In this document: positions 1-64,000 of the stretch, piece after piece
Layout: each line of letters opens with the position of its first letter
Numbering within the stretch: position 1 is the stretch's first letter
Source of the DNA: Mesorhizobium sp. SARCC-RB16n
GTDB lineage: Bacteria > Pseudomonadota > Alphaproteobacteria > Rhizobiales > Rhizobiaceae
Reading direction: 5' to 3'
NCBI RefSeq assembly: GCF_008520305.1
Contig: NZ_ML703264.1
Coordinates: 333,966 to 397,965 of the forward strand
DNA: 64,000 nucleotides
Position numbers and translations under genes: made by a program
Notes under the pieces: generated by a model
Seen by the model: the letters and a program-made list of their open reading frames with translations, nothing else
Database searches by the model: none
Told to the model about the DNA's origin: nothing

Positions 1-25
1 GTTTTTTATATAAGGATTGCCGGCC

Positions 26-838
26 ATGGACGGATTGATGAAGGGCAAGCGCGGGCTTGTCATGGGTGTCGCCAACGATCATTCGATCGCCTGGGGCATC
101 GCCCGGAAATTATCCGAACATGGCGCGGAACTCGCCTTCACCTACCAGGGCGAGGCTTTCGGTCGCCGGGTCAAGCCGCTCGCCGACAAGCTCGGCGCTT
201 CGCTGGTCGTTCCCTGCGACGTCGAGGACAGCGCTTCGGTCGCCGCCACGTTCGAGACGCTTGGCAAGGCGTGGGGCGGACTGGACTTCGTCGTCCATGC
301 CATCGGCTTTTCCGACAAGAACGAGTTGAAGGGCCTCTACGCCGACACCAGCCGGGACAATTTCGTCCGCACCATGGTGATCTCCTGCTACTCCTTCACC
401 GAGGTGGCTCGCAATGCCGCGCCGCTGATGACCAACGGCGGTTCGATGATCACGCTGACCTATGCCGGCTCGGTTCGCGTCATGCCGAACTACAATGTCA
501 TGGGCGTCGCCAAGGCTGGGCTCGAGGCCAGCGTGCGCTACCTCGCCAACGACTACGGCCCGCGCGGCATTCGCGTCAACGGCATCTCGGCTGGTCCGGT
601 GCGCACACTGGCCGGCGCCGGCATTTCGGACGCCCGCCACATGTTCTCCTACCAGCAGCGCAATTCGCCGTTGCGCCGGACCGTGACGATCGACGAGGTC
701 GGCGGCTCCGCACTCTATCTCCTGTCCGACCTTGCTTCCGGTGTCACCGGCGAGATCCACTATGTCGATTCCGGCTACCATATCGTCTCGATGCCGACGC
801 TCGATGAGTTGAAGCAGACGGATGGCGGGCGCGACTGA
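26..838 (+). CDS. fabI: Enoyl-[acyl-carrier-protein] reductase (NADH), FabI
   Basis: Cytosolic enzyme reducing the enoyl-ACP double bond in the last step of each fatty-acid elongation cycle. It is a short-chain dehydrogenase of 270 residues. The divergent FabI active site is clear: YNVMGVAK places Tyr156 and Lys163, and TLTYAG places Tyr146, which are exactly the numbers of the E. coli enzyme. The substrate-loop motif ISAGPVRTLA follows. I start at ATG 26 because AAGGA lies at 12-16, a normal distance away. A TTG at 17 would add only three residues and leave the ribosome site too close. In rhizobia a fabI copy often follows fabA-fabB; whatever lies upstream is outside the window, so whether this is the fabI1 or fabI2 type cannot be decided here. 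Confidence 0.95.
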   Translation: MDGLMKGKRGLVMGVANDHSIAWGIARKLSEHGAELAFTYQGEAFGRRVKPLADKLGASLVVPCDVEDSASVAATFETLGKAWGGLDFVVHAIGFSDKNELKGLYADTSRDNFVRTMVISCYSFTEVARNAAPLMTNGGSMITLTYAGSVRVMPNYNVMGVAKAGLEASVRYLANDYGPRGIRVNGISAGPVRTLAGAGISDARHMFSYQQRNSPLRRTVTIDEVGGSALYLLSDLASGVTGEIHYVDSGYHIVSMPTLDELKQTDGGRD

Positions 839-968
839 AGAGCGGTCCCGTCAAATGGGTCCTCTCCCAGTAAAGAAAATAATCCTCTCCAGTAAAATTG
901 GATGCATTGACGGAAACTCATTTTAAGGGGATTTCCGATATAGGATCCCCCGACCTGGGGACCTATTC

Positions 969-2513
969 ATGGCTGCCGTCAGCAACCCGAAGCGAACGCC
1001 TGTGTTCCGACTGCTCACGATAGCAAGTTCGGGCATTGGCAGTTTCGTCCTCGGCATCTGGGGTCTGAAGCACGGGCTTGGTGCCGGGTTTGCCGGCATA
1101 TCGGCTGACATGATGGTATCGATCATGGCCGCACTTTGCGCGCTGGCGGCATCGGTAGCGGCAATGTCCTTCTTCGCCGGCATCGATGAATCGGCGGATT
1201 TTGTCTTCAACGAAACCCATTTCGACAAGCTGACCGGACTGCTGGCGCGCCCGGCTATGGTCGGCAAGGTCGCCGAGGCGGCATGCGCAACAAGCCGCAC
1301 CGGGGAGCCGGTGTTCCTGATCGACATCGACATCGACCGGTTCAAGCAGATCAACGACGCGATCGGCTACACCCAGGGCGACGAGCTGATCCGCGCCTTC
1401 ACCCAGCGGCTGCACAGCTGCGTGCCCGCGCGCGCCGTGATCGGCCGTATCGGGGCCGGCGAGTTCGCGGTGCTGCTCCCGGACCATCTGATCCAGGGAA
1501 CCCTGGAAAGCATGGTCGAGAGGCTCATCGACGAGATGATGGAGCCGTATGAGCTCAGCAGCCACCAGCAATCGGTGAGCCTGTCGGTCGGCATCGTGGC
1601 GATGCCCAAGGATGGTATCGATCCGGTCCTTATCCTGCGGCGCTCCAACCTGGCGCTGCAGAATGCGCGTGCCACTGGAGTTGGCAACTGGGCGGTCTTC
1701 GACAGCGAGATGGGACGCGTGGCCGACCATCGCCAATGGGTCGAATCCGAGCTGCATAGCGCCTTTGAACGCGGTGATTTCGACCTCCACTATCAGCCGC
1801 AGCTCGACCTCCCGACCGGCCGCATCGTCGGCTACGAGGCATTGATCCGCTGGAAGCATCCCGAACGCGGCATGATCCCGCCGATGGAGTTCATCCAGAT
1901 CGCCGAGGAGACCGGCATGATCAACCCGATCGGCGAATGGGTGCTGCGCAAGGCCTGCAGCGACGCCCGCCATCTGCCGGAGGACTGTTTTGTCGCCGTC
2001 AACATCTCGCCGGTCCAGTTCATGACCAAGGACTTCGTCGGCATTGTGCGCGACACGATGCGGACAACCGGCATCAAGCCGTCACGGCTGGAACTGGAAG
2101 TCACCGAGACGGCGATGATGCAGGACCGCGACCGCGCGGCCGCGATCCTGAAGGAACTTGCCGAGATGGGCATCTCGGTCGCCGTCGATGATTTCGGCAC
2201 CGGCTATTCCAACCTCAGCTATCTGATCGACTTCTCGTTCGGCAAGCTGAAGATCGACCGCTCCTTCGTCAGCCGCATCGATACCGATGCCAGCTCCGGC
2301 GCGGTCGTGTCGACCATTGTCGGGCTCTCGCGGGCGCTCGGCGTCAGCATCATTGCCGAAGGCGTCGAGACCGAAAGCCAGGCGACGCTGCTGCGGGCCG
2401 CCGGCTGCGAGGTGGTGCAGGGCTACCTGTTCGGCCGGCCGGCGCCGCTCAAGATCAGCGTTGGCGACGGGCATGTCGCCGACGGCATGAGGCGCGTCGC
2501 CAACCTGCATTGA
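969..2513 (+). CDS. Membrane GGDEF/EAL protein, probable cyclic-di-GMP phosphodiesterase
   Basis: A 514-residue signalling protein. Two hydrophobic segments in the first 70 residues anchor it. A GGDEF domain (about 80-235) and an EAL domain (about 255-505) follow. The GGDEF signature is degenerate: it reads GAGEF near residue 163, so cyclase activity is doubtful. The EAL domain keeps its signature in YEALIRWKHP, the metal/catalytic motifs EVTETAMM and DDFGTGYSNLSY, and AEGVET near the end, so c-di-GMP hydrolysis is the likely reaction. The GGDEF part may act as a GTP-sensing regulatory domain, as is known for other degenerate GGDEF-EAL proteins. ATG 969 has GGGG at 957-960 as a ribosome site. 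It stands alone between fabI and the convergent rsmC-like gene. The input signal is unknown, since no PAS or other sensor domain is visible. Confidence 0.9.
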   Translation: MAAVSNPKRTPVFRLLTIASSGIGSFVLGIWGLKHGLGAGFAGISADMMVSIMAALCALAASVAAMSFFAGIDESADFVFNETHFDKLTGLLARPAMVGKVAEAACATSRTGEPVFLIDIDIDRFKQINDAIGYTQGDELIRAFTQRLHSCVPARAVIGRIGAGEFAVLLPDHLIQGTLESMVERLIDEMMEPYELSSHQQSVSLSVGIVAMPKDGIDPVLILRRSNLALQNARATGVGNWAVFDSEMGRVADHRQWVESELHSAFERGDFDLHYQPQLDLPTGRIVGYEALIRWKHPERGMIPPMEFIQIAEETGMINPIGEWVLRKACSDARHLPEDCFVAVNISPVQFMTKDFVGIVRDTMRTTGIKPSRLELEVTETAMMQDRDRAAAILKELAEMGISVAVDDFGTGYSNLSYLIDFSFGKLKIDRSFVSRIDTDASSGAVVSTIVGLSRALGVSIIAEGVETESQATLLRAAGCEVVQGYLFGRPAPLKISVGDGHVADGMRRVANLH

Positions 2514-2530
2514 CAACCCGCCGCACCGTA

Positions 2531-3538
2531 TTACCGGCGCGCGACAAACACCTTGAACATGCCGTCGCGTGCAAGCTCCACATGATTGGCAAAGACCGCC
2601 GACAGCACCGGCTCGTAGGGAAGCTGGCGGTTGGCGACCATGAACAGGCGTCCACCAGGCCTCAGGGCCTTGGCGGCCGCACGGATCATGCCAGCACCAA
2701 TCTCCGGCTCCGCCGCACGGCTGCGATGGAAGGGCGGGTTCATGGCGATGACATCGTAACGGCGCTCGACAGGCTCGGCGAGCAAATCCATCCAGAAGAA
2801 GCCCTGCGCCACGGCATTGCCGAGATTGCCCCTGGCCGCCCCGAGCGCATCGAAATCGGCCTCGTAGAGATCAAGAGCGGACAAGCCCGGGCAGCGCGCA
2901 GCCATCTCGGCCGCCACATAGCCCCAGCCGGCGCAGAAATCGGCCGCGCTGCCGCGCAGATCACCGGGCAGGTTGTCGACCAGCAGTTTCGAACCGGCAT
3001 CGACGCGATCGAAGGAGAACATGCCGGGCGCAGTGTGGAACCGGTCCCCAACCAGCAAAGCGGGATTGGCGGCGCGAAGCGCGGCTGCTTGCATATCGGC
3101 CGGGCGGCGCAGCCAGAAGGCAATGCCGTGATATTTCGGCATGTGGCCATCAAGCGGTACGAGATCGCCGACGCGCTTGCGCAGGCTGGCGATGCCATCC
3201 TCCTTGCCACCGGCAATGACGATCAATCCGCCTTCGGCCACGCGTTCGAGAGCCTCGGCGATGCGCAGTTCGTTCTGACCGCGATGGCGGCCGGCGAGCA
3301 CGAGCGCGGCATCAAAACCATCGCCGGTCGATTGCGGCGTGACCGTGAAGCCCGCCGCCTGCAACGCACGGAAATGTGGCCGGAAGCCCTGCACGAGATT
3401 GAGCGTAGCCTCGAAACCCGGCGGCAAGCGCAGGCCGGGTTCGGCGCCAAGGAAGAGAACGCGCTCGCCCTTCCGCGGCGGGGAAAGAGCCTCGGCCTCG
3501 AACGGGTGAAAAAGCGTCTTCAGCGCTTCAGCGGACAT
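2531..3538 (-). CDS. rsmC: RsmC-like 16S rRNA (guanine-N2)-methyltransferase
   Basis: A class I SAM-dependent methyltransferase of 335 residues, close to the length of RsmC (about 340), which methylates G1207 of 16S rRNA in the 30S subunit. The C-terminal half holds the SAM-binding region (DFCAGWGYVAAEMA) and the catalytic NPPF motif near residue 265 (DVIAMNPPFHRSRA), which is typical of N2-guanine and N6-adenine methylases. The N-terminal half is a degenerate methylase-like domain, as in RsmC. It lies just downstream of pnp but behind a terminator hairpin with a U tract. It converges with the GGDEF/EAL gene, 17 bases apart. RlmG is a related family that could be confused with it. Confidence 0.8.
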   Translation of the reverse strand: MSAEALKTLFHPFEAEALSPPRKGERVLFLGAEPGLRLPPGFEATLNLVQGFRPHFRALQAAGFTVTPQSTGDGFDAALVLAGRHRGQNELRIAEALERVAEGGLIVIAGGKEDGIASLRKRVGDLVPLDGHMPKYHGIAFWLRRPADMQAAALRAANPALLVGDRFHTAPGMFSFDRVDAGSKLLVDNLPGDLRGSAADFCAGWGYVAAEMAARCPGLSALDLYEADFDALGAARGNLGNAVAQGFFWMDLLAEPVERRYDVIAMNPPFHRSRAAEPEIGAGMIRAAAKALRPGGRLFMVANRQLPYEPVLSAVFANHVELARDGMFKVFVARR

Positions 3539-3550
3539 AGCCGTGCTCCA

Positions 3551-3584
3551 TAAACAAAAACGGGCGCGACCTAAGCCGCGCCCG
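3551..3584 (-). terminator. Intrinsic terminator after pnp
   Basis: An 8-bp perfect GC-rich stem (3561-3568 with 3577-3584, cgggcgcg against cgcgcccg, 8-nt loop). In the minus-strand direction it is followed by TTTTTGTTTA (3560-3551). It lies 22 bases past the pnp stop codon and just before the rsmC-like gene. The plus strand also has a T run beyond the stem (after cctcg), so it may work both ways. Confidence 0.8.
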
Positions 3585-3606
3585 CCTCGTTTTTTTGCCA
3601 GATCGC

Positions 3607-5754
<2,148 letters not shown>

Positions 5755-5772
5755 GTCTTGTCCTTAATAAGC

Positions 5773-5814
5773 GGAAAGGGGCGCGCCGTTTCACGGTGCG
5801 CGGATGCCCTTTCC
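5773..5814 (-). promoter_or_regulatory. Long hairpin in the pnp 5' leader
   Basis: In the pnp transcript, 19-60 bases before the start codon, the segments 5773-5780 (ggaaaggg) and 5807-5814 (ccctttcc) pair perfectly. Inside them 5781-5788 pairs with 5794-5801 with one mismatch, around a 5-nt loop. In E. coli the pnp leader carries a hairpin cut by RNase III, through which PNPase represses itself. The position and shape here suggest the same logic. The regulatory role is inference; the stem is seen directly. Confidence 0.55.
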
Positions 5815-5925
5815 CTGGCTTCCTTTCTCGGGCAGCCACGGGCAAGACAACGGGAAGCTCGGGTGATTTAGGCGCGACGAGCGCGCACGAGCGTCCTGCA
5901 ATCCTGCCCCATGACCGTCCATGGG

Positions 5926-5959
5926 CGGTTTCGAGTGGCCCTCTGCACGCTCGAAACCG
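5926..5959 (-). other. Inverted repeat between rpsO and pnp
   Basis: The 10-base arms 5926-5935 (cggtttcgag) and 5950-5959 (ctcgaaaccg) are perfect complements with a 14-base spacer. In the minus-strand transcript they form a stem in the middle of the rpsO-pnp spacer. No U tract follows, so processing or stabilisation is likelier than termination. Confidence 0.5.
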
Positions 5960-5993
5960 GGTCTGGCCAGCCGATACGACTGGCAGAATGCGT

Positions 5994-6027
5994 GACCGGC
6001 GGACTTTCCTGGGAAAATCCGCCGGTC
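5994..6027 (-). other. Hairpin directly after the rpsO stop codon
   Basis: The perfect 10-bp arms gaccggcgga (5994-6003) and tccgccggtc (6018-6027) enclose a 14-base loop, 6 bases beyond the rpsO stop codon. No U tract follows on the minus strand. This is the place of the rpsO attenuator/terminator in other bacteria; here it could protect the rpsO 3' end or weakly attenuate pnp. Confidence 0.55.
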
Positions 6028-6033
6028 AATTCG

Positions 6034-6303
6034 TCAACGGCGCAGACCGAGCTTCTCGATCAGTGTCTGATAGCGCGCGTCGTCCTTGCGCTTGAGATAA
6101 TCAAGCAGGCTGCGGCGCTGGGACACGAGAGCGAGCAGACCACGGCGGGAATGGTTATCCTTCTTGTGGTCCTTGAAATGGTCGGTCAAGTTCTTGATGC
6201 GCTCGGAAAGGATGGCCACCTGGACTTCCGGAGACCCGGTATCGCCCTTGGCGGTTGCGAATTCACCCATCAATTCCTGTTTGCGCTCGGCAGTAATCGA
6301 CAT
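6034..6303 (-). CDS. rpsO: 30S ribosomal protein S15
   Basis: An 89-residue primary 16S rRNA-binding protein of the small-subunit platform. It starts [15 protein letters not shown] and carries the family core [14 protein letters not shown] and [20 protein letters not shown]. The start at 6303 gives exactly the family length, with AAGGA a few bases upstream. The open frame extends further upstream but nothing there resembles S15. The leader holds a perfect 8-bp hairpin (6376-6397), and CTATAT (6411-6406 on the minus strand) is a possible rhizobial -10 box. It is followed by pnp. Confidence 0.98.
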
Positions 6304-6375
6304 CGTGTTTTTCCTTATCTGTTTGAGGAAACGGGTCGCCCACAGCCGGGATGTCGTCCAGCAGGGGCCGTGCAT

Positions 6376-6397
6376 GCAAAGCGACGAGGCGCTTTGC
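6376..6397 (-). promoter_or_regulatory. Hairpin in the rpsO leader, possible S15 autoregulatory site
   Basis: gcaaagcg (6376-6383) and cgctttgc (6390-6397) pair perfectly across a 6-nt loop, about 75 bases before the rpsO start. S15 represses its own mRNA in several bacteria by binding a leader structure that mimics its rRNA site. The hairpin is seen; S15 binding is inferred only from position. Confidence 0.35.
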
Positions 6398-6484
6398 TGC
6401 GGCGCATATAGTGCAATTCCCCGAAAAACACCAGCCCAATTCACAAGCCGGCTTTTGACGCTCAAATGACGGGTTTAATCCCTG

Positions 6485-7579
6485 TCAAAGCCATTTCTTC
6501 CATTTGAAGAATGCAATCAGCCCGACAGCGATGGCAGCCATGAACAGCAGCGACAAGGGATAGCCGTAGTACGCCTTCAGCTCCGGCATATTCCATGGCG
6601 AGGTCGCGGGGTCGAAGTTCATGCCCCAGATGCCGACCAGGAAGGTGAGCGGCATGAAGATGACCGAGACGATGGTGAGATAGGAGATGACGTCGTTGGT
6701 GCGGGCCTGGCTCAGCGACAGGTGCATCTCGATCAGGCCGGTCAGCATGTCGCGCTGGGTCTCGACCAGTTCGATCAGCCTGAGCGAATGGTCGAGCGTG
6801 TCGTTGAGGAAGACCTTGGTCTCGGCTCTGACATAGGACGCGTCATTGCGGATCAGCGTTGCCAGCGCATCGCGCATCGGCCACAGCACGCCTTTCAGGA
6901 CATTGGCATCGCGCCGCAATTCGTGCAGCTGCCGCATCTGGTGCTTGTGCGTCGAATGCAGCATCTGGTCCTCGATGCTGTCGACCAGGTCGCCGGCAGC
7001 CTCGATCGGCGGAAAATAGCTGTCGACGACGGCGTCGATCAGCGCATAGGCAAGATAGTCGGCGCCGCGCGTGCGCAACCGGTTGGGCGCTGAACTCTCG
7101 ATGCGCTTGCGCACGGGATCGAACGGATCGCCCTCGCGCTCCTGGAAGGTGACGACGAAGTTCTCGCCCAGGAAGAGAGCGATCTGCTCGTAGCGATGCG
7201 ACGTGACGTCGTCGATCATGCGCACGACGACGAAGGCGTGATCCTCGAAGAAGTCGACTTTCGGCCGCTGGCCGGTGTTGACGACATCCTCCAGCGCCAG
7301 CGGATGCAGGCTGAAGATGCGGCCGATCTCCTCGATCAATTGGATGTTGGCGAGGCCGGTGCAGTCGAGCCAGATGACGGGCCATTTCCGGCAATTGGCC
7401 TCGACATCGTCGATGCTGGCATTCTCGATCGTCTTGAACTTCTGTTGCGAGATCAAGGTCAGCCGTAATTCGGAGCGCCGCGCCGCCGGATCGGCGATCA
7501 GCGTGCCTGGCGGGGCGCCGACCGGCGGCCGCCTCGTCTTCACCGGCGCACGCTTCTTGACCGTGCCAGCCTTTGCCAT
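6485..7579 (-). CDS. corA: CorA-family divalent cation transporter
   Basis: A 364-residue inner-membrane Mg2+/Co2+ channel subunit (CorA/MIT superfamily, pentameric). It has a long cytoplasmic N-terminal domain and two C-terminal membrane helices (about 300-325 and 340-360). The family signature GMN occurs as LVGIWGMNFDP in the loop between the helices. The substrate may be Mg2+, Co2+ or Zn2+; the GMN motif alone does not tell. The basic N-terminus (MAKAGTVKKRAPVKTRRPP) precedes the fold. It sits between truB and rpsO on the same strand, 44 bases from truB, possibly an addition to the translation block. Confidence 0.9.
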   Translation of the reverse strand: MAKAGTVKKRAPVKTRRPPVGAPPGTLIADPAARRSELRLTLISQQKFKTIENASIDDVEANCRKWPVIWLDCTGLANIQLIEEIGRIFSLHPLALEDVVNTGQRPKVDFFEDHAFVVVRMIDDVTSHRYEQIALFLGENFVVTFQEREGDPFDPVRKRIESSAPNRLRTRGADYLAYALIDAVVDSYFPPIEAAGDLVDSIEDQMLHSTHKHQMRQLHELRRDANVLKGVLWPMRDALATLIRNDASYVRAETKVFLNDTLDHSLRLIELVETQRDMLTGLIEMHLSLSQARTNDVISYLTIVSVIFMPLTFLVGIWGMNFDPATSPWNMPELKAYYGYPLSLLFMAAIAVGLIAFFKWKKWL

Positions 7580-7623
7580 GGAGCCCTCTGCCGCGATGTC
7601 GCACCGACATTAGATGAGTGGCA

Positions 7624-8604
7624 TCAGCCGGCAAAGACCCGCTTGGGCTTGAACATGCCTTGCTCGACCGCGCCGATGGCGACCAGCCTGCCACGTGATG
7701 TCGCGCAAGCCTCTTCGGCCTCCACCGGTGCGTCGCGGCCACGAATGATGACCGGATTGCCGAGGCGAATCTTTGTCGCCGCATCATCGCTGATGGCGAT
7801 CTGCGGCAGGCAGTCGAGAGCAGCCGAGGTGTCGACAAGAAGCGCATCGATCGCGCCGAAGTCGATCGGAACTGCCAACGCGTCGGCAGCGTCTGCCTCC
7901 GGGTCCGATTTGTCCTCGTCTTGCGCGCCGAAGCGGGCGGCCTCGAGTTCGGCGATGGTGACGAAATCCTCTGGCGTGAACGGCTCGACCTCGACCCGGC
8001 GCAGTTCGCCGATATGGCCGAAGCAGCCGAGGTCGCGGCCCATGTCGCGGGCCAGCGAACGCACATAGGTGCCCTTGCCGCATTCGACCTCGAAAATCGT
8101 CTGGTCCGGCTTGTGCTCGACAATATCGAGCCGGCCGATCTCGATCTCACGTGCGGGTATGTCGACCGTCTCGCCTTCGCGGGCGAGGTCATAGGCGCGC
8201 TCACCCGCAATCTTGATGGCCGAGAATTGCGGCGGCGTCTGCATGATGACGCCGGTGTATTTCGGCAGCAGCGCCCGCACTTCGGCTTCCGCCGGACGCA
8301 GGTCGGAGCTCTTCGTCACCGGCCCTTCGAGATCGTCGGTGGAGCGCTCATCGCCCCAGGCAACGGTGAAACGATAGACCTTAGCGCCGTCCTGCACGTA
8401 GGGCACGGTCTTGGTGGCCTCGCCGAGCGCGATCGGCAGCATGCCGGAAGCCAGCGGGTCGAGCGTGCCGGCATGCCCGGCCTTTTCGGCCTGGAACAGC
8501 CATTTGATCTTGGACACGGCCTCGGTCGAACCCATGCCGACCGGCTTGTCCAGCACCACCCACCCGGAGACGGGCCGGCCTTTCTTCTTGCCGCGACGCG
8601 CCAT
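7624..8604 (-). CDS. truB: tRNA pseudouridine(55) synthase
   Basis: Forms pseudouridine 55 in the T-loop of tRNAs. The 326-residue protein has the TruB active-site block [10 protein letters not shown], with catalytic Asp49, preceded by [18 protein letters not shown]-like C-terminal domain follows. Its ATG overlaps the rbfA stop by one base (TAATG), which implies translational coupling. An insertion rich in Asp/Glu/Ala (about residues 226-245) separates the catalytic and C-terminal parts. Confidence 0.95.
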
Positions 8605-9014
8605 TATTCTTCTTCCTTATTGTCGTCGCTATCCAGGTCGCGCGCCACTTCGGGCGACTTCAAGAGATCGTTGATCCTGGCGAAATTGTCGAAGGAGGTA
8701 TCGAGCCGGAAGCGGAACTCCGGCATGTATTTCATCTGCCTGAGCGCGCCGGAGACGCGGCCGCGCACGAACTTGGCATGCTTGTTGAGCGCCTCGATCA
8801 CCGCGTCGGCGTCCTTGGCGCCGAGCGGAGAAACAAAGGCGGTGGCGATCTTGAGATCGGGCGACATGCGCACTTCCGAGACCGAAACGACCGAGTTTTC
8901 AATCAACGGGTCGATGATCTCGCCGCGCTGCAAGGTCTCCGAGAGCGCATGGCGCACCTGCTCGCCGACGCGCAGCATGCGCTGGGATGGGCTTGATGTC
9001 GTGGAACGGGGCAT
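8604..9014 (-). CDS. rbfA: Ribosome-binding factor A
   Basis: A small KH-like factor for late 30S maturation at the 5' end of 16S rRNA. Recognisable segments are [18 protein letters not shown] and the core [21 protein letters not shown] start at ATG 9014 ([11 protein letters not shown], 136 residues), because AGGA lies about ten bases upstream and the extra 16 residues of the longer frame do not resemble RbfA. The acidic C-terminus ([11 protein letters not shown]) is usual in alphaproteobacteria. It is coupled to truB. Confidence 0.93.
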
Positions 9015-9092
9015 TTTTCTCAATCCTGAAAGCGTGAGGCGCGGGATGGGACCGTGCCGCATGTCTCAAACGGTCATTCTCAATAGCACCGA

Positions 9093-9116
9093 GGCGGCGG
9101 TCTTTCGACCACCGCC
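9093..9116 (-). other. Tetraloop hairpin between infB and rbfA
   Basis: On the minus strand, 9116-9107 and 9102-9093 form a 10-bp stem (one G-U) closed by a GAAA tetraloop of the stable GNRA class. It starts 23 bases after the infB stop. No U tract follows, so transcript processing or stabilisation, or Rho-linked termination, is likelier than an intrinsic terminator. Confidence 0.6.
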
Positions 9117-9139
9117 CGGTATCGACAGGCCACTCGAAC

Positions 9140-11716
9140 TCAGAGTGTGCGGGTCACCATCTCGACGCGGAAGCATTCGATGACGTCGCCGACGCGCATG
9201 TCCTCGTAGTTCTGGAAGGCCATGCCGCACTCCTGGCCGCCGGGGACTTCCGAAACCTCGTCCTTGAAGCGCTTCAGTGTCTTCAGCGTGCCTTCGTGGA
9301 TGACGACGTTGTCGCGGATCAGGCGTACGCCCGCGCCACGCTCGACCTTGCCTTCGGTGACACGGCAGCCGGCGATCTTGCCGACCTTGGTGATGTCGAA
9401 GATCTCGAGGATCTCGGCATTGCCGATGAAGGTTTCGCGACGCTCCGGCGACAGCAGGCCCGAGAGAGCCGCCTTCACATCATCCACCAGGTTGTAGATG
9501 ATCGAGTAGTAGCGGATCTCGATGCCCGCGGCCGCGGCCGCGGCACGCGCCTGCACATTGGCGCGCACGTTGAAGCCGATGATCGCCGCGCCGGACGTTT
9601 CGGCCAGCGAGACGTCGCTTTCGGTGATGGCGCCGGCGCCGGAATGAACGATGCGCGCACGCACTTCGTCGGTGCCGAGTTTGTCCAGAGCAGCGTTGAT
9701 CGCCTCGATCGAACCCTGAACGTCGCCCTTGATGACCAGCGGGAATTCCTTCAGCCCGCTCGTCTGCAACTGCGACATCATCTGTTCGAGCGAGCCGCGC
9801 TGGCCGGCATGCCTGGCCACCGCCTTCTCGCGTGCCAGACGCTGGCGATATTCGGTGATCTCGCGGGCACGGGCCTCGTTGTTGACCACGGCGAAGCGGT
9901 CGCCGGCCTGCGGCGTTCCCTGAAGGCCAAGCACCTCGACCGGCATCGCCGGCGGCGCTTCCTTGATCTGCTCGCCGCGGTCGTTGACCAGCGCGCGCAC
10001 CCGGCCCCATTCGTTGCCGGCGACAAGGATGTCGCCCGGCATCAAGGTGCCGGTCTGGACCAGCACAGTGGCGACGGGGCCACGGCCCTTGTCGAGCTGC
10101 GCTTCGATGACGACACCCTCGGCGGTGCGGTCGGGGTTGGCCTTGAGGTCGAGGATTTCGGCCTGCAGCAGGATCGCCTCGAGCAATTTGTCGAGATTGG
10201 TGCCCTTGGTCGCCGACACTTCGACGTCCAGCACTTCACCGCCCATCGATTCGACGAAGACCTCGTGGCGCAAGAGTTCCGAGCGCACTTTCTGCGGATC
10301 GGCGTCATGCTTGTCGATCTTGTTGATCGCCACGATGATCGGAACGCCGGCCGCCTTGGCATGGCTGATCGATTCGATCGTCTGCGGCATGACGCTGTCA
10401 TCGGCCGCCACCACCAGGATGGCGATGTCGGTCGCCTGGGCGCCACGGGCGCGCATCGCCGTGAAGGCGGCGTGGCCGGGCGTGTCGATGAAGGTGATCT
10501 TCTGACCGTTCTTCTCGACCTGATAGGCGCCGATATGCTGGGTGATGCCGCCGGCCTCGCCGGAAACGACATTGGCGTTGCGGATCGCATCGAGCAGCGA
10601 CGTCTTGCCGTGGTCGACGTGGCCCATGATGGTGACGACCGGCGGACGCGACACGAGGTCTTCCGGACGGTCGGCGATGTTGAACAGGCCTTCCTCGATA
10701 TCGGACTCGGCGACGCGACGGACCGTGTGGCCGAATTCGGTGGCCACCAGTTCGGCCGTGTCGGCGTCGATGACGTCGCCCGGCTTCAGGATTTGGCCCT
10801 GCTTCATGAAGTACTTGACCAGGTCGACAGCACGCTCGGACATGCGCTGCGCCAGTTCCTGGATGGTGATGGTCTCGGGCAGGATCACTTCACGCATGAC
10901 CTTCTCGCGCGGCTCGTTGTGCATCGCGCGCTTGAATTTTTCCTGGCGGCGACGCATCGACGACAGCGAACGGGCTCGCGCGTCCTCGTCGGACAACGCG
11001 GAATTCAGTGTCAGCTTGCCACGGCGGCGGTCTTCCTCGCTCTTGGTGGGCTTTGCCGGACGCGCCACTTCGGGCGTGACCAGGCGGCGCACCGGCGCAC
11101 CGGCGGTCGCCCGCTTCGGCTTGACCTCTTCTTCCTCGTCGGCGGTTGCCAGTTCAGCTGCTTGCGGCGCGCGGCGACGCGCCTCTTCCTCGGCGCGACG
11201 GCGCGATTCGGCCTCGGTCTGCAGCCGAGCCTCTTCCTCGGCCTGGCGGCGCGCAGAGTCCTCGCGTTCGCGCTTGCGGCGCTCTTCGTCCTCGGCGCGG
11301 CGCTTGGCCTCTTCGGCTGCGCGCTGACGGTCTTCGACCTCGCGGACTTTCGAGCCCTCGAGCGCCCTGCGGCGCGCTTCCATTTCGCTGCGCGATAATT
11401 CGTTCAGCACCATGCCGCTGCGCTCGACCGGGGGCGGCGGCGGGGGCGGCGCCTTGGGCGCTTCCTGCACGACAGGTGCAGCCACGACCGCCGGCTTCGG
11501 CGTGAAGACGGGCGCAGGCGGAGCGGCAACCGGCTCCGGCTTGTCGCCGGGCAGCGAGAACTTGCGCTTCTTGGTCTCGACCACGACCGACTTGGTACGG
11601 CCGTGCGAGAAGTTCTGGCGCACAGTGCCCTGTTCCATGCCGGGGCGCTTCAGCGTCAAGGTCTTCTTCGGTGTAACACTCAACGTCTTGTCGTCGCCCG
11701 ATTTCGTATCGTTCAT
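9140..11716 (-). CDS. infB: Translation initiation factor IF-2
   Basis: An 858-residue GTPase that delivers fMet-tRNA to the 30S subunit and promotes subunit joining. The N-terminal third is low-complexity: Pro/Ala-rich, then a long Arg/Glu/Ala coiled coil (about 110-190). An IF2_N segment follows ([19 protein letters not shown]). The G domain starts near residue 365 with GHVDHGKT, then DTPGHAAF and NKID. The C-terminal beta-barrel and fMet-tRNA domains end the protein. Its ATG overlaps the stop of the upstream ylxR-like gene (ATGA). It is part of the nusA-ylxR-infB-rbfA-truB order. Confidence 0.98.
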
Positions 11717-12363
11717 TCCATATCCTCTGCAGCATCATCTTCGTCAGCAACGGCCGCAAGCATTGCAAGATCGTCCGGGGTTCCGCCCCGATATCGGTCG
11801 AGCGCAACCATGCGCTTCTGGACCGCCTTACCCGCGTCTCCCGCGAGGACGGCAGCATGTATCACATTTGTACCCCCCAATGCCAAGCTCAACTCGGCCT
11901 CGGAGAAAAGTTTGTAGGCAAGGATGGAAGGGCCGCCGATATGGACGGTCGCCCGCCGCGCCTGGCTGATCTTGCGCACGCCATCGTCGGATGCTTCGGT
12001 CGCGTGGAGCACGAAAAGCGCCAGCCCGCCGCGCACCGCGCTCTCCACCTTGGTGGCTCCCAGCGAAATCGCGCCTGCCTTGCGGGCAAGGCCCAGCATG
12101 CCCAGAGCTGATTTGGAGAGCAATCCGTCAACCATGCCACCCAGGTCGGGCGGCACAATCACCTGTGCCTTGAAGGCGCGGGCAAAAAGGTTCTTGGCCG
12201 CCGCCTTTTCGATATGTAGGCGGTCGGCACTCACCCAGCAACCGCGGCCGGGCAGATTTCTCTTGAGATCGGGAACGACGGCCGAATCCGGACCGACAAC
12301 GAACCGGATCAGTTCATCCGGTTCGGCCTGTTTTCGGGTGACGATGCAGGTGCGATCGTTCAT
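11713..12363 (-). CDS. YlxR (DUF448) - ribosomal L7Ae-like fusion, RNA-binding protein
   Basis: A 216-residue protein encoded between nusA and infB. Residues 1-75 are a YlxR domain ([19 protein letters not shown], then [16 protein letters not shown]). Residues 85-185 resemble the L7Ae/YlxQ fold ([19 protein letters not shown]). In Bacillus these are two separate genes, ylxR and ylxQ; in alphaproteobacteria they are commonly joined. The role is presumably RNA binding in translation or ribosome assembly; no precise function is established. The start is ATG 12363; a TTG three codons upstream is less likely. The stop overlaps infB by four bases. Confidence 0.88.
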
Positions 12364-12401
12364 CTCGTCCAAGGGCGGGTTGTGTGCGATGCGGCTTCAC
12401 C

Positions 12402-13997
12402 TCACGCACCAACGGCTTCGTCGGCCGTTTCTTCTTCGGCCGCAAGCTCGTCTTCTGTGATCCAGCCGGCCTTGAGGCGAGCGGCCAGAACCATCTGCTC
12501 GGCATCGGCGCGCGAAACGCCGTGATTGGCCAGCACGCCCGGATAGACCTTGGTCTCGCCGTCCTTGCGTTCCTTCCAGCCGGTGAGGTCGTCGGCGGCA
12601 TAGCCGGCGAAATCCTCGATCGTCTTCACGCCGTCCTCGCCGAGCGTCACCATCATGGCGGTGGTGACGCCGGGAATTTCGCGCAGGTCATCCGAAACGC
12701 CCAGCGCCTTGCGCTTCTCGTCGTGTTCGGCCTCGATCTTCTCCAGATACTCGCGGGCGCGGGTCTGGATTTCAGAGGCGGTATCGTCATCGAAGCCGTC
12801 GATCGAGGCGATTTCGCCGGCATCGACATAGGCGACTTCCTCGACGCTGGTGAAGCCTTCGGAGGCCAGCACCTGGCCGACCATCTCGTCGACATCGAGC
12901 GCTTCCATGAACAGCGCCGAGCGCTCGACGAATTCCTTCTGGCGGCGCTCGGATTCCTCGGCCTCGGTCAGGATGTCGATGTCCCAGCCGGTGAGCTGCG
13001 AGGCAAGGCGCACGTTCTGGCCGCGGCGGCCGATGGCCAGCGACAGCTGATCGTCGGGAACCACCACTTCGATGCGCTCCGCATCCTCGTCGAGCACGAC
13101 CTTGGCGACTTCCGCCGGCTGCAGTGCATTGACAATGAAGGAGGCGGCCGAAGGCGACCACGGAATGATGTCGATCTTCTCGCCCTGCAATTCGCCGACG
13201 ACGGCCTGGACGCGGCTGCCGCGCATACCGACGCAGGCGCCGACCGGATCGATCGAGCTATCACGCGAGATGACGGCGATCTTGGCGCGCGAGCCCGGGT
13301 CGCGGGCGACCGACTTGATCTCGATGATGCCGTCATAGATCTCCGGCACTTCCATGGTGAAGAGCTTGGCCATGAACTGCGGATGGGTGCGCGACAGGAA
13401 AATCTGCGGGCCGCGCTGCTCGCGGCGCACGTCGTAGACATAAGCTCGGACACGATCGCCGTATTTGTAGTTTTCGCGCGGGATCAGCTCGTCGCGGCGG
13501 ATGATCGCCTCGCCACGGCCGAGATCGACGATGACGTTGCCATATTCGACGCGCTTGACGGTGCCGTTGACGATTTCGCCGATGCGGTCCTTGTATTCGT
13601 CATACTGGCGGTCACGCTCGGCCTCGCGCACCTTCTGCACGATGACCTGCTTGGCCGACTGGGCGGCGATGCGGCCGAAATCCATCGGCGGCAGCTGTTC
13701 GGCGATGAAATCGCCAAGCTGGGCGTCGGGATTGCGCTCGCGGGCGGAGGAAATAGCGATCTGGGTGGCGTAATCGTCGACCTTTTCGACCACTTCCATC
13801 AGCCGCTGCAGCTTCATCTCGCCGGTGTTCGGGTTGATGTCGGCGCGGATGTTTGTCTCCTGGCCATAACGCGAACGCGCCGCCTTCTGGATCGCATCGG
13901 CCATGGCGGCGATGACGATCGACTTGTCGATCGACTTTTCACGCGCGACCGCATCGGCAATCTGCAGCAGTTCAAGTCTGTTGGCGCTTACAACCAT
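12402..13997 (-). CDS. nusA: Transcription termination/antitermination protein NusA
   Basis: A 531-residue RNA polymerase-associated factor controlling pausing, termination and rRNA antitermination. In order: an N-terminal polymerase-binding domain ([20 protein letters not shown]), an S1 domain (about 135-200), two KH domains ([20 protein letters not shown] and the [12 protein letters not shown] block), then acidic C-terminal repeats and a helix-hairpin-helix part ([20 protein letters not shown]). The start at 13997 has GGGAGA upstream. rimP lies 49 bases upstream on the same strand. Confidence 0.98.
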
Positions 13998-14046
13998 GTT
14001 CTTTCTCCCGAGCCTGTTCGCCGGACCTTTGCGCCCGGCAGCTCAA

Positions 14047-14694
14047 TCAAATGTCCTGTTCGTGTTCTTCCGCGGCGTCCGGTTCCGTACCGTCGGACAC
14101 ATCGTCGTCCGGCCCACCGCGGCGTTTCTTGGCTTCCTTGCGCGCCCTGTTGTCCTTGGACAACGCATCGCGAATGAGGTCGTCAGTCAGGATCAGCCGG
14201 ACATCGGCAATGGCATCGTAGGGCACGCGCACCGTCGGCTCCTCGCCATAGGCCGCCTTGTCGCGCTCGATCAGCACGTCATTGTCGCCGGCCTCGGCGA
14301 TCTTGCCCTTGAAACGCTTGCGATCCGCAACGACGACCGATGTCTCCATCTTCACCAAGTGACCGGTCCAGGTCACGAAATCCGATTTGCGGACCAGCGG
14401 CCGGTCGATGCCGGGAGAGGAGACTTCAAGATGATACGCCTTCTCGATCGGATCGTCGACGTCGAGTGCCGGCGATACGGCTCGGCTGACCTCTTCGCAA
14501 TCCTCGACGGTCATGGTGCCGTCGTCGCGCTCGGCCATGATCTGCAGCGTCAGCCCGTTCTGGCCGGACAGATGCACGCGCACGAGGCGGAAGCCGATGC
14601 CGCGCAGCACCGGCTGGACGATCAGCGCAATGCGCGCATCGATGCCGCTTTCGCGGATGATGCGGTCGTCACCTTCGCTTGCCGTTGCAGTCAT
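14047..14694 (-). CDS. rimP: Ribosome maturation factor RimP
   Basis: A 30S assembly factor of 215 residues. The core motifs are [19 protein letters not shown], the [19 protein letters not shown] block and [14 protein letters not shown]. The C-terminus is long and charged ([18 protein letters not shown]). I chose ATG 14694: the open frame runs 61 codons further upstream, but those codons cross the terminator at 14732-14766 and have no similarity to RimP. It is the first gene of the rimP-nusA-ylxR-infB unit. Confidence 0.94.
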
Positions 14695-14731
14695 CAATTG
14701 CCTGTCGTTCGTTTCGAACCTATCGGCAGGT

Positions 14732-14766
14732 AATAAAAAAGAGCGGGACCGGGTGGACCCACTCTT
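14732..14766 (-). terminator. Intrinsic terminator upstream of rimP (end of the metK-trmB side)
   Basis: On the minus strand 14766-14739 forms a stem of about 11 pairs with one mismatch and an ACCC loop. TTTTTTATT follows directly (14740-14732). It is placed to end transcripts coming from trmB and the IS remnant before rimP, so rimP must have its own promoter in or just after this gap. Confidence 0.8.
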
Positions 14767-14849
14767 CGTCATACCGACCAAGAATTTGAGGCTGATATAA
14801 ACGATCCGGGCTGGTGTTTCAAGTCCGCAGTCCCGGCCTGTCGTAAGCA

Positions 14850-14888
14850 CATGAGTTGTCCGGATTAGGTAGCCCATGAGTTGTCCGG
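14850..14888. repeat. Direct repeat CATGAGTTGTCCGG, two copies
   Basis: The 14-mer occurs exactly at 14850-14863 and 14875-14888, 25 bases apart, right before a transposase fragment. It may be the end sequence of the insertion element, doubled or flanking an earlier insertion. Confidence 0.6.
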
Positions 14889-14917
14889 TTTTTATCGCCA
14901 GCCAATGGAGGCTGGGG

Positions 14918-15010
14918 ATGACACGGACAGCATGGCTACAGGGCCGGAGAATGCAGAAGTTTCGGGATGTATTGAGCCGCTGGGATCACGGCGATTTGTC
15001 GATGGTCCCG
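14918..15010 (+). pseudogene. N-terminal fragment of an IS transposase
   Basis: The frame from ATG 14918 encodes [20 protein letters not shown] followed by [10 protein letters not shown]. It resembles the first 30 residues of ISNCY-type transposases, whose N-terminus normally runs straight into a helix-turn-helix. Here the similarity stops after MV: the frame continues as SGSLPEPLP and into the 3' end of trmB. No helix-turn-helix or catalytic domain remains. It is therefore a dead remnant, probably left by deletion up to the trmB end. The family assignment is from memory of the motif and is moderate. Confidence 0.55.
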
Positions 15011-15051
15011 GCTTCCGGCAGCTTGCCGGAGCCGTTGCCGGTTGGGCGCGC

Positions 15052-15753
15052 TTACGTCCTGACGAAGGTAAGATAGGCCGGCCGCCGGCCCTCGCGGATG
15101 GCCTTGGCCTCATAGCGCGTACCCGGCCAGCCCTCATAGGAGCGATGCCAATCCGCCGCTTCCGCAGCCTGCCATAGGAAGGCGCCGTGCACCCGGCAAT
15201 GCAGCAAGGTCCAGTTCACATAAGTGTCGATGTCGGACGCGAAGCGGAACTTTGCGCCCCGCTTCAGGACACGCGCGAAGCGGTCGAGATTGACCGGGCT
15301 GACGAAACGCCGCTTCCAGTGCTTTTTCTTCGGCCAAGGGTCGGGATAGAGAAGATCGATGCCGTCGAGCGAGGACGACGGCAGCCAGTCGAGCAACTGG
15401 GTGGCGTCGTCGTCGTAAACCCTGAGATTGGCCAGCGGCGCTGCCCGCACCGCCATCATCATCTTGGCCATGCCGTTGACGAAGGGTTCTACGCCGATGA
15501 AGCCGATCGTCGGCGCCTCGATCGCGCGGTGCAGAAGATGTTCGCCGCCGCCAAAGCCGATCTCGAGCCGAACCGCCGAAACCTCGGTTTTGAACAAGGT
15601 CCGCAGATCCGACGGCGCTTCAGCCGTCAGATCGAGCCGGTAGGCGCCAAGCCCGCTTTCCAGCGCCGCCGCCTGCTGCGGGCGAACGGGTTTGCCGCGC
15701 CGACGGCCGAAGAAGGCTTCGGTCGTGCGGCTTGGCCTGTCCCCGTCACGCAT
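15052..15753 (-). CDS. trmB: tRNA (guanine-N7-)-methyltransferase
   Basis: Methylates G46 of the tRNA variable loop with SAM. The 233-residue protein has the SAM-binding motif [13 protein letters not shown], the [16 protein letters not shown] block diagnostic of TrmB, and a conserved C-terminal PGTRYEAKA segment. ATG 15753 is preferred over a TTG four codons upstream, which would have no room for a ribosome site. metK is the next gene upstream, 27 bases away, on the same strand. The C-terminal end borders the IS remnant, but the conserved domain appears complete. Confidence 0.94.
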
Positions 15754-15780
15754 CGATTGGCGCAAGTCCTGCCGCCGCCG

Positions 15781-17046
15781 TCAGGCCGCGACAGCATCCT
15801 TGAGCGCCTTGGCCAGATCGGTCTTTTCCCAGGAGAAGGACCCGTCACGGCCGGCCTTGCGGCCAAAATGACCGTAGGAAGACGTCTTGGCGTAAATCGG
15901 CTTGTTGAGATCGAGATGACGGCGGATGCCGGACGGCGACAGGTCCATCACGGTGCGCAGCGCATCCTCGAGCCTGGCCTCGTCAACCTTGCCGGTGCCG
16001 TGCAGATCGACATAGACCGACAGCGGCTGGGCGACACCGATGGCGTAGGAAAGCTGGATGGTGCAACGGTCGGCAAGCTTCGCCGCCACGACGTTCTTGG
16101 CCAGATAGCGCGCCGCATAGGCAGCCGAGCGGTCGACCTTGGTGGTGTCCTTGCCGGAGAAGGCGCCGCCGCCATGGGGGGCCGCGCCGCCATAGGTGTC
16201 GACGATGATCTTGCGACCGGTCAGGCCGGCATCGCCGTCGGGACCGCCGATGACGAACTTGCCGGTCGGGTTGATGTACCACATGCAGTCGTCAGCGATC
16301 TTGAGGTCGCCCAATGCCTCGCGGATATAAGGCTCCACGACCTTGCGGACCTTCTTGGAATCCCAGCTTGAATCGAGATGCTGGGTCGACAGCACGATCT
16401 GCGTCGCCTCGGCGGCCTTGCCGTCGATGTAGCGGACGGTGACCTGGCTCTTGGCGTCCGGTCCGAGCTTGCCGGCCTCGCCGTTGTTTTCGTGGCGCGC
16501 GGCGGCCAGGAGTTCGAGGATCTTGTGGCTGTAATAGATCGGCGCCGGCATCAGGTCCGGCGTCTCGCGGCAGGCATAGCCGAACATGATGCCCTGGTCG
16601 CCGGCACCTTCCTCGCCCTGACGGTCGGCGGCGTTGTCGACGCCCTGGCCGATATCAGGCGACTGGCCATGCAACAGAACCTCGATCTTGGCCGTCTTCC
16701 AGTGGAAGCCGGCCTGCTCGTAGCCGATCTCGCGGATCGCCTTACGGGCGACGGATTTGAACTTCGCGGGGTTGACGACAGGGTGGCCCGCGGCGTCCTT
16801 GAGGATGTTGCCGGCCTTGTCCTTCTTCAGGAGCGTCTCGGGAACGCGCACCTCGCCGGCGATGACGACGCGGTTGGTGGTCGCCAGCGTCTCGCAGGCG
16901 ACACGGACTTTCCACGGGTCCATGCCGGTCTTCTTGGCTTCACGATAGACCAGATCGACAATTTCGTCGGAGATCCGGTCACAGACTTTGTCGGGATGGC
17001 CCTCGGCAACGGATTCCGAGGTAAAGAAGTAGTTCTGCCGCGTCAC
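15781..17046 (-). CDS. metK: S-adenosylmethionine synthetase
   Basis: Makes SAM from methionine and ATP. At 421 residues it is slightly longer than the E. coli enzyme, with family motifs [20 protein letters not shown] (start), [12 protein letters not shown] and GGGAFSGKD. The start is a GTG at 17046, supported by GAGGGG a few bases upstream and by the conserved N-terminus. It is coupled by position to trmB, an important SAM consumer. Upstream lies a hairpin with a U tract (17062-17085), which may be a leader attenuator. Confidence 0.98.
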
Positions 17047-17061
17047 GGGTGTCCCCTCTTG

Positions 17062-17085
17062 AAAAACGATCGGCAGGCTGCCGAT
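17062..17085 (-). promoter_or_regulatory. Terminator-like hairpin in the metK leader
   Basis: ATCGGC (17069-17074) pairs with GCCGAT (17080-17085) around a short loop. On the minus strand this is followed by CG and TTTTT (17066-17062), then by the metK ribosome site. Upstream lies a weak promoter-like pair, TTGACG (17128-17123) and TAACAC (17104-17099), with an 18-base spacer. This is either an attenuator in the metK leader or a terminator for the upstream regulator gene. Confidence 0.5.
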
Positions 17086-17174
17086 TTTGGCGCGCCACGT
17101 GTTAGCGGGGCAAAGCGCTGCTCGTCAAGCGTTGCCGCGGATCTGGCCTGAATGTCGGAGACGATATCTTGTGC

Positions 17175-17198
17175 CACCGGCGGCGCACGCCGCCGGTG
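17175..17198 (-). other. GC-rich hairpin after the HTH regulator gene
   Basis: caccggcggc (17175-17184) pairs perfectly with gccgccggtg (17189-17198). It begins 15 bases beyond the stop of the helix-turn-helix gene in the minus direction. No U tract follows (GCACAAGA). It is a likely 3'-end structure of that transcript. Confidence 0.55.
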
Positions 17199-17213
17199 CA
17201 AAGCGCATTGCGA

Positions 17214-17633
17214 TCAGTCGAGATCGTCCTCGGCGAGCGATTTCACCAGGTCTATGATCCTGCGGCGCACCTTGACGTCGGCGATCTTGACAAAGGCCCG
17301 GTTGAGCTGCAGCCCTTCGGGACTGCCGCAGAATTCGACGGCGAAAGCCATCGAGCTATCCTCGGCAAAGCCACGGTTTGCCGTCAGTTCCTGGCCTGGC
17401 GCATCCTCGAAAAAGAAGGCGACGGGCACGCCGAGTATCGAGGCTATCGCCTGCAGACGGCTGGCACCGACGCGATTGGTGCCCTTTTCATATTTCTGGA
17501 TCTGTTGAAACGTGATGCCGAGATTCTCGCCCAGTTTTTCCTGGCTCATTCCAAGCATATTGCGGCGAAGCCGGATCCGACTTCCAACGTGAATGTCGAT
17601 GGGATTCGGTTTCTTCTTGTTTTCTTCTGTCAT
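17214..17633 (-). CDS. XRE-family transcriptional regulator (PraR/PhrR-like)
   Basis: A 139-residue DNA-binding protein. The helix-turn-helix covers about residues 15-70 (RIRLRRNMLGMSQEKLGENL then TFQQIQKYEKGTNRVGASRL). The C-terminal part has NRGFAEDSSMAFAVEFCG and RRRIIDLVKSLAEDD. ATG 17633 has AGGA at correct spacing; the upstream extension is discarded. The position between lnt and metK is typical of rhizobia. Homologues there include PraR of Rhizobium leguminosarum (biofilm and quorum-sensing control) and PhrR of Sinorhizobium (stress-induced). Which role applies here is not shown by the sequence. Confidence 0.88.
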   Translation of the reverse strand: MTEENKKKPNPIDIHVGSRIRLRRNMLGMSQEKLGENLGITFQQIQKYEKGTNRVGASRLQAIASILGVPVAFFFEDAPGQELTANRGFAEDSSMAFAVEFCGSPEGLQLNRAFVKIADVKVRRRIIDLVKSLAEDDLD

Positions 17634-17771
17634 TTTTTCCTCGCCGAATTTTTTCGGCTTTGTGATTTTTTCCTGCCCAAACAAAGCCGGAGGCGACTGC
17701 CCCAACAGAACGATCCACCAGCTTCGAGAAATTTTCAGGCGGTACAGTATGAGTTTCTAATGTGCCAACTG

Positions 17772-19364
17772 TCAATTCACCCGTAGCCTTTGCCTTACGT
17801 TCAACAAGGCCCCTACCAGCGCAAACAGCAACATGATCAGCATTCCGTTAATGCGCCGCTGACTGGGCGAAATGACCATCTGTTCGGAGACAGGCACCCT
17901 CACATCGATGGCCCCGCGCGCGTCGATCGCCAGCGCATCGACGACGCGGCCACGTGAGTCGACAACGGCCGAGATGCCGTTGTTAGCAGCACGCAACAAG
18001 GGCAATCCGTTCTCCACAGCGCGAATCTGGGCCTGCCTGAAATGCTGATACGGTCCCGGCGTGTCGCCGAACCACGCATCATTGGTAACGTTCACAATAA
18101 GCTGCGCTGACGTAGCGTCAACTGCCACCAGATCGGGAAAGATCACCTCATAACAGATAAATGGCAGGGCACGAATGCCGCCCGGCAGCGTGATGGGATG
18201 ACGCTCGTTGCCGGCTGTGAAAGTCATCGGCCCCGCGACGAGTTGTTCGATGCCGAAACGGCCGAGCAGGTCGGCAAAAGGCAGGTACTCGCCGAACGGC
18301 ACCAGATGGACCTTGTCCACGGCATCGGTGATCTCGCCCTCGTCGTTGATCGCCACGACGGAGTTGTAGTAGCGGCTGTCGGCGCTTGCCGCCGAGCCGC
18401 CCTCTTCGCGCACGACGCCGGCGATCAGCATCTGGCCATCGCCCAGCATGTCGCCCAGCGCCGTCAAGGCATCGGGGCGCTCGGTGAAAAGGAACGGCAC
18501 CGAGGTCTCCGGCCAGAGAATCAATTGCGGTTTTTCGTGACCCGGATCCGGCGCCTTGGCGGACAGGCCCAGCAAGGTGGCGAAGATGCGGTCGCGCACC
18601 GAGGCATCCCACTTTTCCGACAGGTCGACGGCCGGCTGGACGATGCGGACATCGAGACTGCGCGTCGCCGGCTTTTCGGGGGCGGTGAGCCTGACATAGC
18701 CAAAGCCGGCATGGGCGGCAGCCAGCACGACAAACAGCACAGCGCCCAGCCGAAGATGCCGGCGCGCCGCCAGCAGCGCCGGCAGTGCGAAAAGGAAGAC
18801 CGCGAGCGCGTTCATGCCGATCATGCCGGTCACCGAGACGCTCTGCATCAAAAGGGGTACCGGCATCGCCGCGTAGCCGATGGCATTCCAGGGAAAACCG
18901 GTGAACAGAAAGCCGCGCAGCCACTCCGCCAGCGCAAAACCGAAGGCAAGGGCCGCGATGCGGCCAATATCGCTGCTCCACAGGAGCCGGGCGACCATCG
19001 TTGCAAAGCCATAGAAAAATGCGAGCACGAAAGGAATGCCGACCACAGCGAAGGGAAGCGCCCAGGCAAAGTCGTCGGCCTCGACCAGCAGCGCCGAGCC
19101 GATCCACCAGAGGCCGGCGAGGAAATAGCCGAAGCCGAACCACCAACCGACGGCGAAAGCCGGCCGCAGGCGCCGTAACAGGCTGCTGGAGGCCTCGCCG
19201 GTCGCGCCGTCGAGCAGCCAGACCAGCAACGGAAACGAAATGAAACAGGCGGCGAAGAAATCGTAAGGCGCCTGGCCCAGCACCGCCAGCGCTCCGGCGA
19301 GAAAGGCCACCAGCGCGCGGCGCCAGCCCCAGAGCAGAATTATCCGGCCGGCAAGGCGCACCAT
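17772..19364 (-). CDS. lnt: Apolipoprotein N-acyltransferase
   Basis: An inner-membrane enzyme adding the third acyl chain to lipoproteins. The 530-residue protein has about six N-terminal membrane helices and one near the C-terminus ([16 protein letters not shown]), with a nitrilase-type periplasmic domain between. The catalytic Glu, Lys and Cys are visible in [11 protein letters not shown] (about 285), [13 protein letters not shown] (about 350) and [12 protein letters not shown] (about 403). ATG 19364 has GGAAG upstream. It is separated from corC by a VOC-family gene. Its products, acylated lipoproteins, include several predicted from this window. Confidence 0.95.
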
Positions 19365-19453
19365 GAATACTTCCGAGTCGCGCGAATCAGGAGCCAAGAT
19401 TTATCAGGCCGCGGCCTGCACTCCAAACGCCGGCGCGATCACCGGCTGCCGCT

Positions 19454-19924
19454 CTACCGGTGCCAGCCTTCGATGCGCAAGCCGCCCAACCGTTCGGCCT
19501 CTTCACGGGAGACGGAACGCAAGGTCTGGGAAAACGTCCAGACATGGCCTTCGGGATCGCGGGCCCGATACTGACGTTCGCCGTAGAACTGGTCCGCCGG
19601 CTCCTGGATTACGGCAGCGCCGGCGGCCCGCGCCTGCTCGCAATGCGCATCCAGGCCGTCTTTCAGCCTGACATAGACCGACTGCGTGTTCTTACCCGAG
19701 ACCGATGCAGGGCTTGCGACATGGTCGGTCCATTCGGAATCGACGATGATGCAGCCATCCCCGAACCGCATCTCGGCATGGACCAGTTTCCCGTCGGTAT
19801 CGCTGACCACCATGCTGCGCTCGAAGCCGAAGGCCGCCTCGAGCCAATCCAGCGCCGCACGCGGGTCCCGGTAGAACACGCCAGAGCCGAGGACCGGATG
19901 CTTGAACGGATCCTCGACGGTCAC
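19454..19924 (-). CDS. VOC-family (glyoxalase/bleomycin-resistance-like) protein
   Basis: A 156-residue protein with the paired beta-alpha-beta-beta-beta fold of the vicinal oxygen chelate superfamily: FYRDPRAALDWLEAAFGF with HAEMRFGDGCIIVDSE, then YVRLKDGLDAHCEQARAAGA with ADQFYGERQYRARDPEGHVW. This type is common in alphaproteobacteria and has no fixed substrate. It lies 14 bases after corC and about 90 before lnt, interrupting an otherwise conserved order. The function is unassigned; a lyase, dioxygenase or binding role are all possible. Confidence 0.8.
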   Translation of the reverse strand: MTVEDPFKHPVLGSGVFYRDPRAALDWLEAAFGFERSMVVSDTDGKLVHAEMRFGDGCIIVDSEWTDHVASPASVSGKNTQSVYVRLKDGLDAHCEQARAAGAAVIQEPADQFYGERQYRARDPEGHVWTFSQTLRSVSREEAERLGGLRIEGWHR

Positions 19925-19938
19925 GGCGCGGCAGCTTT

Positions 19939-21033
19939 TCAGGCCTGTTCGGTGCGCGCCGTGGCGCGCCGGCGGCGCTCGCCCTTCTGGCTCTGCACGA
20001 TGCGCACGCGCTTGACGCGGCGCGGGTCGGCGTCCAGCACATGGAACTCGAAGCCGGGAATGGCCTGCACCACCTCGCCACGCGCCGGCACGCGGCCGAG
20101 CGTGTTGAAGATCATGCCGCCGATGGTGTCGACATATTCGCCATGTTCACCGGCGGCGAAATCCTCGCCGATCATCTTGGCGACCTCGTCGATCTCGGCC
20201 TTGCCGTCGACGATGAACACGCCGTCGCCGGTCTGGGTGATCATCGGCTCATCGTCGTCGTGCTCGTCCTCGATGTCGCCGACCACCATCTCGACAATAT
20301 CCTCGAGCGAGACGAGGCCGTCGGTGCCGCCATATTCATCGATGACCAGCGCCATTTGCGTGCGCGTCGTCTGCATGCGGCCCATCAAGTCCGAGGCAAG
20401 CATCGACGGCGGCACGAACAGGACCTGGCGAATCAGATTGAGCTCTCCGATGGTGCGCGCGAGGTCGACCTGGGCGAGATCGAGAACCGTGGCGACGGGC
20501 GTTTTGCGGGTTGCGCGGCCCTTCCGGACGCGCGCAATCTTGGTGATATGGGCCAGAACGTCGCGGATATGAACCATGCCGCGCGGGTCGTCGAGCGTCT
20601 CGGAATAGACCGGCATGCGGGAATGGCCGGATTGTTCGAACATGCCAAGCAGATCGCCGAGCGTCGTGGCGATCTCGACCGCCTCGATATCGGCGCGCGG
20701 CACCATCACGTCCTCGACGCGCACTTCGCGCAAGCGCAGGATGTTGTTGAGCATGGCCCGCTCGCCAGGCGAGAAGGATTCGACATCGCTCGTCGTCTCG
20801 GCGAGCGCGCCGGCGATCTCCTCGCGCAGGCTGGTGCCGTTGCGTTGCCGGAAAAGGCCCAGCACGCGGTTGAACAGGGAGGGACCGGCAGGCGACGGCT
20901 CGAAGGCGGCGCTGCCGGTGTTGGCAACACCAGGGGTAACGGTACTCGGACTTGATCCCTCTTCCGACGTATCGGAAGCCTCGATCGCACTGCCGGCATC
21001 GGGGCGGGCGGCAGTCTCTGGTTTGTCGTTCAT
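19939..21033 (-). CDS. corC: CBS-domain CorC/hemolysin-family protein
   Basis: A 364-residue protein with an N-terminal variable region, a CBS pair (VMVPRADIEAVEIATTLGDL to DLMGRMQTTRTQMALVIDEYGGTDG, about 110-240) and a C-terminal CorC_HlyC transporter-associated domain (DGVFIVDGKAEIDEVAKMIG, about 255-340). The DUF21 membrane domain of longer relatives is absent, as in E. coli CorC, which is linked to Mg2+/Co2+ efflux. The order ybeY-corC-lnt is conserved widely. The C-terminus is basic. Confidence 0.88.
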   Translation of the reverse strand: MNDKPETAARPDAGSAIEASDTSEEGSSPSTVTPGVANTGSAAFEPSPAGPSLFNRVLGLFRQRNGTSLREEIAGALAETTSDVESFSPGERAMLNNILRLREVRVEDVMVPRADIEAVEIATTLGDLLGMFEQSGHSRMPVYSETLDDPRGMVHIRDVLAHITKIARVRKGRATRKTPVATVLDLAQVDLARTIGELNLIRQVLFVPPSMLASDLMGRMQTTRTQMALVIDEYGGTDGLVSLEDIVEMVVGDIEDEHDDDEPMITQTGDGVFIVDGKAEIDEVAKMIGEDFAAGEHGEYVDTIGGMIFNTLGRVPARGEVVQAIPGFEFHVLDADPRRVKRVRIVQSQKGERRRRATARTEQA

Positions 21034-21060
21034 CGTCGTCCGGTCAATTGATCTTTTTAG

Positions 21061-21567
21061 TTACGCGTAGGGATCGGGAATGGCAAGCCTTGCAAGCGCG
21101 GCGCGCTCGATGGCCTCCATCTCCTCGGCCTCCGCGTCGGTCTCGTGATCATGACCCATCAGATGCAGCAGGCCATGGATCACGAGATGGCAGATATGGT
21201 TCTCCAGCGGCTTGTCTTCCAGTGCCGCTTCGCGCGCCACGGTTTCGGCGGCAAGCACGATGTCGCCGAGCATCGGCGGCAGCGGACCATCTTTCACATG
21301 CGGAAAAGCCGGGAAAGACAAGACGTTGGTGGGCTTGTCCTTGCCGCGCCAGCCGGCATTCAAGGTACGGATATGGGCGTCGTCGGAAAAAACAATGCTG
21401 AGTTCGGAACGACCCGTCACACCGGTCTCGGCAAAGGCTGCGTCAACCGCTCTATCGACCAGCCGCGCCAGGCTTGCTTCCCCGGGCCAGTCGCCTGCTT
21501 CAACCGAGATATCGATCTCGACGGGAACCGAAAGACTCCCGCCGCCGGATGTGTTGTCCTCAGGCAT
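21061..21567 (-). CDS. ybeY: Endoribonuclease YbeY, rRNA maturation factor
   Basis: A 168-residue zinc-dependent RNase for 16S rRNA 3' end processing and 70S quality control. The zinc motif is intact as [18 protein letters not shown], with three histidines. Just before it is the family segment TNVLSFPAF. It is downstream of phoH in the conserved miaB-phoH-ybeY order. In Sinorhizobium meliloti the orthologue affects small-RNA regulation and symbiosis. Confidence 0.95.
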
Positions 21568-21584
21568 CAGGCCGCATCGTCACA

Positions 21585-22661
21585 TCAATTCTCGGCACCG
21601 AGGCCACGCGCCAGCTTGGCGTCCCGGTCATAAGCCCTGACGATTTCAGCCACCAGCGGATGGCGAACGACATCGACATCGTTGAAGCGCACCGTTACCG
21701 CACCTGCCACACCGTCGAGGACACGCAGGGCTTCGACCAAGCCCGATTTGGTGCTCGGGGGAAGATCGATCTGGGTCGGATCGCCGGTGACGATCATGCG
21801 CGAGTTCTCGCCGAGACGGGTGAGAAACATTTTCATCTGCATCGGCGTGGTGTTCTGCGCCTCGTCGAGAATGACGGCGGCGTGCGCCAGCGTGCGGCCG
21901 CGCATGAAGGCAAGCGGCGCGATTTCTATCACCTCGGCGGCAATCGCACGCTCGACCTTGTCGGCCGGCATCATGTCGTAGAGCGCGTCATAGAGCGGGC
22001 GCAGATACGGATCGACCTTCTCCTTCATGTCGCCCGGCAGGAAGCCCAGCCGTTCGCCGGCCTCGACAGCCGGTCGCGACAAAATGATGCGCTCGACCAT
22101 GCCGCGTTCGAGCAGCATCGCCGCATGCGCCACCGCCAGATAGGTCTTGCCGGTGCCGGCCGGACCGATGCCGAACACCAGTTCCGACCGCTCCAGCGCC
22201 CGCATATAGGCGTCCTGGTTCAGCGAGCGGGCATAGATGGTCTTCTTGCGGGTGGCGATCTGGGCGGCCGAGACCTTGCCCTTCCGCTCCAGCGTCGGCA
22301 GCGTCAGCTGATCGTCGGCGGCAATCGCCATGCGCACGGCGCCATCGACATCGGACTGGCCAATATCGACGCCCTTCTGCAGGATACCATAGAGATTGTC
22401 CAAGGCACGGCGCGCCTGTTCGGCAGCCGAAGCGGACCCTTTTATGGTCAGCTGGTTGCCGCGCGAGCGGATGTCGACGCCGAGCTTCTGCTCGAGCCGG
22501 GCCAGGTTTTCATCGAATTGGCCGTAAAGGGCGCTGGCAAGCTTGTTGTTGTCGAAAGTCAGAACGATGTGCGCCATGTCAGAAGCCCCGGATGCTGGTA
22601 CCGGGGGCAGATTCTTCAGCTCCGCTGCGCTCAACCGTCTCTCCTCATCTGCCGAGACCAT
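21585..22661 (-). CDS. phoH: PhoH-family ATPase (YbeZ)
   Basis: A 358-residue P-loop NTPase, partner of YbeY in RNA metabolism. Walker A is GPAGTGKTYLAVAHAA (about 165). Walker B with the following asparagine is AHAAVILDEAQNTTPMQMKM, and the sensor is TGDPTQIDLP. The N-terminal part (about 30-100) is KH-like. The start at 22661 overlaps the miaB stop by one base (TGATG), which favours it over the internal ATG at 22577. Confidence 0.93.
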   Translation of the reverse strand: MVSADEERRLSAAELKNLPPVPASGASDMAHIVLTFDNNKLASALYGQFDENLARLEQKLGVDIRSRGNQLTIKGSASAAEQARRALDNLYGILQKGVDIGQSDVDGAVRMAIAADDQLTLPTLERKGKVSAAQIATRKKTIYARSLNQDAYMRALERSELVFGIGPAGTGKTYLAVAHAAMLLERGMVERIILSRPAVEAGERLGFLPGDMKEKVDPYLRPLYDALYDMMPADKVERAIAAEVIEIAPLAFMRGRTLAHAAVILDEAQNTTPMQMKMFLTRLGENSRMIVTGDPTQIDLPPSTKSGLVEALRVLDGVAGAVTVRFNDVDVVRHPLVAEIVRAYDRDAKLARGLGAEN

Positions 22662-24070
22662 CAGGCCAATTCGGCGAACAGGCTGTTGTAGCCCGTCTTC
22701 GTGATTCGCACCTTGATAATGTCACCGATTTCGCCGGCCTTTTCATCAACAATAACCGGCTGCAGCCAAGGCGAGCGGCCGACCTTCTGGCCGGCCTGAC
22801 GGCCAGGTTTCTCGATCAGCGTATCTATGGTGCTGCCGACCAAACTCAAGCCGAAATCCTGCTGTTGTTTCAACAGCAGTGCCTGCAGGCGCTGCAAGCG
22901 CTCGTCCTTGACCGTTTCCGGCATGTGATCGGTCATGTCGGCGCCCGGTGTGCCGGGCCGCGGCGAATATTTGAACGAAAACGCCGAGGCGTAATTCACC
23001 TGGCGCACCAGTTCCATGGTCGCTTCGAAATCGGTTTCCGTCTCGCCGGGAAAGCCGACGATGAAGTCGCCCGACAGCGCGATGTCGGGGCGGGCGGCCC
23101 GTATGCGATCGAGCAGCGCCAGATAATCCCTCGCCGTATGCCTGCGGTTCATCGCCTTCAGAATGCGATCCGACCCTGATTGCACCGGCAGATGCAGATA
23201 GGGCATCAGCGACGGCAGGTCGCGGTGCGCGGCGATCAGTTCGTCGTCCATGTCGCGCGGATGGCTGGTGGTATAGCGCAGCCGCGCCAGGCCGGGGATT
23301 TCAGACAACCTGAACAGCAGGCGGCCGAGACCCCATTCCTGACCGTTCTCGCCCTCGCCATGCCAGGCGTTGACGTTCTGACCGAGCAGTGTCACCTCGC
23401 GCACCCCGGCTTCGGCCAGGCGCTCGGCCTCCGCGACGATCTGCGCCACCGGCCGCGACACTTCCGAGCCTCTCGTATAGGGCACGACGCAGAAGGTGCA
23501 GAATTTGTCGCAGCCTTCCTGGACGGTGAGGAAGGCGGTGACGCCGCGCTTGATCACCTCGGCACGCTTCGGCTGCGGCAGGTGTTCGAACTTGTCCTCG
23601 ATGGCGTATTCGGTCTCGACGATCTTCTCGCCACCGCGCACTCTCGCCAGGACGTCGGGCAGACGGTGATAGGTCTGAGGCCCGATGACCAGATCGACGG
23701 CCGGCGAACGGCGGATGATCTCGGCGCCCTCGGCCTGCGCCACGCAGCCGGCGACGCCGATCAGCATCTCTCGGCCGGCATTGGCGCGTTCCGCCTTCAT
23801 GTCGCGGATGCGGCCGAGTTCGGAATAGACCTTTTCGGCGGCTTTTTCCCTGATGTGGCAGGTGTTGAGCAGCACCAGATCGGCCTCGCCGATGGCAGCG
23901 GTCGCGGTGTAACCGTCGGCGGCCAGCGCGTCGGTCATGCGCTGTGAATCATAGACGTTCATCTGGCAGCCATAGGTCTTGATGAAGACCTTCCTCGCTG
24001 CCGTGGCACGCAACGCCGGCTGTCCGGCCACCGTGCCGATCTCGTCGCTTTCAATCGTGTTCAAGTCCAT
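22661..24070 (-). CDS. miaB: tRNA-2-methylthio-N6-dimethylallyladenosine synthase
   Basis: A radical-SAM methylthiotransferase modifying A37 of tRNAs that read UNN codons. The 469-residue protein has an N-terminal UPF0004 domain with three cysteines ([15 protein letters not shown] and others). The radical-SAM cluster motif is [15 protein letters not shown], and a C-terminal TRAM domain follows. ATG 24070 ([10 protein letters not shown]) is chosen over a longer frame with unrelated N-terminal residues. It is translationally coupled to phoH. Confidence 0.96.
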
Positions 24071-24145
24071 CCGGCGGCTTCTAACGCCTTTCCGTGACAA
24101 AAAACAGACGATTCTCGGCATGCGTCAGCTGGCGCATGCGGACGA

Positions 24146-24946
24146 CTAACGGCTCGGGAGCGGATCGGCGAGGGCGGCCTGCATCATCTCGCGTACTCGG
24201 CTTTCCATCAGCCTCGACGTTTCCTTGCGGTTGGAGCCCTTGGAGAAGGCGATCGGTTCGCCGAAATGCACCTCGACGTCGAGCGCGCCCTCGGCCATCA
24301 GCACCTTGAGATGCGGCATCAGGTCCTCGTCGCCGATCCAGGCGGCGATCGGGCGGTGGCGGCGGCCAAGCGGCACGCCGTGCAGGCGCGTATAGGCGAT
24401 CGCAACCGGCTGGATGAACACTTCCTGCGCGGCACCTTCCGAGATCGCCATCGAGGCAGCGCCGAACAGCGTGCTCTTGAAGGGCAGCACGACATTGCCG
24501 TCGCCGGTCGACCCCTCGGCGAACAGCACCATGGCGTCGCCCTTGGCCATACGATTGGCGATCTCGCTGACCTGGTCGCCCGAGGAGCGCTTGCGCTCGC
24601 GCTCGATGAAGACGGTGCGCTGCAGCTTCGACAGCATGCCGATCAGCGGCCAGCCTTCCATGTCGGCTCGGGCGATGAACTTCACATCGGCAAAAGAGCC
24701 CAGCACCATGATATCGGTCCAGGAGATGTGGTTCGAGGCCACCAGCAAGGGACGTTTGGTCGACAGCGTTCCCCTGACATGAATGCGCATGCCGAGCGCC
24801 CGGATGATCAACCTGTGCCAGATCTTGAGGATGACGGTTTCCGGCCACCAGCCGGTTTTCATCGACAGGATCTGCAGCGGCGCGAAAACCAGCGACCCAG
24901 CGACGACAAGGCCCAGCGCCAGGAAAATCCTGATTTTTCCGATCAT
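24146..24946 (-). CDS. olsA: 1-acyl-glycerol-3-phosphate acyltransferase family protein, OlsA-like
   Basis: A 266-residue PlsC-domain acyltransferase with an N-terminal membrane helix. The catalytic HX4D motif is NHISWTD (near residue 73), the acyl-acceptor block is FIERERKR, and FAEGSTGDG corresponds to the EGT motif. In Sinorhizobium the plsC homologue next to miaB is OlsA, which finishes ornithine lipid by O-acylating lyso-ornithine lipid. The position here supports that role, but true PlsC, which makes phosphatidic acid, cannot be excluded by motifs. rimI is the upstream neighbour. Confidence 0.75.
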   Translation of the reverse strand: MIGKIRIFLALGLVVAGSLVFAPLQILSMKTGWWPETVILKIWHRLIIRALGMRIHVRGTLSTKRPLLVASNHISWTDIMVLGSFADVKFIARADMEGWPLIGMLSKLQRTVFIERERKRSSGDQVSEIANRMAKGDAMVLFAEGSTGDGNVVLPFKSTLFGAASMAISEGAAQEVFIQPVAIAYTRLHGVPLGRRHRPIAAWIGDEDLMPHLKVLMAEGALDVEVHFGEPIAFSKGSNRKETSRLMESRVREMMQAALADPLPSR

Positions 24947-24973
24947 ATGTCCTGACCCTAGCCCGGCATCTCG

Positions 24974-25468
24974 CTAGCGAAGATCGCGGCGCATGACAAG
25001 CGCGCCGGTCGGCCCGCGATCGGGCGACTTGTAGTAATCCGGGCGCTTGCCGACTTCCCGAAAACCCAGCCGACGATAGAGGGCGATGGCGGCGGTATTG
25101 GTCTCATCGACCTCGAGGAACAAGGCTTCGGCACGCTGCGAATGCAGTTCGCGCAGCACTGCATCCATCAACTGCCAGCCCAACCCCTGGCGGCGATGCG
25201 ACCGTGTCACCGCGATGGTCAGGATTTCCCCCTCGCCCGCGGCCAGCCGGGCGAGCACGAAGCCAACAGGCGGCTTGGCGCCCTGCCCGGTTTCGCGCGC
25301 GGCATAACCGAACACGGTGTCCTGTTCGAGCAAGGCTGCGAACTCACCGTCGGTCCATGGGCGGACAAAATCCTCGCGGTGTAGCACCGACACCGCGGGG
25401 CTGTCGGTCACCTTGAGTGGCTCGAGCGCGTAGTCCCGGCGACGCGATTGGAGAAAAGGTATGCGCAT
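24974..25468 (-). CDS. rimI: Ribosomal protein S18 alanine N-acetyltransferase-like GNAT protein
   Basis: A 164-residue GNAT acetyltransferase. The acetyl-CoA loop is HRRQGLGWQLMDAVL and the C-terminal signature NTAAIALYRRLGFREVGKR is typical of RimI. ATG 25468 (MRIPFLQSRRRDY) begins the conserved part; the frame further upstream runs into the RIME-like repeat. It follows tsaB, the usual partner order tsaB-rimI. Confidence 0.88.
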   Translation of the reverse strand: MRIPFLQSRRRDYALEPLKVTDSPAVSVLHREDFVRPWTDGEFAALLEQDTVFGYAARETGQGAKPPVGFVLARLAAGEGEILTIAVTRSHRRQGLGWQLMDAVLRELHSQRAEALFLEVDETNTAAIALYRRLGFREVGKRPDYYKSPDRGPTGALVMRRDLR

Positions 25469-25488
25469 TAATTCTCGTTTTCTCGCCT

Positions 25489-25579
25489 GACCATGATCTG
25501 TGGACAAACGGGACCGTTTGTCCGCGAAAACCGGCTTCCACTTTTCGCTAACGCGGTCCTTCGGTTCGGGGTCATGGTC
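25489..25579. repeat. RIME-like intergenic palindromic repeat
   Basis: The outer arms gaccatga and tcatggtc bound a 91-base unit in the rimI-tsaB gap. Inside lies a perfect 10+10 inverted repeat, ggacaaacgg (25502-25511) with ccgtttgtcc (25514-25523), and an AAACCGGCTTCCACTTTTCG block typical of rhizobial intergenic mosaic elements. The tsaB stop codon (25574-25572) falls inside its right border. Confidence 0.7.
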
Positions 25580-26249
25580 TTTGCCTCGAAAGTATAAACC
25601 CGGCCTGCGGCTTGGCATCCGCGCCGCGCAGATAGAGCGGCTTCGGCCTTTCGCCCTGACCTTTTGCGGCAGCCAGCCAGGCGTAGGTCAGAATGTCGGC
25701 GGTGGCCGTCCGAGGCCCGATGTCGAAGATGCGGCCGGCGGCTTCGGCGATCAGCGTCGCTGCCGTACCGGCGAGCACCGCTGAACGCCCCGACGCCATG
25801 GCCACTGCGTTCGCAAGTGTGGTCACCGCCGGACCGTAAGTCAAACCTGACGTTTCATCATAAAGTGCGGCATGGATTTCCTCGCGTCCGGCATCGAGCG
25901 CCGCCAGCACGGGACGGCCCGGAAAGGCGATAGCCGCCTCGGCCGCCAGCGCCTCGAGGGTCGTCACCCCGATTGCCGGTACCTTGAGCGCCAGCGCCAG
26001 GCCGCGCGCGGTCGACACACCGACGCGCAGGCCGGTGAAGGAGCCGGGGCCGACGGAGACGGCAATGGCGCCAAGGCCGACGTAGCCGGTCGCGCCGGCC
26101 TTCAGCGCATCGGCGATGACGGCCATCAGGTGTTCTGCATGGCCTTTGCCCAGATCGAGCACCGAACGGCCGAGCTCCCGCCCCACCGCCGCGTCGTAGA
26201 CGCAGGCGGCGCAGAGGCTGGCGGCACAGTCGATGGCGAGAACTTTCAT
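25572..26249 (-). CDS. tsaB: tRNA threonylcarbamoyladenosine biosynthesis protein TsaB
   Basis: A 225-residue ASKHA-fold protein that scaffolds TsaD in t6A37 synthesis. It starts MKVLAIDCAASLCAACVYD. It has the family block GHAEHLMAVIADAL and the diagnostic VSVGPGSFTGLRVGVSTARG. ATG 26249 is the start; the much longer open frame upstream is discarded. The stop lies within the RIME-like repeat. Confidence 0.94.
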   Translation of the reverse strand: MKVLAIDCAASLCAACVYDAAVGRELGRSVLDLGKGHAEHLMAVIADALKAGATGYVGLGAIAVSVGPGSFTGLRVGVSTARGLALALKVPAIGVTTLEALAAEAAIAFPGRPVLAALDAGREEIHAALYDETSGLTYGPAVTTLANAVAMASGRSAVLAGTAATLIAEAAGRIFDIGPRTATADILTYAWLAAAKGQGERPKPLYLRGADAKPQAGFILSRQRP

Positions 26250-26356
26250 GAAACGACCGGTTCGAGAAACAATTCCCTGTGCCCGCCATGGCGCGCAACC
26301 GCAAGGGTATAGTGCATAATTTGTTAAGCGGCTTCGGTTTGGCCTGGCAGAAGAGC

Positions 26357-27463
26357 TTATGCCACCTGCTCTATGCGCAGCATGTGATTGTCCCAGACAT
26401 AGTCCGGCTCCGACCGCGTTGCACCGCCGCCCTCGATGATCTCGCCGGCGCCCGTTGTGGCCATGAAACCGGCCCCGTCGGGCGCCACGCCGCAGACCTC
26501 GACCAGCGCGCTGGAGGAGACGACCCCGCCGCTGCCCGCATCGATCACGACCAGCGAATTGCCTTCCGGCGAGGAGACTGCAACGGTACCGGCAACAGGA
26601 TTGGCGGCGACCGAGCCGATATAGTTGCGGAAACCGGACAGCACATCCCGCGGCATGTCGAGCAAAGCCAGTTCCTTGCCCCGCGCGGCACGGCCGACCA
26701 GCAGCGGACGATCGGTGCCGGGACCCCGGTACTGGCAACCGAACCAGACGGCGCCGGTCTGGTCGGCATCCATGTGGCGGATCGACAGCTGGTGCAATGC
26801 AGCCGGCAATTCGTGCTTTTCGATCAGGTCGCCAGAGACACGGTCGACAAGCACATAGGAGGGTTTCATGGTGGCAATGTTGAGCTCGGCGCGGCCATAA
26901 TCGGGATGGGTCTCGATGCCGCCATTGGCGACCGCGATCGTCCTGCCGTCACCCAGCAGCAGAAGTTCGTGCGGACCCATGCCGTAGGTCGGGAATTCGC
27001 CGATGCGATTGAATTTTGCCCGCGCATCGTAGACGCCGACGACGCCGGCCGCGTTGTCGAAATCGTTCTCGGTGGCGTAGAGCAACGCGCCGTCAGGCGA
27101 GAACACCCCGTGGCCGAAGAAATGCCGGCCGGTGATGCTGGCAATGGTCTGCGGGGCATTGCGCCCGGTATGACCGAAAACGACGGCGAATGTGCCGGGC
27201 TGGCGGGCGAAGACCACCGAACGCTTCGATATGGGATCGAAGGTGACATCATGGCCGCGATCGGGCAGGTCGATGGCATGCAGAAGCTTGCCGGCCTCGG
27301 ACAAGATGGCAGCGCCAAAGCTACCGTCGCGCTTGACGAATGCGGTGGCGAACACGGCATCGGCCGCGAGCGTGTTCGCCCAAGCTGACGGCGTCATGGC
27401 AGCGGCAAAGCTTGCACCTGCCGCTTTAAGGAAATCGCGGCGGTCGATGAGCGGCGTTTTCAA
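26357..27463 (-). CDS. Tat-exported DUF1513 beta-propeller-like protein
   Basis: A 368-residue periplasmic protein of unknown function (DUF1513). The N-terminus has a twin-arginine signal, DRRDFLKAAGASFAAAM. The rest looks like a seven-bladed propeller with repeated blade edges (VFARQPGTFAVVFG, HGVFSPDGALLYATEND, PHELLLLGDGRTIAVANGGI, HQLSIRHMDADQTGAVWFG). The start is a TTG at 27463, with AAGGAG 8 bases upstream; no ATG fits. It is the last gene of the iron island, after the second imelysin. Tat export implies folding or cofactor insertion in the cytoplasm. DUF1513 genes commonly accompany imelysin and di-heme oxidoreductase genes in alphaproteobacteria. Confidence 0.82.
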   Translation of the reverse strand: MKTPLIDRRDFLKAAGASFAAAMTPSAWANTLAADAVFATAFVKRDGSFGAAILSEAGKLLHAIDLPDRGHDVTFDPISKRSVVFARQPGTFAVVFGHTGRNAPQTIASITGRHFFGHGVFSPDGALLYATENDFDNAAGVVGVYDARAKFNRIGEFPTYGMGPHELLLLGDGRTIAVANGGIETHPDYGRAELNIATMKPSYVLVDRVSGDLIEKHELPAALHQLSIRHMDADQTGAVWFGCQYRGPGTDRPLLVGRAARGKELALLDMPRDVLSGFRNYIGSVAANPVAGTVAVSSPEGNSLVVIDAGSGGVVSSSALVEVCGVAPDGAGFMATTGAGEIIEGGGATRSEPDYVWDNHMLRIEQVA

Positions 27464-27479
27464 GGTCAGTTCTCCTTTC

Positions 27480-27526
27480 GAGCATGATCTTTCCCAAAAA
27501 GTCTGTAACTTTTCGGGATCATGCTC
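27480..27526. repeat. Short RIME-like palindrome
   Basis: gagcatgatc (27480-27489) and gatcatgctc (27517-27526) are perfect inverted arms around AAAAAG..ACTTTTCGG, the half-unit of the rhizobial intergenic mosaic element. It fills the gap between the imelysin stop and the DUF1513 start. The imelysin stop codon (27527-27525) is at its border. Confidence 0.72.
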
Positions 27527-28604
27527 AGTCCCCATCCAGCGACGAGAAGCCGGCGGTCAGGCCGAATTCGGCGGTCAGCCTGGTGCCGATCAGGGTCGAC
27601 AGGCTGGAGGTGATCAGGGCGAAATGCTCGAGTTTTTCGCGCAGCGCCGGATCGGCGAGCGCCTTGTCGATCGGGCCATGGACGGCCTTGGCGGTCGCGA
27701 CGCCGTTGACCAGCTGGATGTGGATCGATTCCGCCATCCAGCGCGCATCCGGCGACAGCGCATCGCCAAGCTTCGACACCTGGAACAGCGCATCGATGCC
27801 GGCCAGATTTCCAGCCAGCGCATTGGCGGTGTTTTGCGAGCGCCAGTAGATCGCCTGTTTTGGCTTGTCGGCGTCGGGCTTGGCGCCCAGAAAACCCTTC
27901 AGGCGCACATCGCGGACCATTTCCAGCTCGTTGATGAAGACACCGACCAGTTCGGTGACCGCCTCGTTGCCATCACGATAGAGCGCATTTTGCGGCCCCG
28001 GATTGGCCCACAGTGCCGCGAAGCCGTCCGGTTTGTTCCAGGCGGCGCTGACGTCCGCGGCGATGGTTTCGATGTTGCCGGCAACGGATGCGCCATAAGC
28101 GCAGCGATAGGATTCGTCCTTGCCCGTCAAGGCATCGGCGCCGTCGCCGTAAAGCACGAATTCCAGTGCGCCGAGTCCCTGCATGGCAACGCTCTTGCCG
28201 GCAAGCTGAACAGAATCGGTGGCGGCTGGATCTTTCTCCGACAGCGCCGCCTGCACCTGTTTCAGACCGATGCTCTTGCGGTCCGGCCAGAACAGCATGC
28301 GCTCCAGCCTGTTGTTCTCCTTGATCGGCCCGAAACCGATGATCTCGGCCGATGACCAGGCATAGACGGTAGCCGAAAACGCAGCCCGCGCGGCTTCGAG
28401 GTTCGCTTGCGAGGGTGCCTCGCAGAGCTTGTGCATCGCCTTCGCTAGGGCTTCCGCATGCTGGTGCAGGCCGTTATATGCCGGGCGGACAAAGCCGTCG
28501 ATAGCGCGCTGGATGACGTCAGAGGCTTTCACCGCGGCCGATGCGGGCAAGGCGCCCAGCAGAGCCAGCGGAAGAATGAGGACCAGCGCGAAACGCTTCG
28601 GCAT
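27525..28604 (-). CDS. Imelysin-family (peptidase M75-like) periplasmic protein
   Basis: A 359-residue protein with a Sec signal (MPKRFALVLILPLALLGALP, cleavage near SAA). It has the two four-helix bundle halves of the imelysin/EfeO-type fold. The hallmark GxHxxE motif of the family is altered: GLGALEFVLYG has Gly where His is expected. The N-terminal part keeps AWSSAEIIGFGPIKENNR and RLERMLFWPDRKS. Its ATG overlaps the stop of the di-heme oxidoreductase (TGATG). Imelysins act in iron acquisition or handling outside the cytoplasm; protease activity is doubtful for most members. Confidence 0.88.
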   Translation of the reverse strand: MPKRFALVLILPLALLGALPASAAVKASDVIQRAIDGFVRPAYNGLHQHAEALAKAMHKLCEAPSQANLEAARAAFSATVYAWSSAEIIGFGPIKENNRLERMLFWPDRKSIGLKQVQAALSEKDPAATDSVQLAGKSVAMQGLGALEFVLYGDGADALTGKDESYRCAYGASVAGNIETIAADVSAAWNKPDGFAALWANPGPQNALYRDGNEAVTELVGVFINELEMVRDVRLKGFLGAKPDADKPKQAIYWRSQNTANALAGNLAGIDALFQVSKLGDALSPDARWMAESIHIQLVNGVATAKAVHGPIDKALADPALREKLEHFALITSSLSTLIGTRLTAEFGLTAGFSSLDGD

Positions 28605-30205
28605 CAAAGTGACTCCAGTAATTTGACCAATGCATCGCGCTCGGTGGCGCTGGTGGCGGCAAAGCGGTCGCGCGCCTTCTGCGCCTCGCCACCATGCCAC
28701 AGGATAGCCTCGACCAAAGAGCGCGCTCGGCCATCGTGCAGATAGAAGGAATTGCCGTTGACCGTTTCGGTGAGGCCGATGCCCCATAGCGGCGGGGTGC
28801 GCCACTCATTGCCAGTCGCCTCGCCCACGGCCTGGCCGTCGGCAAGATCCGGTCCCATGTCGTGCAGCAGGAAGTCGGAATAAGGCCAGATCAACTGGAA
28901 CGCCTGCGCCTTGTCAGGCGCATCGCGACGGGTGACGAATTTCGGCGTATGACAGGCAACGCAGCCGATTTCGTAAAAGACCTTCTTGCCGGCGAGCACA
29001 TCAGGCGAGGCGAGGTCGCGCCGCGCTGGCACCGCCAGGTTCTGCGCATAAAAGGTGACGAGATCCATCACCGGCGCCGGTGCCTCGACGGGGCCGAGAC
29101 GTTCCTGCACGCCGTTGGGCATGGCGAGGCATTTTTCCTGCGCTGCGGTGCAATCACCCCAGTGTTTCGGCTCCTCGGGCGTCGAGATGCCGATGTCGCC
29201 GGCAAAGGCATCCGCCGCCTGCTGGCGGATCGACACCGTCTGCGCTTTCCAGCCGAAACGGCCAAGCGCCAGCCCACCGCTCGGGCCATCACGCACGATG
29301 TTCGGCTTGCCGGAGATGCCATCGCCGTCCCTGTCGTCCGGATCGGCATGAGCCAGGATGTCCGCCGGCGCGATCTGCTCGATCAGGCCAAGGCCGATCA
29401 TGGGCGGTGTCAGGCGCGGTGACAAGGTTGTGCGCAGATCGAGCGCTCCGTAGGCGAGATCGGTGACGGAATAGCTGGGCTTGCGCAGGGAAATGACAGT
29501 GCCGTCCGTCAGTTCCACCTTACGTTCCTGATAGTCGACACGCATCCTGCCCTCGCCCCTGAGGCCGGGGACGGCCAGTTCCTGCAACTGCGTGCCGTAG
29601 ACCGGGTCTGGGAGATTGAGCAGCCTGTGGTCGGCGAGCGCCGCCTTCTCTTCCGCGCTGCTTGCGTCGCGCGCCAGCCGCAGGAACATCGAGGTGGTGC
29701 CGGCATCGCCTTGCGGCGGCCGGCCACGGCCATCCTTCAGATGGCAGTTCTGGCAGGCGCGTTCGTTGAACAGGGGCCCAAGTCCATCGGAGGCCTGCGT
29801 CGAGGATGGCGACGACACCCAGTTCTTGCGGAAAAGTGCGTTGCCGAGCTTGAAGGTACCTTCTTCCTCGAAGGTGATGTTGGCCGAGGGTTGCGAGAAG
29901 GAATCACGGCTGACGTCCTTCCGCGAGGTGCCCGCGCCACCTTGCATCGGTTCGAAGGGCTCGGGTTTGGAGAAATCCACGGTCGGCCCGGTGACGGCGG
30001 TGACGCGCGCCTGATCCTTGGCATCGAGGTCGGTGCGGATGGTGGCGAGGCCTTCAGGTTGAAGGCCTCCGGCGATCGCGGAGGATGTCAGCGCCAGCAT
30101 GAAAATGATACCGCGCCGACCAGCCGATATGGCTGGTGTTTTCCGGAGGGGCAGCGGGGCTTTTGCCTGCCGCAAGCGGCGCAGGAAGTCTAAGAGGCGC
30201 CGCAT
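28604..30205 (-). CDS. Di-heme c-type oxidoreductase (DUF1111/DHOR family)
   Basis: A 533-residue exported protein, formerly called thiol oxidoreductase. After an N-terminal hydrophobic segment (IIFMLALTSSAIAGG) it carries two haem c sites: CQNCH at 151-155 (after LGPLFNERA) and CVACH at 415-419 (after KKVFYEIG). The C-terminal segment WRTPPLWGIGLTETVNGNSF is typical of the family, which is related to di-haem peroxidases such as MauG and CcpA. It sits 12 bases after bfr and is coupled to the imelysin gene. A redox step on iron (ferric/ferrous) is the natural guess, not proven. Confidence 0.9.
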   Translation of the reverse strand: MRRLLDFLRRLRQAKAPLPLRKTPAISAGRRGIIFMLALTSSAIAGGLQPEGLATIRTDLDAKDQARVTAVTGPTVDFSKPEPFEPMQGGAGTSRKDVSRDSFSQPSANITFEEEGTFKLGNALFRKNWVSSPSSTQASDGLGPLFNERACQNCHLKDGRGRPPQGDAGTTSMFLRLARDASSAEEKAALADHRLLNLPDPVYGTQLQELAVPGLRGEGRMRVDYQERKVELTDGTVISLRKPSYSVTDLAYGALDLRTTLSPRLTPPMIGLGLIEQIAPADILAHADPDDRDGDGISGKPNIVRDGPSGGLALGRFGWKAQTVSIRQQAADAFAGDIGISTPEEPKHWGDCTAAQEKCLAMPNGVQERLGPVEAPAPVMDLVTFYAQNLAVPARRDLASPDVLAGKKVFYEIGCVACHTPKFVTRRDAPDKAQAFQLIWPYSDFLLHDMGPDLADGQAVGEATGNEWRTPPLWGIGLTETVNGNSFYLHDGRARSLVEAILWHGGEAQKARDRFAATSATERDALVKLLESL

Positions 30206-30217
30206 TCCCGCATATCC

Positions 30218-30703
30218 TTAGTCCGCCTCGTCCGCCGATGCGGCGTTGAGCTGGCCGTATTTTTCCTCGCCGATCGAGGCCAGCAGGTCGAGCTGCGTCT
30301 CGAGGAAGTCGATATGGCTTTCCTCATCGGTCAGCAGTTCCTCGAACAGTTTCATCGTCACGTAATCGCCCGCTTCCTCGCAGATTTCGCGCGAGCGCTT
30401 GTAGGCTGTACGCGCGTCATATTCGCCGGCAAGGTCGGATTCGAGCACTTCCTTGACGTTCTGGCCGATGCGCAGCGGCGCCACGGACTGAAGGTTCGGA
30501 TGGCCTTCAAGGAAGATGATGCGGGCCACCAACCTGTCGGCGTGGTGCATCTCCTCGATCGATTCCGCCCGCTCCTTCTTGGCCAGCTTGACGTATCCCC
30601 AATCCTCGAGCAGACGGAAATGCACCCAATACTGATTGACGGCGCCGAGCTCCAGAAAAAGAGCTTCGTTAAGCCGCTCGATGACCTGTGGTTCGCCTTT
30701 CGT
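30218..30703 (-). CDS. bfr: Bacterioferritin, apparent ACG start
   Basis: A 24-mer iron-storage ferritin with haem at subunit dimers. Counting the ACG codon at 30703-30701 as residue 1 puts all key residues at their E. coli numbers: ferroxidase Glu18, Glu51, His54, Glu94, Glu127, His130, and haem ligand Met52. This ACG is exactly where the family has ATG (family MKGD..., here ACG AAA GGC GAA). GGGAG lies 9 bases upstream. No ATG, GTG or TTG is nearby in frame; the frame opens at 30829 inside bfd, adding 42 residues unlike any ferritin. It is either a rare ACG start, a sequence error, or a true mutation. The 3' end of bfd overlaps its first 35 bases, so translation of bfd reaches this point. 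Confidence 0.85.
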
Positions 30704-30980
30704 GGGTTCTGCTCCCGTATTGGACGCGCAGGCCTCTGACGCGATCCAGATGCGAAACGATGTCCACGCCGATCGCCTGCGAGCGGCCATGGTAGTTCTC
30801 GGTGACCCGAATGATCGTTTCGACCACATTTGGGAAACAGCCGCAACAGCGACCCCGTTTGTGCATGGCGTGATAGACCTTTGCCGGCACGATGAGCTGC
30901 CAGGGATCCTGATCCAGCAGGCCGATGATCGTCTGCTCGATCTCCTTTTCGGTGATGATGTTGCAATGGCAGATCAGCAT
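30669..30980 (-). CDS. bfd: Bacterioferritin-associated ferredoxin
   Basis: A [2Fe-2S] protein that donates electrons to bacterioferritin to release stored iron. Four cluster cysteines are visible as ICHCN (C4, C6) and CCGCFPNV (CxxC near residues 47-50), in the Bfd fold. The N-terminal 70 residues match the family (usually 64-90 long). The tail (about 75-103), rich in Arg and His, is unusual and reads through the beginning of bfr. It may be a shifted or recently extended end. ATG 30980. It lies between the IrpA-like gene and bfr. Confidence 0.9.
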
Positions 30981-31035
30981 TTCGTCGCTCTGGCTGACGG
31001 CGCCGGTGCGCTGCCGTTTGGCTGGGATGGTAGGC

Positions 31036-32328
31036 TTACTTGAACACCTTGTCGGGTGCGTCGAGGCTATCGGAGCCTTCGAAGGCGATGGTGTTCAACT
31101 TCAACGAACCGACCGCACGCTCGATCGACTTGGTCTGGTCGATCAGCGCATCGATCGCCGCCTGAACAGTGGCATTGCCCGCGGTATTGCCTTCGGCGAT
31201 CTGCTGGTCATAGGCCTCGCCGGCCTCGGCCCGCGCCTTGATCGCCTCCATCTTGGCGACGGTGACATCGAGCTTGTCAGACAGTTCCCTGTCGATCGCC
31301 GGATCGGCCGCCTTCACCATGTCCGACACCGATGGCCCCGAAACGACGGTGCCGTCCAGCCTGGTGTAGCTGGCGTGGTAGGCGGCGCGGATGCCGACGG
31401 CGTCATAGAGATGCGAGTTGTAGGTGTTGTCCGAGAAGCAGTCCTGCTCCTCTTCGGGATCGTGCAGCAACAGCCCGAGTTTCATGCGTTCGCCTGCCAG
31501 TTCGCCATAGGACAGCGAGCCCATGCCGGTGAAGATAATCGAGATGGCGGTATTCGGTTCGCCATCGACGAGGTTCTTGCGCGCGGCGCCGTCTTCCTTC
31601 CAGTCGTTGACCATCTTCTGCAGGTCCGAGACCAGAAGGCCAGTCGCCGACTTCAGGTACTCTGCGCGACGGTCGCAATTGCCTCCGGTGCAGTTCTTCA
31701 GGTCGTAATCCGTATAGGGACGCTCGCCGGCGCCCGGACCGGTGCCGTGCAGGTCCTGGCCCCAGAGCAGGAATTCGATGGCGTGATAGCCGGTGGCGAC
31801 GTTGGCTTCGATGCCGCCAGCCTGCTGCAGCGTGCCGGACAGGAATTCCGGCGAAAGCTTCGACGCATCGACCTTCTTGCCGTTGATCTCGATCTCCTTG
31901 TTGGCGATCACATCGGCGGTATAGAGCGAATTCGCGTCGGACTCGGTGCCGTAGCTCTTGGCGACATAATCGATCAGGCCTTCGTCCAGCGGCCAGGAAT
32001 TCACCTCACCTTCCCAGTCATCGACGATCTTGTTGCCGAAGCGGTAGACCTCAGTCTGCTGGTAGGGCGCCCGCGATGCCTTCCAAGCGTCGCGGGCGGC
32101 ATTGAGCGTTTCCGCCGACGGGTTGGCAAGCAGGGCATCGACCGCCTTGTCGAGTGCCTGCACCGTGGTCAGCGAATCCTCATATTTGGCAAGCCCGATG
32201 TCGGCATAGGTCTTGATGACCGCCTTCGCATCGGTTTCTGCCTTGGCGGGCAGCACGAACACCGCTGCCGTCAGCAGCGCCGTGGCGCCGATCGCCGCAA
32301 GCCTGCCGCCATACCGTGCAGTCATCAT
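31036..32328 (-). CDS. IrpA-like imelysin, iron-regulated exported protein
   Basis: A 430-residue member of the imelysin/M75 family, IrpA type. The Sec signal ends at PAKA (residues 1-30). The hallmark motif is intact: GYHAIEFLLWGQD, where His and Glu are proposed metal ligands. Other conserved blocks are RFGNKIVDDWEGEVNSWPLD and EEEQDCFSDNTYNSHLYDA. ATG 32328 has GGAG upstream; it could also be the next ATG. It is the first gene of the island, about 250 bases downstream of the Irr box. The protein is thought to bind iron at the cell surface or in the periplasm. Confidence 0.9.
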   Translation of the reverse strand: MMTARYGGRLAAIGATALLTAAVFVLPAKAETDAKAVIKTYADIGLAKYEDSLTTVQALDKAVDALLANPSAETLNAARDAWKASRAPYQQTEVYRFGNKIVDDWEGEVNSWPLDEGLIDYVAKSYGTESDANSLYTADVIANKEIEINGKKVDASKLSPEFLSGTLQQAGGIEANVATGYHAIEFLLWGQDLHGTGPGAGERPYTDYDLKNCTGGNCDRRAEYLKSATGLLVSDLQKMVNDWKEDGAARKNLVDGEPNTAISIIFTGMGSLSYGELAGERMKLGLLLHDPEEEQDCFSDNTYNSHLYDAVGIRAAYHASYTRLDGTVVSGPSVSDMVKAADPAIDRELSDKLDVTVAKMEAIKARAEAGEAYDQQIAEGNTAGNATVQAAIDALIDQTKSIERAVGSLKLNTIAFEGSDSLDAPDKVFK

Positions 32329-32579
32329 CACTCTCCAGTTTCTCGGGAATTCTGCGAACTGCGCGCGCGGCAGCCAGCACCAGGCCGTGTGCACGCCACC
32401 GGCCGCAAGGTATGCCGCGCTATCGCGCGGCTCAGGGAAGAAAGACACCAAAAATGCCTCCAATCGAACGGGTTCAAGGCCCAGACATCAAAGGGATGCG
32501 CCAATGCGCGAGCTTCCTTAAAGCTTCGAGTCCGATGGAAGTCAATCCAAATTACCGGAAAAGCCAATTGAAACAATAG

Positions 32580-32596
32580 TTTAGAATTATTCTAAA
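32580..32596 (-). promoter_or_regulatory. Irr box (iron control element, ICE) in the divergent promoter region
   Basis: TTTAGAATTATTCTAAA is a palindrome with one centre base and fits the Irr-binding ICE consensus TTTAGAA-N3-TTCTAAA of Rhizobiales exactly. The symmetry extends to TAG/CTA on both sides (32577-32599). On the minus strand a -35-like TTGACC lies at 32609-32604, and the box covers the place of the -10, so Irr bound here would block the iron island promoter. The 428-base gap (32329-32756) otherwise shows no gene; it also holds the start region of the divergent flavoprotein gene. Confidence 0.85.
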
Positions 32597-32756
32597 CTAC
32601 GACGGTCAACTTTACGCGTCGCTGCACCGGCTTTGCGGCCAAACTGTACGATTGACAGTCGCCATCCCGGGTGCGACCCGCAAACCCTCTCTTGCGGCGG
32701 CGCCAGACAATTGCCACTTGGCGGGACGTCCTAGGATCGAACGGGATCGGAATGCG

Positions 32757-34010
32757 ATGAAAAACGGCGTGGTCATTGTCGGTGCGGGTCATGCGGGCGT
32801 GCAGGCGGCCGCAAGTCTGCGCGAGGATGGCTATGATGGGCCGGTGATCCTGGTCGGCGACGAGAACGAACTGCCCTACCACAAGCCACCGCTGTCGAAG
32901 ACCTTCATCAAGGATGCCGAGGCCAAGCCGCAACCGCTTCGGGGCGAGGCCTTCTACACCGGCAGCGCCATCGACTACCGGCCGGATATCCGGATCGAGC
33001 GCATCGATGCCGGCCGCAACAGTCTCGACATTGCCGGCGGCGGCGCACTTGCCTTCGACCATCTGATCCTGGCGACCGGATCGCGCCCGCGCCTATTGCC
33101 ACTGCCCGGTGCGGAGCTTTCCGGCGTACTGTCGCTGCGCTCGCTGGCCGATGCGCGGCGGATCCGGGAGCTGAGCGCGCAGAGCGAAGATGTCGTCATC
33201 CTCGGCGGCGGCTTCATCGGGCTAGAGATCGCAGCGACGCTGCGGGCTGCCGGCCGCACAGTGACGGTCGTCGAAGCGGTCGACCGGCTGCTCGGCCGCG
33301 CCGTGGCGCCGGTCGTGGCGAGTCATGTCCGGCAAAGGCTGGAAGCGACAGGCGTGCGCATCCTCACCGGCACCTCGATTTCAAGGCTCGACGGCGAAAA
33401 CGGCCATGTCACGGCCGCGATCACCTCATCAGGCGAAAGGCTGCCGGCGCGCATGGTCGTCGTCGGCATCGGCGCCGTGCCGAATGTCGAACTGGCGCAA
33501 GCCGCCGGCCTTGCCGTCGCCAACGGCATCCGCGTCGATCACCAGATGCGCAGCTCGGTGCCGGAGATTCTAGCAATCGGCGACGCCGCCTCGTACCGGC
33601 ATTGGTTCACCGGCGGCGACGTGCGACTGGAATCGGTGCAGAACGCCACCGACCAGGCGCGCCTCGCAGCACGGACCATCACCGGCCACACCGATGCCTA
33701 TTCGGCGGTGCCATGGTTCTGGTCCGACATCGGCGACATGAAATTGCAGATGGTCGGCCTGACCGCCGGCGGCGACAGCCATGTCGTGCTCGGCGATCTC
33801 GCTGACAACAAGTTCTCGATCTACCACTACGCCGGCGACAGCCTGCTCGGCATCGAATCCGTCAACCGCCCCGGGGACCACATGCTTGGCCGCAAGATGC
33901 TCGGCGCCGGTTTCTCGCCGACGCCGCAGGCGGTTGCGACAGGGCCAGATGAGTTGAAGGCGGCGCTTGCAGCGTTCCAGCAGGCCGCGCCGACCCGCGC
34001 TGCGGAGTGA
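32757..34010 (+). CDS. NAD(P)H/FAD-dependent ferredoxin (rubredoxin/putidaredoxin) reductase-type oxidoreductase
   Basis: A 417-residue flavoprotein. It starts MKNGVVIVGAGHAGVQAAAS with the FAD GxGxxG motif, followed by NELPYHKPPLSKTFI. The NAD(P)H loop is VILGGGFIGLEIAATLRAAG, and the second FAD contact is VPEILAIGDAAS. The C-terminal reductase domain has WFWSDIGDMKLQMVG. The family transfers electrons from NAD(P)H to a small iron-sulphur protein. The partner is not adjacent; Bfd on the other side of the shared promoter region is a conceivable but unproven partner. ATG 32757 is chosen over the longer frame that starts in the intergenic region. Confidence 0.88.
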   Translation: MKNGVVIVGAGHAGVQAAASLREDGYDGPVILVGDENELPYHKPPLSKTFIKDAEAKPQPLRGEAFYTGSAIDYRPDIRIERIDAGRNSLDIAGGGALAFDHLILATGSRPRLLPLPGAELSGVLSLRSLADARRIRELSAQSEDVVILGGGFIGLEIAATLRAAGRTVTVVEAVDRLLGRAVAPVVASHVRQRLEATGVRILTGTSISRLDGENGHVTAAITSSGERLPARMVVVGIGAVPNVELAQAAGLAVANGIRVDHQMRSSVPEILAIGDAASYRHWFTGGDVRLESVQNATDQARLAARTITGHTDAYSAVPWFWSDIGDMKLQMVGLTAGGDSHVVLGDLADNKFSIYHYAGDSLLGIESVNRPGDHMLGRKMLGAGFSPTPQAVATGPDELKAALAAFQQAAPTRAAE

Positions 34011-34035
34011 TGCGACGCACCGCGGACCCCGAGCA

Positions 34036-35313
34036 TCAGGCGGCGCAGACTTCGCGGATCGAGCTTTCCAGGATGTCGAGCGCCTCGTTCATGACCTCGT
34101 CCTGGATGGTAATTGGCGCCAGGAAGCGGATGACGTTGCCGTAGACGCCGCAGGTCAAGAGGATCAGGCCCTTGTCGAGCGCCTTCAGGCGGATCGCGTT
34201 GGCGATCTCGGCCGACGGCAGGCCCTTCTTGACGTCGTTGAACTCGACCGCGTTCATGAAGCCCAAACCCCTGATGTCGACAATCTCGGGCACGTCGTCA
34301 CGGATCGACTGCAGACGCTGCTTAAGCCTCGCACCCAGCGTGTTGGCGCGGTCGCAGAGCTTTTCGTCCTCGATGACATCCAGAACCGCATGTGCCGCGG
34401 CAACGCCGATCGGGCTGCCGCCATAGGTGCCGCCGAGGCCGCCGGGGCTGGGCGCATCCATGATCTCGGCGCGGCCGGTGACCGCCGACAGCGGGAAGCC
34501 GCCGGCCAGGCTCTTGGCCATTGTGGTGATGTCGGCCGCCACCTCATGATGGTCCATGGCGAACATCTTGCCGGTACGGGCAAAGCCGGTCTGCACCTCA
34601 TCGGCAATGAGCAGCATGCCGTGCTGGTCGCAGAGCTTGCGCAGCGCCGTCAGGAGTTCGCGCGGCGCGTCGTAGAAGCCGCCCTCGCCCTGAACCGGCT
34701 CGATGATGATCGCGGCGACCCGGGCCGGATCGACATCCGCCTTGAACAGCTTGTCGAGTGCGGCCAGCGAATCGGCCACCGAGACACCATGCAGTTGCAC
34801 GGGGAACGGCACGTGGTAGACGTCGCCCGGCATGGCTCCGAAGCCAACCTTGTAGGGCACGACCTTGCCGGTCAGCGCCATGCCCATGAAGGTGCGGCCG
34901 TGGAAGCCGCCGCCAAAGGCGATGACGGCCTGGCGGCCGGTGGCATTGCGAGCGATCTTGATGGCGTTCTCGACCGCCTCGGCGCCGGTGGTGACGAAGA
35001 TCGTCTTCTTCTCGAACTTGCCGGGCAGCATTGCGTTCAACCGTTCGGCCAGCCTGACATAGCTTTCATAAGGAACCACCTGGTGGCAGGTGTGGGTAAA
35101 ACGGTCGAGCTGCGCCTTGACCGCCTCGATCACCCTGGGGTGGCGGTGGCCGGTGTTGACGACGGCGATGCCCGAGGAGAAGTCGATATAGCGGCGGCCC
35201 TCGACATCCCAGATCTCCGAGTTCTCGGCCCGGTCGGCGTAGATCTGCGTGGTCATGCCGACACCGCGCGAGATCGACTGGTTCTTGCGTTCGGAAATGG
35301 CGGAGTTCTTCAT
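34036..35313 (-). CDS. gabT: 4-aminobutyrate (GABA) aminotransferase
   Basis: A PLP-dependent class III aminotransferase of 425 residues converting GABA and 2-oxoglutarate to succinate semialdehyde and glutamate. It has GHRHPRVIEAVKAQLD, the cofactor block TTGAEAVENAIKIAR, the ADEVQTGFARTGKMFAMDH aspartate and the catalytic lysine in TTMAKSLAGGFPLSAVTGR. ATG 35313 has GAGG upstream. No gabD is adjacent, so relatives using 5-aminovalerate or beta-alanine are possible. It converges with the flavoprotein gene, 25 bases apart. Confidence 0.9.
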   Translation of the reverse strand: MKNSAISERKNQSISRGVGMTTQIYADRAENSEIWDVEGRRYIDFSSGIAVVNTGHRHPRVIEAVKAQLDRFTHTCHQVVPYESYVRLAERLNAMLPGKFEKKTIFVTTGAEAVENAIKIARNATGRQAVIAFGGGFHGRTFMGMALTGKVVPYKVGFGAMPGDVYHVPFPVQLHGVSVADSLAALDKLFKADVDPARVAAIIIEPVQGEGGFYDAPRELLTALRKLCDQHGMLLIADEVQTGFARTGKMFAMDHHEVAADITTMAKSLAGGFPLSAVTGRAEIMDAPSPGGLGGTYGGSPIGVAAAHAVLDVIEDEKLCDRANTLGARLKQRLQSIRDDVPEIVDIRGLGFMNAVEFNDVKKGLPSAEIANAIRLKALDKGLILLTCGVYGNVIRFLAPITIQDEVMNEALDILESSIREVCAA

Positions 35314-35464
35314 GATATCCCTCACCGGGCCGTCGCCCGTTCTGTTTGATGCCGTCTGCAAGTCTTCTGGCCTTATTTCATGTTTTCCTCAAGTCGGCAC
35401 CGTCGACTGGCAATTGGGCCTGTGGCGGTGCCTTGCGACGTCCTGCCACACTTTCAACTGGCCG

Positions 35465-35482
35465 ATCCGTACATGTACGGAT
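35465..35482. promoter_or_regulatory. Perfect 18-bp palindrome before the RND operon, likely operator
   Basis: ATCCGTACATGTACGGAT reads the same on both strands. It lies 102 bases before the first adaptor start and about 150 from the gabT start, in a 270-base divergent gap with no other gene. Efflux operons are often repressed by TetR-family dimers binding such sites, but no regulator gene is adjacent. Confidence 0.55.
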
Positions 35483-35583
35483 GTCCGGCCGGCTCCTTGC
35501 ATGTTCCTTTTTTCCGGGGATCGACTATCTTGGCTGCCTGCGACGCGGCACCGTGAGCTGCGCTTTGCGCGGATGAGGGAACC

Positions 35584-36720
35584 ATGAGCAGGAACGTGAC
35601 GTCGTCCGCCCCGCCGCCATCGGTCAGCACCTTCAACCTTTTGCCATTTCGCAGTGTCCCAACCATTCTGACCTGCACGGCAGCAATGCTGCTGGCCGGC
35701 TGCCAGAAGCAGGAGGCGGCGAACAAACTGCCGGTAATGGTGCGCACCGAGACGGTGGCGATCGCCGACTATGCGCCGAGAACGTCGCTGACCGGGGTGA
35801 TCGCGGCGCGCACGCTGAACAATCTTTCGTTCCGGGTCGGTGGCCGCGTCGCCGAACGGCTTGTCGATGTCGGCCAACACGTAGACCAGGGCGCGGTGCT
35901 TGCCCGCATTGACCCGCAGGAGCAGGAATCCGATTTGCGTTCGGCGCAGGCCGATCTCGATGCCGCGCAGGCGCAATTGACGCAGGCCGCGGCCACGTTC
36001 GAGCGGCAAAAGACGCTGCTTGCCCAGGGCTTCACCACCAGGCGCGACTATGACACCGCCGACCAGGCGCTGAAGGTGGCGAAAGGCAGCGTCGATGCCG
36101 CGCAGAGCGCGCTCGCCAATGCCCAGCAGAACCTGTCCTTCACCGAACTCAAGGCCGGTGCGGCCGGCGTGATCACCGCCCGGCAGGTCGAGGCTGGCCA
36201 GGTGGTGCAGGCGGCGCAAACCGTCTTCACCGTCGCCGAGGACGGCGACCGCGACGCGGTGTTCAATGTGCAGGAGACGCTGGTCGCCAGGACGCCGACC
36301 TCTCCGGCGGTGACGATCACGCTGTTGTCCGATCCGCAGGTCAGGGCAACAGGCAAGGTGCGCGAAATCTCGCCGGCGGTCGACCCGACCTCGGGCTCGA
36401 TAAGGGTCAAGGTCGCCATTCCCGACACGCCCGCCGGTATGCCGCTGGGGGCGGCCGTCATCGGCTCGGTCGGCGCCAAGCCGGCGAAGGCGATCCTTTT
36501 GCCTTGGCAGGCCCTGACATCCAGCGCCGGCAAGCCGGCGGTCTGGCTCGTCGATCCCGCGACCAAGGCGGTGACGACGACTCCTGTCGAGGTGCTGGCC
36601 TACGATTCGGGACCCGTCGTCATCGCCAAAGGGCTGGTCGCGGGCCAGAGCGTGGTGACTGCGGGCGGGCAGTTGCTCAGCCCCGGCCAAACGGTCGAGA
36701 TATCGGGAGCGGCGCAATGA
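35584..36720 (+). CDS. RND efflux periplasmic adaptor, lipoprotein (first of two)
   Basis: A 378-residue membrane-fusion protein of the HlyD/AcrA type. The signal ends in a lipobox, AMLLAGC (Cys near residue 40). The biotinyl-lipoyl halves VGGRVAERLVDVGQHVDQGA and the AAGVITARQVEAGQVVQ region flank a coiled-coil hairpin rich in Ala/Gln (about 120-180). The beta-barrel and membrane-proximal domains follow. The start at 35584 gives a rather long 40-residue leader; a shorter start within the signal is possible. The stop overlaps the second adaptor (ATGA). Confidence 0.9.
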   Translation: MSRNVTSSAPPPSVSTFNLLPFRSVPTILTCTAAMLLAGCQKQEAANKLPVMVRTETVAIADYAPRTSLTGVIAARTLNNLSFRVGGRVAERLVDVGQHVDQGAVLARIDPQEQESDLRSAQADLDAAQAQLTQAAATFERQKTLLAQGFTTRRDYDTADQALKVAKGSVDAAQSALANAQQNLSFTELKAGAAGVITARQVEAGQVVQAAQTVFTVAEDGDRDAVFNVQETLVARTPTSPAVTITLLSDPQVRATGKVREISPAVDPTSGSIRVKVAIPDTPAGMPLGAAVIGSVGAKPAKAILLPWQALTSSAGKPAVWLVDPATKAVTTTPVEVLAYDSGPVVIAKGLVAGQSVVTAGGQLLSPGQTVEISGAAQ

Positions 36721-37796
36721 AGCGGCTGCTACCCGTCCTGCTTGGCCTTGCCGTGCTTGGCGCGCTCGCAGCCTGCTCGAAATCGGACGAAAAGCCTCCG
36801 GAGATCATCCGGCCGGTGCAGTCCGTGGTGATCGAGCCGCGCACCACCCAGACTTTCGGCTTCGCCGGCTCGGTCGAGCCGCAGGTCAGTGCCGATCTTG
36901 CCTTCCGGCTGCTCGGGCGCGTCGTCTCGCGCGACGTCAAGGTCGGCGACATCGTCACCAAAGGCACGACGATCGCGGCACTCGACCCGACCGCGCTGGA
37001 GCTGGCCGTCCAGGCGGCCAAGGCCGAACTCTCCAATGCCGAGGCGCAATTCGCCAATGCCGCCGCCAGCGAGGAGCGCCAGCGCCAGTTGCTCACCTCG
37101 GCCAATACGTCGCAGTCGGTCTTCGACGCAGCGCAGCAGGCACGCAAAGCCGCGGAAGCCAGTGTCGAGCGGGCCAAGGCTTCGCTGGCCAAATCGCAGG
37201 AGCAGCTAGGCTATGCGAGGCTGTTCTCTGATTTCGACGGCGTCGTCACCGCCGTCGGCGCCGAGGTAGGCCAGACGGTCTCGGCCGGGCAGACGGTCGT
37301 CACAGTGGCGCGCTCGGACCCGCGCGAGGCTGTTGTCGACATTCCCGACCAGTTGACCGGCGACCTGACGGCCGGCACGCCGTTCCAGGTCATCTTGCAG
37401 TCGCTGCCGACGATCCAGATTGAGGCCAAGTTGCGCGAGATCGCGCCCCAGGCCGAGGGCTCGACCCGAACACGCCGCGTCAAGCTGACGCTGATCGATC
37501 CACCACAGGCCTTCAGGCTCGGCTCGACGGTAACGGCGACCCGGATGACCAAGGTCGTACCAACGATCGAGCTGCCCATGTCGGCGCTGCTTGAAAAGGA
37601 CGGCTCCGACAAGGTCTGGATCGTCGACCCGCAGACCTCGAGCGTGAGCATGCACGTGGTCAAGATCGCATCGAAGAATGGCGGAACCTTCACCGTGGCC
37701 GAAGGGCTTGAAGCCGGCATGCGGGTCGTCACGGCGGGCGTCCACAGCCTGAGTGAAGGCCAGAAGGTCAAAGTGCCCGAGGGAGGGGCCTCATGA
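36717..37796 (+). CDS. RND efflux periplasmic adaptor, lipoprotein (second)
   Basis: A 359-residue adaptor with a classic lipoprotein signal (MKRLLPVLLGLAVLGALAAC). The domain order matches its neighbour: lipoyl half (LLGRVVSRDVKVGDIVTKG), coiled coil (about 105-165, NAEAQFANAAASEERQRQLL), second lipoyl half (FDGVVTAVGAEVGQTVSAGQ) and beta-barrel. It is only moderately similar to the first adaptor, so an old duplication or a hetero-oligomeric adaptor is likely. It overlaps the genes on both sides by four bases. Confidence 0.9.
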   Translation: MKRLLPVLLGLAVLGALAACSKSDEKPPEIIRPVQSVVIEPRTTQTFGFAGSVEPQVSADLAFRLLGRVVSRDVKVGDIVTKGTTIAALDPTALELAVQAAKAELSNAEAQFANAAASEERQRQLLTSANTSQSVFDAAQQARKAAEASVERAKASLAKSQEQLGYARLFSDFDGVVTAVGAEVGQTVSAGQTVVTVARSDPREAVVDIPDQLTGDLTAGTPFQVILQSLPTIQIEAKLREIAPQAEGSTRTRRVKLTLIDPPQAFRLGSTVTATRMTKVVPTIELPMSALLEKDGSDKVWIVDPQTSSVSMHVVKIASKNGGTFTVAEGLEAGMRVVTAGVHSLSEGQKVKVPEGGAS

Positions 37797-40700
37797 AGGG
37801 CTTCAACCTCTCCGACTGGGCGCTCAACCACCGCTCGATGGTCTGGTACTTCATGCTGGTCTTCGTGGTGGCCGGCGTGTTTTCCTATCTCAATCTCGGC
37901 CGCGAGGAAGATCCGGCCTTCACCATCAAGACCATGATCGTCCAGGCCAACTGGCCGGGCGCCTCGGTCAATGAAACGGTGCGGCAGGTGACCGACCGCA
38001 TCGAGAAGAAGCTTGAGGAACTCGACAGCCTCGACTACACCAAATCGGTTACGACAGCCGGCCAGACTGTCATCTTCGTCAACCTGAAGGACACCACCAA
38101 GGCGCGCGATGTCGTGCCGAATTGGATTCAGGTCCGCAACATGGTCAACGACATCAAGGCGCAGTTTCCGCAAGGCGTGCAGGGACCGTTCTTCAACGAC
38201 CGCTTCGGCGATGTCTACGGCAACATCTATGCCTTCACCGCCGACGGGCTGACGCCACGCCAATTGCGCGATTATGTGGAGGATGTCAGGACCAAGATCC
38301 TGACCGTGCCCAATGCCGGCAAGGTCGACCTGGTCGGCGCGCAGGACGAGGCCATCTATCTCGAATTCTCGACGCGCCAGATAGCGGCGCTTGGCCTCAA
38401 CCAGCAGCAAATCGTGGCCAGCCTGCAGGCGCAGAATGCGATCACGCCGTCCGGCGTCATCCAGTCCGGGCCGGAGCGCATCAGCGTCCGCGTCGGCGGC
38501 CAGTTCACCTCCGAGGAGAGCCTGCGCGCCATCAATCTGCGCGTCAACGACCGGTTCTTTCGGCTGAGCGACGTGGCGACAATCACGCGCGGTTACGTCG
38601 ACCCGCCTACGGCCTTGTTCCGCTTCAACGGCCAAAACGCGATCGGGCTTGCCATCGGCATGAAGCCCAACGCCAACCTGCTCAAATTCGGCGAGGCACT
38701 GCACGAGGAGATGAACAAGGTGTTGGCCGACCTGCCGGTCGGCGTCGGCGTGCACCTGGTCGCCGACCAGCCCGTCATCGTCGAGGAAGCGGTTTCGGGT
38801 TTCACGCGCGCGCTGTTCGAGGCGGTGGCCATCGTGCTCGCGGTGTCGTTCATCAGCCTCGGCATGCGCGCCGGCTTCGTGGTGGCCCTGTCGATCCCAC
38901 TGGTGCTGGCCATCACCTTCACTGTCATGGAATATCTCGGCATATCGCTGCAGCGCATTTCACTCGGCGCGCTGATCATCGCGCTCGGACTGCTGGTCGA
39001 CGACGCGATGATCGCGGTCGAAATGATGGTGGCTCGGCTGGAGGTTGGCGATAGCCTGCGCAAGGCGGCTACCTATGTCTACACCTCGACCGCCTTCCCC
39101 ATGCTGACCGGCACGCTGGTGACGGTCGCCGGCTTCATCCCGATCGGCCTCAACTCGAGTGCTGCCGGCGAATACACCTTCACTCTGTTCGTCGTCATCG
39201 CCGTATCGCTGCTGGTGTCCTGGATCGTGGCGGTACTGTTCGCGCCGCTGCTCGGCGTCACCATCCTGCCGGCGACGATGAAGGCCAAGCATCACGACCA
39301 GCCGGGTCGCTTCGCTTCGCTGTTCCGGCGCGTGCTTGTCGGCTCGGTGCGCCATCACTGGCTGACCGTCATCGCCACGGTATTGTTGTTTGCCGCTTCG
39401 ATCGCCGGCTTCGGACTGGTACAGCAGCAGTTCTTCCCACCTTCCGACCGGCCGGAGCTGATCGTCGATTGGAACCTGCCACAGAACTCCTCGATTGCCG
39501 AAACGCGCGACCAGATGGAGCGCTTCGAACAGCGGGCGCTGGTCGGCAATCCCGACATCGACCACTTTTCCTCCTATATCGGTCAGGGTGCCGTGCGCTT
39601 CGTGCTGACCTATGACGTGCAGCCGGCCAATCCCTATTTCGGCCAGACCGTGATCGTCACCAAGAGCATCGAGGCGCGCAACCGGGTGAAGCCGGCGCTG
39701 GAGAAGCTGCTACGCGCGGAGTTTGTCGGCACCGACGCCTTCGTCAAGCCGCTTGAGCTTGGACCCCCAGTCGGGCGCCCGGTGCAGTACCGCGTCGGCG
39801 GTCCCGACATCCAGACGGTGCGAGAACTGGCGCAGCAGTTCGCCGGCGTGGTCTCGGCCAATTCGAAACTTGCAGCGCCGACCTTCGACTGGAACGAACC
39901 GCAGCGGGTGCTGAGGGTCGACGTGCTGCAGGACAAGGCGCGGCAGCTCGGCATCACCTCCTCCGACATCGCCAGCGCGCTGAACAGCACGGTCGGCGGC
40001 GCCACCATCACCCAGGTGCGCGATGCCACCTATCTGATCGATGTCGTGGCCCGCTCACGGGAAGCCGAGCGTGGCTCGATCGAGACGTTGCAGAACATGC
40101 AACTGCCGACCAGCACCGGCGAGGCCATTCCGCTCGCGGCGGTGGCAAATTTCCACTACGACCTGGAGCAGCCGACGGTTTGGCGGCGCGACCGCATCCC
40201 GACCATCACCGTGCGCGCGGGCCTGGTCGGCGACGTGCTGCCGGCAACCGTCGTCAACGAGTTGAAACCGTCGGTCGACGCCTTCATCACCAAGCTGCCG
40301 CCTGGCTATTCAGTCGCGACCGCCGGCTCCGTCGAGGAAAGCGCCAAGAGCCAGGGGCCAATCGCGGCCGTGGTGCCACTGATGCTGTTCGTCATGGCGA
40401 CCATCCTGATGGTGCAGTTGCAGAGCTTCCAGCGCCTGTTCCTGGTGGTGGCGGTGGCGCCGCTGGGCCTGATCGGCGTGGTGGCGGCCCTGGTGCCGAG
40501 CGGCGCGCCGCTCGGCTTCGTCGCCATCCTCGGCGTGCTGGCGCTGATCGGCATCCTGATCCGCAACTCTGTCATTCTGATCGTGCAGATCGAGGATCTC
40601 GTCGCCGAGGGCAAGCATCGCTGGGCGGCCGTCATCGAAGCGACAGAGCACCGCATGCGGCCGATCGCGCTGACGGCCGCCGCCGCCAGCCTGGCGCTCA

Positions 40701-40894
40701 TCCCGATCGCGCGCGAAGTGTTCTGGGGTCCGATGGCCTACGCCATGATGGGCGGCATCATCGCGGGCACCGCGATCACACTGCTGTTCCTGCCGTCGCT
40801 TTATGTGACGTGGTTCCGGATCAAGGAGCCGAAAGACGCAGGGGAAGGCGATGCGCAACAGGGAGAGATCCTGCCGGAAAGCGGAGCTGCCTGA
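37793..40894 (+). CDS. RND efflux pump inner-membrane permease
   Basis: A 1033-residue proton-driven exporter of the AcrB/MexF-like HAE family, with 12 membrane helices and two large periplasmic loops. The first periplasmic loop begins ANWPGASVNETVRQVTDRIE. The helix-4 proton-relay aspartates are in LIIALGLLVDDAMIAVEMM. The following segment STAFPMLTGTLVTVAGFIPI matches this family. No outer-membrane channel gene follows, so the pump must borrow one. The substrate is unknown; charged drugs, detergents or plant phenolics are typical. It ends 15 bases from the convergent ABC gene. Confidence 0.93.
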   Translation: MKGFNLSDWALNHRSMVWYFMLVFVVAGVFSYLNLGREEDPAFTIKTMIVQANWPGASVNETVRQVTDRIEKKLEELDSLDYTKSVTTAGQTVIFVNLKDTTKARDVVPNWIQVRNMVNDIKAQFPQGVQGPFFNDRFGDVYGNIYAFTADGLTPRQLRDYVEDVRTKILTVPNAGKVDLVGAQDEAIYLEFSTRQIAALGLNQQQIVASLQAQNAITPSGVIQSGPERISVRVGGQFTSEESLRAINLRVNDRFFRLSDVATITRGYVDPPTALFRFNGQNAIGLAIGMKPNANLLKFGEALHEEMNKVLADLPVGVGVHLVADQPVIVEEAVSGFTRALFEAVAIVLAVSFISLGMRAGFVVALSIPLVLAITFTVMEYLGISLQRISLGALIIALGLLVDDAMIAVEMMVARLEVGDSLRKAATYVYTSTAFPMLTGTLVTVAGFIPIGLNSSAAGEYTFTLFVVIAVSLLVSWIVAVLFAPLLGVTILPATMKAKHHDQPGRFASLFRRVLVGSVRHHWLTVIATVLLFAASIAGFGLVQQQFFPPSDRPELIVDWNLPQNSSIAETRDQMERFEQRALVGNPDIDHFSSYIGQGAVRFVLTYDVQPANPYFGQTVIVTKSIEARNRVKPALEKLLRAEFVGTDAFVKPLELGPPVGRPVQYRVGGPDIQTVRELAQQFAGVVSANSKLAAPTFDWNEPQRVLRVDVLQDKARQLGITSSDIASALNSTVGGATITQVRDATYLIDVVARSREAERGSIETLQNMQLPTSTGEAIPLAAVANFHYDLEQPTVWRRDRIPTITVRAGLVGDVLPATVVNELKPSVDAFITKLPPGYSVATAGSVEESAKSQGPIAAVVPLMLFVMATILMVQLQSFQRLFLVVAVAPLGLIGVVAALVPSGAPLGFVAILGVLALIGILIRNSVILIVQIEDLVAEGKHRWAAVIEATEHRMRPIALTAAAASLALIPIAREVFWGPMAYAMMGGIIAGTAITLLFLPSLYVTWFRIKEPKDAGEGDAQQGEILPESGAA

Positions 40895-40909
40895 CGCGGC
40901 GTCGGACAG

Positions 40910-41677
40910 CTATCGTGAAATTTGCTCGGGAGCGGTTCTCACAAACCCTTCGCTGGCCCTGAGCAAATTGCGTGTATAATCCTTCGTCACGCGGCGCTCG
41001 ACGAGGTCATTTGCAATCAGATTCTCCACCGCCTCGCCGCCCTGCATCACCATCAGCCGCTCGCACATATGGGTGATGATGGCGAGATCGTGGCTGACCA
41101 TCAGGAAGGTCAGCTTGCGCCGGCGGCGGATTTCCTCCAGCAGGTTGAGCACTTCCGCCTGCACCGAGGCATCAAGGGCCGAGGTCGGCTCGTCGAGCAG
41201 CAGGATCGAGGGTTCGAGAATGAGTGCACGCGCGATCGCCACGCGTTGGCGCTGGCCGCCCGAGAGCTGGTGTGCGTAGCGGAAGCGGAAGCCGTTGCCG
41301 AGACCGACCTCGTCTAGTGCGCGTTCGATGCGCTTTTCGCCATCGGCAAAGCCGTGGATGGCAAGCGGCTCCTGCAGCAGGCGGTCGACGGTCTGGCGCG
41401 GGTGCAGCGAACCATACGGGTCCTGGAAGACCATCTGCACTTCGCGGTAAAAGGCCTTGTCGCGGCGCGCGCCGAGCGTCTTGCCGTTGACGGTGATGTT
41501 GCCCGAGGCGACCGGCGCGAGGCCGGCGATGGCCCGCAGCAATGTCGATTTGCCGGAGCCGGATTCGCCGACAAGGCCGAAGGATTCACCCGGCTGCACG
41601 TCGAGGCTGACGCCCTTCAGCGCGCGGAAGCGGTCGAAGATCACCTCCAGCCTGTCGACGGCAATCGCTGATGTCAT
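40910..41677 (-). CDS. Peptide/opine-type ABC importer ATPase (second, OppF/DppF-like)
   Basis: A 255-residue ABC ATPase with Walker [17 protein letters not shown], signature [12 protein letters not shown] and Walker B ILLLDEPTSALD. It pairs with the DppD-like ATPase to drive the importer of this operon. The start at 41677 overlaps the upstream stop as ATGA; an ATG three codons earlier is possible but would overlap by 13 bases. It lacks the long C-terminal oligopeptide extension except for a short end. Confidence 0.9.
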   Translation of the reverse strand: MTSAIAVDRLEVIFDRFRALKGVSLDVQPGESFGLVGESGSGKSTLLRAIAGLAPVASGNITVNGKTLGARRDKAFYREVQMVFQDPYGSLHPRQTVDRLLQEPLAIHGFADGEKRIERALDEVGLGNGFRFRYAHQLSGGQRQRVAIARALILEPSILLLDEPTSALDASVQAEVLNLLEEIRRRRKLTFLMVSHDLAIITHMCERLMVMQGGEAVENLIANDLVERRVTKDYTRNLLRASEGFVRTAPEQISR

Positions 41678-42519
41678 GCCGCCCACTCCGGCTTGCGGTC
41701 GAGCACCGGCAGCGGATGACGGTCGGCGCCGATCTTTGGCATGCAGTTGAGCAGCCCGCGCGTGTAGGGATGCTGGGCCTGGCTGAGCTCCGAGGCCTTG
41801 AGCTGCTCGACCACCTTGCCGGCATACATGACGATGACGCGGTCGCAGAAAGAGGAAACCAGGCGCAGATCGTGCGAGATGAAGATCAGCCCCATGCCGC
41901 GCTCGCTGACCAGCCGGTCGAGGATACCGAGCACGTCGAGTTGCACCGTGACGTCGAGCGCCGAGGTCGGCTCGTCGGCGATCATCATTTCCGGCCCGGC
42001 GATCAGCATCATGGCGATCATGGCGCGCTGGCCCATGCCGCCCGACACTTCGTGCGGATGCAGGTCGAAGACGCGTTTGGGATCGCGGATCTGCACCGCC
42101 TCCAGCATGGCCAGCGCGCGATCGCGCGCCTCGGCCTTGCCGACCTTCTCATGGGTGCGCAGCGTCTCGACGATCTGGCGGCCAATGCTCATCACCGGGT
42201 CGAGCGAATATTTCGGATCCTGCAGGATCATGGCGATGCGGTTGCCCCGCAACGCCCGGCGTTGGCGTGGCGAGACGCCGAGCAGGTCGATGCCGTCGAA
42301 GATCAATTTGTTGGCCGATATCCGCGCCTGCGGCGGTGTCAGGCCCATGATGGCGCGGCCCGTCTGCGACTTGCCCGAGCCGGACTCGCCGACGATGCCG
42401 AGGCGTTCGCGGCCAAGCGAAAAGGAAACGCCGCGCACCGCCTCGACCAGACCGGTGCGGGTCGGAAAGGTGACGCGCAGATCATCTACCTCAAGGAGTG
42501 TCACCGTCTGGCCGCTCAT
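41674..42519 (-). CDS. Peptide/opine-type ABC importer ATPase (first, OppD/DppD-like)
   Basis: A 281-residue ATPase with Walker [17 protein letters not shown] and Walker B MMIADEPTSALD. The signature is VSGGMGQRAMIAMM, with Met-Gly where many relatives have Gln-Arg. The C-terminal AQHPYTRGLLNCMP is characteristic of the Dpp/Opp family. ATGA overlaps on both sides. Confidence 0.9.
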   Translation of the reverse strand: MSGQTVTLLEVDDLRVTFPTRTGLVEAVRGVSFSLGRERLGIVGESGSGKSQTGRAIMGLTPPQARISANKLIFDGIDLLGVSPRQRRALRGNRIAMILQDPKYSLDPVMSIGRQIVETLRTHEKVGKAEARDRALAMLEAVQIRDPKRVFDLHPHEVSGGMGQRAMIAMMLIAGPEMMIADEPTSALDVTVQLDVLGILDRLVSERGMGLIFISHDLRLVSSFCDRVIVMYAGKVVEQLKASELSQAQHPYTRGLLNCMPKIGADRHPLPVLDRKPEWAA

Positions 42520-43436
42520 TGGTCACCGCTGCGGGGATCGAGTGCGTCGCGCAGGCCGTCGCCGAGCAGGTTGAACCCAAGGCTGACGATGAGGATGGCG
42601 AAGCCAGGCGCGCCGGCCACCCACCATTGGTCGAGGATGAAGCGGCGGCCCGAAGCGATCATGGTGCCCCATTCCGGCAGCGGCGGCTGCGCGCCAAGGC
42701 CGAGGAAGCCGAGGCCCGCGGCCGTCAGGATGATGCCGGCCATGTCGAGCGTCACGCGGACGATCAGCGAGGAGATGCACAACGGCATGATGTGGCGCAG
42801 CACGATGCGGAAAGGCGAGGCGCCCATCAATTGCACTGCCTTGATGTAGTCCGAGTTGCGCACTGTGAGCGTCTCGGCCCGAGCGATGCGCGCATAGGGC
42901 GGCCAGGAGGTGATGGCGATCGCCAGCACGGCGTTCTCGATGCCGGGGCCAAGGGCGGCGACGAAGGCCAGTGCCAGCACCAGCTTGGGGAAGGCAAGGA
43001 AGATGTCGGTGATGCGCATCAAGATGGCATCGGTCCAACCGCCGGCATAGCCGGCGACGGTACCGACCAGCAGGCCGATGGGTGCGGCGATGATTGCGAC
43101 CAGGACAACGACATAAAGCGTCCAGCGGGAGCCGTAGAGAATGCGCGAATAGATGTCGCGGCCAAGGTCGTCGGTGCCGAACCAGTGCTGCGCACTCGGC
43201 GCCAGCAGCCGCGCGTTCTTCAGGTCGCCGAAGGTCGGCGAATATGGCGCCAGCACACCGGCAAGGGCGGCGACGGCCAACAGGGCGATGATGATCAGCA
43301 GCCCGACAAAGGCCAGACGATTGGCGGAAAAGCGCCGCCAAGCGACATAGGCGCGGCCGAGCCTTGCCTGCATGCGCGATGCCGGCCGCTCGCTGAGCAG
43401 CCAGTCGCGACGGCTTTGGGTCGCCTCGGCGCTCAT
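42516..43436 (-). CDS. Peptide/opine-type ABC importer permease (DppC-like)
   Basis: A 306-residue inner-membrane protein with about six helices. The extended cytoplasmic N-terminus is typical of DppC/OppC, with the segment HWFGTDDLGRDIYSRILYG and the ATPase-contact loop RIARAETLTVRNSDYIKAVQ. It heterodimerises with the DppB-like permease. Confidence 0.9.
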   Translation of the reverse strand: MSAEATQSRRDWLLSERPASRMQARLGRAYVAWRRFSANRLAFVGLLIIIALLAVAALAGVLAPYSPTFGDLKNARLLAPSAQHWFGTDDLGRDIYSRILYGSRWTLYVVVLVAIIAAPIGLLVGTVAGYAGGWTDAILMRITDIFLAFPKLVLALAFVAALGPGIENAVLAIAITSWPPYARIARAETLTVRNSDYIKAVQLMGASPFRIVLRHIMPLCISSLIVRVTLDMAGIILTAAGLGFLGLGAQPPLPEWGTMIASGRRFILDQWWVAGAPGFAILIVSLGFNLLGDGLRDALDPRSGDQ

Positions 43437-44494
43437 GCGGATTTCGTCCTCGGATCGAGCAGCCGGTAAAGCAAGTCGGACAGAAGGTTGATGGCTATGA
43501 ACACCGAGCCGATGACGATGGTGCCGCCGAGTACGGCGTTCATGTCGGCGTTCTGCAGCGAATTGGTGATGTAGAGGCCAATGCCGGGCCAGGAGAAGAC
43601 GGTCTCGGTCAGCACCGAGCCCTCGAGCAGCCCGGCATAGGACAACGCGATCACTGTCACCATCGGCACGGCGGCATTGCGCAGCGCGTGGCCCCAGATG
43701 ATGCGGGTTTCCGACAGGCCCTTGGCGCGCGCCGCGACGACATATTCCTGGGCGAGCTCATTGAGCATGAACGAGCGCGTCATGCGGCTGATGTAGGCGA
43801 GCGAGAAATAGCCGAGCAACGAGGCCGGCAAGATGATGTGCCGGAAGGCATCGTAGAAGACGTCCCACTGTCCCTGCATCGCGGAGTCGAGCAGATAGAA
43901 ACCGGTGATCGGCGTGAAGGTGTATTCGTAGACGACGTCAAGCCGTGCAGGGAAGGCCACCCATTGCAGCTTGGCATAGAACAGGACGAGCCCAAGCAGA
44001 CCGAGCCAGAAGATCGGGACGGAATAACCGATCAGGCCGATGACGCGCACGATCTGGTCGATGAGGCTGCCCCGCTTCACCGCGGCCAGCACGCCAAGCG
44101 GTACGCCAAACAGCGCGCCGATCAGTGTCCCCAGTGTCGCCAGTTCCGTCGTTGCCGGAAGCGCGCGGCGGATGTCGGTCATGACCGGATTGGTGGTCAG
44201 CACCGAGGTGCCGAAATCGCCGTTCAGGGCGTTTTTCACATAGATGTAGAACTGCTCGATCAGCGGCAGGTCGAGGCCCATCTCGCGGCGCGTGCGCTCG
44301 ACGACATTGAGAGGTGCCCGGTCGCCGAGCACCGCCAGCACCGGGTCGATCGGGATGACCCGGCCAATGAAGAAAGTGACCGCGAGCAGACCAAGATAGG
44401 TCGTTACCGCGATGACCAGAAAGCGGCCGAGCGATGATGCAAGGGCGATGGCGCGGGCGCTGCCGCGCCCGCTCTCGTTTTCAATCGCGCTCAT
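43433..44494 (-). CDS. Peptide/opine-type ABC importer permease (DppB-like)
   Basis: A 353-residue permease with about six helices; its segments PIDPVLAVLGDRAPLNVVER and LPLIEQFYIYVKNALNGDFG are typical of DppB/OppB. The contact loop is [20 protein letters not shown]. It is 18 bases after the binding-protein gene and overlaps the DppC-like gene. Confidence 0.9.
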   Translation of the reverse strand: MSAIENESGRGSARAIALASSLGRFLVIAVTTYLGLLAVTFFIGRVIPIDPVLAVLGDRAPLNVVERTRREMGLDLPLIEQFYIYVKNALNGDFGTSVLTTNPVMTDIRRALPATTELATLGTLIGALFGVPLGVLAAVKRGSLIDQIVRVIGLIGYSVPIFWLGLLGLVLFYAKLQWVAFPARLDVVYEYTFTPITGFYLLDSAMQGQWDVFYDAFRHIILPASLLGYFSLAYISRMTRSFMLNELAQEYVVAARAKGLSETRIIWGHALRNAAVPMVTVIALSYAGLLEGSVLTETVFSWPGIGLYITNSLQNADMNAVLGGTIVIGSVFIAINLLSDLLYRLLDPRTKSA

Positions 44495-44512
44495 GCGGCG
44501 CGTCCGTCGGCG

Positions 44513-46156
44513 TTACTCTTTCGAGACCGGCCCGACGAAGTTGGTGTCGAAGCTCGGACCGAGCGCAAAGCTCTTGAGGTTCTTGCGCAGCCCGGCTACT
44601 TCCAATTGCTGATGGATGATGACGAAGGGGCTGGTGTCGAGGACCTTCTGCTGCAGATCCTTGTACATATCAGCGCGCTTGCCCGCGTCCTTCTCCAGGA
44701 GTGCTGCTTCCGTTTCCTTGGTCAGGTCCGGAATGTCCCAGGAATTGCGCCAGGCGAGTGTATGCGACTTGCCGGCATCCGAATTGTCAGGGTTCGAGGC
44801 AAAGGTCTGGGCGTTGGAGTTCGGATCGAAATAGTCCTGGCCCCAATTGCCGATATAGATGTCGTGGTTGCGGGCGCGGTATTTGGTCAGCGTCTGCTTG
44901 CCGTCGCCCGGAATGATCTCCAGCTTGATGCCGGCCTGGCCGAGCGTCTGCTGGATCGATTCCGCCATCCCGGTGGTCGGCTGGCCGGTGCGTACGTCCA
45001 TGGTGACGCTGAAGCCATCCGGCAGGCCGGCCTTGGCCAGCAATTCCTTGGCCTTGGCGACATCAAGCTTGAAGGGATTGTCATCCACGGCGCCGAGGTC
45101 GCCCTTGGGCAGGAAGGACTGGTGGATTTCGCCGATGCCCTTGAGGATGGTCGAGCTCAGCGCATCGTAATCGACAAGGTATTTGAAGGCCTGGCGGACC
45201 TCGGGCTTGGCGAGGTTCGGGTTCTTCTGGTTGAGGCTGATATAGTAGACCGTGCCTTTCGGCGCGCTGGTGGTGGTGAGCTTGTCGTTCTTGGCGATGG
45301 CGTCGAGATCATTCGGCTCGAGATTGCGGGCAACGTCGATGTCGCCGGCTTCGAGTGCCAGGCGCTGCGCCGAGCTCTCCTTCATGTTGCGGTAGATGAC
45401 GCGGGCGAGCTTGGCCTTTTCACCGTGATAATTGTCGTTGCGCTCCATGACGACGGCTTCGTTGGCACGCCACTCACGCAGCTTGTAGGCGCCGGAACCG
45501 GCATAGCCGGTCTTCAGCCAGGCGTTGCCGAAGTCATTGTCCCATTTGTAGTCGGCGGTGGGCGCTGCCTTGACGACGTGCTCCTTGACCAGCTTGCCGT
45601 CGACGACCGAGGCGACCGTCGCCGACAGGCAGTTCAGGACGAAACTTGGCGCGTAGGCCTTGTCGACAGTGAACTGGAAGGTGGTGTCGTCGACCGCCTT
45701 GGCCTTTTCGGTGACGTTGTCGCCGCTGATGCCGAACTGGTCGATGATGAAGGCGGGGCTCTTGTCCAGCTTGACGGCGCGCTCGAACGAGTAGGCAACA
45801 TCGGCCGCTGTGATCGGGTTCCCGGAGGCGAATTTCAGGCCCGGCTTGAGCTTGAACGTATAGGTCAGGCCGTCGTCGGAGACGGTCCAGCTTTCGGCGA
45901 GATCGGGCTTGACCTTGGAGGTGTCGCTGAGATCGAGGCGGACAAGAAGGTCATAGGTGTTGCCGGTGACTTCGGCGGTCGACAGCTCGAACGCCTCGCC
46001 CGGATCCATCGAGATGATGTCGTCGATGGCAAAGCCTTCGACAAGTGTGTCGGCGGGGGTGACCGCGCCAGCCGGAGCTCCGGCCAGAAGCAGTGCCGAC
46101 ATGGCTGCGCCCGCAAGCAGGATGCGGGATCGTAGAGCAAACTTTTCCATCATCAT
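44513..46156 (-). CDS. Extracellular solute-binding protein, family 5 (peptide/opine type)
   Basis: A 547-residue periplasmic binding protein with a Sec signal (MMMEKFALRSRILLAGAAMS, ending near PAGA). The family 5 signature is PDLAESWTVSDDGLTYTFKL followed by PGLKFASGNPITAADVAYSF. The start is one of three consecutive ATGs (46156, 46153, 46150), with AGGGAA upstream. It is the first gene of its five-gene import operon. The ligand may be dipeptides, oligopeptides or opine-like compounds; motifs do not decide. The leader carries an inverted repeat at 46181-46199 and a palindrome at 46257-46272. Confidence 0.9.
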   Translation of the reverse strand: MMMEKFALRSRILLAGAAMSALLLAGAPAGAVTPADTLVEGFAIDDIISMDPGEAFELSTAEVTGNTYDLLVRLDLSDTSKVKPDLAESWTVSDDGLTYTFKLKPGLKFASGNPITAADVAYSFERAVKLDKSPAFIIDQFGISGDNVTEKAKAVDDTTFQFTVDKAYAPSFVLNCLSATVASVVDGKLVKEHVVKAAPTADYKWDNDFGNAWLKTGYAGSGAYKLREWRANEAVVMERNDNYHGEKAKLARVIYRNMKESSAQRLALEAGDIDVARNLEPNDLDAIAKNDKLTTTSAPKGTVYYISLNQKNPNLAKPEVRQAFKYLVDYDALSSTILKGIGEIHQSFLPKGDLGAVDDNPFKLDVAKAKELLAKAGLPDGFSVTMDVRTGQPTTGMAESIQQTLGQAGIKLEIIPGDGKQTLTKYRARNHDIYIGNWGQDYFDPNSNAQTFASNPDNSDAGKSHTLAWRNSWDIPDLTKETEAALLEKDAGKRADMYKDLQQKVLDTSPFVIIHQQLEVAGLRKNLKSFALGPSFDTNFVGPVSKE

Positions 46157-46256
46157 GATGATTGTTCCCTGTTTTGTTGACCTGAGTTCCCGGCTCAGGA
46201 TTGTGGTGTTCTTTTCGGGGCCGGCAACGGCCCTCGACCACTTACCGTCGTGGTTT

Positions 46257-46272
46257 TTGTCCAATTGGTCAA
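46257..46272. promoter_or_regulatory. Near-perfect palindrome upstream of the ABC importer operon
   Basis: TTGTCCAATTGGTCAA is symmetric except for one position (TTGnCCAATTGGnCAA). It lies about 100 bases before the binding-protein start, in a 264-base gap without other genes. It looks like an operator for a dimeric regulator such as a GntR-family protein. The regulator gene is not in the window. Confidence 0.45.
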
Positions 46273-46420
46273 CAGCATATCCGGCGGCCTTGTGGCGGGC
46301 AACGAGCATTTATGCGACGGCCCGGTGAACCAGCGCGATAAACCAGAATGGCGGGCTGAGTGCCAAGGCGCGCGCACGCCAATCAAGGCTTGCGAACAGG
46401 GAGAATCCCCCCGTTCTGAA

Positions 46421-47707
46421 TTATTTCAGCGCGGTGACCAGGCCGGCGTCGGGAAAGCAGGTTGCGGGCTGGCCATTCTTGGTCTGCCACGTGCCGATCG
46501 AGCGGCGCGTCTTGAAGCCGGGCAGGCCGTCGGCGCTGCCGACATCATACCCCTTGGCTTCCAGAGCCCGTTGCAGGGCGGCGATGTCGGAGCGGTGAAG
46601 ATCGCCGACCGGGCCCCAGCTACCGGAAAAATTCTGATCGCCGTTGGCGATTCGGTCGGCGCCATGGCCAATGAACAGCGCGTAGAGGTCGCTGGTGTTG
46701 TATTCTTTCAGCACGTAGAAATTGGGGGTGGCGATAAAGGCCGGGCCGCTGCGGCCGGCCGGCATCAGCAGGAAACCTTCCGCCTTCAGCTCGCTGACCG
46801 GGAACGCTTTGCCGCCGACGCGCTTAATGCCCATGGCGGCCCATTGCGAAATCTTCTTTCCCTGGTCCGGGCCCTCCAACGAACAGGAGACGCTCTCGGG
46901 CACGGTCACCTCGAAACCCCAGCCGCGTCCCCTCACCCAGCCATAATGGACAAGGTAATTGGCGATCGAGGCCAGCACGTCAGGGGTCGAATTCCAGATG
47001 TCGGCGCGGCCGTCGCCGTCGAAATCGACGGCATGCTTGAGAAAAGAGGTCGGCATGAATTGCGGCTGGCCGAGCGCACCAGCCCAGGACGATTTCATCG
47101 CGCCGACCGGGGCCAGCCCGCGCTCGACGATCTCCAGCGCCGCCAGCAGCTCGATGCGGAAGAAATCCTTTTTCGTCGACATGAACGCCTTGGTGCCCAG
47201 CACCTCGAAGGCGTCGTAGGGCATCTTCGCCGCGCCGAAGCCGGTCTCGCGACCCCAGATCGCCAGGAGTATTTCGCCCGGCACGCCATAGCGCTTCTCG
47301 ATCGCGGCAAGCGTGCGGGCATTGGCGGCTTCGCGGGTGCGTCCGCCCGATGTCACCGCACGAACCGTCTTCTCGGCAAAATAGGTGCCGGGCGAGCCGA
47401 ACTCGGCCTGGTGCTGCTTCTGCGGCGTCTTCGGCTTCTCGCCCGGCACGACAAGGTCGGGGAGATTGACATTGGGCTTGATGCCTTTGAACGCGGCGTC
47501 GAACGTGTTTTTGGAAATGCCTTTCGCCTTGGCGTCGGGCCAGAGATCGGTTTGGAGCCAGGCGCGGAACTGATCGTCGATCTTGGCGGCGGATGCGGGG
47601 ATGGTGAGGAAGACGGCGAGGAGTGTGGCCAGAAAGAATGCACAGCTAAATTTGCGAACGTCGCGCTCTGTGGCGCGCACCACCAGCTTCGATGGAGGCG
47701 TAGTCAT
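46421..47707 (-). CDS. Lytic murein transglycosylase (MltB-like) with peptidoglycan-binding domain
   Basis: A 428-residue exported enzyme cleaving the MurNAc-GlcNAc bond to 1,6-anhydroMurNAc. It has an N-terminal signal (FFLATLLAVFLTIPASAA). The SLT_2 catalytic domain (about 35-330) has catalytic Glu in LAIWGRETGFG and the ALGQPQFMPTSFLKHAVDFD block. A C-terminal PG_binding_1 domain (about 365-425, RSDIAALQRALEAKGYDVGS) follows. GGGGAGG directly precedes a first ATG; the ATG nine bases later (47707) is better spaced. It is 26 bases after recR. Confidence 0.9.
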   Translation of the reverse strand: MTTPPSKLVVRATERDVRKFSCAFFLATLLAVFLTIPASAAKIDDQFRAWLQTDLWPDAKAKGISKNTFDAAFKGIKPNVNLPDLVVPGEKPKTPQKQHQAEFGSPGTYFAEKTVRAVTSGGRTREAANARTLAAIEKRYGVPGEILLAIWGRETGFGAAKMPYDAFEVLGTKAFMSTKKDFFRIELLAALEIVERGLAPVGAMKSSWAGALGQPQFMPTSFLKHAVDFDGDGRADIWNSTPDVLASIANYLVHYGWVRGRGWGFEVTVPESVSCSLEGPDQGKKISQWAAMGIKRVGGKAFPVSELKAEGFLLMPAGRSGPAFIATPNFYVLKEYNTSDLYALFIGHGADRIANGDQNFSGSWGPVGDLHRSDIAALQRALEAKGYDVGSADGLPGFKTRRSIGTWQTKNGQPATCFPDAGLVTALK

Positions 47708-47733
47708 CGTGCGCATCCTCCCCGCCAACCTTG

Positions 47734-48339
47734 TCAAAACACCGTCCGCGAGCGCAGCGCGGCGGCCAGCGTGCCTTCGTCGAGATAGTCGAGTTCGCCG
47801 CCGACCGGCACACCGTGCGCCAGCCGCGTTATCTTGACCTCGAAGCCGGAGAGCTGATCGGTGAGATAGTGCGCCGTGGTCTGCCCCTCGACCGTCGCGT
47901 TGACGGCGAGAATGACTTCCTTCACCTCTCCGCCGGCGATACGGTCGATCAGCGAGCGGATGTTGAGCTGATCGGGGCCGATGCCGTCGAGTGGCGACAG
48001 CGTGCCGCCGAGCACGTGGTAGCGTACATTCATCGCTGCTGCCCGCTCCAGCGCCCAGAGATCCGAGACGTCCTCGACGATGATCAGGGTGGCGGCATCG
48101 CGGCGTGGGTCCGTGCAGATCATGCAGGGGTCCGAGGTGTCGACATTGCCGCAGGTCGAGCAGATGCGCACCTTGTCGGCGGCTTCGCCCATGGCGGCGG
48201 CGAGCGGCGACAGCAATTGTTCCTTCTTCTTGATCAGGTGCAATGCCGCGCGCCTGGCCGAACGGGGGCCAAGCCCCGGCACCTTGGCCAGGAGCTGGAT
48301 CAGGCGTTCGATCTCGGGACCGGCGATTCGCTTGGACAT
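47734..48339 (-). CDS. recR: Recombination mediator RecR
   Basis: A 201-residue DNA-binding ring protein of RecFOR repair. In order: an N-terminal helix-hairpin-helix ([20 protein letters not shown]), a four-Cys zinc finger ([16 protein letters not shown]), a Toprim domain ([17 protein letters not shown]) and a C-terminal Walker-like end. Elsewhere recR follows dnaX-ybaB directly; here two genes intervene. Confidence 0.97.
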
Positions 48340-48429
48340 CGCCCTGATCTAGGATTTTTCAGCGCGCTTTGAAACATCCCGCATCCGCGCATAGCCCGCC
48401 ATCCTGCCATTGCGGGTTTGCGACACGCA

Positions 48430-49569
48430 TCAATTGGTTTCGAGCGGCCTGCCCTGGCTGACGATCATGGCGCCGATGGCGTCGGTGTTCTCAGGCGTCG
48501 ACTGGAAGCCCATCGCCGCCTCTTGCGGCTCACCCTGGACCGAGGAGATGACCCTCGTGTTCAAGGCTCCGCCAAAACGGGCGGCATCGGGCTCTTCCAT
48601 GGGCTCCTGCATCGCAACTTCCATCGGCTTCGCCGAAACCCTTGCGGACTTTGTCGTCGGCGTGGCGGATGCCGTCAGATAGGTCTGCTGAGCGGGGGCG
48701 GTGCGGGCGGGCGAAGGCTTCGTCGCCGGTTCCGCCGCGGCGGCCATGTAGACCTGCTGTGCCGGAGCGGTGCGAGCGGTTGCCGTCTTGCTGAGGCGTG
48801 ACGGTTCCGCCGCAGCGGTCATGTAAACCTGCTGTGCCGGCGCGGTGCGAGCGGTTGCCGTCTTGCTGGGGCGTGACGGTTCCGCCGCTGCGGTCATGTA
48901 GACCTGCTGTGGCGGAGCATTGCGAGCGGTCGCCTTGGCGGGGCGCGTCTCGACGGACGCAACACGCGTCGCGGGCACTCCCGGCAAGGTGGCCGGCGGC
49001 TCGGCGGAGGCTACCATCGGTTCGTCGGGCAGCGGCTGCCAGTTGCGGCCGCGCTTTTCGTAGAAGGCATTGCCGCCGGCAACCATGGTGTAATGCATGT
49101 TCTTGTAGGGGAAGCGCAGACCGGCGGTGTGGAAATACATCGTGTTCTTGAGCTTGGCCTTGCGTTCGCCCTTGAGCACGGCATCGGCCGCCTCCTCGAC
49201 ATCGGGCATTGCGCGCGAATTCATCGGCCTGGTCATGACGCCCGGCGCGAACTGTCCGGGTTCACCGACCACTTCGCAGATGGTGCTGCCATGATTTCCC
49301 GAGCGCAGCCGGTTCATCACCACCGTGCCGACGGCGATCATGCCGTCGCGGCTTGACCGGTTGGATTCGAAGAACATCGCCCGTTCCAGGCATTCCCTGT
49401 CCTTCGGCGTATGGCTGTAGGCGCGCGAACTCAGGAAGCTCGGCGTGATGGCGTCGGTCAGGCTGGCTACGGACATGCCGTGCGAGGTGGTCTGGCTGCA
49501 AGCGGCCAAGAAAAGGGGAGACGTGATGACGCCGAGCAACAGCGGCGCCTTCCATCGCGTAGCAATCAA
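48430..49569 (-). CDS. SleB-like cell wall hydrolase lipoprotein with tandem repeats
   Basis: A 379-residue protein with a lipobox (PLFLAAC). The Hydrolase_2/SleB domain (about 55-170) has AMFFESNRSSRDGMIAVGTV with the catalytic-type Glu, then GSTICEVVGEPGQFAPGV. The C-terminal half is a Pro/Ala/Thr-rich region with four copies of a 23-25-residue unit (core TARTAPAQQVYMTAAAEP). In spore formers SleB is a germination amidase/transglycosylase; here a role in wall remodelling is likely. The repeat region may cross the wall or bind it. Confidence 0.85.
   Translation of the reverse strand: MIATRWKAPLLLGVITSPLFLAACSQTTSHGMSVASLTDAITPSFLSSRAYSHTPKDRECLERAMFFESNRSSRDGMIAVGTVVMNRLRSGNHGSTICEVVGEPGQFAPGVMTRPMNSRAMPDVEEAADAVLKGERKAKLKNTMYFHTAGLRFPYKNMHYTMVAGGNAFYEKRGRNWQPLPDEPMVASAEPPATLPGVPATRVASVETRPAKATARNAPPQQVYMTAAAEPSRPSKTATARTAPAQQVYMTAAAEPSRLSKTATARTAPAQQVYMAAAAEPATKPSPARTAPAQQTYLTASATPTTKSARVSAKPMEVAMQEPMEEPDAARFGGALNTRVISSVQGEPQEAAMGFQSTPENTDAIGAMIVSQGRPLETN
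48680..48957 (-). repeat. Four tandem 75/75/69-base coding repeats
   Basis: Within the SleB-like gene the sequence catgtagacctgctgtgcc and its variants recurs with a period of 75 bases (ATG-complement positions 48896, 48821, 48746) and then 69. It encodes four units of the Ala/Pro-rich C-terminal region. The middle copies are the most alike, which suggests recent expansion by slippage. Confidence 0.8.
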
Positions 49570-49820
49570 CAGGTAACCCTCTCACTTCAATGCCCGCCCC
49601 CAGGCTGCGGCAAGAATGAGACACTTTCGGGCAAAATGATGGCCAAAACGTTATTAACGACGGACTGTTGCCGAATTGACACAAATTGAGGCTTTCCAGA
49701 TAGATCGAGCCGTCGTTTCACACAGACGATGACCGCTCTCTCTTCGTTTCGCCGCAATTCCCTTGGGTAAACGCGATGCGCTTTTCCCCGGAAAACCGAG
49801 CGAAGCTTTGCCGGAACAGG

Positions 49821-50234
49821 CTATCGCCCGGCGGCGATTGCGGCCGGCTGGCCGGGTTCGACCTCTTCGATCTTCTCCGAAAACAGGCCTCGCCTGAGAA
49901 ACAGCGCCCGCGCCTCCCTGGCGGTCGGCGCGATCTTGCCCGGCCAGTCGCTGTCGATGAACTCGGCCTTGGTAAAATCAGGATTCGTTTCGGAGGCCGC
50001 CTCCAGGAACTCGGCGATTTCCAGCACGATCGCGCGTTCGTCCTTCGAAAGCGCCGACGTGCCGGCCTCGATCGAAGGGCGGTGCACGAAATCCTCGAAG
50101 AGATTGAAGTAGCCCTTGATGCCGACGAGATCGACACCCGCATCGCAATCGGCGAGAATTTCCAAAATCTCGTAGATCCTGTTGCGGATACGCTGCTCGA
50201 TCAGTCTTTCGGATGGCTCGTCGATCATGAGCAC
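49821..50234 (-). CDS. Conserved hypothetical protein
   Basis: A 137-residue soluble protein that I do not recognise. It is mostly helical and acidic (PSERLIEQRIRNRIYEILEI then DCDAGVDLVGIKGYFNLFED), with no signal peptide or membrane segment. It starts 8 bases after the ybaB stop and so is probably the third gene of the dnaX-ybaB unit. ATG 50234 or the second ATG two codons later could be the start. The downstream 251-base gap to the SleB-like gene shows no further gene. Confidence 0.7.
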   Translation of the reverse strand: MLMIDEPSERLIEQRIRNRIYEILEILADCDAGVDLVGIKGYFNLFEDFVHRPSIEAGTSALSKDERAIVLEIAEFLEAASETNPDFTKAEFIDSDWPGKIAPTAREARALFLRRGLFSEKIEEVEPGQPAAIAAGR

Positions 50235-50242
50235 ACCGAACG

Positions 50243-50566
50243 CTAGAAGGGCAGTTTCATTCCCGGCGGGATGGGCAGGCCGGCGGTCAGCGCCTTGGTC
50301 TTTTCCTGCATGATCTGCTCGACCTTGGCCTTGGCGTCATTGTGCGCGGCGAGAATCAAATCTTCCAGGATTTCGACCTCGTCTTCCTTGAACAAAGACG
50401 AGTCGATCTTCAGCGACTTCATGTCGAACTTTCCGCTCAGCGTGACGCTGACCAGGCCGCCGCCGGCCTGGCCGCCAGCTTCGACCGTGGCGATTTCGTC
50501 CTGCATGGCCTGGAACTTGGCCTGCATTTCCTTCGCCTTGCCCATCAGGCCGAGAAGATCTTTCAT
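50243..50566 (-). CDS. ybaB: YbaB/EbfC nucleoid-associated protein
   Basis: A 107-residue dimeric DNA-binding protein of the dnaX-ybaB(-recR) cluster. It is recognised by [20 protein letters not shown] and the [15 protein letters not shown] core with [20 protein letters not shown] 50566 is used; the longer frame belongs to another reading of the dnaX end. AGGATCGG is a suitable ribosome site. Confidence 0.95.
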
Positions 50567-50597
50567 GGTTCCGATCCTTTGCGGATTGTGCTGGATA

Positions 50598-52427
50598 TCA
50601 GGGTTCGTCGTCATCTGCCGGCGGCTCGACCGGCATTTCGGCCTCGCTTGCGTCGGCGTCCGGCGTGTCGGGAATGCGCACATCGATGATCTTGGCGCCG
50701 GGAAAGCGAGCCAGGATGGCAGCCACGGTCGGGTCGTTCCTGGCATCGAGGAAGGCGTTTTCACGCTTCGTCGATTCCATTTCGGCCAGCGTCTGGCCGC
50801 CCTCTTCCTTCGACAGCGACACCAGCCAGCTGCGGCCGGTCCAGGCGCGCAGTTTCGTCGTCAGCTCGTTGAGCAACATCTTGGGCGCATCATCGGTCAG
50901 GCTGACGTCGATGCGGCCAGGCTCGATGCGCACGAGGCGGATGCAGCGCTTGACCAGTACCTTGAAGGCGATGTCGCGCTGCGCGTCGGCAAGGGCAACG
51001 ATGTCGGCCAGCGATTTCAGTGGCGCGGCTTGCGTCTCCGGCGCCGGCTGCGGGGGCGCGACGAAGGCGGCCGGAGCGGGCGTGGCCTCGACCAGCCGCA
51101 TGGTCTGCGCGCCGCCCGACCCGCCAGGCATGCGCGTCTGCGCTACGGCGCTGGCGCCACTGCCGCCAGCACCGCCATTGCCGGGGTTCACGGGCGCACC
51201 GTTCGGGCGCGGCGCGGCGCCAGTTGCCGAGGCGCCGCTCTCCAGCGATCTCAGCGCCTCGTCCAATGTCGGCAGGTCGGCAGCGTGCGCCAGCCGGATC
51301 AGCACCATTTCGGCGGCACTGACCGGCCGGTTGGACGACTGCACCTCGGGAATGCCCTTGAGCAACATCTGCCAGGTCCGCGACAGCACGCGCACCGACA
51401 GCGCCCTGGCGAAATCGGCGCCGCGCTGGCGCTCGTCCTGCGACAGGGAGGCATCGTCCATTGCGGTCGGCACGAAGCGCAGCCGGGTGACGAGGTGGTT
51501 GAACTCGGCCAGATCGGTGAGCACGGCGGCTGGATCGGCGCCGGTGTCGTATTGCGCGCGGAACTCGCCGAGTGCCGCCGCCACATCGCCCTTCATCACA
51601 TATTCGAACAGATCGACGATGCGGGCGCGGTCGGCAAGGCCCAGCATGGCGCGCACGGCCTCGGCGCTGACCGAGCCGGCGCCATGGGCGATCGCCTGGT
51701 CGAGAATGGAGAGCGAATCGCGGGCGGAACCTTCCGCCGCGCGCGCGATCATGGCCAGCGCGTCGTCGTCGACCGAAATGCCTTCCTTGCCGGCGATCGA
51801 GGAGAGATGCGCGACCAGCGCGCCGGCGTCGATGCGCCTGAGGTCGAAACGCTGGCAGCGCGACAAGACGGTGATCGGAACCTTGCGGATCTCGGTGGTG
51901 GCGAAGATGAATTTGACGTGCGGTGGCGGTTCTTCCAGCGTCTTCAACAGGCCATTGAAGGCCTGCGTCGACAGCATGTGCACTTCGTCGATGATATAGA
52001 CCTTGTAGCGGGCTGAAACCGGCGCATAGCGCACGCGCTCGATGATGTCCCTGATGTCGTCGATACCGGTGTGCGAGGCGGCGTCCATCTCGATGACGTC
52101 GACATGGCGGCCTTCCATGATCGCCTGGCAATGCTCGCCAAGCACGGCGAGGTCGACCGACGGCTGGTCAATGGTGGCGGTTTTATAATTCAGGGCCCGC
52201 GCCAAGATGCGCGCGGTCGTGGTCTTGCCGACGCCGCGCACACCGGTCAGCATCCAGGCCTGGGCGATGCGGCCGGTGGCAAAAGCGTTGGTGAGGGTGC
52301 GCACCATCGGCTCCTGGCCGACCACCTCGGAGAAATTCGACGGACGGTATTTGCGCGCCAGCACGCGGTAGGCAGCGGCCTTGCCCGTCGCCAGACTATC
52401 CGTCCCCGAATTTCCGGCTTCGCTCAT
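50598..52427 (-). CDS. dnaX: DNA polymerase III subunit gamma/tau
   Basis: A 609-residue clamp-loader ATPase. In order: [19 protein letters not shown], Walker [14 protein letters not shown] (about 60), Walker B/sensor DEVHMLS and [16 protein letters not shown]. Domain III, a Gly/Ala/Pro linker (about 390-440) and a tau C-terminal part that binds the polymerase follow. The usual four-Cys zinc module is reduced to one Cys ([11 protein letters not shown]), a feature I recall from rhizobial DnaX. ATG 52427 is preferred over a TTG six codons upstream. The SRP RNA gene lies just upstream. Confidence 0.95.
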
Positions 52428-52533
52428 TCGCCCGTTAAGCTCCAAAAGGCCGCGCCCGAAGGCGCCGATTCCTGCGCATAGTCTCGCCCGCGCTGCAATG
52501 CGTCGTCAATGTCGCGAGGAGGGTCGATGAGGT

Positions 52534-52629
52534 GGGAGGCTGGAACAATGACCCGTTCCGGGCTCGTTAGGGCTGCTTCCTTCCGGACCTGACCCGGTTG
52601 GCGAGTGGATCGTCCACCACCAACCTCCC
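52534..52629 (-). ncRNA. ffs: Signal recognition particle RNA, 4.5S type
   Basis: The minus strand carries the diagnostic apical region GTCAGGTCCGGAAGGAAGCA of bacterial SRP RNA, with the GGAA-type tetraloop and the symmetric internal loop that bind Ffh. The flanking ends GGGAGGTTGG and CCAGCCTCCC pair to form one long hairpin of about 96 bases. The RNA guides ribosomes making membrane proteins to FtsY. The gene lies about 105 bases before dnaX, a common place in alphaproteobacteria. The ends are set by the outer pairing. Confidence 0.93.
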
Positions 52630-52772
52630 GCTGTCCATATCGGCAATTGCGCGACGAAATGCAAGTGCGCAGGCAAATCGGCACCACGAACCACGAGATT
52701 CGCTTGCAGCCCCGATGCAGCCGTTTTAGCGTTCAGGGTTTGATGAAGCCAAGAAAAGCAAGGGAAACGCCG

Positions 52773-53192
52773 ATGCTGCCGGGCCTGAAGGCCGGATTCA
52801 CGCTGGATGCCCGGCTGGAGGCCGACAGCGAGCAGTTGATGTGGCTTGGGCTGTGCGAATTGCGGGTGATGAACGACCGCCGCTGGCCATGGCTGCTCCT
52901 GGTGCCGCAGCGGCCGGGCGCGGAGGAGATCCACGACATGACGCCGCTCGACCAGGCGATGCTGACCTTCGAGACCAATATGGTGGCGCAGGCGCTGAAG
53001 AAGGTGAGCGGCTGCACCAAGATCAATACCGGCGCGCTCGGCAACGTCGTGCGCCAACTGCATGTCCACATCGTCGGACGATCCGAGGGCGATCCCGGCT
53101 GGCCCGGCCCGGTGTGGGGGCATGGCCTGCGCGAGCCCTATGAGCGTTCCGACCTGCGCCGGTTTGCCGAAACGATAAGGGCGGCGCTATAA
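52773..53192 (+). CDS. HIT-family protein
   Basis: A 139-residue histidine-triad fold. The signature is QLHVHIVGRSEGDPGWPGPV: HxHxV in place of HxHxH, as in a HIT branch common in proteobacteria. Earlier blocks are WPWLLLVPQRPGAEEIHDM and KINTGALGNVVRQ. ATG 52773 has AAGGGAA at good spacing; an ATG ten codons upstream is possible. HIT proteins hydrolyse nucleotidyl phosphates or phosphoramidates. The substrate is unknown. Confidence 0.85.
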   Translation: MLPGLKAGFTLDARLEADSEQLMWLGLCELRVMNDRRWPWLLLVPQRPGAEEIHDMTPLDQAMLTFETNMVAQALKKVSGCTKINTGALGNVVRQLHVHIVGRSEGDPGWPGPVWGHGLREPYERSDLRRFAETIRAAL

Positions 53193-53243
53193 GCCTTCCC
53201 GTGACTATCCCAAGCAAGTCCATCCCAAAGCACCAGAGTCCAC

Positions 53244-54185
53244 ATGAGCTTCCGCCTGTTTGACGCGCCCTTGCGCGAGCCGAGCCAGTTCGTCGGCTTC
53301 GCCGGCAACACGATCGACCGGCAATCGGAGAACCGCGCCGACGATTCGGTCGACAAGGCGCTGGCTGATCCGACGACACGGCTGCTTTTGATGAATGGCG
53401 GCCGGCTCCACCTGAAACTGGCGGATGGCGGTTTCGACCCCTGGTACCGCGTCGCCGAGAGCGAGCCCTTCAGCCCTTCCTTCGACCAAGGCGTACTGCT
53501 CGGCTTTTCCGAACAGGGGCCGGTGCTGGCGGTGCTGGCGGGCATCGGTGCCGAACAGCTTCCCGAAACCGTCAAGGCGATCGATTACCGCTCGGTCTAC
53601 ATGCAAGGGCTGATCGACGACGCCGCCGCCGGCGCGATGGCGCAAGGGGCGGCCCTGCTCGCCTGGCACGCAAGCCACCGCTTCTGCAGCAAATGCGGCG
53701 CCGAATCGCAGATGCGGGCGGGCGGCTACAAACGGCATTGCCCGAATTGCGGCACCGAGCATTTTCCGCGCACCGACCCGGTGGCGATCATGCTGACCGC
53801 GACGCGGGAGAAATGCCTGCTCGGGCGCGGCCGGCATTTTGGGCCAGGCATGTATTCGGCGCTTGCCGGCTTCATCGAGCCCGGCGAGACGATTGAGGCG
53901 GCGGTCCGCCGCGAAACGCTGGAGGAGGCGGGCATCCGGCTCGGCCGCGTCGTCTACCATGCGAGCCAGCCCTGGCCGTTCCCCTATTCGCTGATGATCG
54001 GATGCTTCGGCGAGCCGCTCAATGAAGACATCCAGGCCGATCTCAATGAATTGGAGGACTGCCGCTGGTTTTTGCGCGACGAGGTGCGCCTGATGCTGGA
54101 GCGTACGCACCCCGACAACCTGGTCACGCCGCCGAAAGGCGCCATCGCGCACCACCTCATCCGCGCCTGGGTCGACAGCGAATAG
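53244..54185 (+). CDS. nudC: NADH pyrophosphatase (NudC), NAD-capped RNA hydrolase
   Basis: A 313-residue Nudix enzyme that splits NADH and removes NAD caps from RNA. It has a zinc ribbon with CSKCG and CPNCG (about 150-175). The Nudix box is GFIEPGETIEAAVRRETLEE followed by AGI, and the NudC-specific SQPWPFPYSLMIGCF comes after it. ATG 53244, 51 bases after the HIT gene. Confidence 0.95.
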   Translation: MSFRLFDAPLREPSQFVGFAGNTIDRQSENRADDSVDKALADPTTRLLLMNGGRLHLKLADGGFDPWYRVAESEPFSPSFDQGVLLGFSEQGPVLAVLAGIGAEQLPETVKAIDYRSVYMQGLIDDAAAGAMAQGAALLAWHASHRFCSKCGAESQMRAGGYKRHCPNCGTEHFPRTDPVAIMLTATREKCLLGRGRHFGPGMYSALAGFIEPGETIEAAVRRETLEEAGIRLGRVVYHASQPWPFPYSLMIGCFGEPLNEDIQADLNELEDCRWFLRDEVRLMLERTHPDNLVTPPKGAIAHHLIRAWVDSE

Positions 54186-54215
54186 CGAATATCGAAGTCA
54201 TTGCAGGAGAGACAA

Positions 54216-54515
54216 ATGATCCGTCACACCGTCGTCTTCACGCTGAAGCACCCGCCCCACTCGCTGGAGGAAAAGCGGTTCCTCGTCGACGCCAGGAAAA
54301 TCCTCTCGGCGATCCGGGGCGTCACGCATTTCGAGCAATTGCGGCAGATCAGCCCCAAGAACGACTATCAGTTCGGCTTCTCGATGGAGTTCGCCGACCA
54401 GGCCGCTTACACTAGGTACAACGACCATCCCGACCACGTCGCCTTCGTGCGCGACCGCTGGGTGCCGGAGGTCGAAACCTTCATGGAAATCGACTATGTG
54501 CCGTTGGGCTGGTAG
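54216..54515 (+). CDS. Dabb-family (stress-responsive alpha-beta barrel) protein
   Basis: A 99-residue dimeric alpha-beta barrel. It starts MIRHTVVFTLKHPPHSLEEK, with QFGFSMEFADQAAYTRYNDH and FVRDRWVPEVETFMEIDYVP. ATG 54216 has GGAG upstream. Dabb proteins are small, and some are enzymes in polyketide or stress pathways; no specific reaction can be given. The stop is 1 base from the convergent pheA stop. Confidence 0.85.
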   Translation: MIRHTVVFTLKHPPHSLEEKRFLVDARKILSAIRGVTHFEQLRQISPKNDYQFGFSMEFADQAAYTRYNDHPDHVAFVRDRWVPEVETFMEIDYVPLGW

Positions 54516-54516
54516 C

Positions 54517-55380
54517 TCAATCCGCCACCTTCCACTGCTCGCGTGACTGGCTGGCCGGATAGACGCCGAGTATCCGCACTTCGCGCGAAAAGAAGCGGAG
54601 CTCATCCAGCGCCAGCTTGACCAGCGGATCGTCGGGATGGCCTTCGATGTCGGCGTAGAACAGCGTCGCCGTGAAGGCACCCAATTGGTAGCTCTCGAGC
54701 TTGGTCATGTTGATGCCGTTGGTGGCGAAGCCGCCCATGGCCTTGTAGAGCGCGGCCGGCACGTTGCGGACGCGGAAGATGAAGGTCGTCATCATCTTGA
54801 CGTCCGGTGCCGGGCGCTCTGCCCATTGTTTACTCTTGGTCAGGACGACGAAGCGGGTGACGTTGCTGTCGGTGTCCTCGACATTCTCCTCGATAATGTC
54901 GAGCCCGTAGAGCGTCGCGGCCAGCGCCGGGGCTAGCGCGGCCATGGTGCGATCCTTGACCTCGGAGACCATTTTGGCGGCGCCCGCCGTGTCCCCCGCG
55001 ACTACTCCCTTCCACCCATTCTTGCGGATGTATTTGCGGCACTGGCCGAGCGCGTGGATGTGAGTGTGCACGGTCTTGATTTCGTCGCGCTTGACGCCCG
55101 GCAGCACCATCAGCTGAAAATGGATCGGCAGGAAATACTCGCCGACGATGTGCATCCTCGATTCCGGCAGGAGATGGTGGATGTCTGCGACGCGTCCGGC
55201 GATGGTGTTTTCGATCGGGATCATGGCGAGATCGGCCTTGCCGGTCTCGACGGCATTGAATGCGTCCTCGAAGGTCGGGCACGGCAACGGCTCCATCGAG
55301 GGATAGACGTTGCGGCAGGCGGTGTCGGAATTGGCGCCCGGCTCGCCCTGGAAGGATATTCTGTTGGTCTTTTCAGGCAT
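54517..55380 (-). CDS. pheA: Prephenate dehydratase
   Basis: A 287-residue monofunctional enzyme making phenylpyruvate in phenylalanine synthesis. The catalytic domain has RISFQGEPGANSDTACRNVY and the threonine-containing EENVEDTDSNVTRFVVL motif. The C-terminal ACT domain (about 195-280, TTFIFRVRNVPAALYKAMGG then GINMTKLESYQ) gives phenylalanine feedback. No chorismate mutase domain is fused. It is 9 bases after kdsB. Confidence 0.96.
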   Translation of the reverse strand: MPEKTNRISFQGEPGANSDTACRNVYPSMEPLPCPTFEDAFNAVETGKADLAMIPIENTIAGRVADIHHLLPESRMHIVGEYFLPIHFQLMVLPGVKRDEIKTVHTHIHALGQCRKYIRKNGWKGVVAGDTAGAAKMVSEVKDRTMAALAPALAATLYGLDIIEENVEDTDSNVTRFVVLTKSKQWAERPAPDVKMMTTFIFRVRNVPAALYKAMGGFATNGINMTKLESYQLGAFTATLFYADIEGHPDDPLVKLALDELRFFSREVRILGVYPASQSREQWKVAD

Positions 55381-55389
55381 GCTGATATC

Positions 55390-56118
55390 TCAATTTGAAA
55401 GGATTTCCCTGGCACGGTCCAGGTCTTCAGGCGTGTCGACGCCAAGCGGCAGCGACCGGACGATCTCGGCGTCGATGCGCATGCCGGCTTCCAGCGCCCG
55501 GAGCTGCTCCAGCCGTTCGCGGCGCTCCAGCGGCGACGGTTTCAGCGCGACGAAACGCTCGAGCGCGGCGCGGCGATAGGCGTAGAGACCGACATGGTGA
55601 TAAAGCGGCCCCTCGCCCCAAGGTGCCGTGCCCCGGGTGAAATAAAGCGCCCGCAGCCGTGTGCCGGAGAGCGGTGAACCGATAATCTTGACGACGTTGG
55701 GATTGGTCTTTTCCTCCTCGCGGACGATCTCGACGCCGAGCGTGGCGATGTCCACCGCCTTGTCTTCGAACGGCCTGAGCGAGGCGGCGATGATGGCGGG
55801 ATCGATGGTCGGCAGGTCGCCCTGCACATTGACGATCGTTTCGACCTTGCCCCCGGGATCAAGCGCCAACAGAGCTTCATGGATACGGTCGGAGCCGGAT
55901 TCGTGGTCGACGCGCGTCATGACGGCCTCGAAACCGTGCGCGCGCACAGCTTCGGCCACGCTTTGCGTGTCGGTCGCCACCACCACCCGGCCAAGCCCGG
56001 CTTCGGCCGCGCGGCGGGCGACGTGAACGATCATCGGCGCGCCCGATATGTCGGCCAGCGGCTTGCCCGGCAGGCGCGTCGAGGCCATGCGGGCCGGTAT
56101 CAGGATCAGGGTGGACAT
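55390..56118 (-). CDS. kdsB: 3-deoxy-manno-octulosonate cytidylyltransferase
   Basis: A 242-residue enzyme that activates KDO as CMP-KDO for lipopolysaccharide. It starts [20 protein letters not shown], the nucleotide-binding signature. [17 protein letters not shown] and [15 protein letters not shown] follow. ATG 56118 is well supported by the conserved start, although the ribosome site is weak. It is paired with pheA as in other rhizobia. Confidence 0.96.
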
Positions 56119-56311
56119 CAGTCTGGCAAGGCGTTCAAAAAGAGGAGGGGAAAAGTGGCAAAAGGTCTCACTGGCAGCGCCCTTATAGGTGTTGCAACGC
56201 CCGAGCAAAAGACCTAGTTTCCGCCCGATTTGACCGGCTCTGGAGGGCAGGTCTCGATACCGACGGACGGAGTGGACGGATCAGTCCGCCGGAAAAGGGA
56301 GCAAGGGGCGA

Positions 56312-57001
56312 ATGGATTCCAACGAAGTCAACAAACTGCTCGCCGGATTGCTCGGAACCGTTTTCGTCGTTTTCTCGGTCGGGCTGGTGTCGGACGCGCT
56401 GTTTGCCTCGCCGGCCCCGGAAAAGCCTGGCTTCGCCATCGAGGCAGCGGAACCCGCCGAAGGTGGCGCCGCCGCACCGGCAGCAGCCGAAAAGCCGATC
56501 GCCGACCTCTTGGCCAGCGCCAGCGTCGACCAAGGCGCTGCCATCTTCAAGAAGTGCCAAGCGTGCCATTCCGGCGAAAAGGGCGGTCCCAACAAGGTCG
56601 GCCCGGATCTCTGGGATCTCGTCGACCGCCCGGTCGCAGAGCATGAAGGCTTCGCCTATTCGGCCGGCATGAAGGAATTCTCCAAGGGCGGCAGCGAGAA
56701 GTGGACCTACGACAACATCAACCACTTCATCACCTCGCCGAAGAAATTCGTGAAGGGCACGGCGATGGGCTTCGCCGGCCTGCCGAAGGAAGAAGACCGC
56801 GCCAACGTCATCGCCTATCTGCGCACGCTGTCGGACAATCCCAAGCCGCTGCCGGCGCCGGGCGCCGCTGCGGACGCCTCGGCGCCCGCCAAGCCGGCCG
56901 GTGGAGCCGCCCCGGCGAAGCCCGCTGACGGCGCCGCACCGGCCAAGCCTGCGGCACCAGCCGCTCCGGCAGCACCAGCTCCCGCTGCACCGGCCAAATA
57001 A
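56312..57001 (+). CDS. Membrane-anchored c-type cytochrome
   Basis: A 229-residue protein with an uncleaved N-terminal helix ([20 protein letters not shown]) and a class I cytochrome c domain (about 65-185). The haem site is CQACH (82-86, in [15 protein letters not shown]). The axial Met is probably in [10 protein letters not shown]. The C-terminal 45 residues are an Ala/Pro/Lys repeat, perhaps a flexible tether. It resembles CycM (c552) of Bradyrhizobium, which feeds electrons to the aa3 oxidase. AAGGGAGCAAGGGG lies before ATG. It is followed by a clear terminator. Confidence 0.9.
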
Positions 57002-57030
57002 CCAGATTTTATCTCGACGATCTTGAAAAA

Positions 57031-57053
57031 GCCGGGTTCAGCCCGGCTTTTTT
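57031..57053 (+). terminator. Intrinsic terminator after the cytochrome c gene
   Basis: GCCGGG (57031-57036) and CCCGGC (57042-57047) form a 6-bp stem with a 5-base loop, followed by TTTTTTG. It lies 30 bases after the stop. A complementary A run precedes the stem. Confidence 0.88.
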
Positions 57054-57168
57054 GTTGAGAAAATGCCTGGTGCGGCGACAAAGCCGGGCCATTGCGGTTT
57101 TCACGAGCGCCAAATCATCTAGGATTGCCCTTCTGGATGATCTGGCACGCATCGCGAAGGGATAGTGC

Positions 57169-59046
57169 ATGACGGTTGGCCGAACGCTTCTCAGGTCGTT
57201 GCTGGCGGTGGCCCTGCTGGCGGCGGGGCTGCAGGCGAGCCGGGCCGACGAGTGGCGCACCACCTCATCGCTGATCGGCGAGTCCAAATATGGCGACAAT
57301 TTCCAGCACTACGACTACGTCAACCCGAACGCGCCCAAGGGCGGAACCCTCAACTCAGTGGTGCTCGGCACCTTCGATAGTTTCAACCCCTACATCGTCC
57401 AGGGAACGCCGGCAGCGGGCCTGTTCGGGTTCGGCGGCGGCCTGCTCTACGACACGCTGATGGAGCAGGCAACCGACGAAGGCAGCACCAGTCATCCGCT
57501 GATTGCCGACGCCTATAAATATCCGGCCGACTACTCCTCGGCGACCTACCGGCTCGATCCGCGTGCCAAATGGCATGACGGCCAGCCGATCACCGTCGAC
57601 GACGTGATCTGGTCATTCCAGGTGCTGAAGGCGAACAGCCCGCAATACAACCGCTATTTCGAGAACGTGACCGATGCCGTGGCGGTCTCCGACCGCGAGG
57701 TCGAATTCCACTTCAACCAGAAGGGCAACCGCGAACTGCCCAAGATCATGGGCGACCTTGCCGTGCTGCCGAAGCACTGGTGGGAGGGTACCGATGACAA
57801 CGGCAAGAAGCGCGACATCACCAAGTCGACGCTGGAAATTCCGCTCGGCTCGGCGGCCTATAAGATCGCCAGCTTCAAGCCTGGCTCCGAAATCATCTGG
57901 CAGCGCGTGCCGGACTATTGGGCCGCCAAACTACCGGTGAAGATCGGCCGCGAGAATTTCGATACGCGCCGATACACCTACATCCTCGACGACAATGCCG
58001 CCTGGCTGGCCTTCACCAAGGGCGGGCTGGAAGACATCCACCGCGAAAACAGCTCGCGCAAATGGGCGACGGCCTACAATTTTCCGGCTGTCCAAGCCGG
58101 TGATGTCATCAAGAAGGACTTCCAGACCCAGTCGCCGCAGCCGATGCAGGGCTTCGTTCTCAACCAGCGGCGGCCGCAGTTTCAGGACCGGCTGGTGCGT
58201 GAGGCACTGACCATGCCGTTCGATTTCGAAAGCATGAATCGTACGCTGTTCTTCGGCTTTAATACCCGCACATCAAGCTATTTCCAGGGAACCGAACTGG
58301 CGTCCAGCGGATTGCCGCAGGGCAAGGAACTGGAGATCCTGGAAAAATACCGCGACAAACTGCCGCCCGAACTCTTCACCCAGGAGTTCAAGTTGCCCGT
58401 CTACGACTCGCCGCAAGCCGAGCGAAAGTATCTGAAGCAGGCCGTCGACCTCTTCGCCAAGGCTGGATGGGTCATCAAGGGCGGCAAGATGGTCAACGCC
58501 AAGACAGGCGCACTGTTCAAGTTCGAGATCCTCGGCTGGAACGACACGGACCAGGTGATTGCCAGCCCCTACATTGCCAACCTACGCAAGATCGGCGTCG
58601 ACGCTACTCTGCGCATCATCGATCAGACGCAGTACATCAACCGCGTGAACAATTTCGATTTCGACGTCGTGACGGGTCTGTTCGGCCAGTCGGATTCGCC
58701 CGGCAACGAGCAGCGCGATTTCTGGAGCTCGAAGGCCGCCGATGCGCCTGGTTCGCGCAACCTTATGGGCATCAAGGATCCAGTCGTCGACGCGCTGGTC
58801 GATCGCATCATCTTTGCCACCGATCGCGATGATCTCGTCGCCGCCACGCACGCGCTCGACCGTGTTCTGCTGTGGAACTTCTACGTCGTGCCGCAATATT
58901 ACCGTTCCGCGGTCTGGCTGGCCTATTGGAACAAGTTCAAGTTCCCCGACAAGCAGCCTGCCTATATCGGCGCCGACATCGATTCCTGGTGGATCGACCT
59001 CGACAAGGAAAAGGCGCTGGCGGCCAAATACAAGGGCGGCAATTGA
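57169..59046 (+). CDS. yejA: Extracellular solute-binding protein, family 5 (YejA-like), Sec-exported
   Basis: A 625-residue periplasmic protein. Its Sec signal is MTVGRTLLRSLLAVALLAAG, with cleavage near ASRA. YejA-type motifs are KYGDNFQHYDYVNPNAPKGG and YRLDPRAKWHDGQPITVDDV. It is the first of two tandem binding proteins of a yejABEF-type importer, the microcin C and oligopeptide uptake system of E. coli. In Sinorhizobium the Yej system is linked to tolerance of plant NCR peptides. The stop overlaps the next start (TGATG). Confidence 0.9.
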   Translation: MTVGRTLLRSLLAVALLAAGLQASRADEWRTTSSLIGESKYGDNFQHYDYVNPNAPKGGTLNSVVLGTFDSFNPYIVQGTPAAGLFGFGGGLLYDTLMEQATDEGSTSHPLIADAYKYPADYSSATYRLDPRAKWHDGQPITVDDVIWSFQVLKANSPQYNRYFENVTDAVAVSDREVEFHFNQKGNRELPKIMGDLAVLPKHWWEGTDDNGKKRDITKSTLEIPLGSAAYKIASFKPGSEIIWQRVPDYWAAKLPVKIGRENFDTRRYTYILDDNAAWLAFTKGGLEDIHRENSSRKWATAYNFPAVQAGDVIKKDFQTQSPQPMQGFVLNQRRPQFQDRLVREALTMPFDFESMNRTLFFGFNTRTSSYFQGTELASSGLPQGKELEILEKYRDKLPPELFTQEFKLPVYDSPQAERKYLKQAVDLFAKAGWVIKGGKMVNAKTGALFKFEILGWNDTDQVIASPYIANLRKIGVDATLRIIDQTQYINRVNNFDFDVVTGLFGQSDSPGNEQRDFWSSKAADAPGSRNLMGIKDPVVDALVDRIIFATDRDDLVAATHALDRVLLWNFYVVPQYYRSAVWLAYWNKFKFPDKQPAYIGADIDSWWIDLDKEKALAAKYKGGN

Positions 59047-60914
59047 TGGCGGCTCTTTCCCGCCGCGATTTCCTGACGCTCGGCACGACTAGCTTTGCCG
59101 CAGCACTGTTGCCGGGTCGCGTCTTCGCCGATATCGCTACCGGCACCAAACTGCACGGCCTCTCGGCCTTCGGCGACCTCAAGTACAAGGCTGACTTCAC
59201 GCATTTCGACTACGTCAATGTCGACGCGCCCAAGGGCGGCATCTTCAATTTCTCGCCGCCGAATTGGGGCTACAACCAGGACACGCAGACCTTCAACACG
59301 CTGAACTCCTTCGCCAACAAGGGCGACGCGCCGCCACGCATGGAGATGTGTTTCGACGCGCTGATGGTGCGGGCGCTCGACGAGCCCGACGCGGTCTATG
59401 GCCAGATCGCGGATGGCGTGACGCTCTCCGGCGACCGCAATGGCTTCACCTTCTCGCTTCGACCCGAGGCGCGTTTCCATGACGGCACGCCGCTGACGGC
59501 GCAGGACGCAGCCTTTACCTTCAAGCTCTACAAGGAGAAGGGGCACCCCGACCTATCGCTGTCGCTAACGCATATGGTCGACGCCATAGCCGTCGACGAC
59601 CGCACGTTGCGGCTTACTTTTTCCGGCAAGCAATCCGCCCGCACCGTGCTCAACGTGGTGGAATTCCCGATCCTGTCCAAGGCCTTCTACACGGCAAATC
59701 CATTCGATTCCTCGCAATTGAACCCGCCGCTCGGCTCGGGCGCCTATAAGGTCGGGCGCCTCTCGGCCGGGGCGTGGATCGAGTACGACCGGGTTGAGAA
59801 CTATTGGGGCCGTGACCTCCCGGTCAATCGCGGCCAGAACAATTTCGATCGCGTCCGCATCGAGTTCTACCAGAACCGCAATGCCGGATTCGAAGCCTTC
59901 AAGAAGGGTGAGATCACCTATCGCGAGGAATTCGTTTCGCGTGTCTGGGCCACCGCCTATGATTTCCCTGCAATGACCGAAGGCAAAGTGGCCAAGCATG
60001 AATTCCCGGCCGAAAAGCGACCCTCCATGCAGGCGACCGCGGTCAATCAGCGGCGAGAGCAGTTTCGCGACCCCAGGGTGAGGCGGGCGCTCGCACTATG
60101 TTTCGATTTCGAGTGGACGCGCCGCAACTTCTTCTACGGCTCGTACGAGCGTTCGCAATCTTGCTTCGAGAAATCGGACTTTCGCGCCGAGGGGGCACCG
60201 TCGCCGCAAGAACTGGCTCTGCTGGGGCCGCTGCGAAGCCAGCTTCCGGCAGAGGTCTTCGGCGAGGCAGTGACCCAGCCCGCGTCCGATGGCTCCGGCC
60301 GCGACCGCAAGCTGCTTGGCCAGGCGACAAAGCTCCTATCCGCCGCCGGTTGGAAGCGGTCGGGCGACTTCGTCGTCGACGACAAGGGCGGTCGGCTTTC
60401 AGCCGAGTTCATGGTCGATGACGACACGTTCGTCCAGGTCTATTCGCCTTGGGTCGCCAACATGAAAGCGATCGGCATCGACGCCACGATCCGGTTGGTG
60501 GATTCCGCGCAATACCAGTCCAGGCAGGCGAGTTTCGACTTCGATCTCTTATCTGCGGCTTTTTCGTTCGGTGCGACGCCGACGCGCGACGACCTCGAAG
60601 TTTTCTTCCATTCGAGCACCGCCGGCGTCTCCGGTTCCCGTAACCTGCCGGGCATCTCCGATCCCGCGGTCGACGCACTGATCAATGCCGTTGGCGCGGC
60701 AAAAGACCGTGAAAACCTGACTGTGGCGATGCGGGCGCTCGACCGGGTCTTGCGCGCGCGGTGCGATTGGATTCCAAGTTGGTTCCTGGCGAATCACCGA
60801 AGCGCCTATTGGGACATGTTCGGCTTTCCAGAACAGAAACCCGATTTCGGCTTTCCGGTCGAGGCGCTGTGGTGGTTCGATAAGGGCAAGGCGGCAAAAA
60901 TTGGCAAAGGCTGA
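59046..60914 (+). CDS. Extracellular solute-binding protein, family 5 (YejA-like), Tat-exported paralogue
   Basis: A 622-residue paralogue of the preceding protein, with the same motifs (KYKADFTHFDYVNVDAPKGG, FSLRPEARFHDGTPLTAQDA). The N-terminus is a twin-arginine signal, SRRDFLTLGTTSFAAAL, instead of a Sec signal. ATG 59046 shares a base with the previous stop. The conserved fold suggests two ligand specificities for one permease. Confidence 0.9.
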   Translation: MAALSRRDFLTLGTTSFAAALLPGRVFADIATGTKLHGLSAFGDLKYKADFTHFDYVNVDAPKGGIFNFSPPNWGYNQDTQTFNTLNSFANKGDAPPRMEMCFDALMVRALDEPDAVYGQIADGVTLSGDRNGFTFSLRPEARFHDGTPLTAQDAAFTFKLYKEKGHPDLSLSLTHMVDAIAVDDRTLRLTFSGKQSARTVLNVVEFPILSKAFYTANPFDSSQLNPPLGSGAYKVGRLSAGAWIEYDRVENYWGRDLPVNRGQNNFDRVRIEFYQNRNAGFEAFKKGEITYREEFVSRVWATAYDFPAMTEGKVAKHEFPAEKRPSMQATAVNQRREQFRDPRVRRALALCFDFEWTRRNFFYGSYERSQSCFEKSDFRAEGAPSPQELALLGPLRSQLPAEVFGEAVTQPASDGSGRDRKLLGQATKLLSAAGWKRSGDFVVDDKGGRLSAEFMVDDDTFVQVYSPWVANMKAIGIDATIRLVDSAQYQSRQASFDFDLLSAAFSFGATPTRDDLEVFFHSSTAGVSGSRNLPGISDPAVDALINAVGAAKDRENLTVAMRALDRVLRARCDWIPSWFLANHRSAYWDMFGFPEQKPDFGFPVEALWWFDKGKAAKIGKG

Positions 60915-60944
60915 GATTTTCGCTCGAGCAGGACGCAAGGCCTG

Positions 60945-62039
60945 ATGGGCGCCTATATACTGCGCCGCATCCTTTTGATGATCCCGACCCTGTTCGGCAT
61001 CATGGCGATCTCCTTCGCCGTCATCCAGTTCGCGCCCGGCGGACCGGTCGAGCAGGTCATCGCCAAGCTGACCAACCAGGGCGGCAGCGACCGCCTCGGC
61101 GGTGGCGGCGGTGACGCGGGCGGTTCCAATTTCGATGTCGCCGGCGACGTCAGTTCGAAATATCGCGGCGCCCAGGGTCTCGACCCGGAATTCATCAAGA
61201 AGCTGGAGAAGCAATTCGGCTTCGACAAGCCGCCTCTCGAGCGCTTCGGCATGATGCTGTGGAATTATGCCAGGTTCGATTTCGGCAACAGCTACTTCCG
61301 CGATATTTCGGTGCTGGACCTGATCCTCGAAAAGATGCCCGTTTCGATTTCGATCGGGCTCTGGATCACGCTGCTGTCCTATCTGATCTCGATCCCGCTC
61401 GGCATTCGCAAGGCGGTGAAGGACGGCACCCCCTTCGATGTCTGGACCAGCGGCGTCGTCATCGTCGGCTATGCCATTCCGGGCTTCCTGTTCGGCATCC
61501 TTTTGATGGTGCTGTTTGCCGGCGGCTCGTTCTGGGACTGGTTCCCGTTGCGCGGCATCGTTTCCGACAATTGGGACCAGTTGTCGTGGCCGGCCAAGAT
61601 CGCCGATTATTTCTGGCACATGACCCTGCCGCTGACGGCGCTGGTGCTATCGGCCTTCGCCACGACGACGCTTTTGACCAAGAACTCGTTCCTGGAGGAG
61701 ATCCGCAAACAGTATGTGGTGACGGCGCGCGCCAAGGGCCTGTCGGAACGGCAGGTGCTTTACGGCCACGTCTTCCGCAACGCCATGCTGATCGTCATCG
61801 CCGGCTTCCCGGGCGCCTTCATCTCGGCCTTCTTCACCGGCTCGCTGCTGATCGAGAACATTTTTTCCCTGGACGGGCTCGGCCTGCTCGGCTTCCGGTC
61901 CGTCGTCGAGCGCGACTATCCCGTGGTGTTCGCCAATCTCTACATCTTCTCGCTTCTCGGCCTGTTCATCGGGCTGTTGTCCGACCTGATGTACACTTGG
62001 GTCGATCCGCGCATCGATTTCGAGCGGAGAGACGTCTGA
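60945..62039 (+). CDS. yejB: ABC importer permease YejB-like
   Basis: A 364-residue permease. The N-terminus is [20 protein letters not shown]. The YejB-type insertion rich in Gly ([18 protein letters not shown], about 45-65) follows the first helix, then a further set of helices. The contact loop is [20 protein letters not shown]. The stop overlaps yejE. Confidence 0.92.
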
Positions 62040-63184
62040 TGTCGGAGGCAACCGTCACCGCCGGTGTCTTGCCGGAGCGGCTTCCACGGCCGTTCCTGTC
62101 GCCGCTCAACAAGCGCCGCCTGCAGAATTTCAAGGCCAATAAACGCGGTTTCTGGTCTTTGTGGATTTTCCTCGTCTTGTTCGTTTTGTCGCTGTTTGCC
62201 GAATTCATCGCCAACGACAAGCCGATCATCGCGTCGTACAAGGGCGAAATCCTTTTCCCGGTGCTCGTCGCCTATCCGGAAGAAAAGTTCGGCGGCTTTT
62301 ATGCTGTCACGGATTATCGCGACCCGGTGATCCAGGACGAGATCAACGCCCATGGCTGGATGATCTGGCCGCCGATCCGCTACTCCTACCAGACCGTCAA
62401 CAATGCCATTCCGGAAGCGGCACCCGCCAAGCCATCGTGGGAATATGACGCCAAGACGCGCTGCAACCAATATCCGCAAGGAGCGGCCGATCCGGCCTGC
62501 AATGTCGGCAACTGGAACTGGCTCGGCACCGATGACCAGGCACGCGACGTGCTGGCACGCGTCATCTACGGTTTCCGCATTTCGGTGCTGTTCGGCCTGA
62601 TCCTGACCGCCGGCTCGGCGCTGATCGGCGTCGGCGCCGGTGCCGTGCAGGGCTATTTCGGCGGCTGGACGGATCTGCTGTTCCAGCGCTTCATCGAGAT
62701 CTGGTCGGCCATTCCCGTGCTCTATCTCTTGCTCATCGTCGCCGCCATCCTGCCGCCTGGTTTCTTCATCCTGCTCGGCCTGATGCTGTTGTTCTCCTGG
62801 GTGGCGCTGGTCGGCGTGGTGCGGGCGGAATTCCTGCGCGCCCGCAACTTCGAATATGTCAACGCGGCCCGCGCGCTCGGTGTGCCCAACCGCACCATCA
62901 TGTTCCGGCATTTGCTGCCCAACGCCATGGTGGCGACGTTGACCTTCCTGCCCTTTTTGCTGAGCGGGTCGATCTCGACGCTGACCTCGCTCGATTATCT
63001 CGGCTTCGGCCTGCCTCCGGGTTCGGCCTCGCTTGGCGAACTGCTCAAGCAGGCGCAGCGCAACCTCAACGCGCCGTGGCTCGGCATCTCCGGCTTCGTC
63101 GTCATCTCGCTGATGCTGTCGCTGCTGGTCTTTGTCGGCGAGGCAACGCGCGACGCCTTCGACCCGCGCAAGACGTTCAAATGA
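62039..63184 (+). CDS. yejE: ABC importer permease YejE-like
   Basis: A 381-residue permease with the long N-terminal extension typical of YejE (KRRLQNFKANKRGFWSLWIF, then a periplasmic stretch with NWNWLGTDDQARDVLARVIY). The contact loop is FEYVNAARALGVPNRTIMFR. ATG 62039 overlaps the previous stop (TGATG). Confidence 0.93.
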   Translation: MSEATVTAGVLPERLPRPFLSPLNKRRLQNFKANKRGFWSLWIFLVLFVLSLFAEFIANDKPIIASYKGEILFPVLVAYPEEKFGGFYAVTDYRDPVIQDEINAHGWMIWPPIRYSYQTVNNAIPEAAPAKPSWEYDAKTRCNQYPQGAADPACNVGNWNWLGTDDQARDVLARVIYGFRISVLFGLILTAGSALIGVGAGAVQGYFGGWTDLLFQRFIEIWSAIPVLYLLLIVAAILPPGFFILLGLMLLFSWVALVGVVRAEFLRARNFEYVNAARALGVPNRTIMFRHLLPNAMVATLTFLPFLLSGSISTLTSLDYLGFGLPPGSASLGELLKQAQRNLNAPWLGISGFVVISLMLSLLVFVGEATRDAFDPRKTFK

Positions 63185-64000
63185 GCCAAGCCCCCTTGCT
63201 CAGCGTCCAGGACCTCAGTGTCGCCTTCAGCCAGGGAGGCGGCCAGTCTATCGCCGTCGACCATATCTCGTTCGACATCGCCAAGGGCGAAACGGTGGCG
63301 CTGGTCGGCGAATCCGGTTCCGGCAAATCGGTCTCGGCGCTGTCGGTGCTGAAGCTGCTGCCCTATCCCAGCGCCAGCCATCCCTCGGGCAAGATCCTGT
63401 TCCAGGGCGCCGACCTCCTGGCCATGACCGAGAAGCTGTTGCGGCGGGTGCGTGGCAACAAGATCACCATGATCTTCCAGGAGCCGATGACCTCGCTCAA
63501 TCCGTTGCACACGATCGAGCACCAGATCGTCGAAATCCTGAAGCTGCATCAAGGCATGGGCGACCGCCCAGCCAAGGCGCGCACGCTGGCGCTGCTGAAG
63601 GAGGTCGGCATCCGCGATCCGGAAAAGCGGCTCGACGCCTATCCACACCAGCTTTCGGGGGGCCAACGCCAACGCGTCATGATCGCCATGGCGCTCGCCA
63701 ACGAGCCGGAACTGTTGATCGCCGACGAGCCGACGACGGCGCTCGACGTCACCGTGCAGGCGCAGATCCTCGAACTGCTCGCGGGCCTCAAAAGCCGCAA
63801 GGGCATGTCGATGCTGTTCATCACCCACGACCTCGGCATCGTGCGCAAGATCGCCGACCGGGTCTGCGTGATGACCAAGGGCAAGATCGTCGAGACCGGC
63901 CCGACCACGGACATCTTCGCCAATCCGCAGCACCCCTATACGCGCCACCTCCTGGCCGCCGAGCCGAAAGGCAAGCCGCCGGCCGCCAATGCCGGCGCCA
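63181..64000 (+). CDS. yejF: ABC importer ATPase YejF-like, 3' end beyond window
   Basis: Open from ATG 63181 (overlapping the yejE stop, ATGA) to the last base, 273 codons. The first of two expected ATPase domains is complete: Walker [17 protein letters not shown], signature [14 protein letters not shown], Walker [13 protein letters not shown] and the [16 protein letters not shown] switch. YejF normally is about 530 residues with two ATPase domains in one chain, so roughly half should lie outside the window. Confidence 0.93.

Follow-up and report, generated by a model that had tools for sequence, protein, structure and literature searches.

In Mesorhizobium, a bacterium of soil and root nodules, a conserved six-gene unit is headed by an ICE (Irr) box that lies upstream of a promoter-like site, which suggests that the genes are switched on by Irr when iron is scarce. 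We lean towards the view that they form one Irr-dependent iron-starvation operon, combining a periplasmic iron-handling module with buffering by Bfd and Bfr. At low iron, stable Irr would bind the ICE upstream of the candidate promoter P2 and activate transcription of irpA-bfd-bfr-DHOR-imelysin-DUF1513, presumably as a single transcript. The four exported proteins would make up the periplasmic module and may serve iron acquisition: IrpA would bind iron at a His-Glu site, DHOR, with its pair of c-haems, would alter the redox state of iron (or peroxide), and the second imelysin and the propeller, as carrier or docking parts, would hand iron to a permease whose gene lies elsewhere. Simultaneous production of Bfd and Bfr would allow incoming iron to be buffered and old stores to be mobilised. 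The gene order was already known; it is the control region, with the ICE upstream of a promoter-like site, that looks new.

Gene content and encoded proteins

The window (the whole stretch of 64,000 nucleotides analysed, from Mesorhizobium sp. SARCC-RB16n) carries the unit on the minus strand at 26357-32596, in the order irpA, bfd, bfr, DHOR, second imelysin, DUF1513. All six genes and the ICE box of the original prediction were recovered in place by profile matches and box position, and its 12-base gap between bfr and DHOR and its overlap of DHOR with the imelysin gene at TGATG are correct. Absent from that description were the gaps of 55 bases between irpA and bfd and of 61 bases between the second imelysin and DUF1513, and an overlap of bfd and bfr by 35 bases. 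The gene next upstream of the unit encodes a divergent Pyr_redox_2/Reductase_C oxidoreductase. Terminator-like sites occurred at chance level (6 found, 5.6 expected). Pfam detected no permease family among the six genes, which counts against the explanation we favour.

irpA (31036-32328, minus strand; PF09375, 9.3e-87) encodes an imelysin whose best solved relative is 7xrx (7.4e-120). Its GxHxxE motif, GYHAIE, assigns it to the IrpA/ICMP branch. The second imelysin gene (27525-28604, minus strand; PF09375, 3e-50) encodes the GxxxxE variant, GLGALE, of the IPPA branch, with 3pf0 as nearest solved relative (2.3e-12). Such a pair, one GxHxxE and one GxxxxE imelysin, was described by Xu 2011. Both products have the Pfam domain Peptidase_M75 and, judged by eye, each bears a Sec-like signal.

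DUF1513 (26357-27463, minus strand; PF07433, 1.3e-107) probably starts at a TTG codon and has the twin-arginine signal RRDFL; the Tat-signal match is below Pfam's cut-off. The structure model of the protein (pLDDT 76) matches propellers in the PDB, predicting a beta-propeller as had been proposed. A literature search for DUF1513 returned no papers.

DHOR (28604-30205, minus strand; PF06537, 3.3e-95) encodes a c-type di-haem oxidoreductase in which CxxCH occurs twice, at residues 151 and 415. Judged by eye, the hydrophobic N-terminus of the protein makes export likely. A sequence search found no solved relative, a further point against our explanation. Pfam describes DHOR as a putative peroxidase, in line with a role of the exported part mainly in peroxide or redox defence: DHOR would be a di-haem peroxidase, the imelysins would sequester Fenton-active iron and Bfr would store it. 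In iron-limited Rhodobacter sphaeroides, irpA and bfd are reported to be less induced under oxic conditions when OxyR is absent (PMC4176601), which would fit such a role. We nevertheless regard it as quite improbable, since the boxes found, in scans for iron boxes only, are iron boxes (ICE here, Fur-like boxes in part of the class).

bfr (30218-30703, minus strand) encodes a bacterioferritin, scoring 179.6 bits (4.2e-53) against TIGR00754 (cut-off 125.55) and also matching Pfam Ferritin; the best solved relatives are 9gzu, 3fvb and 8sqo. It contains the motifs EEMHHAD and EESH, which we take to be the haem and ferroxidase ligands. The start codon here is ACG (30701-30703), with no ATG, GTG or TTG at the start of the gene; ATG stands at this codon in 99/99 compared loci with a bfr match (91 distinct sequences). 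In 11 of 12 Mesorhizobium genomes, no bacterioferritin other than the bfr of the operon was found.

bfd (30669-30980, minus strand; 103 aa) is the weakest identification of the six. The product has CxC and CCxC cysteines, and its Fer2_BFD match of 16.1 bits (E 0.014) is below the curated cut-off of 26. The cysteines and the neighbouring bfr fit a bacterioferritin-associated ferredoxin-like protein. A search over 385 genomes of the class found only 3 Bfd proteins, one of them in the genome nearest to the window (G001); we attribute this to the small size of the protein, which would limit matches at such distance.

Conservation and spread of the module

Of 80 named loci, 77 of them titled Mesorhizobium, 76 keep the six-gene order intact. 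The four exported families recur together beyond these loci, as the original prediction had anticipated: irpA-DHOR-imelysin-DUF1513 without bfd-bfr (IDJP) occurs in 37/72 family regions and 27/40 class regions, the other class regions being 1 IDIJP, 7 ID only and 5 DHOR only. The exported set is a widespread module and bfd-bfr an insertion.

The frequency of plain IDJP raises the possibility that bfd and bfr are passengers between irpA and DHOR, sharing a promoter but functionally unrelated to the exported proteins. One strain (L003, L038, L222) has indeed lost bfr and kept the rest. However, bfd-bfr occupies the same insertion place in two orders (Hyphomicrobiales here; Pseudorhodobacter and, as described in PMC4618611, R. 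sphaeroides), and the trait clusters on the DHOR tree, with 8 changes compared to 31.4 after shuffling. We therefore consider a passenger role unlikely.

ICE box and promoter geometry

The ICE box (TTTAGAATAATTCTAAA; 32580-32596, minus strand), a perfect match, lies upstream of irpA. Of the 80 named loci, 78 have an exact copy within 430 bases and the remaining 2 have one mismatch, so that all 80 are within one mismatch. Three whole genomes contain 2, 2 and 1 exact sites; the reversed control contains 0. These counts rule out chance as the origin of the box. In G001 and a second near relative of the window strain (G004), IrrA and Irr equivalogs score above cut-off. An ICE at the promoter and an Irr gene in the genome would place the unit in the Irr regulon.

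Among Mesorhizobium loci, an ICE within one mismatch is present in 79/79 with bfr and 1/1 without; among other family loci with bfr, in 22/28. The family loci without bfr (n = 43) have ICE-like sites in 3, 13 and 28 cases at one, two and three mismatches, respectively. ICE control is therefore not tied to bfd-bfr, which again speaks against our explanation. In the class, an ICE within three mismatches was found in 1/40 regions by a wide search, from 1000 bases upstream to 250 bases into the frame, run without shuffle control. Fur-like boxes (at most 5/19 mismatches) are present in 7/35 class irpA upstreams, as compared to 0.6% of shuffles (590 bases, plain shuffles).

The candidate promoter P2 (32517-32545, minus strand) consists of TTGACT (32540-32545), a 17-base spacer and a weak -10-like TTTAAG. 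All 81 Mesorhizobium rows have its TTGAC at 50-54 bases from the start of the ICE, as do 24 of 42 other rows. The ICE centre is ~78 bases upstream of the P2 start, as estimated by geometry. Irr is described as stable at low iron (PMC4902296), and an ICE upstream of a promoter is linked to positive control (PMC3836376, citing Rudolph 2006). In G001 and G004, the only other perfect ICE sits at an mbfA-like gene, where it ends 15-16 bases ahead of the ATG (three genomes). Thus, unlike at mbfA, where the box abuts the start codon, the ICE is upstream of a conserved promoter-like site, predicting activation by Irr at low iron. Activation is also in keeping with the intact gene order, the conservation of the ICE, its fixed distance from P2, the presence of an Irr gene, the Fur-like boxes of the class and the reported rise of irpA, bfd and bfr under iron limitation in R. 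sphaeroides (PMC3413700, PMC4176601).

Several observations point the other way. The -10 element of P2 is weak, and a generic promoter consensus scan did not find P2, its single site being inside DHOR. A -35-like TTGACC (32604-32609, minus strand) starts 13 bases before the ICE. It may belong to a promoter, P1, whose spacer and -10 would contain the ICE, the place of a repressor; the TTGAC is present at this offset in 48/81 Mesorhizobium rows and 2/42 others, and the columns are conserved. The operon may then be repressed by Irr and on at high iron, acting in storage and in envelope detoxification of surplus iron. The unit shares its perfect ICE with the mbfA-like gene and holds the only bfr found in most genomes, and in Bradyrhizobium both bfr and mbfA are described as Irr-repressed (PMC4902296). 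The Bradyrhizobium Irr targets bfr, mbfA and hmuR-hmuT likewise have an ICE (PMC4902296, PMC3836376), but bfr is repressed there at its own promoter. In the unit described here, by contrast, bfr stands third in an operon of uptake type, and the ICE precedes P2, which is better conserved than P1. This conservation of P2, the class Fur-like boxes and the starvation induction in R. sphaeroides argue against repression, as does the link of imelysin operons with uptake (PMC3143127). Repression is thus rather unlikely in our assessment.

If the geometry argument for activation is right, a single class of Irr box would act in opposite directions on two iron genes of one genome, with mbfA off and irpA-bfr on at low iron. 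Moreover, the only bacterioferritin found in most genomes would be made during starvation, against the usual rule of storage in plenty. Note that the literature searched, including the accessible text of PMC10881299, yielded no expression data for the operon in Mesorhizobium.

Relation to known iron systems

The original prediction holds in that the unit is conserved, has an Irr-type box and encodes exported parts that recur, but not as a new iron system, since the same order has been published for R. sphaeroides. There, hemP-irpA-bfd-bfr-RSP_1545-1543 was described as co-transcribed in 2015 (PMC4618611). From irpA on, the genes are given as irpA, bfd, bfr, a thiol oxidoreductase bearing two sites for haem c, a signal-peptide protein and a hypothetical protein (PMC4618611), and the window has the matching irpA, bfd, bfr, DHOR and two further exported genes. 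By their order, RSP_1544 and RSP_1543, which we know by description, would be the imelysin and DUF1513. The R. sphaeroides operon differs in starting with hemP and in having IscR and Iron-Rhodo boxes, whereas the conserved box in Mesorhizobium is the ICE. The module being under Fur-like boxes, IscR or Irr in different alphaproteobacteria points to replacement of the regulator around a fixed gene set.

An imelysin-DUF1111-imelysin cluster was tied to iron uptake already in 2011, its biochemistry being called poorly understood (PMC3143127). Pseudomonas aeruginosa PA4370-PA4373 and V. cholerae VC1264-VC1266 share with the unit an ICMP/IrpA-type imelysin and an IPPA-type second imelysin, and the P. 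aeruginosa cluster also has a DUF1111-type protein, there called an EfeB homologue (PMC3143127). In contrast to the Irr-type control here, both operons are Fur-regulated, and their description in this source does not name bfd-bfr (PMC3143127). The unit resembles EfeUOB in the M75/imelysin domain of EfeO and in the logic of a binding protein with a haem enzyme. Membership was rejected, as the six genes include neither an Ftr1-type EfeU permease nor a DyP EfeB. EfeB is a DyP peroxidase (PMC9174327, PMC3577903), whereas DHOR is a di-haem c protein; the placement of EfeB in DUF1111 by PMC3143127 is at odds with the DyP assignment.

The leader region

A near-invariant leader block (32457-32494, minus strand) lies between P2 and irpA. 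It is predicted to form a hairpin (GGGCCUUGAACCC), which could hide the ribosome-binding site (AUUGGAGG), and an outer stem that pairs with that site. Together with a Cys/His-rich gene, gene X, that was probably lost upstream of irpA, it offers two testable handles on the module. Neither this element nor the sign of control nor the bfr start codon had been part of the original prediction.

A reading frame follows (32329-32448, minus strand; GTG start, MSFF.EPR...) and enters irpA here. It is poorly conserved past the first eight codons, and its termination before irpA in 30/80 named loci led us to reject an N-terminal extension of IrpA. Coding of a conserved HPFDVWALNPFDWR peptide was also rejected, its changes extending beyond third positions and its start not being fixed.

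When the hairpin was tested for compensatory changes, 99.4% of cells paired, but 476/500 shuffles reach that percentage and no pair changed on both sides; covariation therefore does not prove the hairpin. The slid controls alone speak for it (55.0% at -1, 75.1% at +1). On its own, the 231-base leader folds no more strongly than shuffled sequences (z -0.12), and Rfam gave six matches on 22000-36000, all below gathering scores and none in 32457-32494. By itself the leader 13-mer is not specific. Present in 11/12 genomes, it occurs once per genome in G001, G004, G006 and G013, has a second site in G134, G067 and G029, and is found solely away from the operon in G099, G023 and G181.

We tentatively raise the possibility of a second, RNA-level switch, in which the hairpin (loop CCUUGAA), just inside the P2 transcript, and the outer stem on the ribosome-binding site would gate translation of the leader frame or of the lost gene. 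Irr would set transcription; how far the sole bacterioferritin and its partners in uptake are translated would depend on an iron-, haem- or RNA-borne signal. Gene X matches no NCBIfam family at E 5; in Pfam, one copy has no family and the other has three matches, all under cut-off. Its single-sequence structure model (pLDDT 39.9) is worthless. The distribution of gene X on the DHOR tree is patchy, with 11 changes, so that independent gains are possible.

A putative iron operon of known type

The original prediction of an iron island proved to be real: six genes in the proposed order, together with an Irr box (ICE), lie within the window, and the gene spacings given for the operon are correct. 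The genes, all on the minus strand, are irpA (31036-32328), bfd (30669-30980), bfr (30218-30703), a di-haem c-type oxidoreductase (DHOR; 28604-30205), a second imelysin (27525-28604) and DUF1513 (26357-27463). Five of the six have firm Pfam support; the exception is Bfd (Pfam E 0.014, below cut-off), which was named from its cysteines and its neighbour. The first base of the ICE (32580-32596) is 268 bases from the irpA start. Two minus-strand frames follow DUF1513, tsaB and then a rimI-like frame (rimI named by eye).

PMC4618611 describes a co-transcribed operon hemP-irpA-bfd-bfr-RSP_1545-RSP_1543 in R. sphaeroides, which from irpA onwards has the gene order of the window; RSP_1545 is listed there as a probable thiol oxidoreductase that has two haem sites of cytochrome c type. 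We judge the window's island to be genuine, ancient and conserved, a variant of this R. sphaeroides operon. In P. aeruginosa, a Fur-regulated operon that encodes two imelysins together with a DUF1111-type protein is tied to iron uptake (PMC3143127, Xu and others). We found no literature on the operon in Mesorhizobium among the matches listed for imelysin/irpA, Irr and bacterioferritin; Rodionov 2006 may already predict the Irr box. For Mesorhizobium we infer both operon function and co-transcription. What this analysis most usefully adds is a prediction of the sign of Irr control, a leader element, a neighbour that was probably lost and an odd bfr start codon.

Sec-like signals are recognisable by eye in both imelysins; DUF1513 carries a twin-arginine motif. 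GxHxxE is retained in IrpA, for which there is a solved relative (7xrx, 385 residues covered); the second imelysin carries GxxxxE and is similar to the imelysin-like protein 3pf0. Incubated with an iron salt, the M75-only protein EfeM took up ferric iron (PMC9174327); by analogy IrpA is proposed to bind iron. DHOR has two CxxCH motifs, and a search by sequence found no solved relatives of it. The predicted DUF1513 model (mean pLDDT 76, from 42 close sequences) has beta-propellers as its top PDB matches, among them the designed seven-bladed 7bid (TM 0.60, normalised to query length) and YncE, a YVTN propeller. These matches to a predicted model give fold, not function.

Conservation in Mesorhizobium

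A DHOR scan of named genomes yielded 357 related stretches, the best 80 of which (77 titled Mesorhizobium) served as named loci. The full six-gene order is kept in 76 of the 80. The four deviating loci lack bfr (L038), have a fragmented irpA (L083) or DHOR (L106), or lie at a contig end (L109). An exact ICE pattern occurs within 430 bases upstream in 78/80, and the remaining two (L105 and L109) have an ICE with one mismatch. A divergent FAD-dependent oxidoreductase gene (Pyr_redox_2, Reductase_C; 32652-34010, plus strand, upstream of the operon in the window) adjoins irpA in 79/80 named loci; in the window it and the ICE share an intergenic region. An inverted repeat, GAGCATGATC...GATCATGCTC, lies between the second imelysin and DUF1513 (27480-27526). 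A similar insert is present in 12 of the 77 named loci in which this gap was measured, and in 57/77 the gap is 15 bases or less.

The operon bfr is the sole TIGR00754 match in 11 of 12 Mesorhizobium genomes. The twelfth, G013, has no TIGR00754 match, and bfr is also missing from its operon (L038/L222); this strain suggests that Mesorhizobium is viable without bfr. The window bfr begins with ACG (30701-30703, minus), whereas each of the 99 loci with a bfr match (91 distinct sequences) has ATG as its first codon. The frame is otherwise open, its protein being 98% identical to the L041 counterpart. ACG could serve as a low-efficiency start, the gene could be weakened or lost, or the base itself could be an error. 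At another locus, L145, the bfr frame is split into two pieces within the operon.

Spread of the module outside Mesorhizobium

Gene orders are written with I for irpA, d for bfd, F for bfr, D for DHOR, J for the second imelysin and P for DUF1513. DHOR was matched in 99 of 151 genomes of the same family and in 56 of 240 of the class. The family sample comprised 72 regions outside the genus code of the nearest genome, G001 (60, plus 12 of 20 from a further set): IDJP 37, IdFDJP 27, IDJJP 2, ID 2, and IdFFDJP, IDPJ, IFDJP and DJPI once each. The class sample (40 regions from 39 genomes) gave IDJP 27, ID 7, D 5 and IDIJP 1, with no bfr within the cluster in any of them. Other families of the order contributed seven regions: IDJP 3, and ID, IdFD, D and DJP one each. 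As predicted, the exported parts recur together, IDJP accounting for 37/72 family, 27/40 class and 3/7 other-family regions. Note that L115 is identical in sequence to L105 (M. albiziae) and L222 to L038; L115 and L222 were dropped from the leader core-pattern counts and the wide ICE search, and retained in the order counts, 590-base box counts, Cys/His-gene survey, TTGAC alignment and DHOR tree.

On the DHOR tree (FastTree, 115 rows, 42 of 110 inner branches open), the bfr trait requires 8 changes (at least 5 by starred branches) vs 31.4 when shuffled. A Pseudorhodobacter turbinis plasmid (L254) carries irpA-bfd-bfr-DHOR-imelysin-DUF1513. The module lacks bfd-bfr in Paracoccus sp. AK26 and in Sulfitobacter pontiacus, where a hypothetical gene stands in their place. 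In G026 (L026/L217), a 2.3 Mb genome of another family of the order, irpA-bfd-bfr is accompanied only by short DHOR fragments; here the module may be decaying with bfd-bfr kept.

Predicted control by Irr

Exact ICE patterns number two in the whole genomes of G001 and G004 and one in G006, and none in the reversed control. In G001 and G004 the first is at the operon and the second precedes a ferritin-VIT gene, which from its sequence we take to be mbfA-like, for an iron exporter; the sole exact ICE of G006 is at the mbfA-like gene. In three Mesorhizobium genomes (mbfA-like loci L111, L113 and L114) this ICE ends 15-16 bases before the ATG and is the only exact one besides the operon. Irr is present in G001 and G004 (NCBIfam IrrA and Irr equivalogs above cut-off), ~31 kb from the operon; the window strain itself is assumed to encode it. 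Fur-family searches returned, besides Irr, three proteins with Zur as top NCBIfam match, below cut-off, in G001, and one unclassified protein in G004. A further protein, at 144.8 bits in G145 (another genus), is presumably Fur/Mur.

An ICE-anchored alignment was built from 123 loci (ICE with at most two mismatches; 81 Mesorhizobium rows and 42 others). Measured from the ICE start, TTGAC stands at 50-54 bases in 81/81 Mesorhizobium rows and 24/42 others; 13 of the 42 have it at 26 bases. In the window this candidate -35 reads TTGACT (32545-32540) and is followed by TTTAAG, a weak -10; the geometry would then put the ICE centre ~78 bases upstream of the transcription start. Published work on Bradyrhizobium associates an ICE upstream of the promoter with positive control (PMC3836376, citing Rudolph 2006), and reports mbfA and bfr as repressed (PMC4902296). 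Another -35-like TTGAC, on the upstream side of the ICE in 48/81 Mesorhizobium rows and 2/42 others, leaves room for a second, Irr-repressed promoter.

None of 35 class upstreams of 590 bases contained an ICE with up to three mismatches, and a wider search found one with three mismatches in 1 of 40 class regions. A Fur-like box (at most five mismatches) occurred in 7/35 vs 0.6% of shuffles. Thus the regulator seems to have been swapped while the module itself stayed fixed.

A leader element and a probably lost neighbour

A near-invariant leader block (32457-32494, minus), ~100 bases from the ICE, contains GGGCCTTGAACCC and GATTGGAGG and hardly varies in Mesorhizobium. Its core pattern occurs in 80/80 named loci, in 19/28 bfr-containing and 3/43 bfr-less loci of the family, in 1/7 other-family loci and in 0/40 class loci. 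The leader 13-mer has one copy per genome, at the operon, in four Mesorhizobium genomes; in several other genomes it also occurs away from the operon. The block has no Rfam match. RNAalifold predicts a hairpin with its outer stem over the ribosome-binding site; changes nearly always keep pairing, all are one-sided, and shuffles do not separate this from chance.

On the 3' side of the block stands a leader frame or, in 22 distinct loci, a gene directly upstream of irpA for a Cys/His-rich protein of ~165-180 aa, for which neither Pfam nor NCBIfam gave a match above cut-off. The gene is exemplified by L105:4344-4838 of M. albiziae and has the motifs CxxCPL and HxxCRDEC, as in the 21 other distinct loci. 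Neither the other 79 named loci nor the window, where the ICE-irpA interval is too short for it, contain the gene. The trait is patchy, with 11 changes on the DHOR tree; loss of the gene in Mesorhizobium is the simpler reading.
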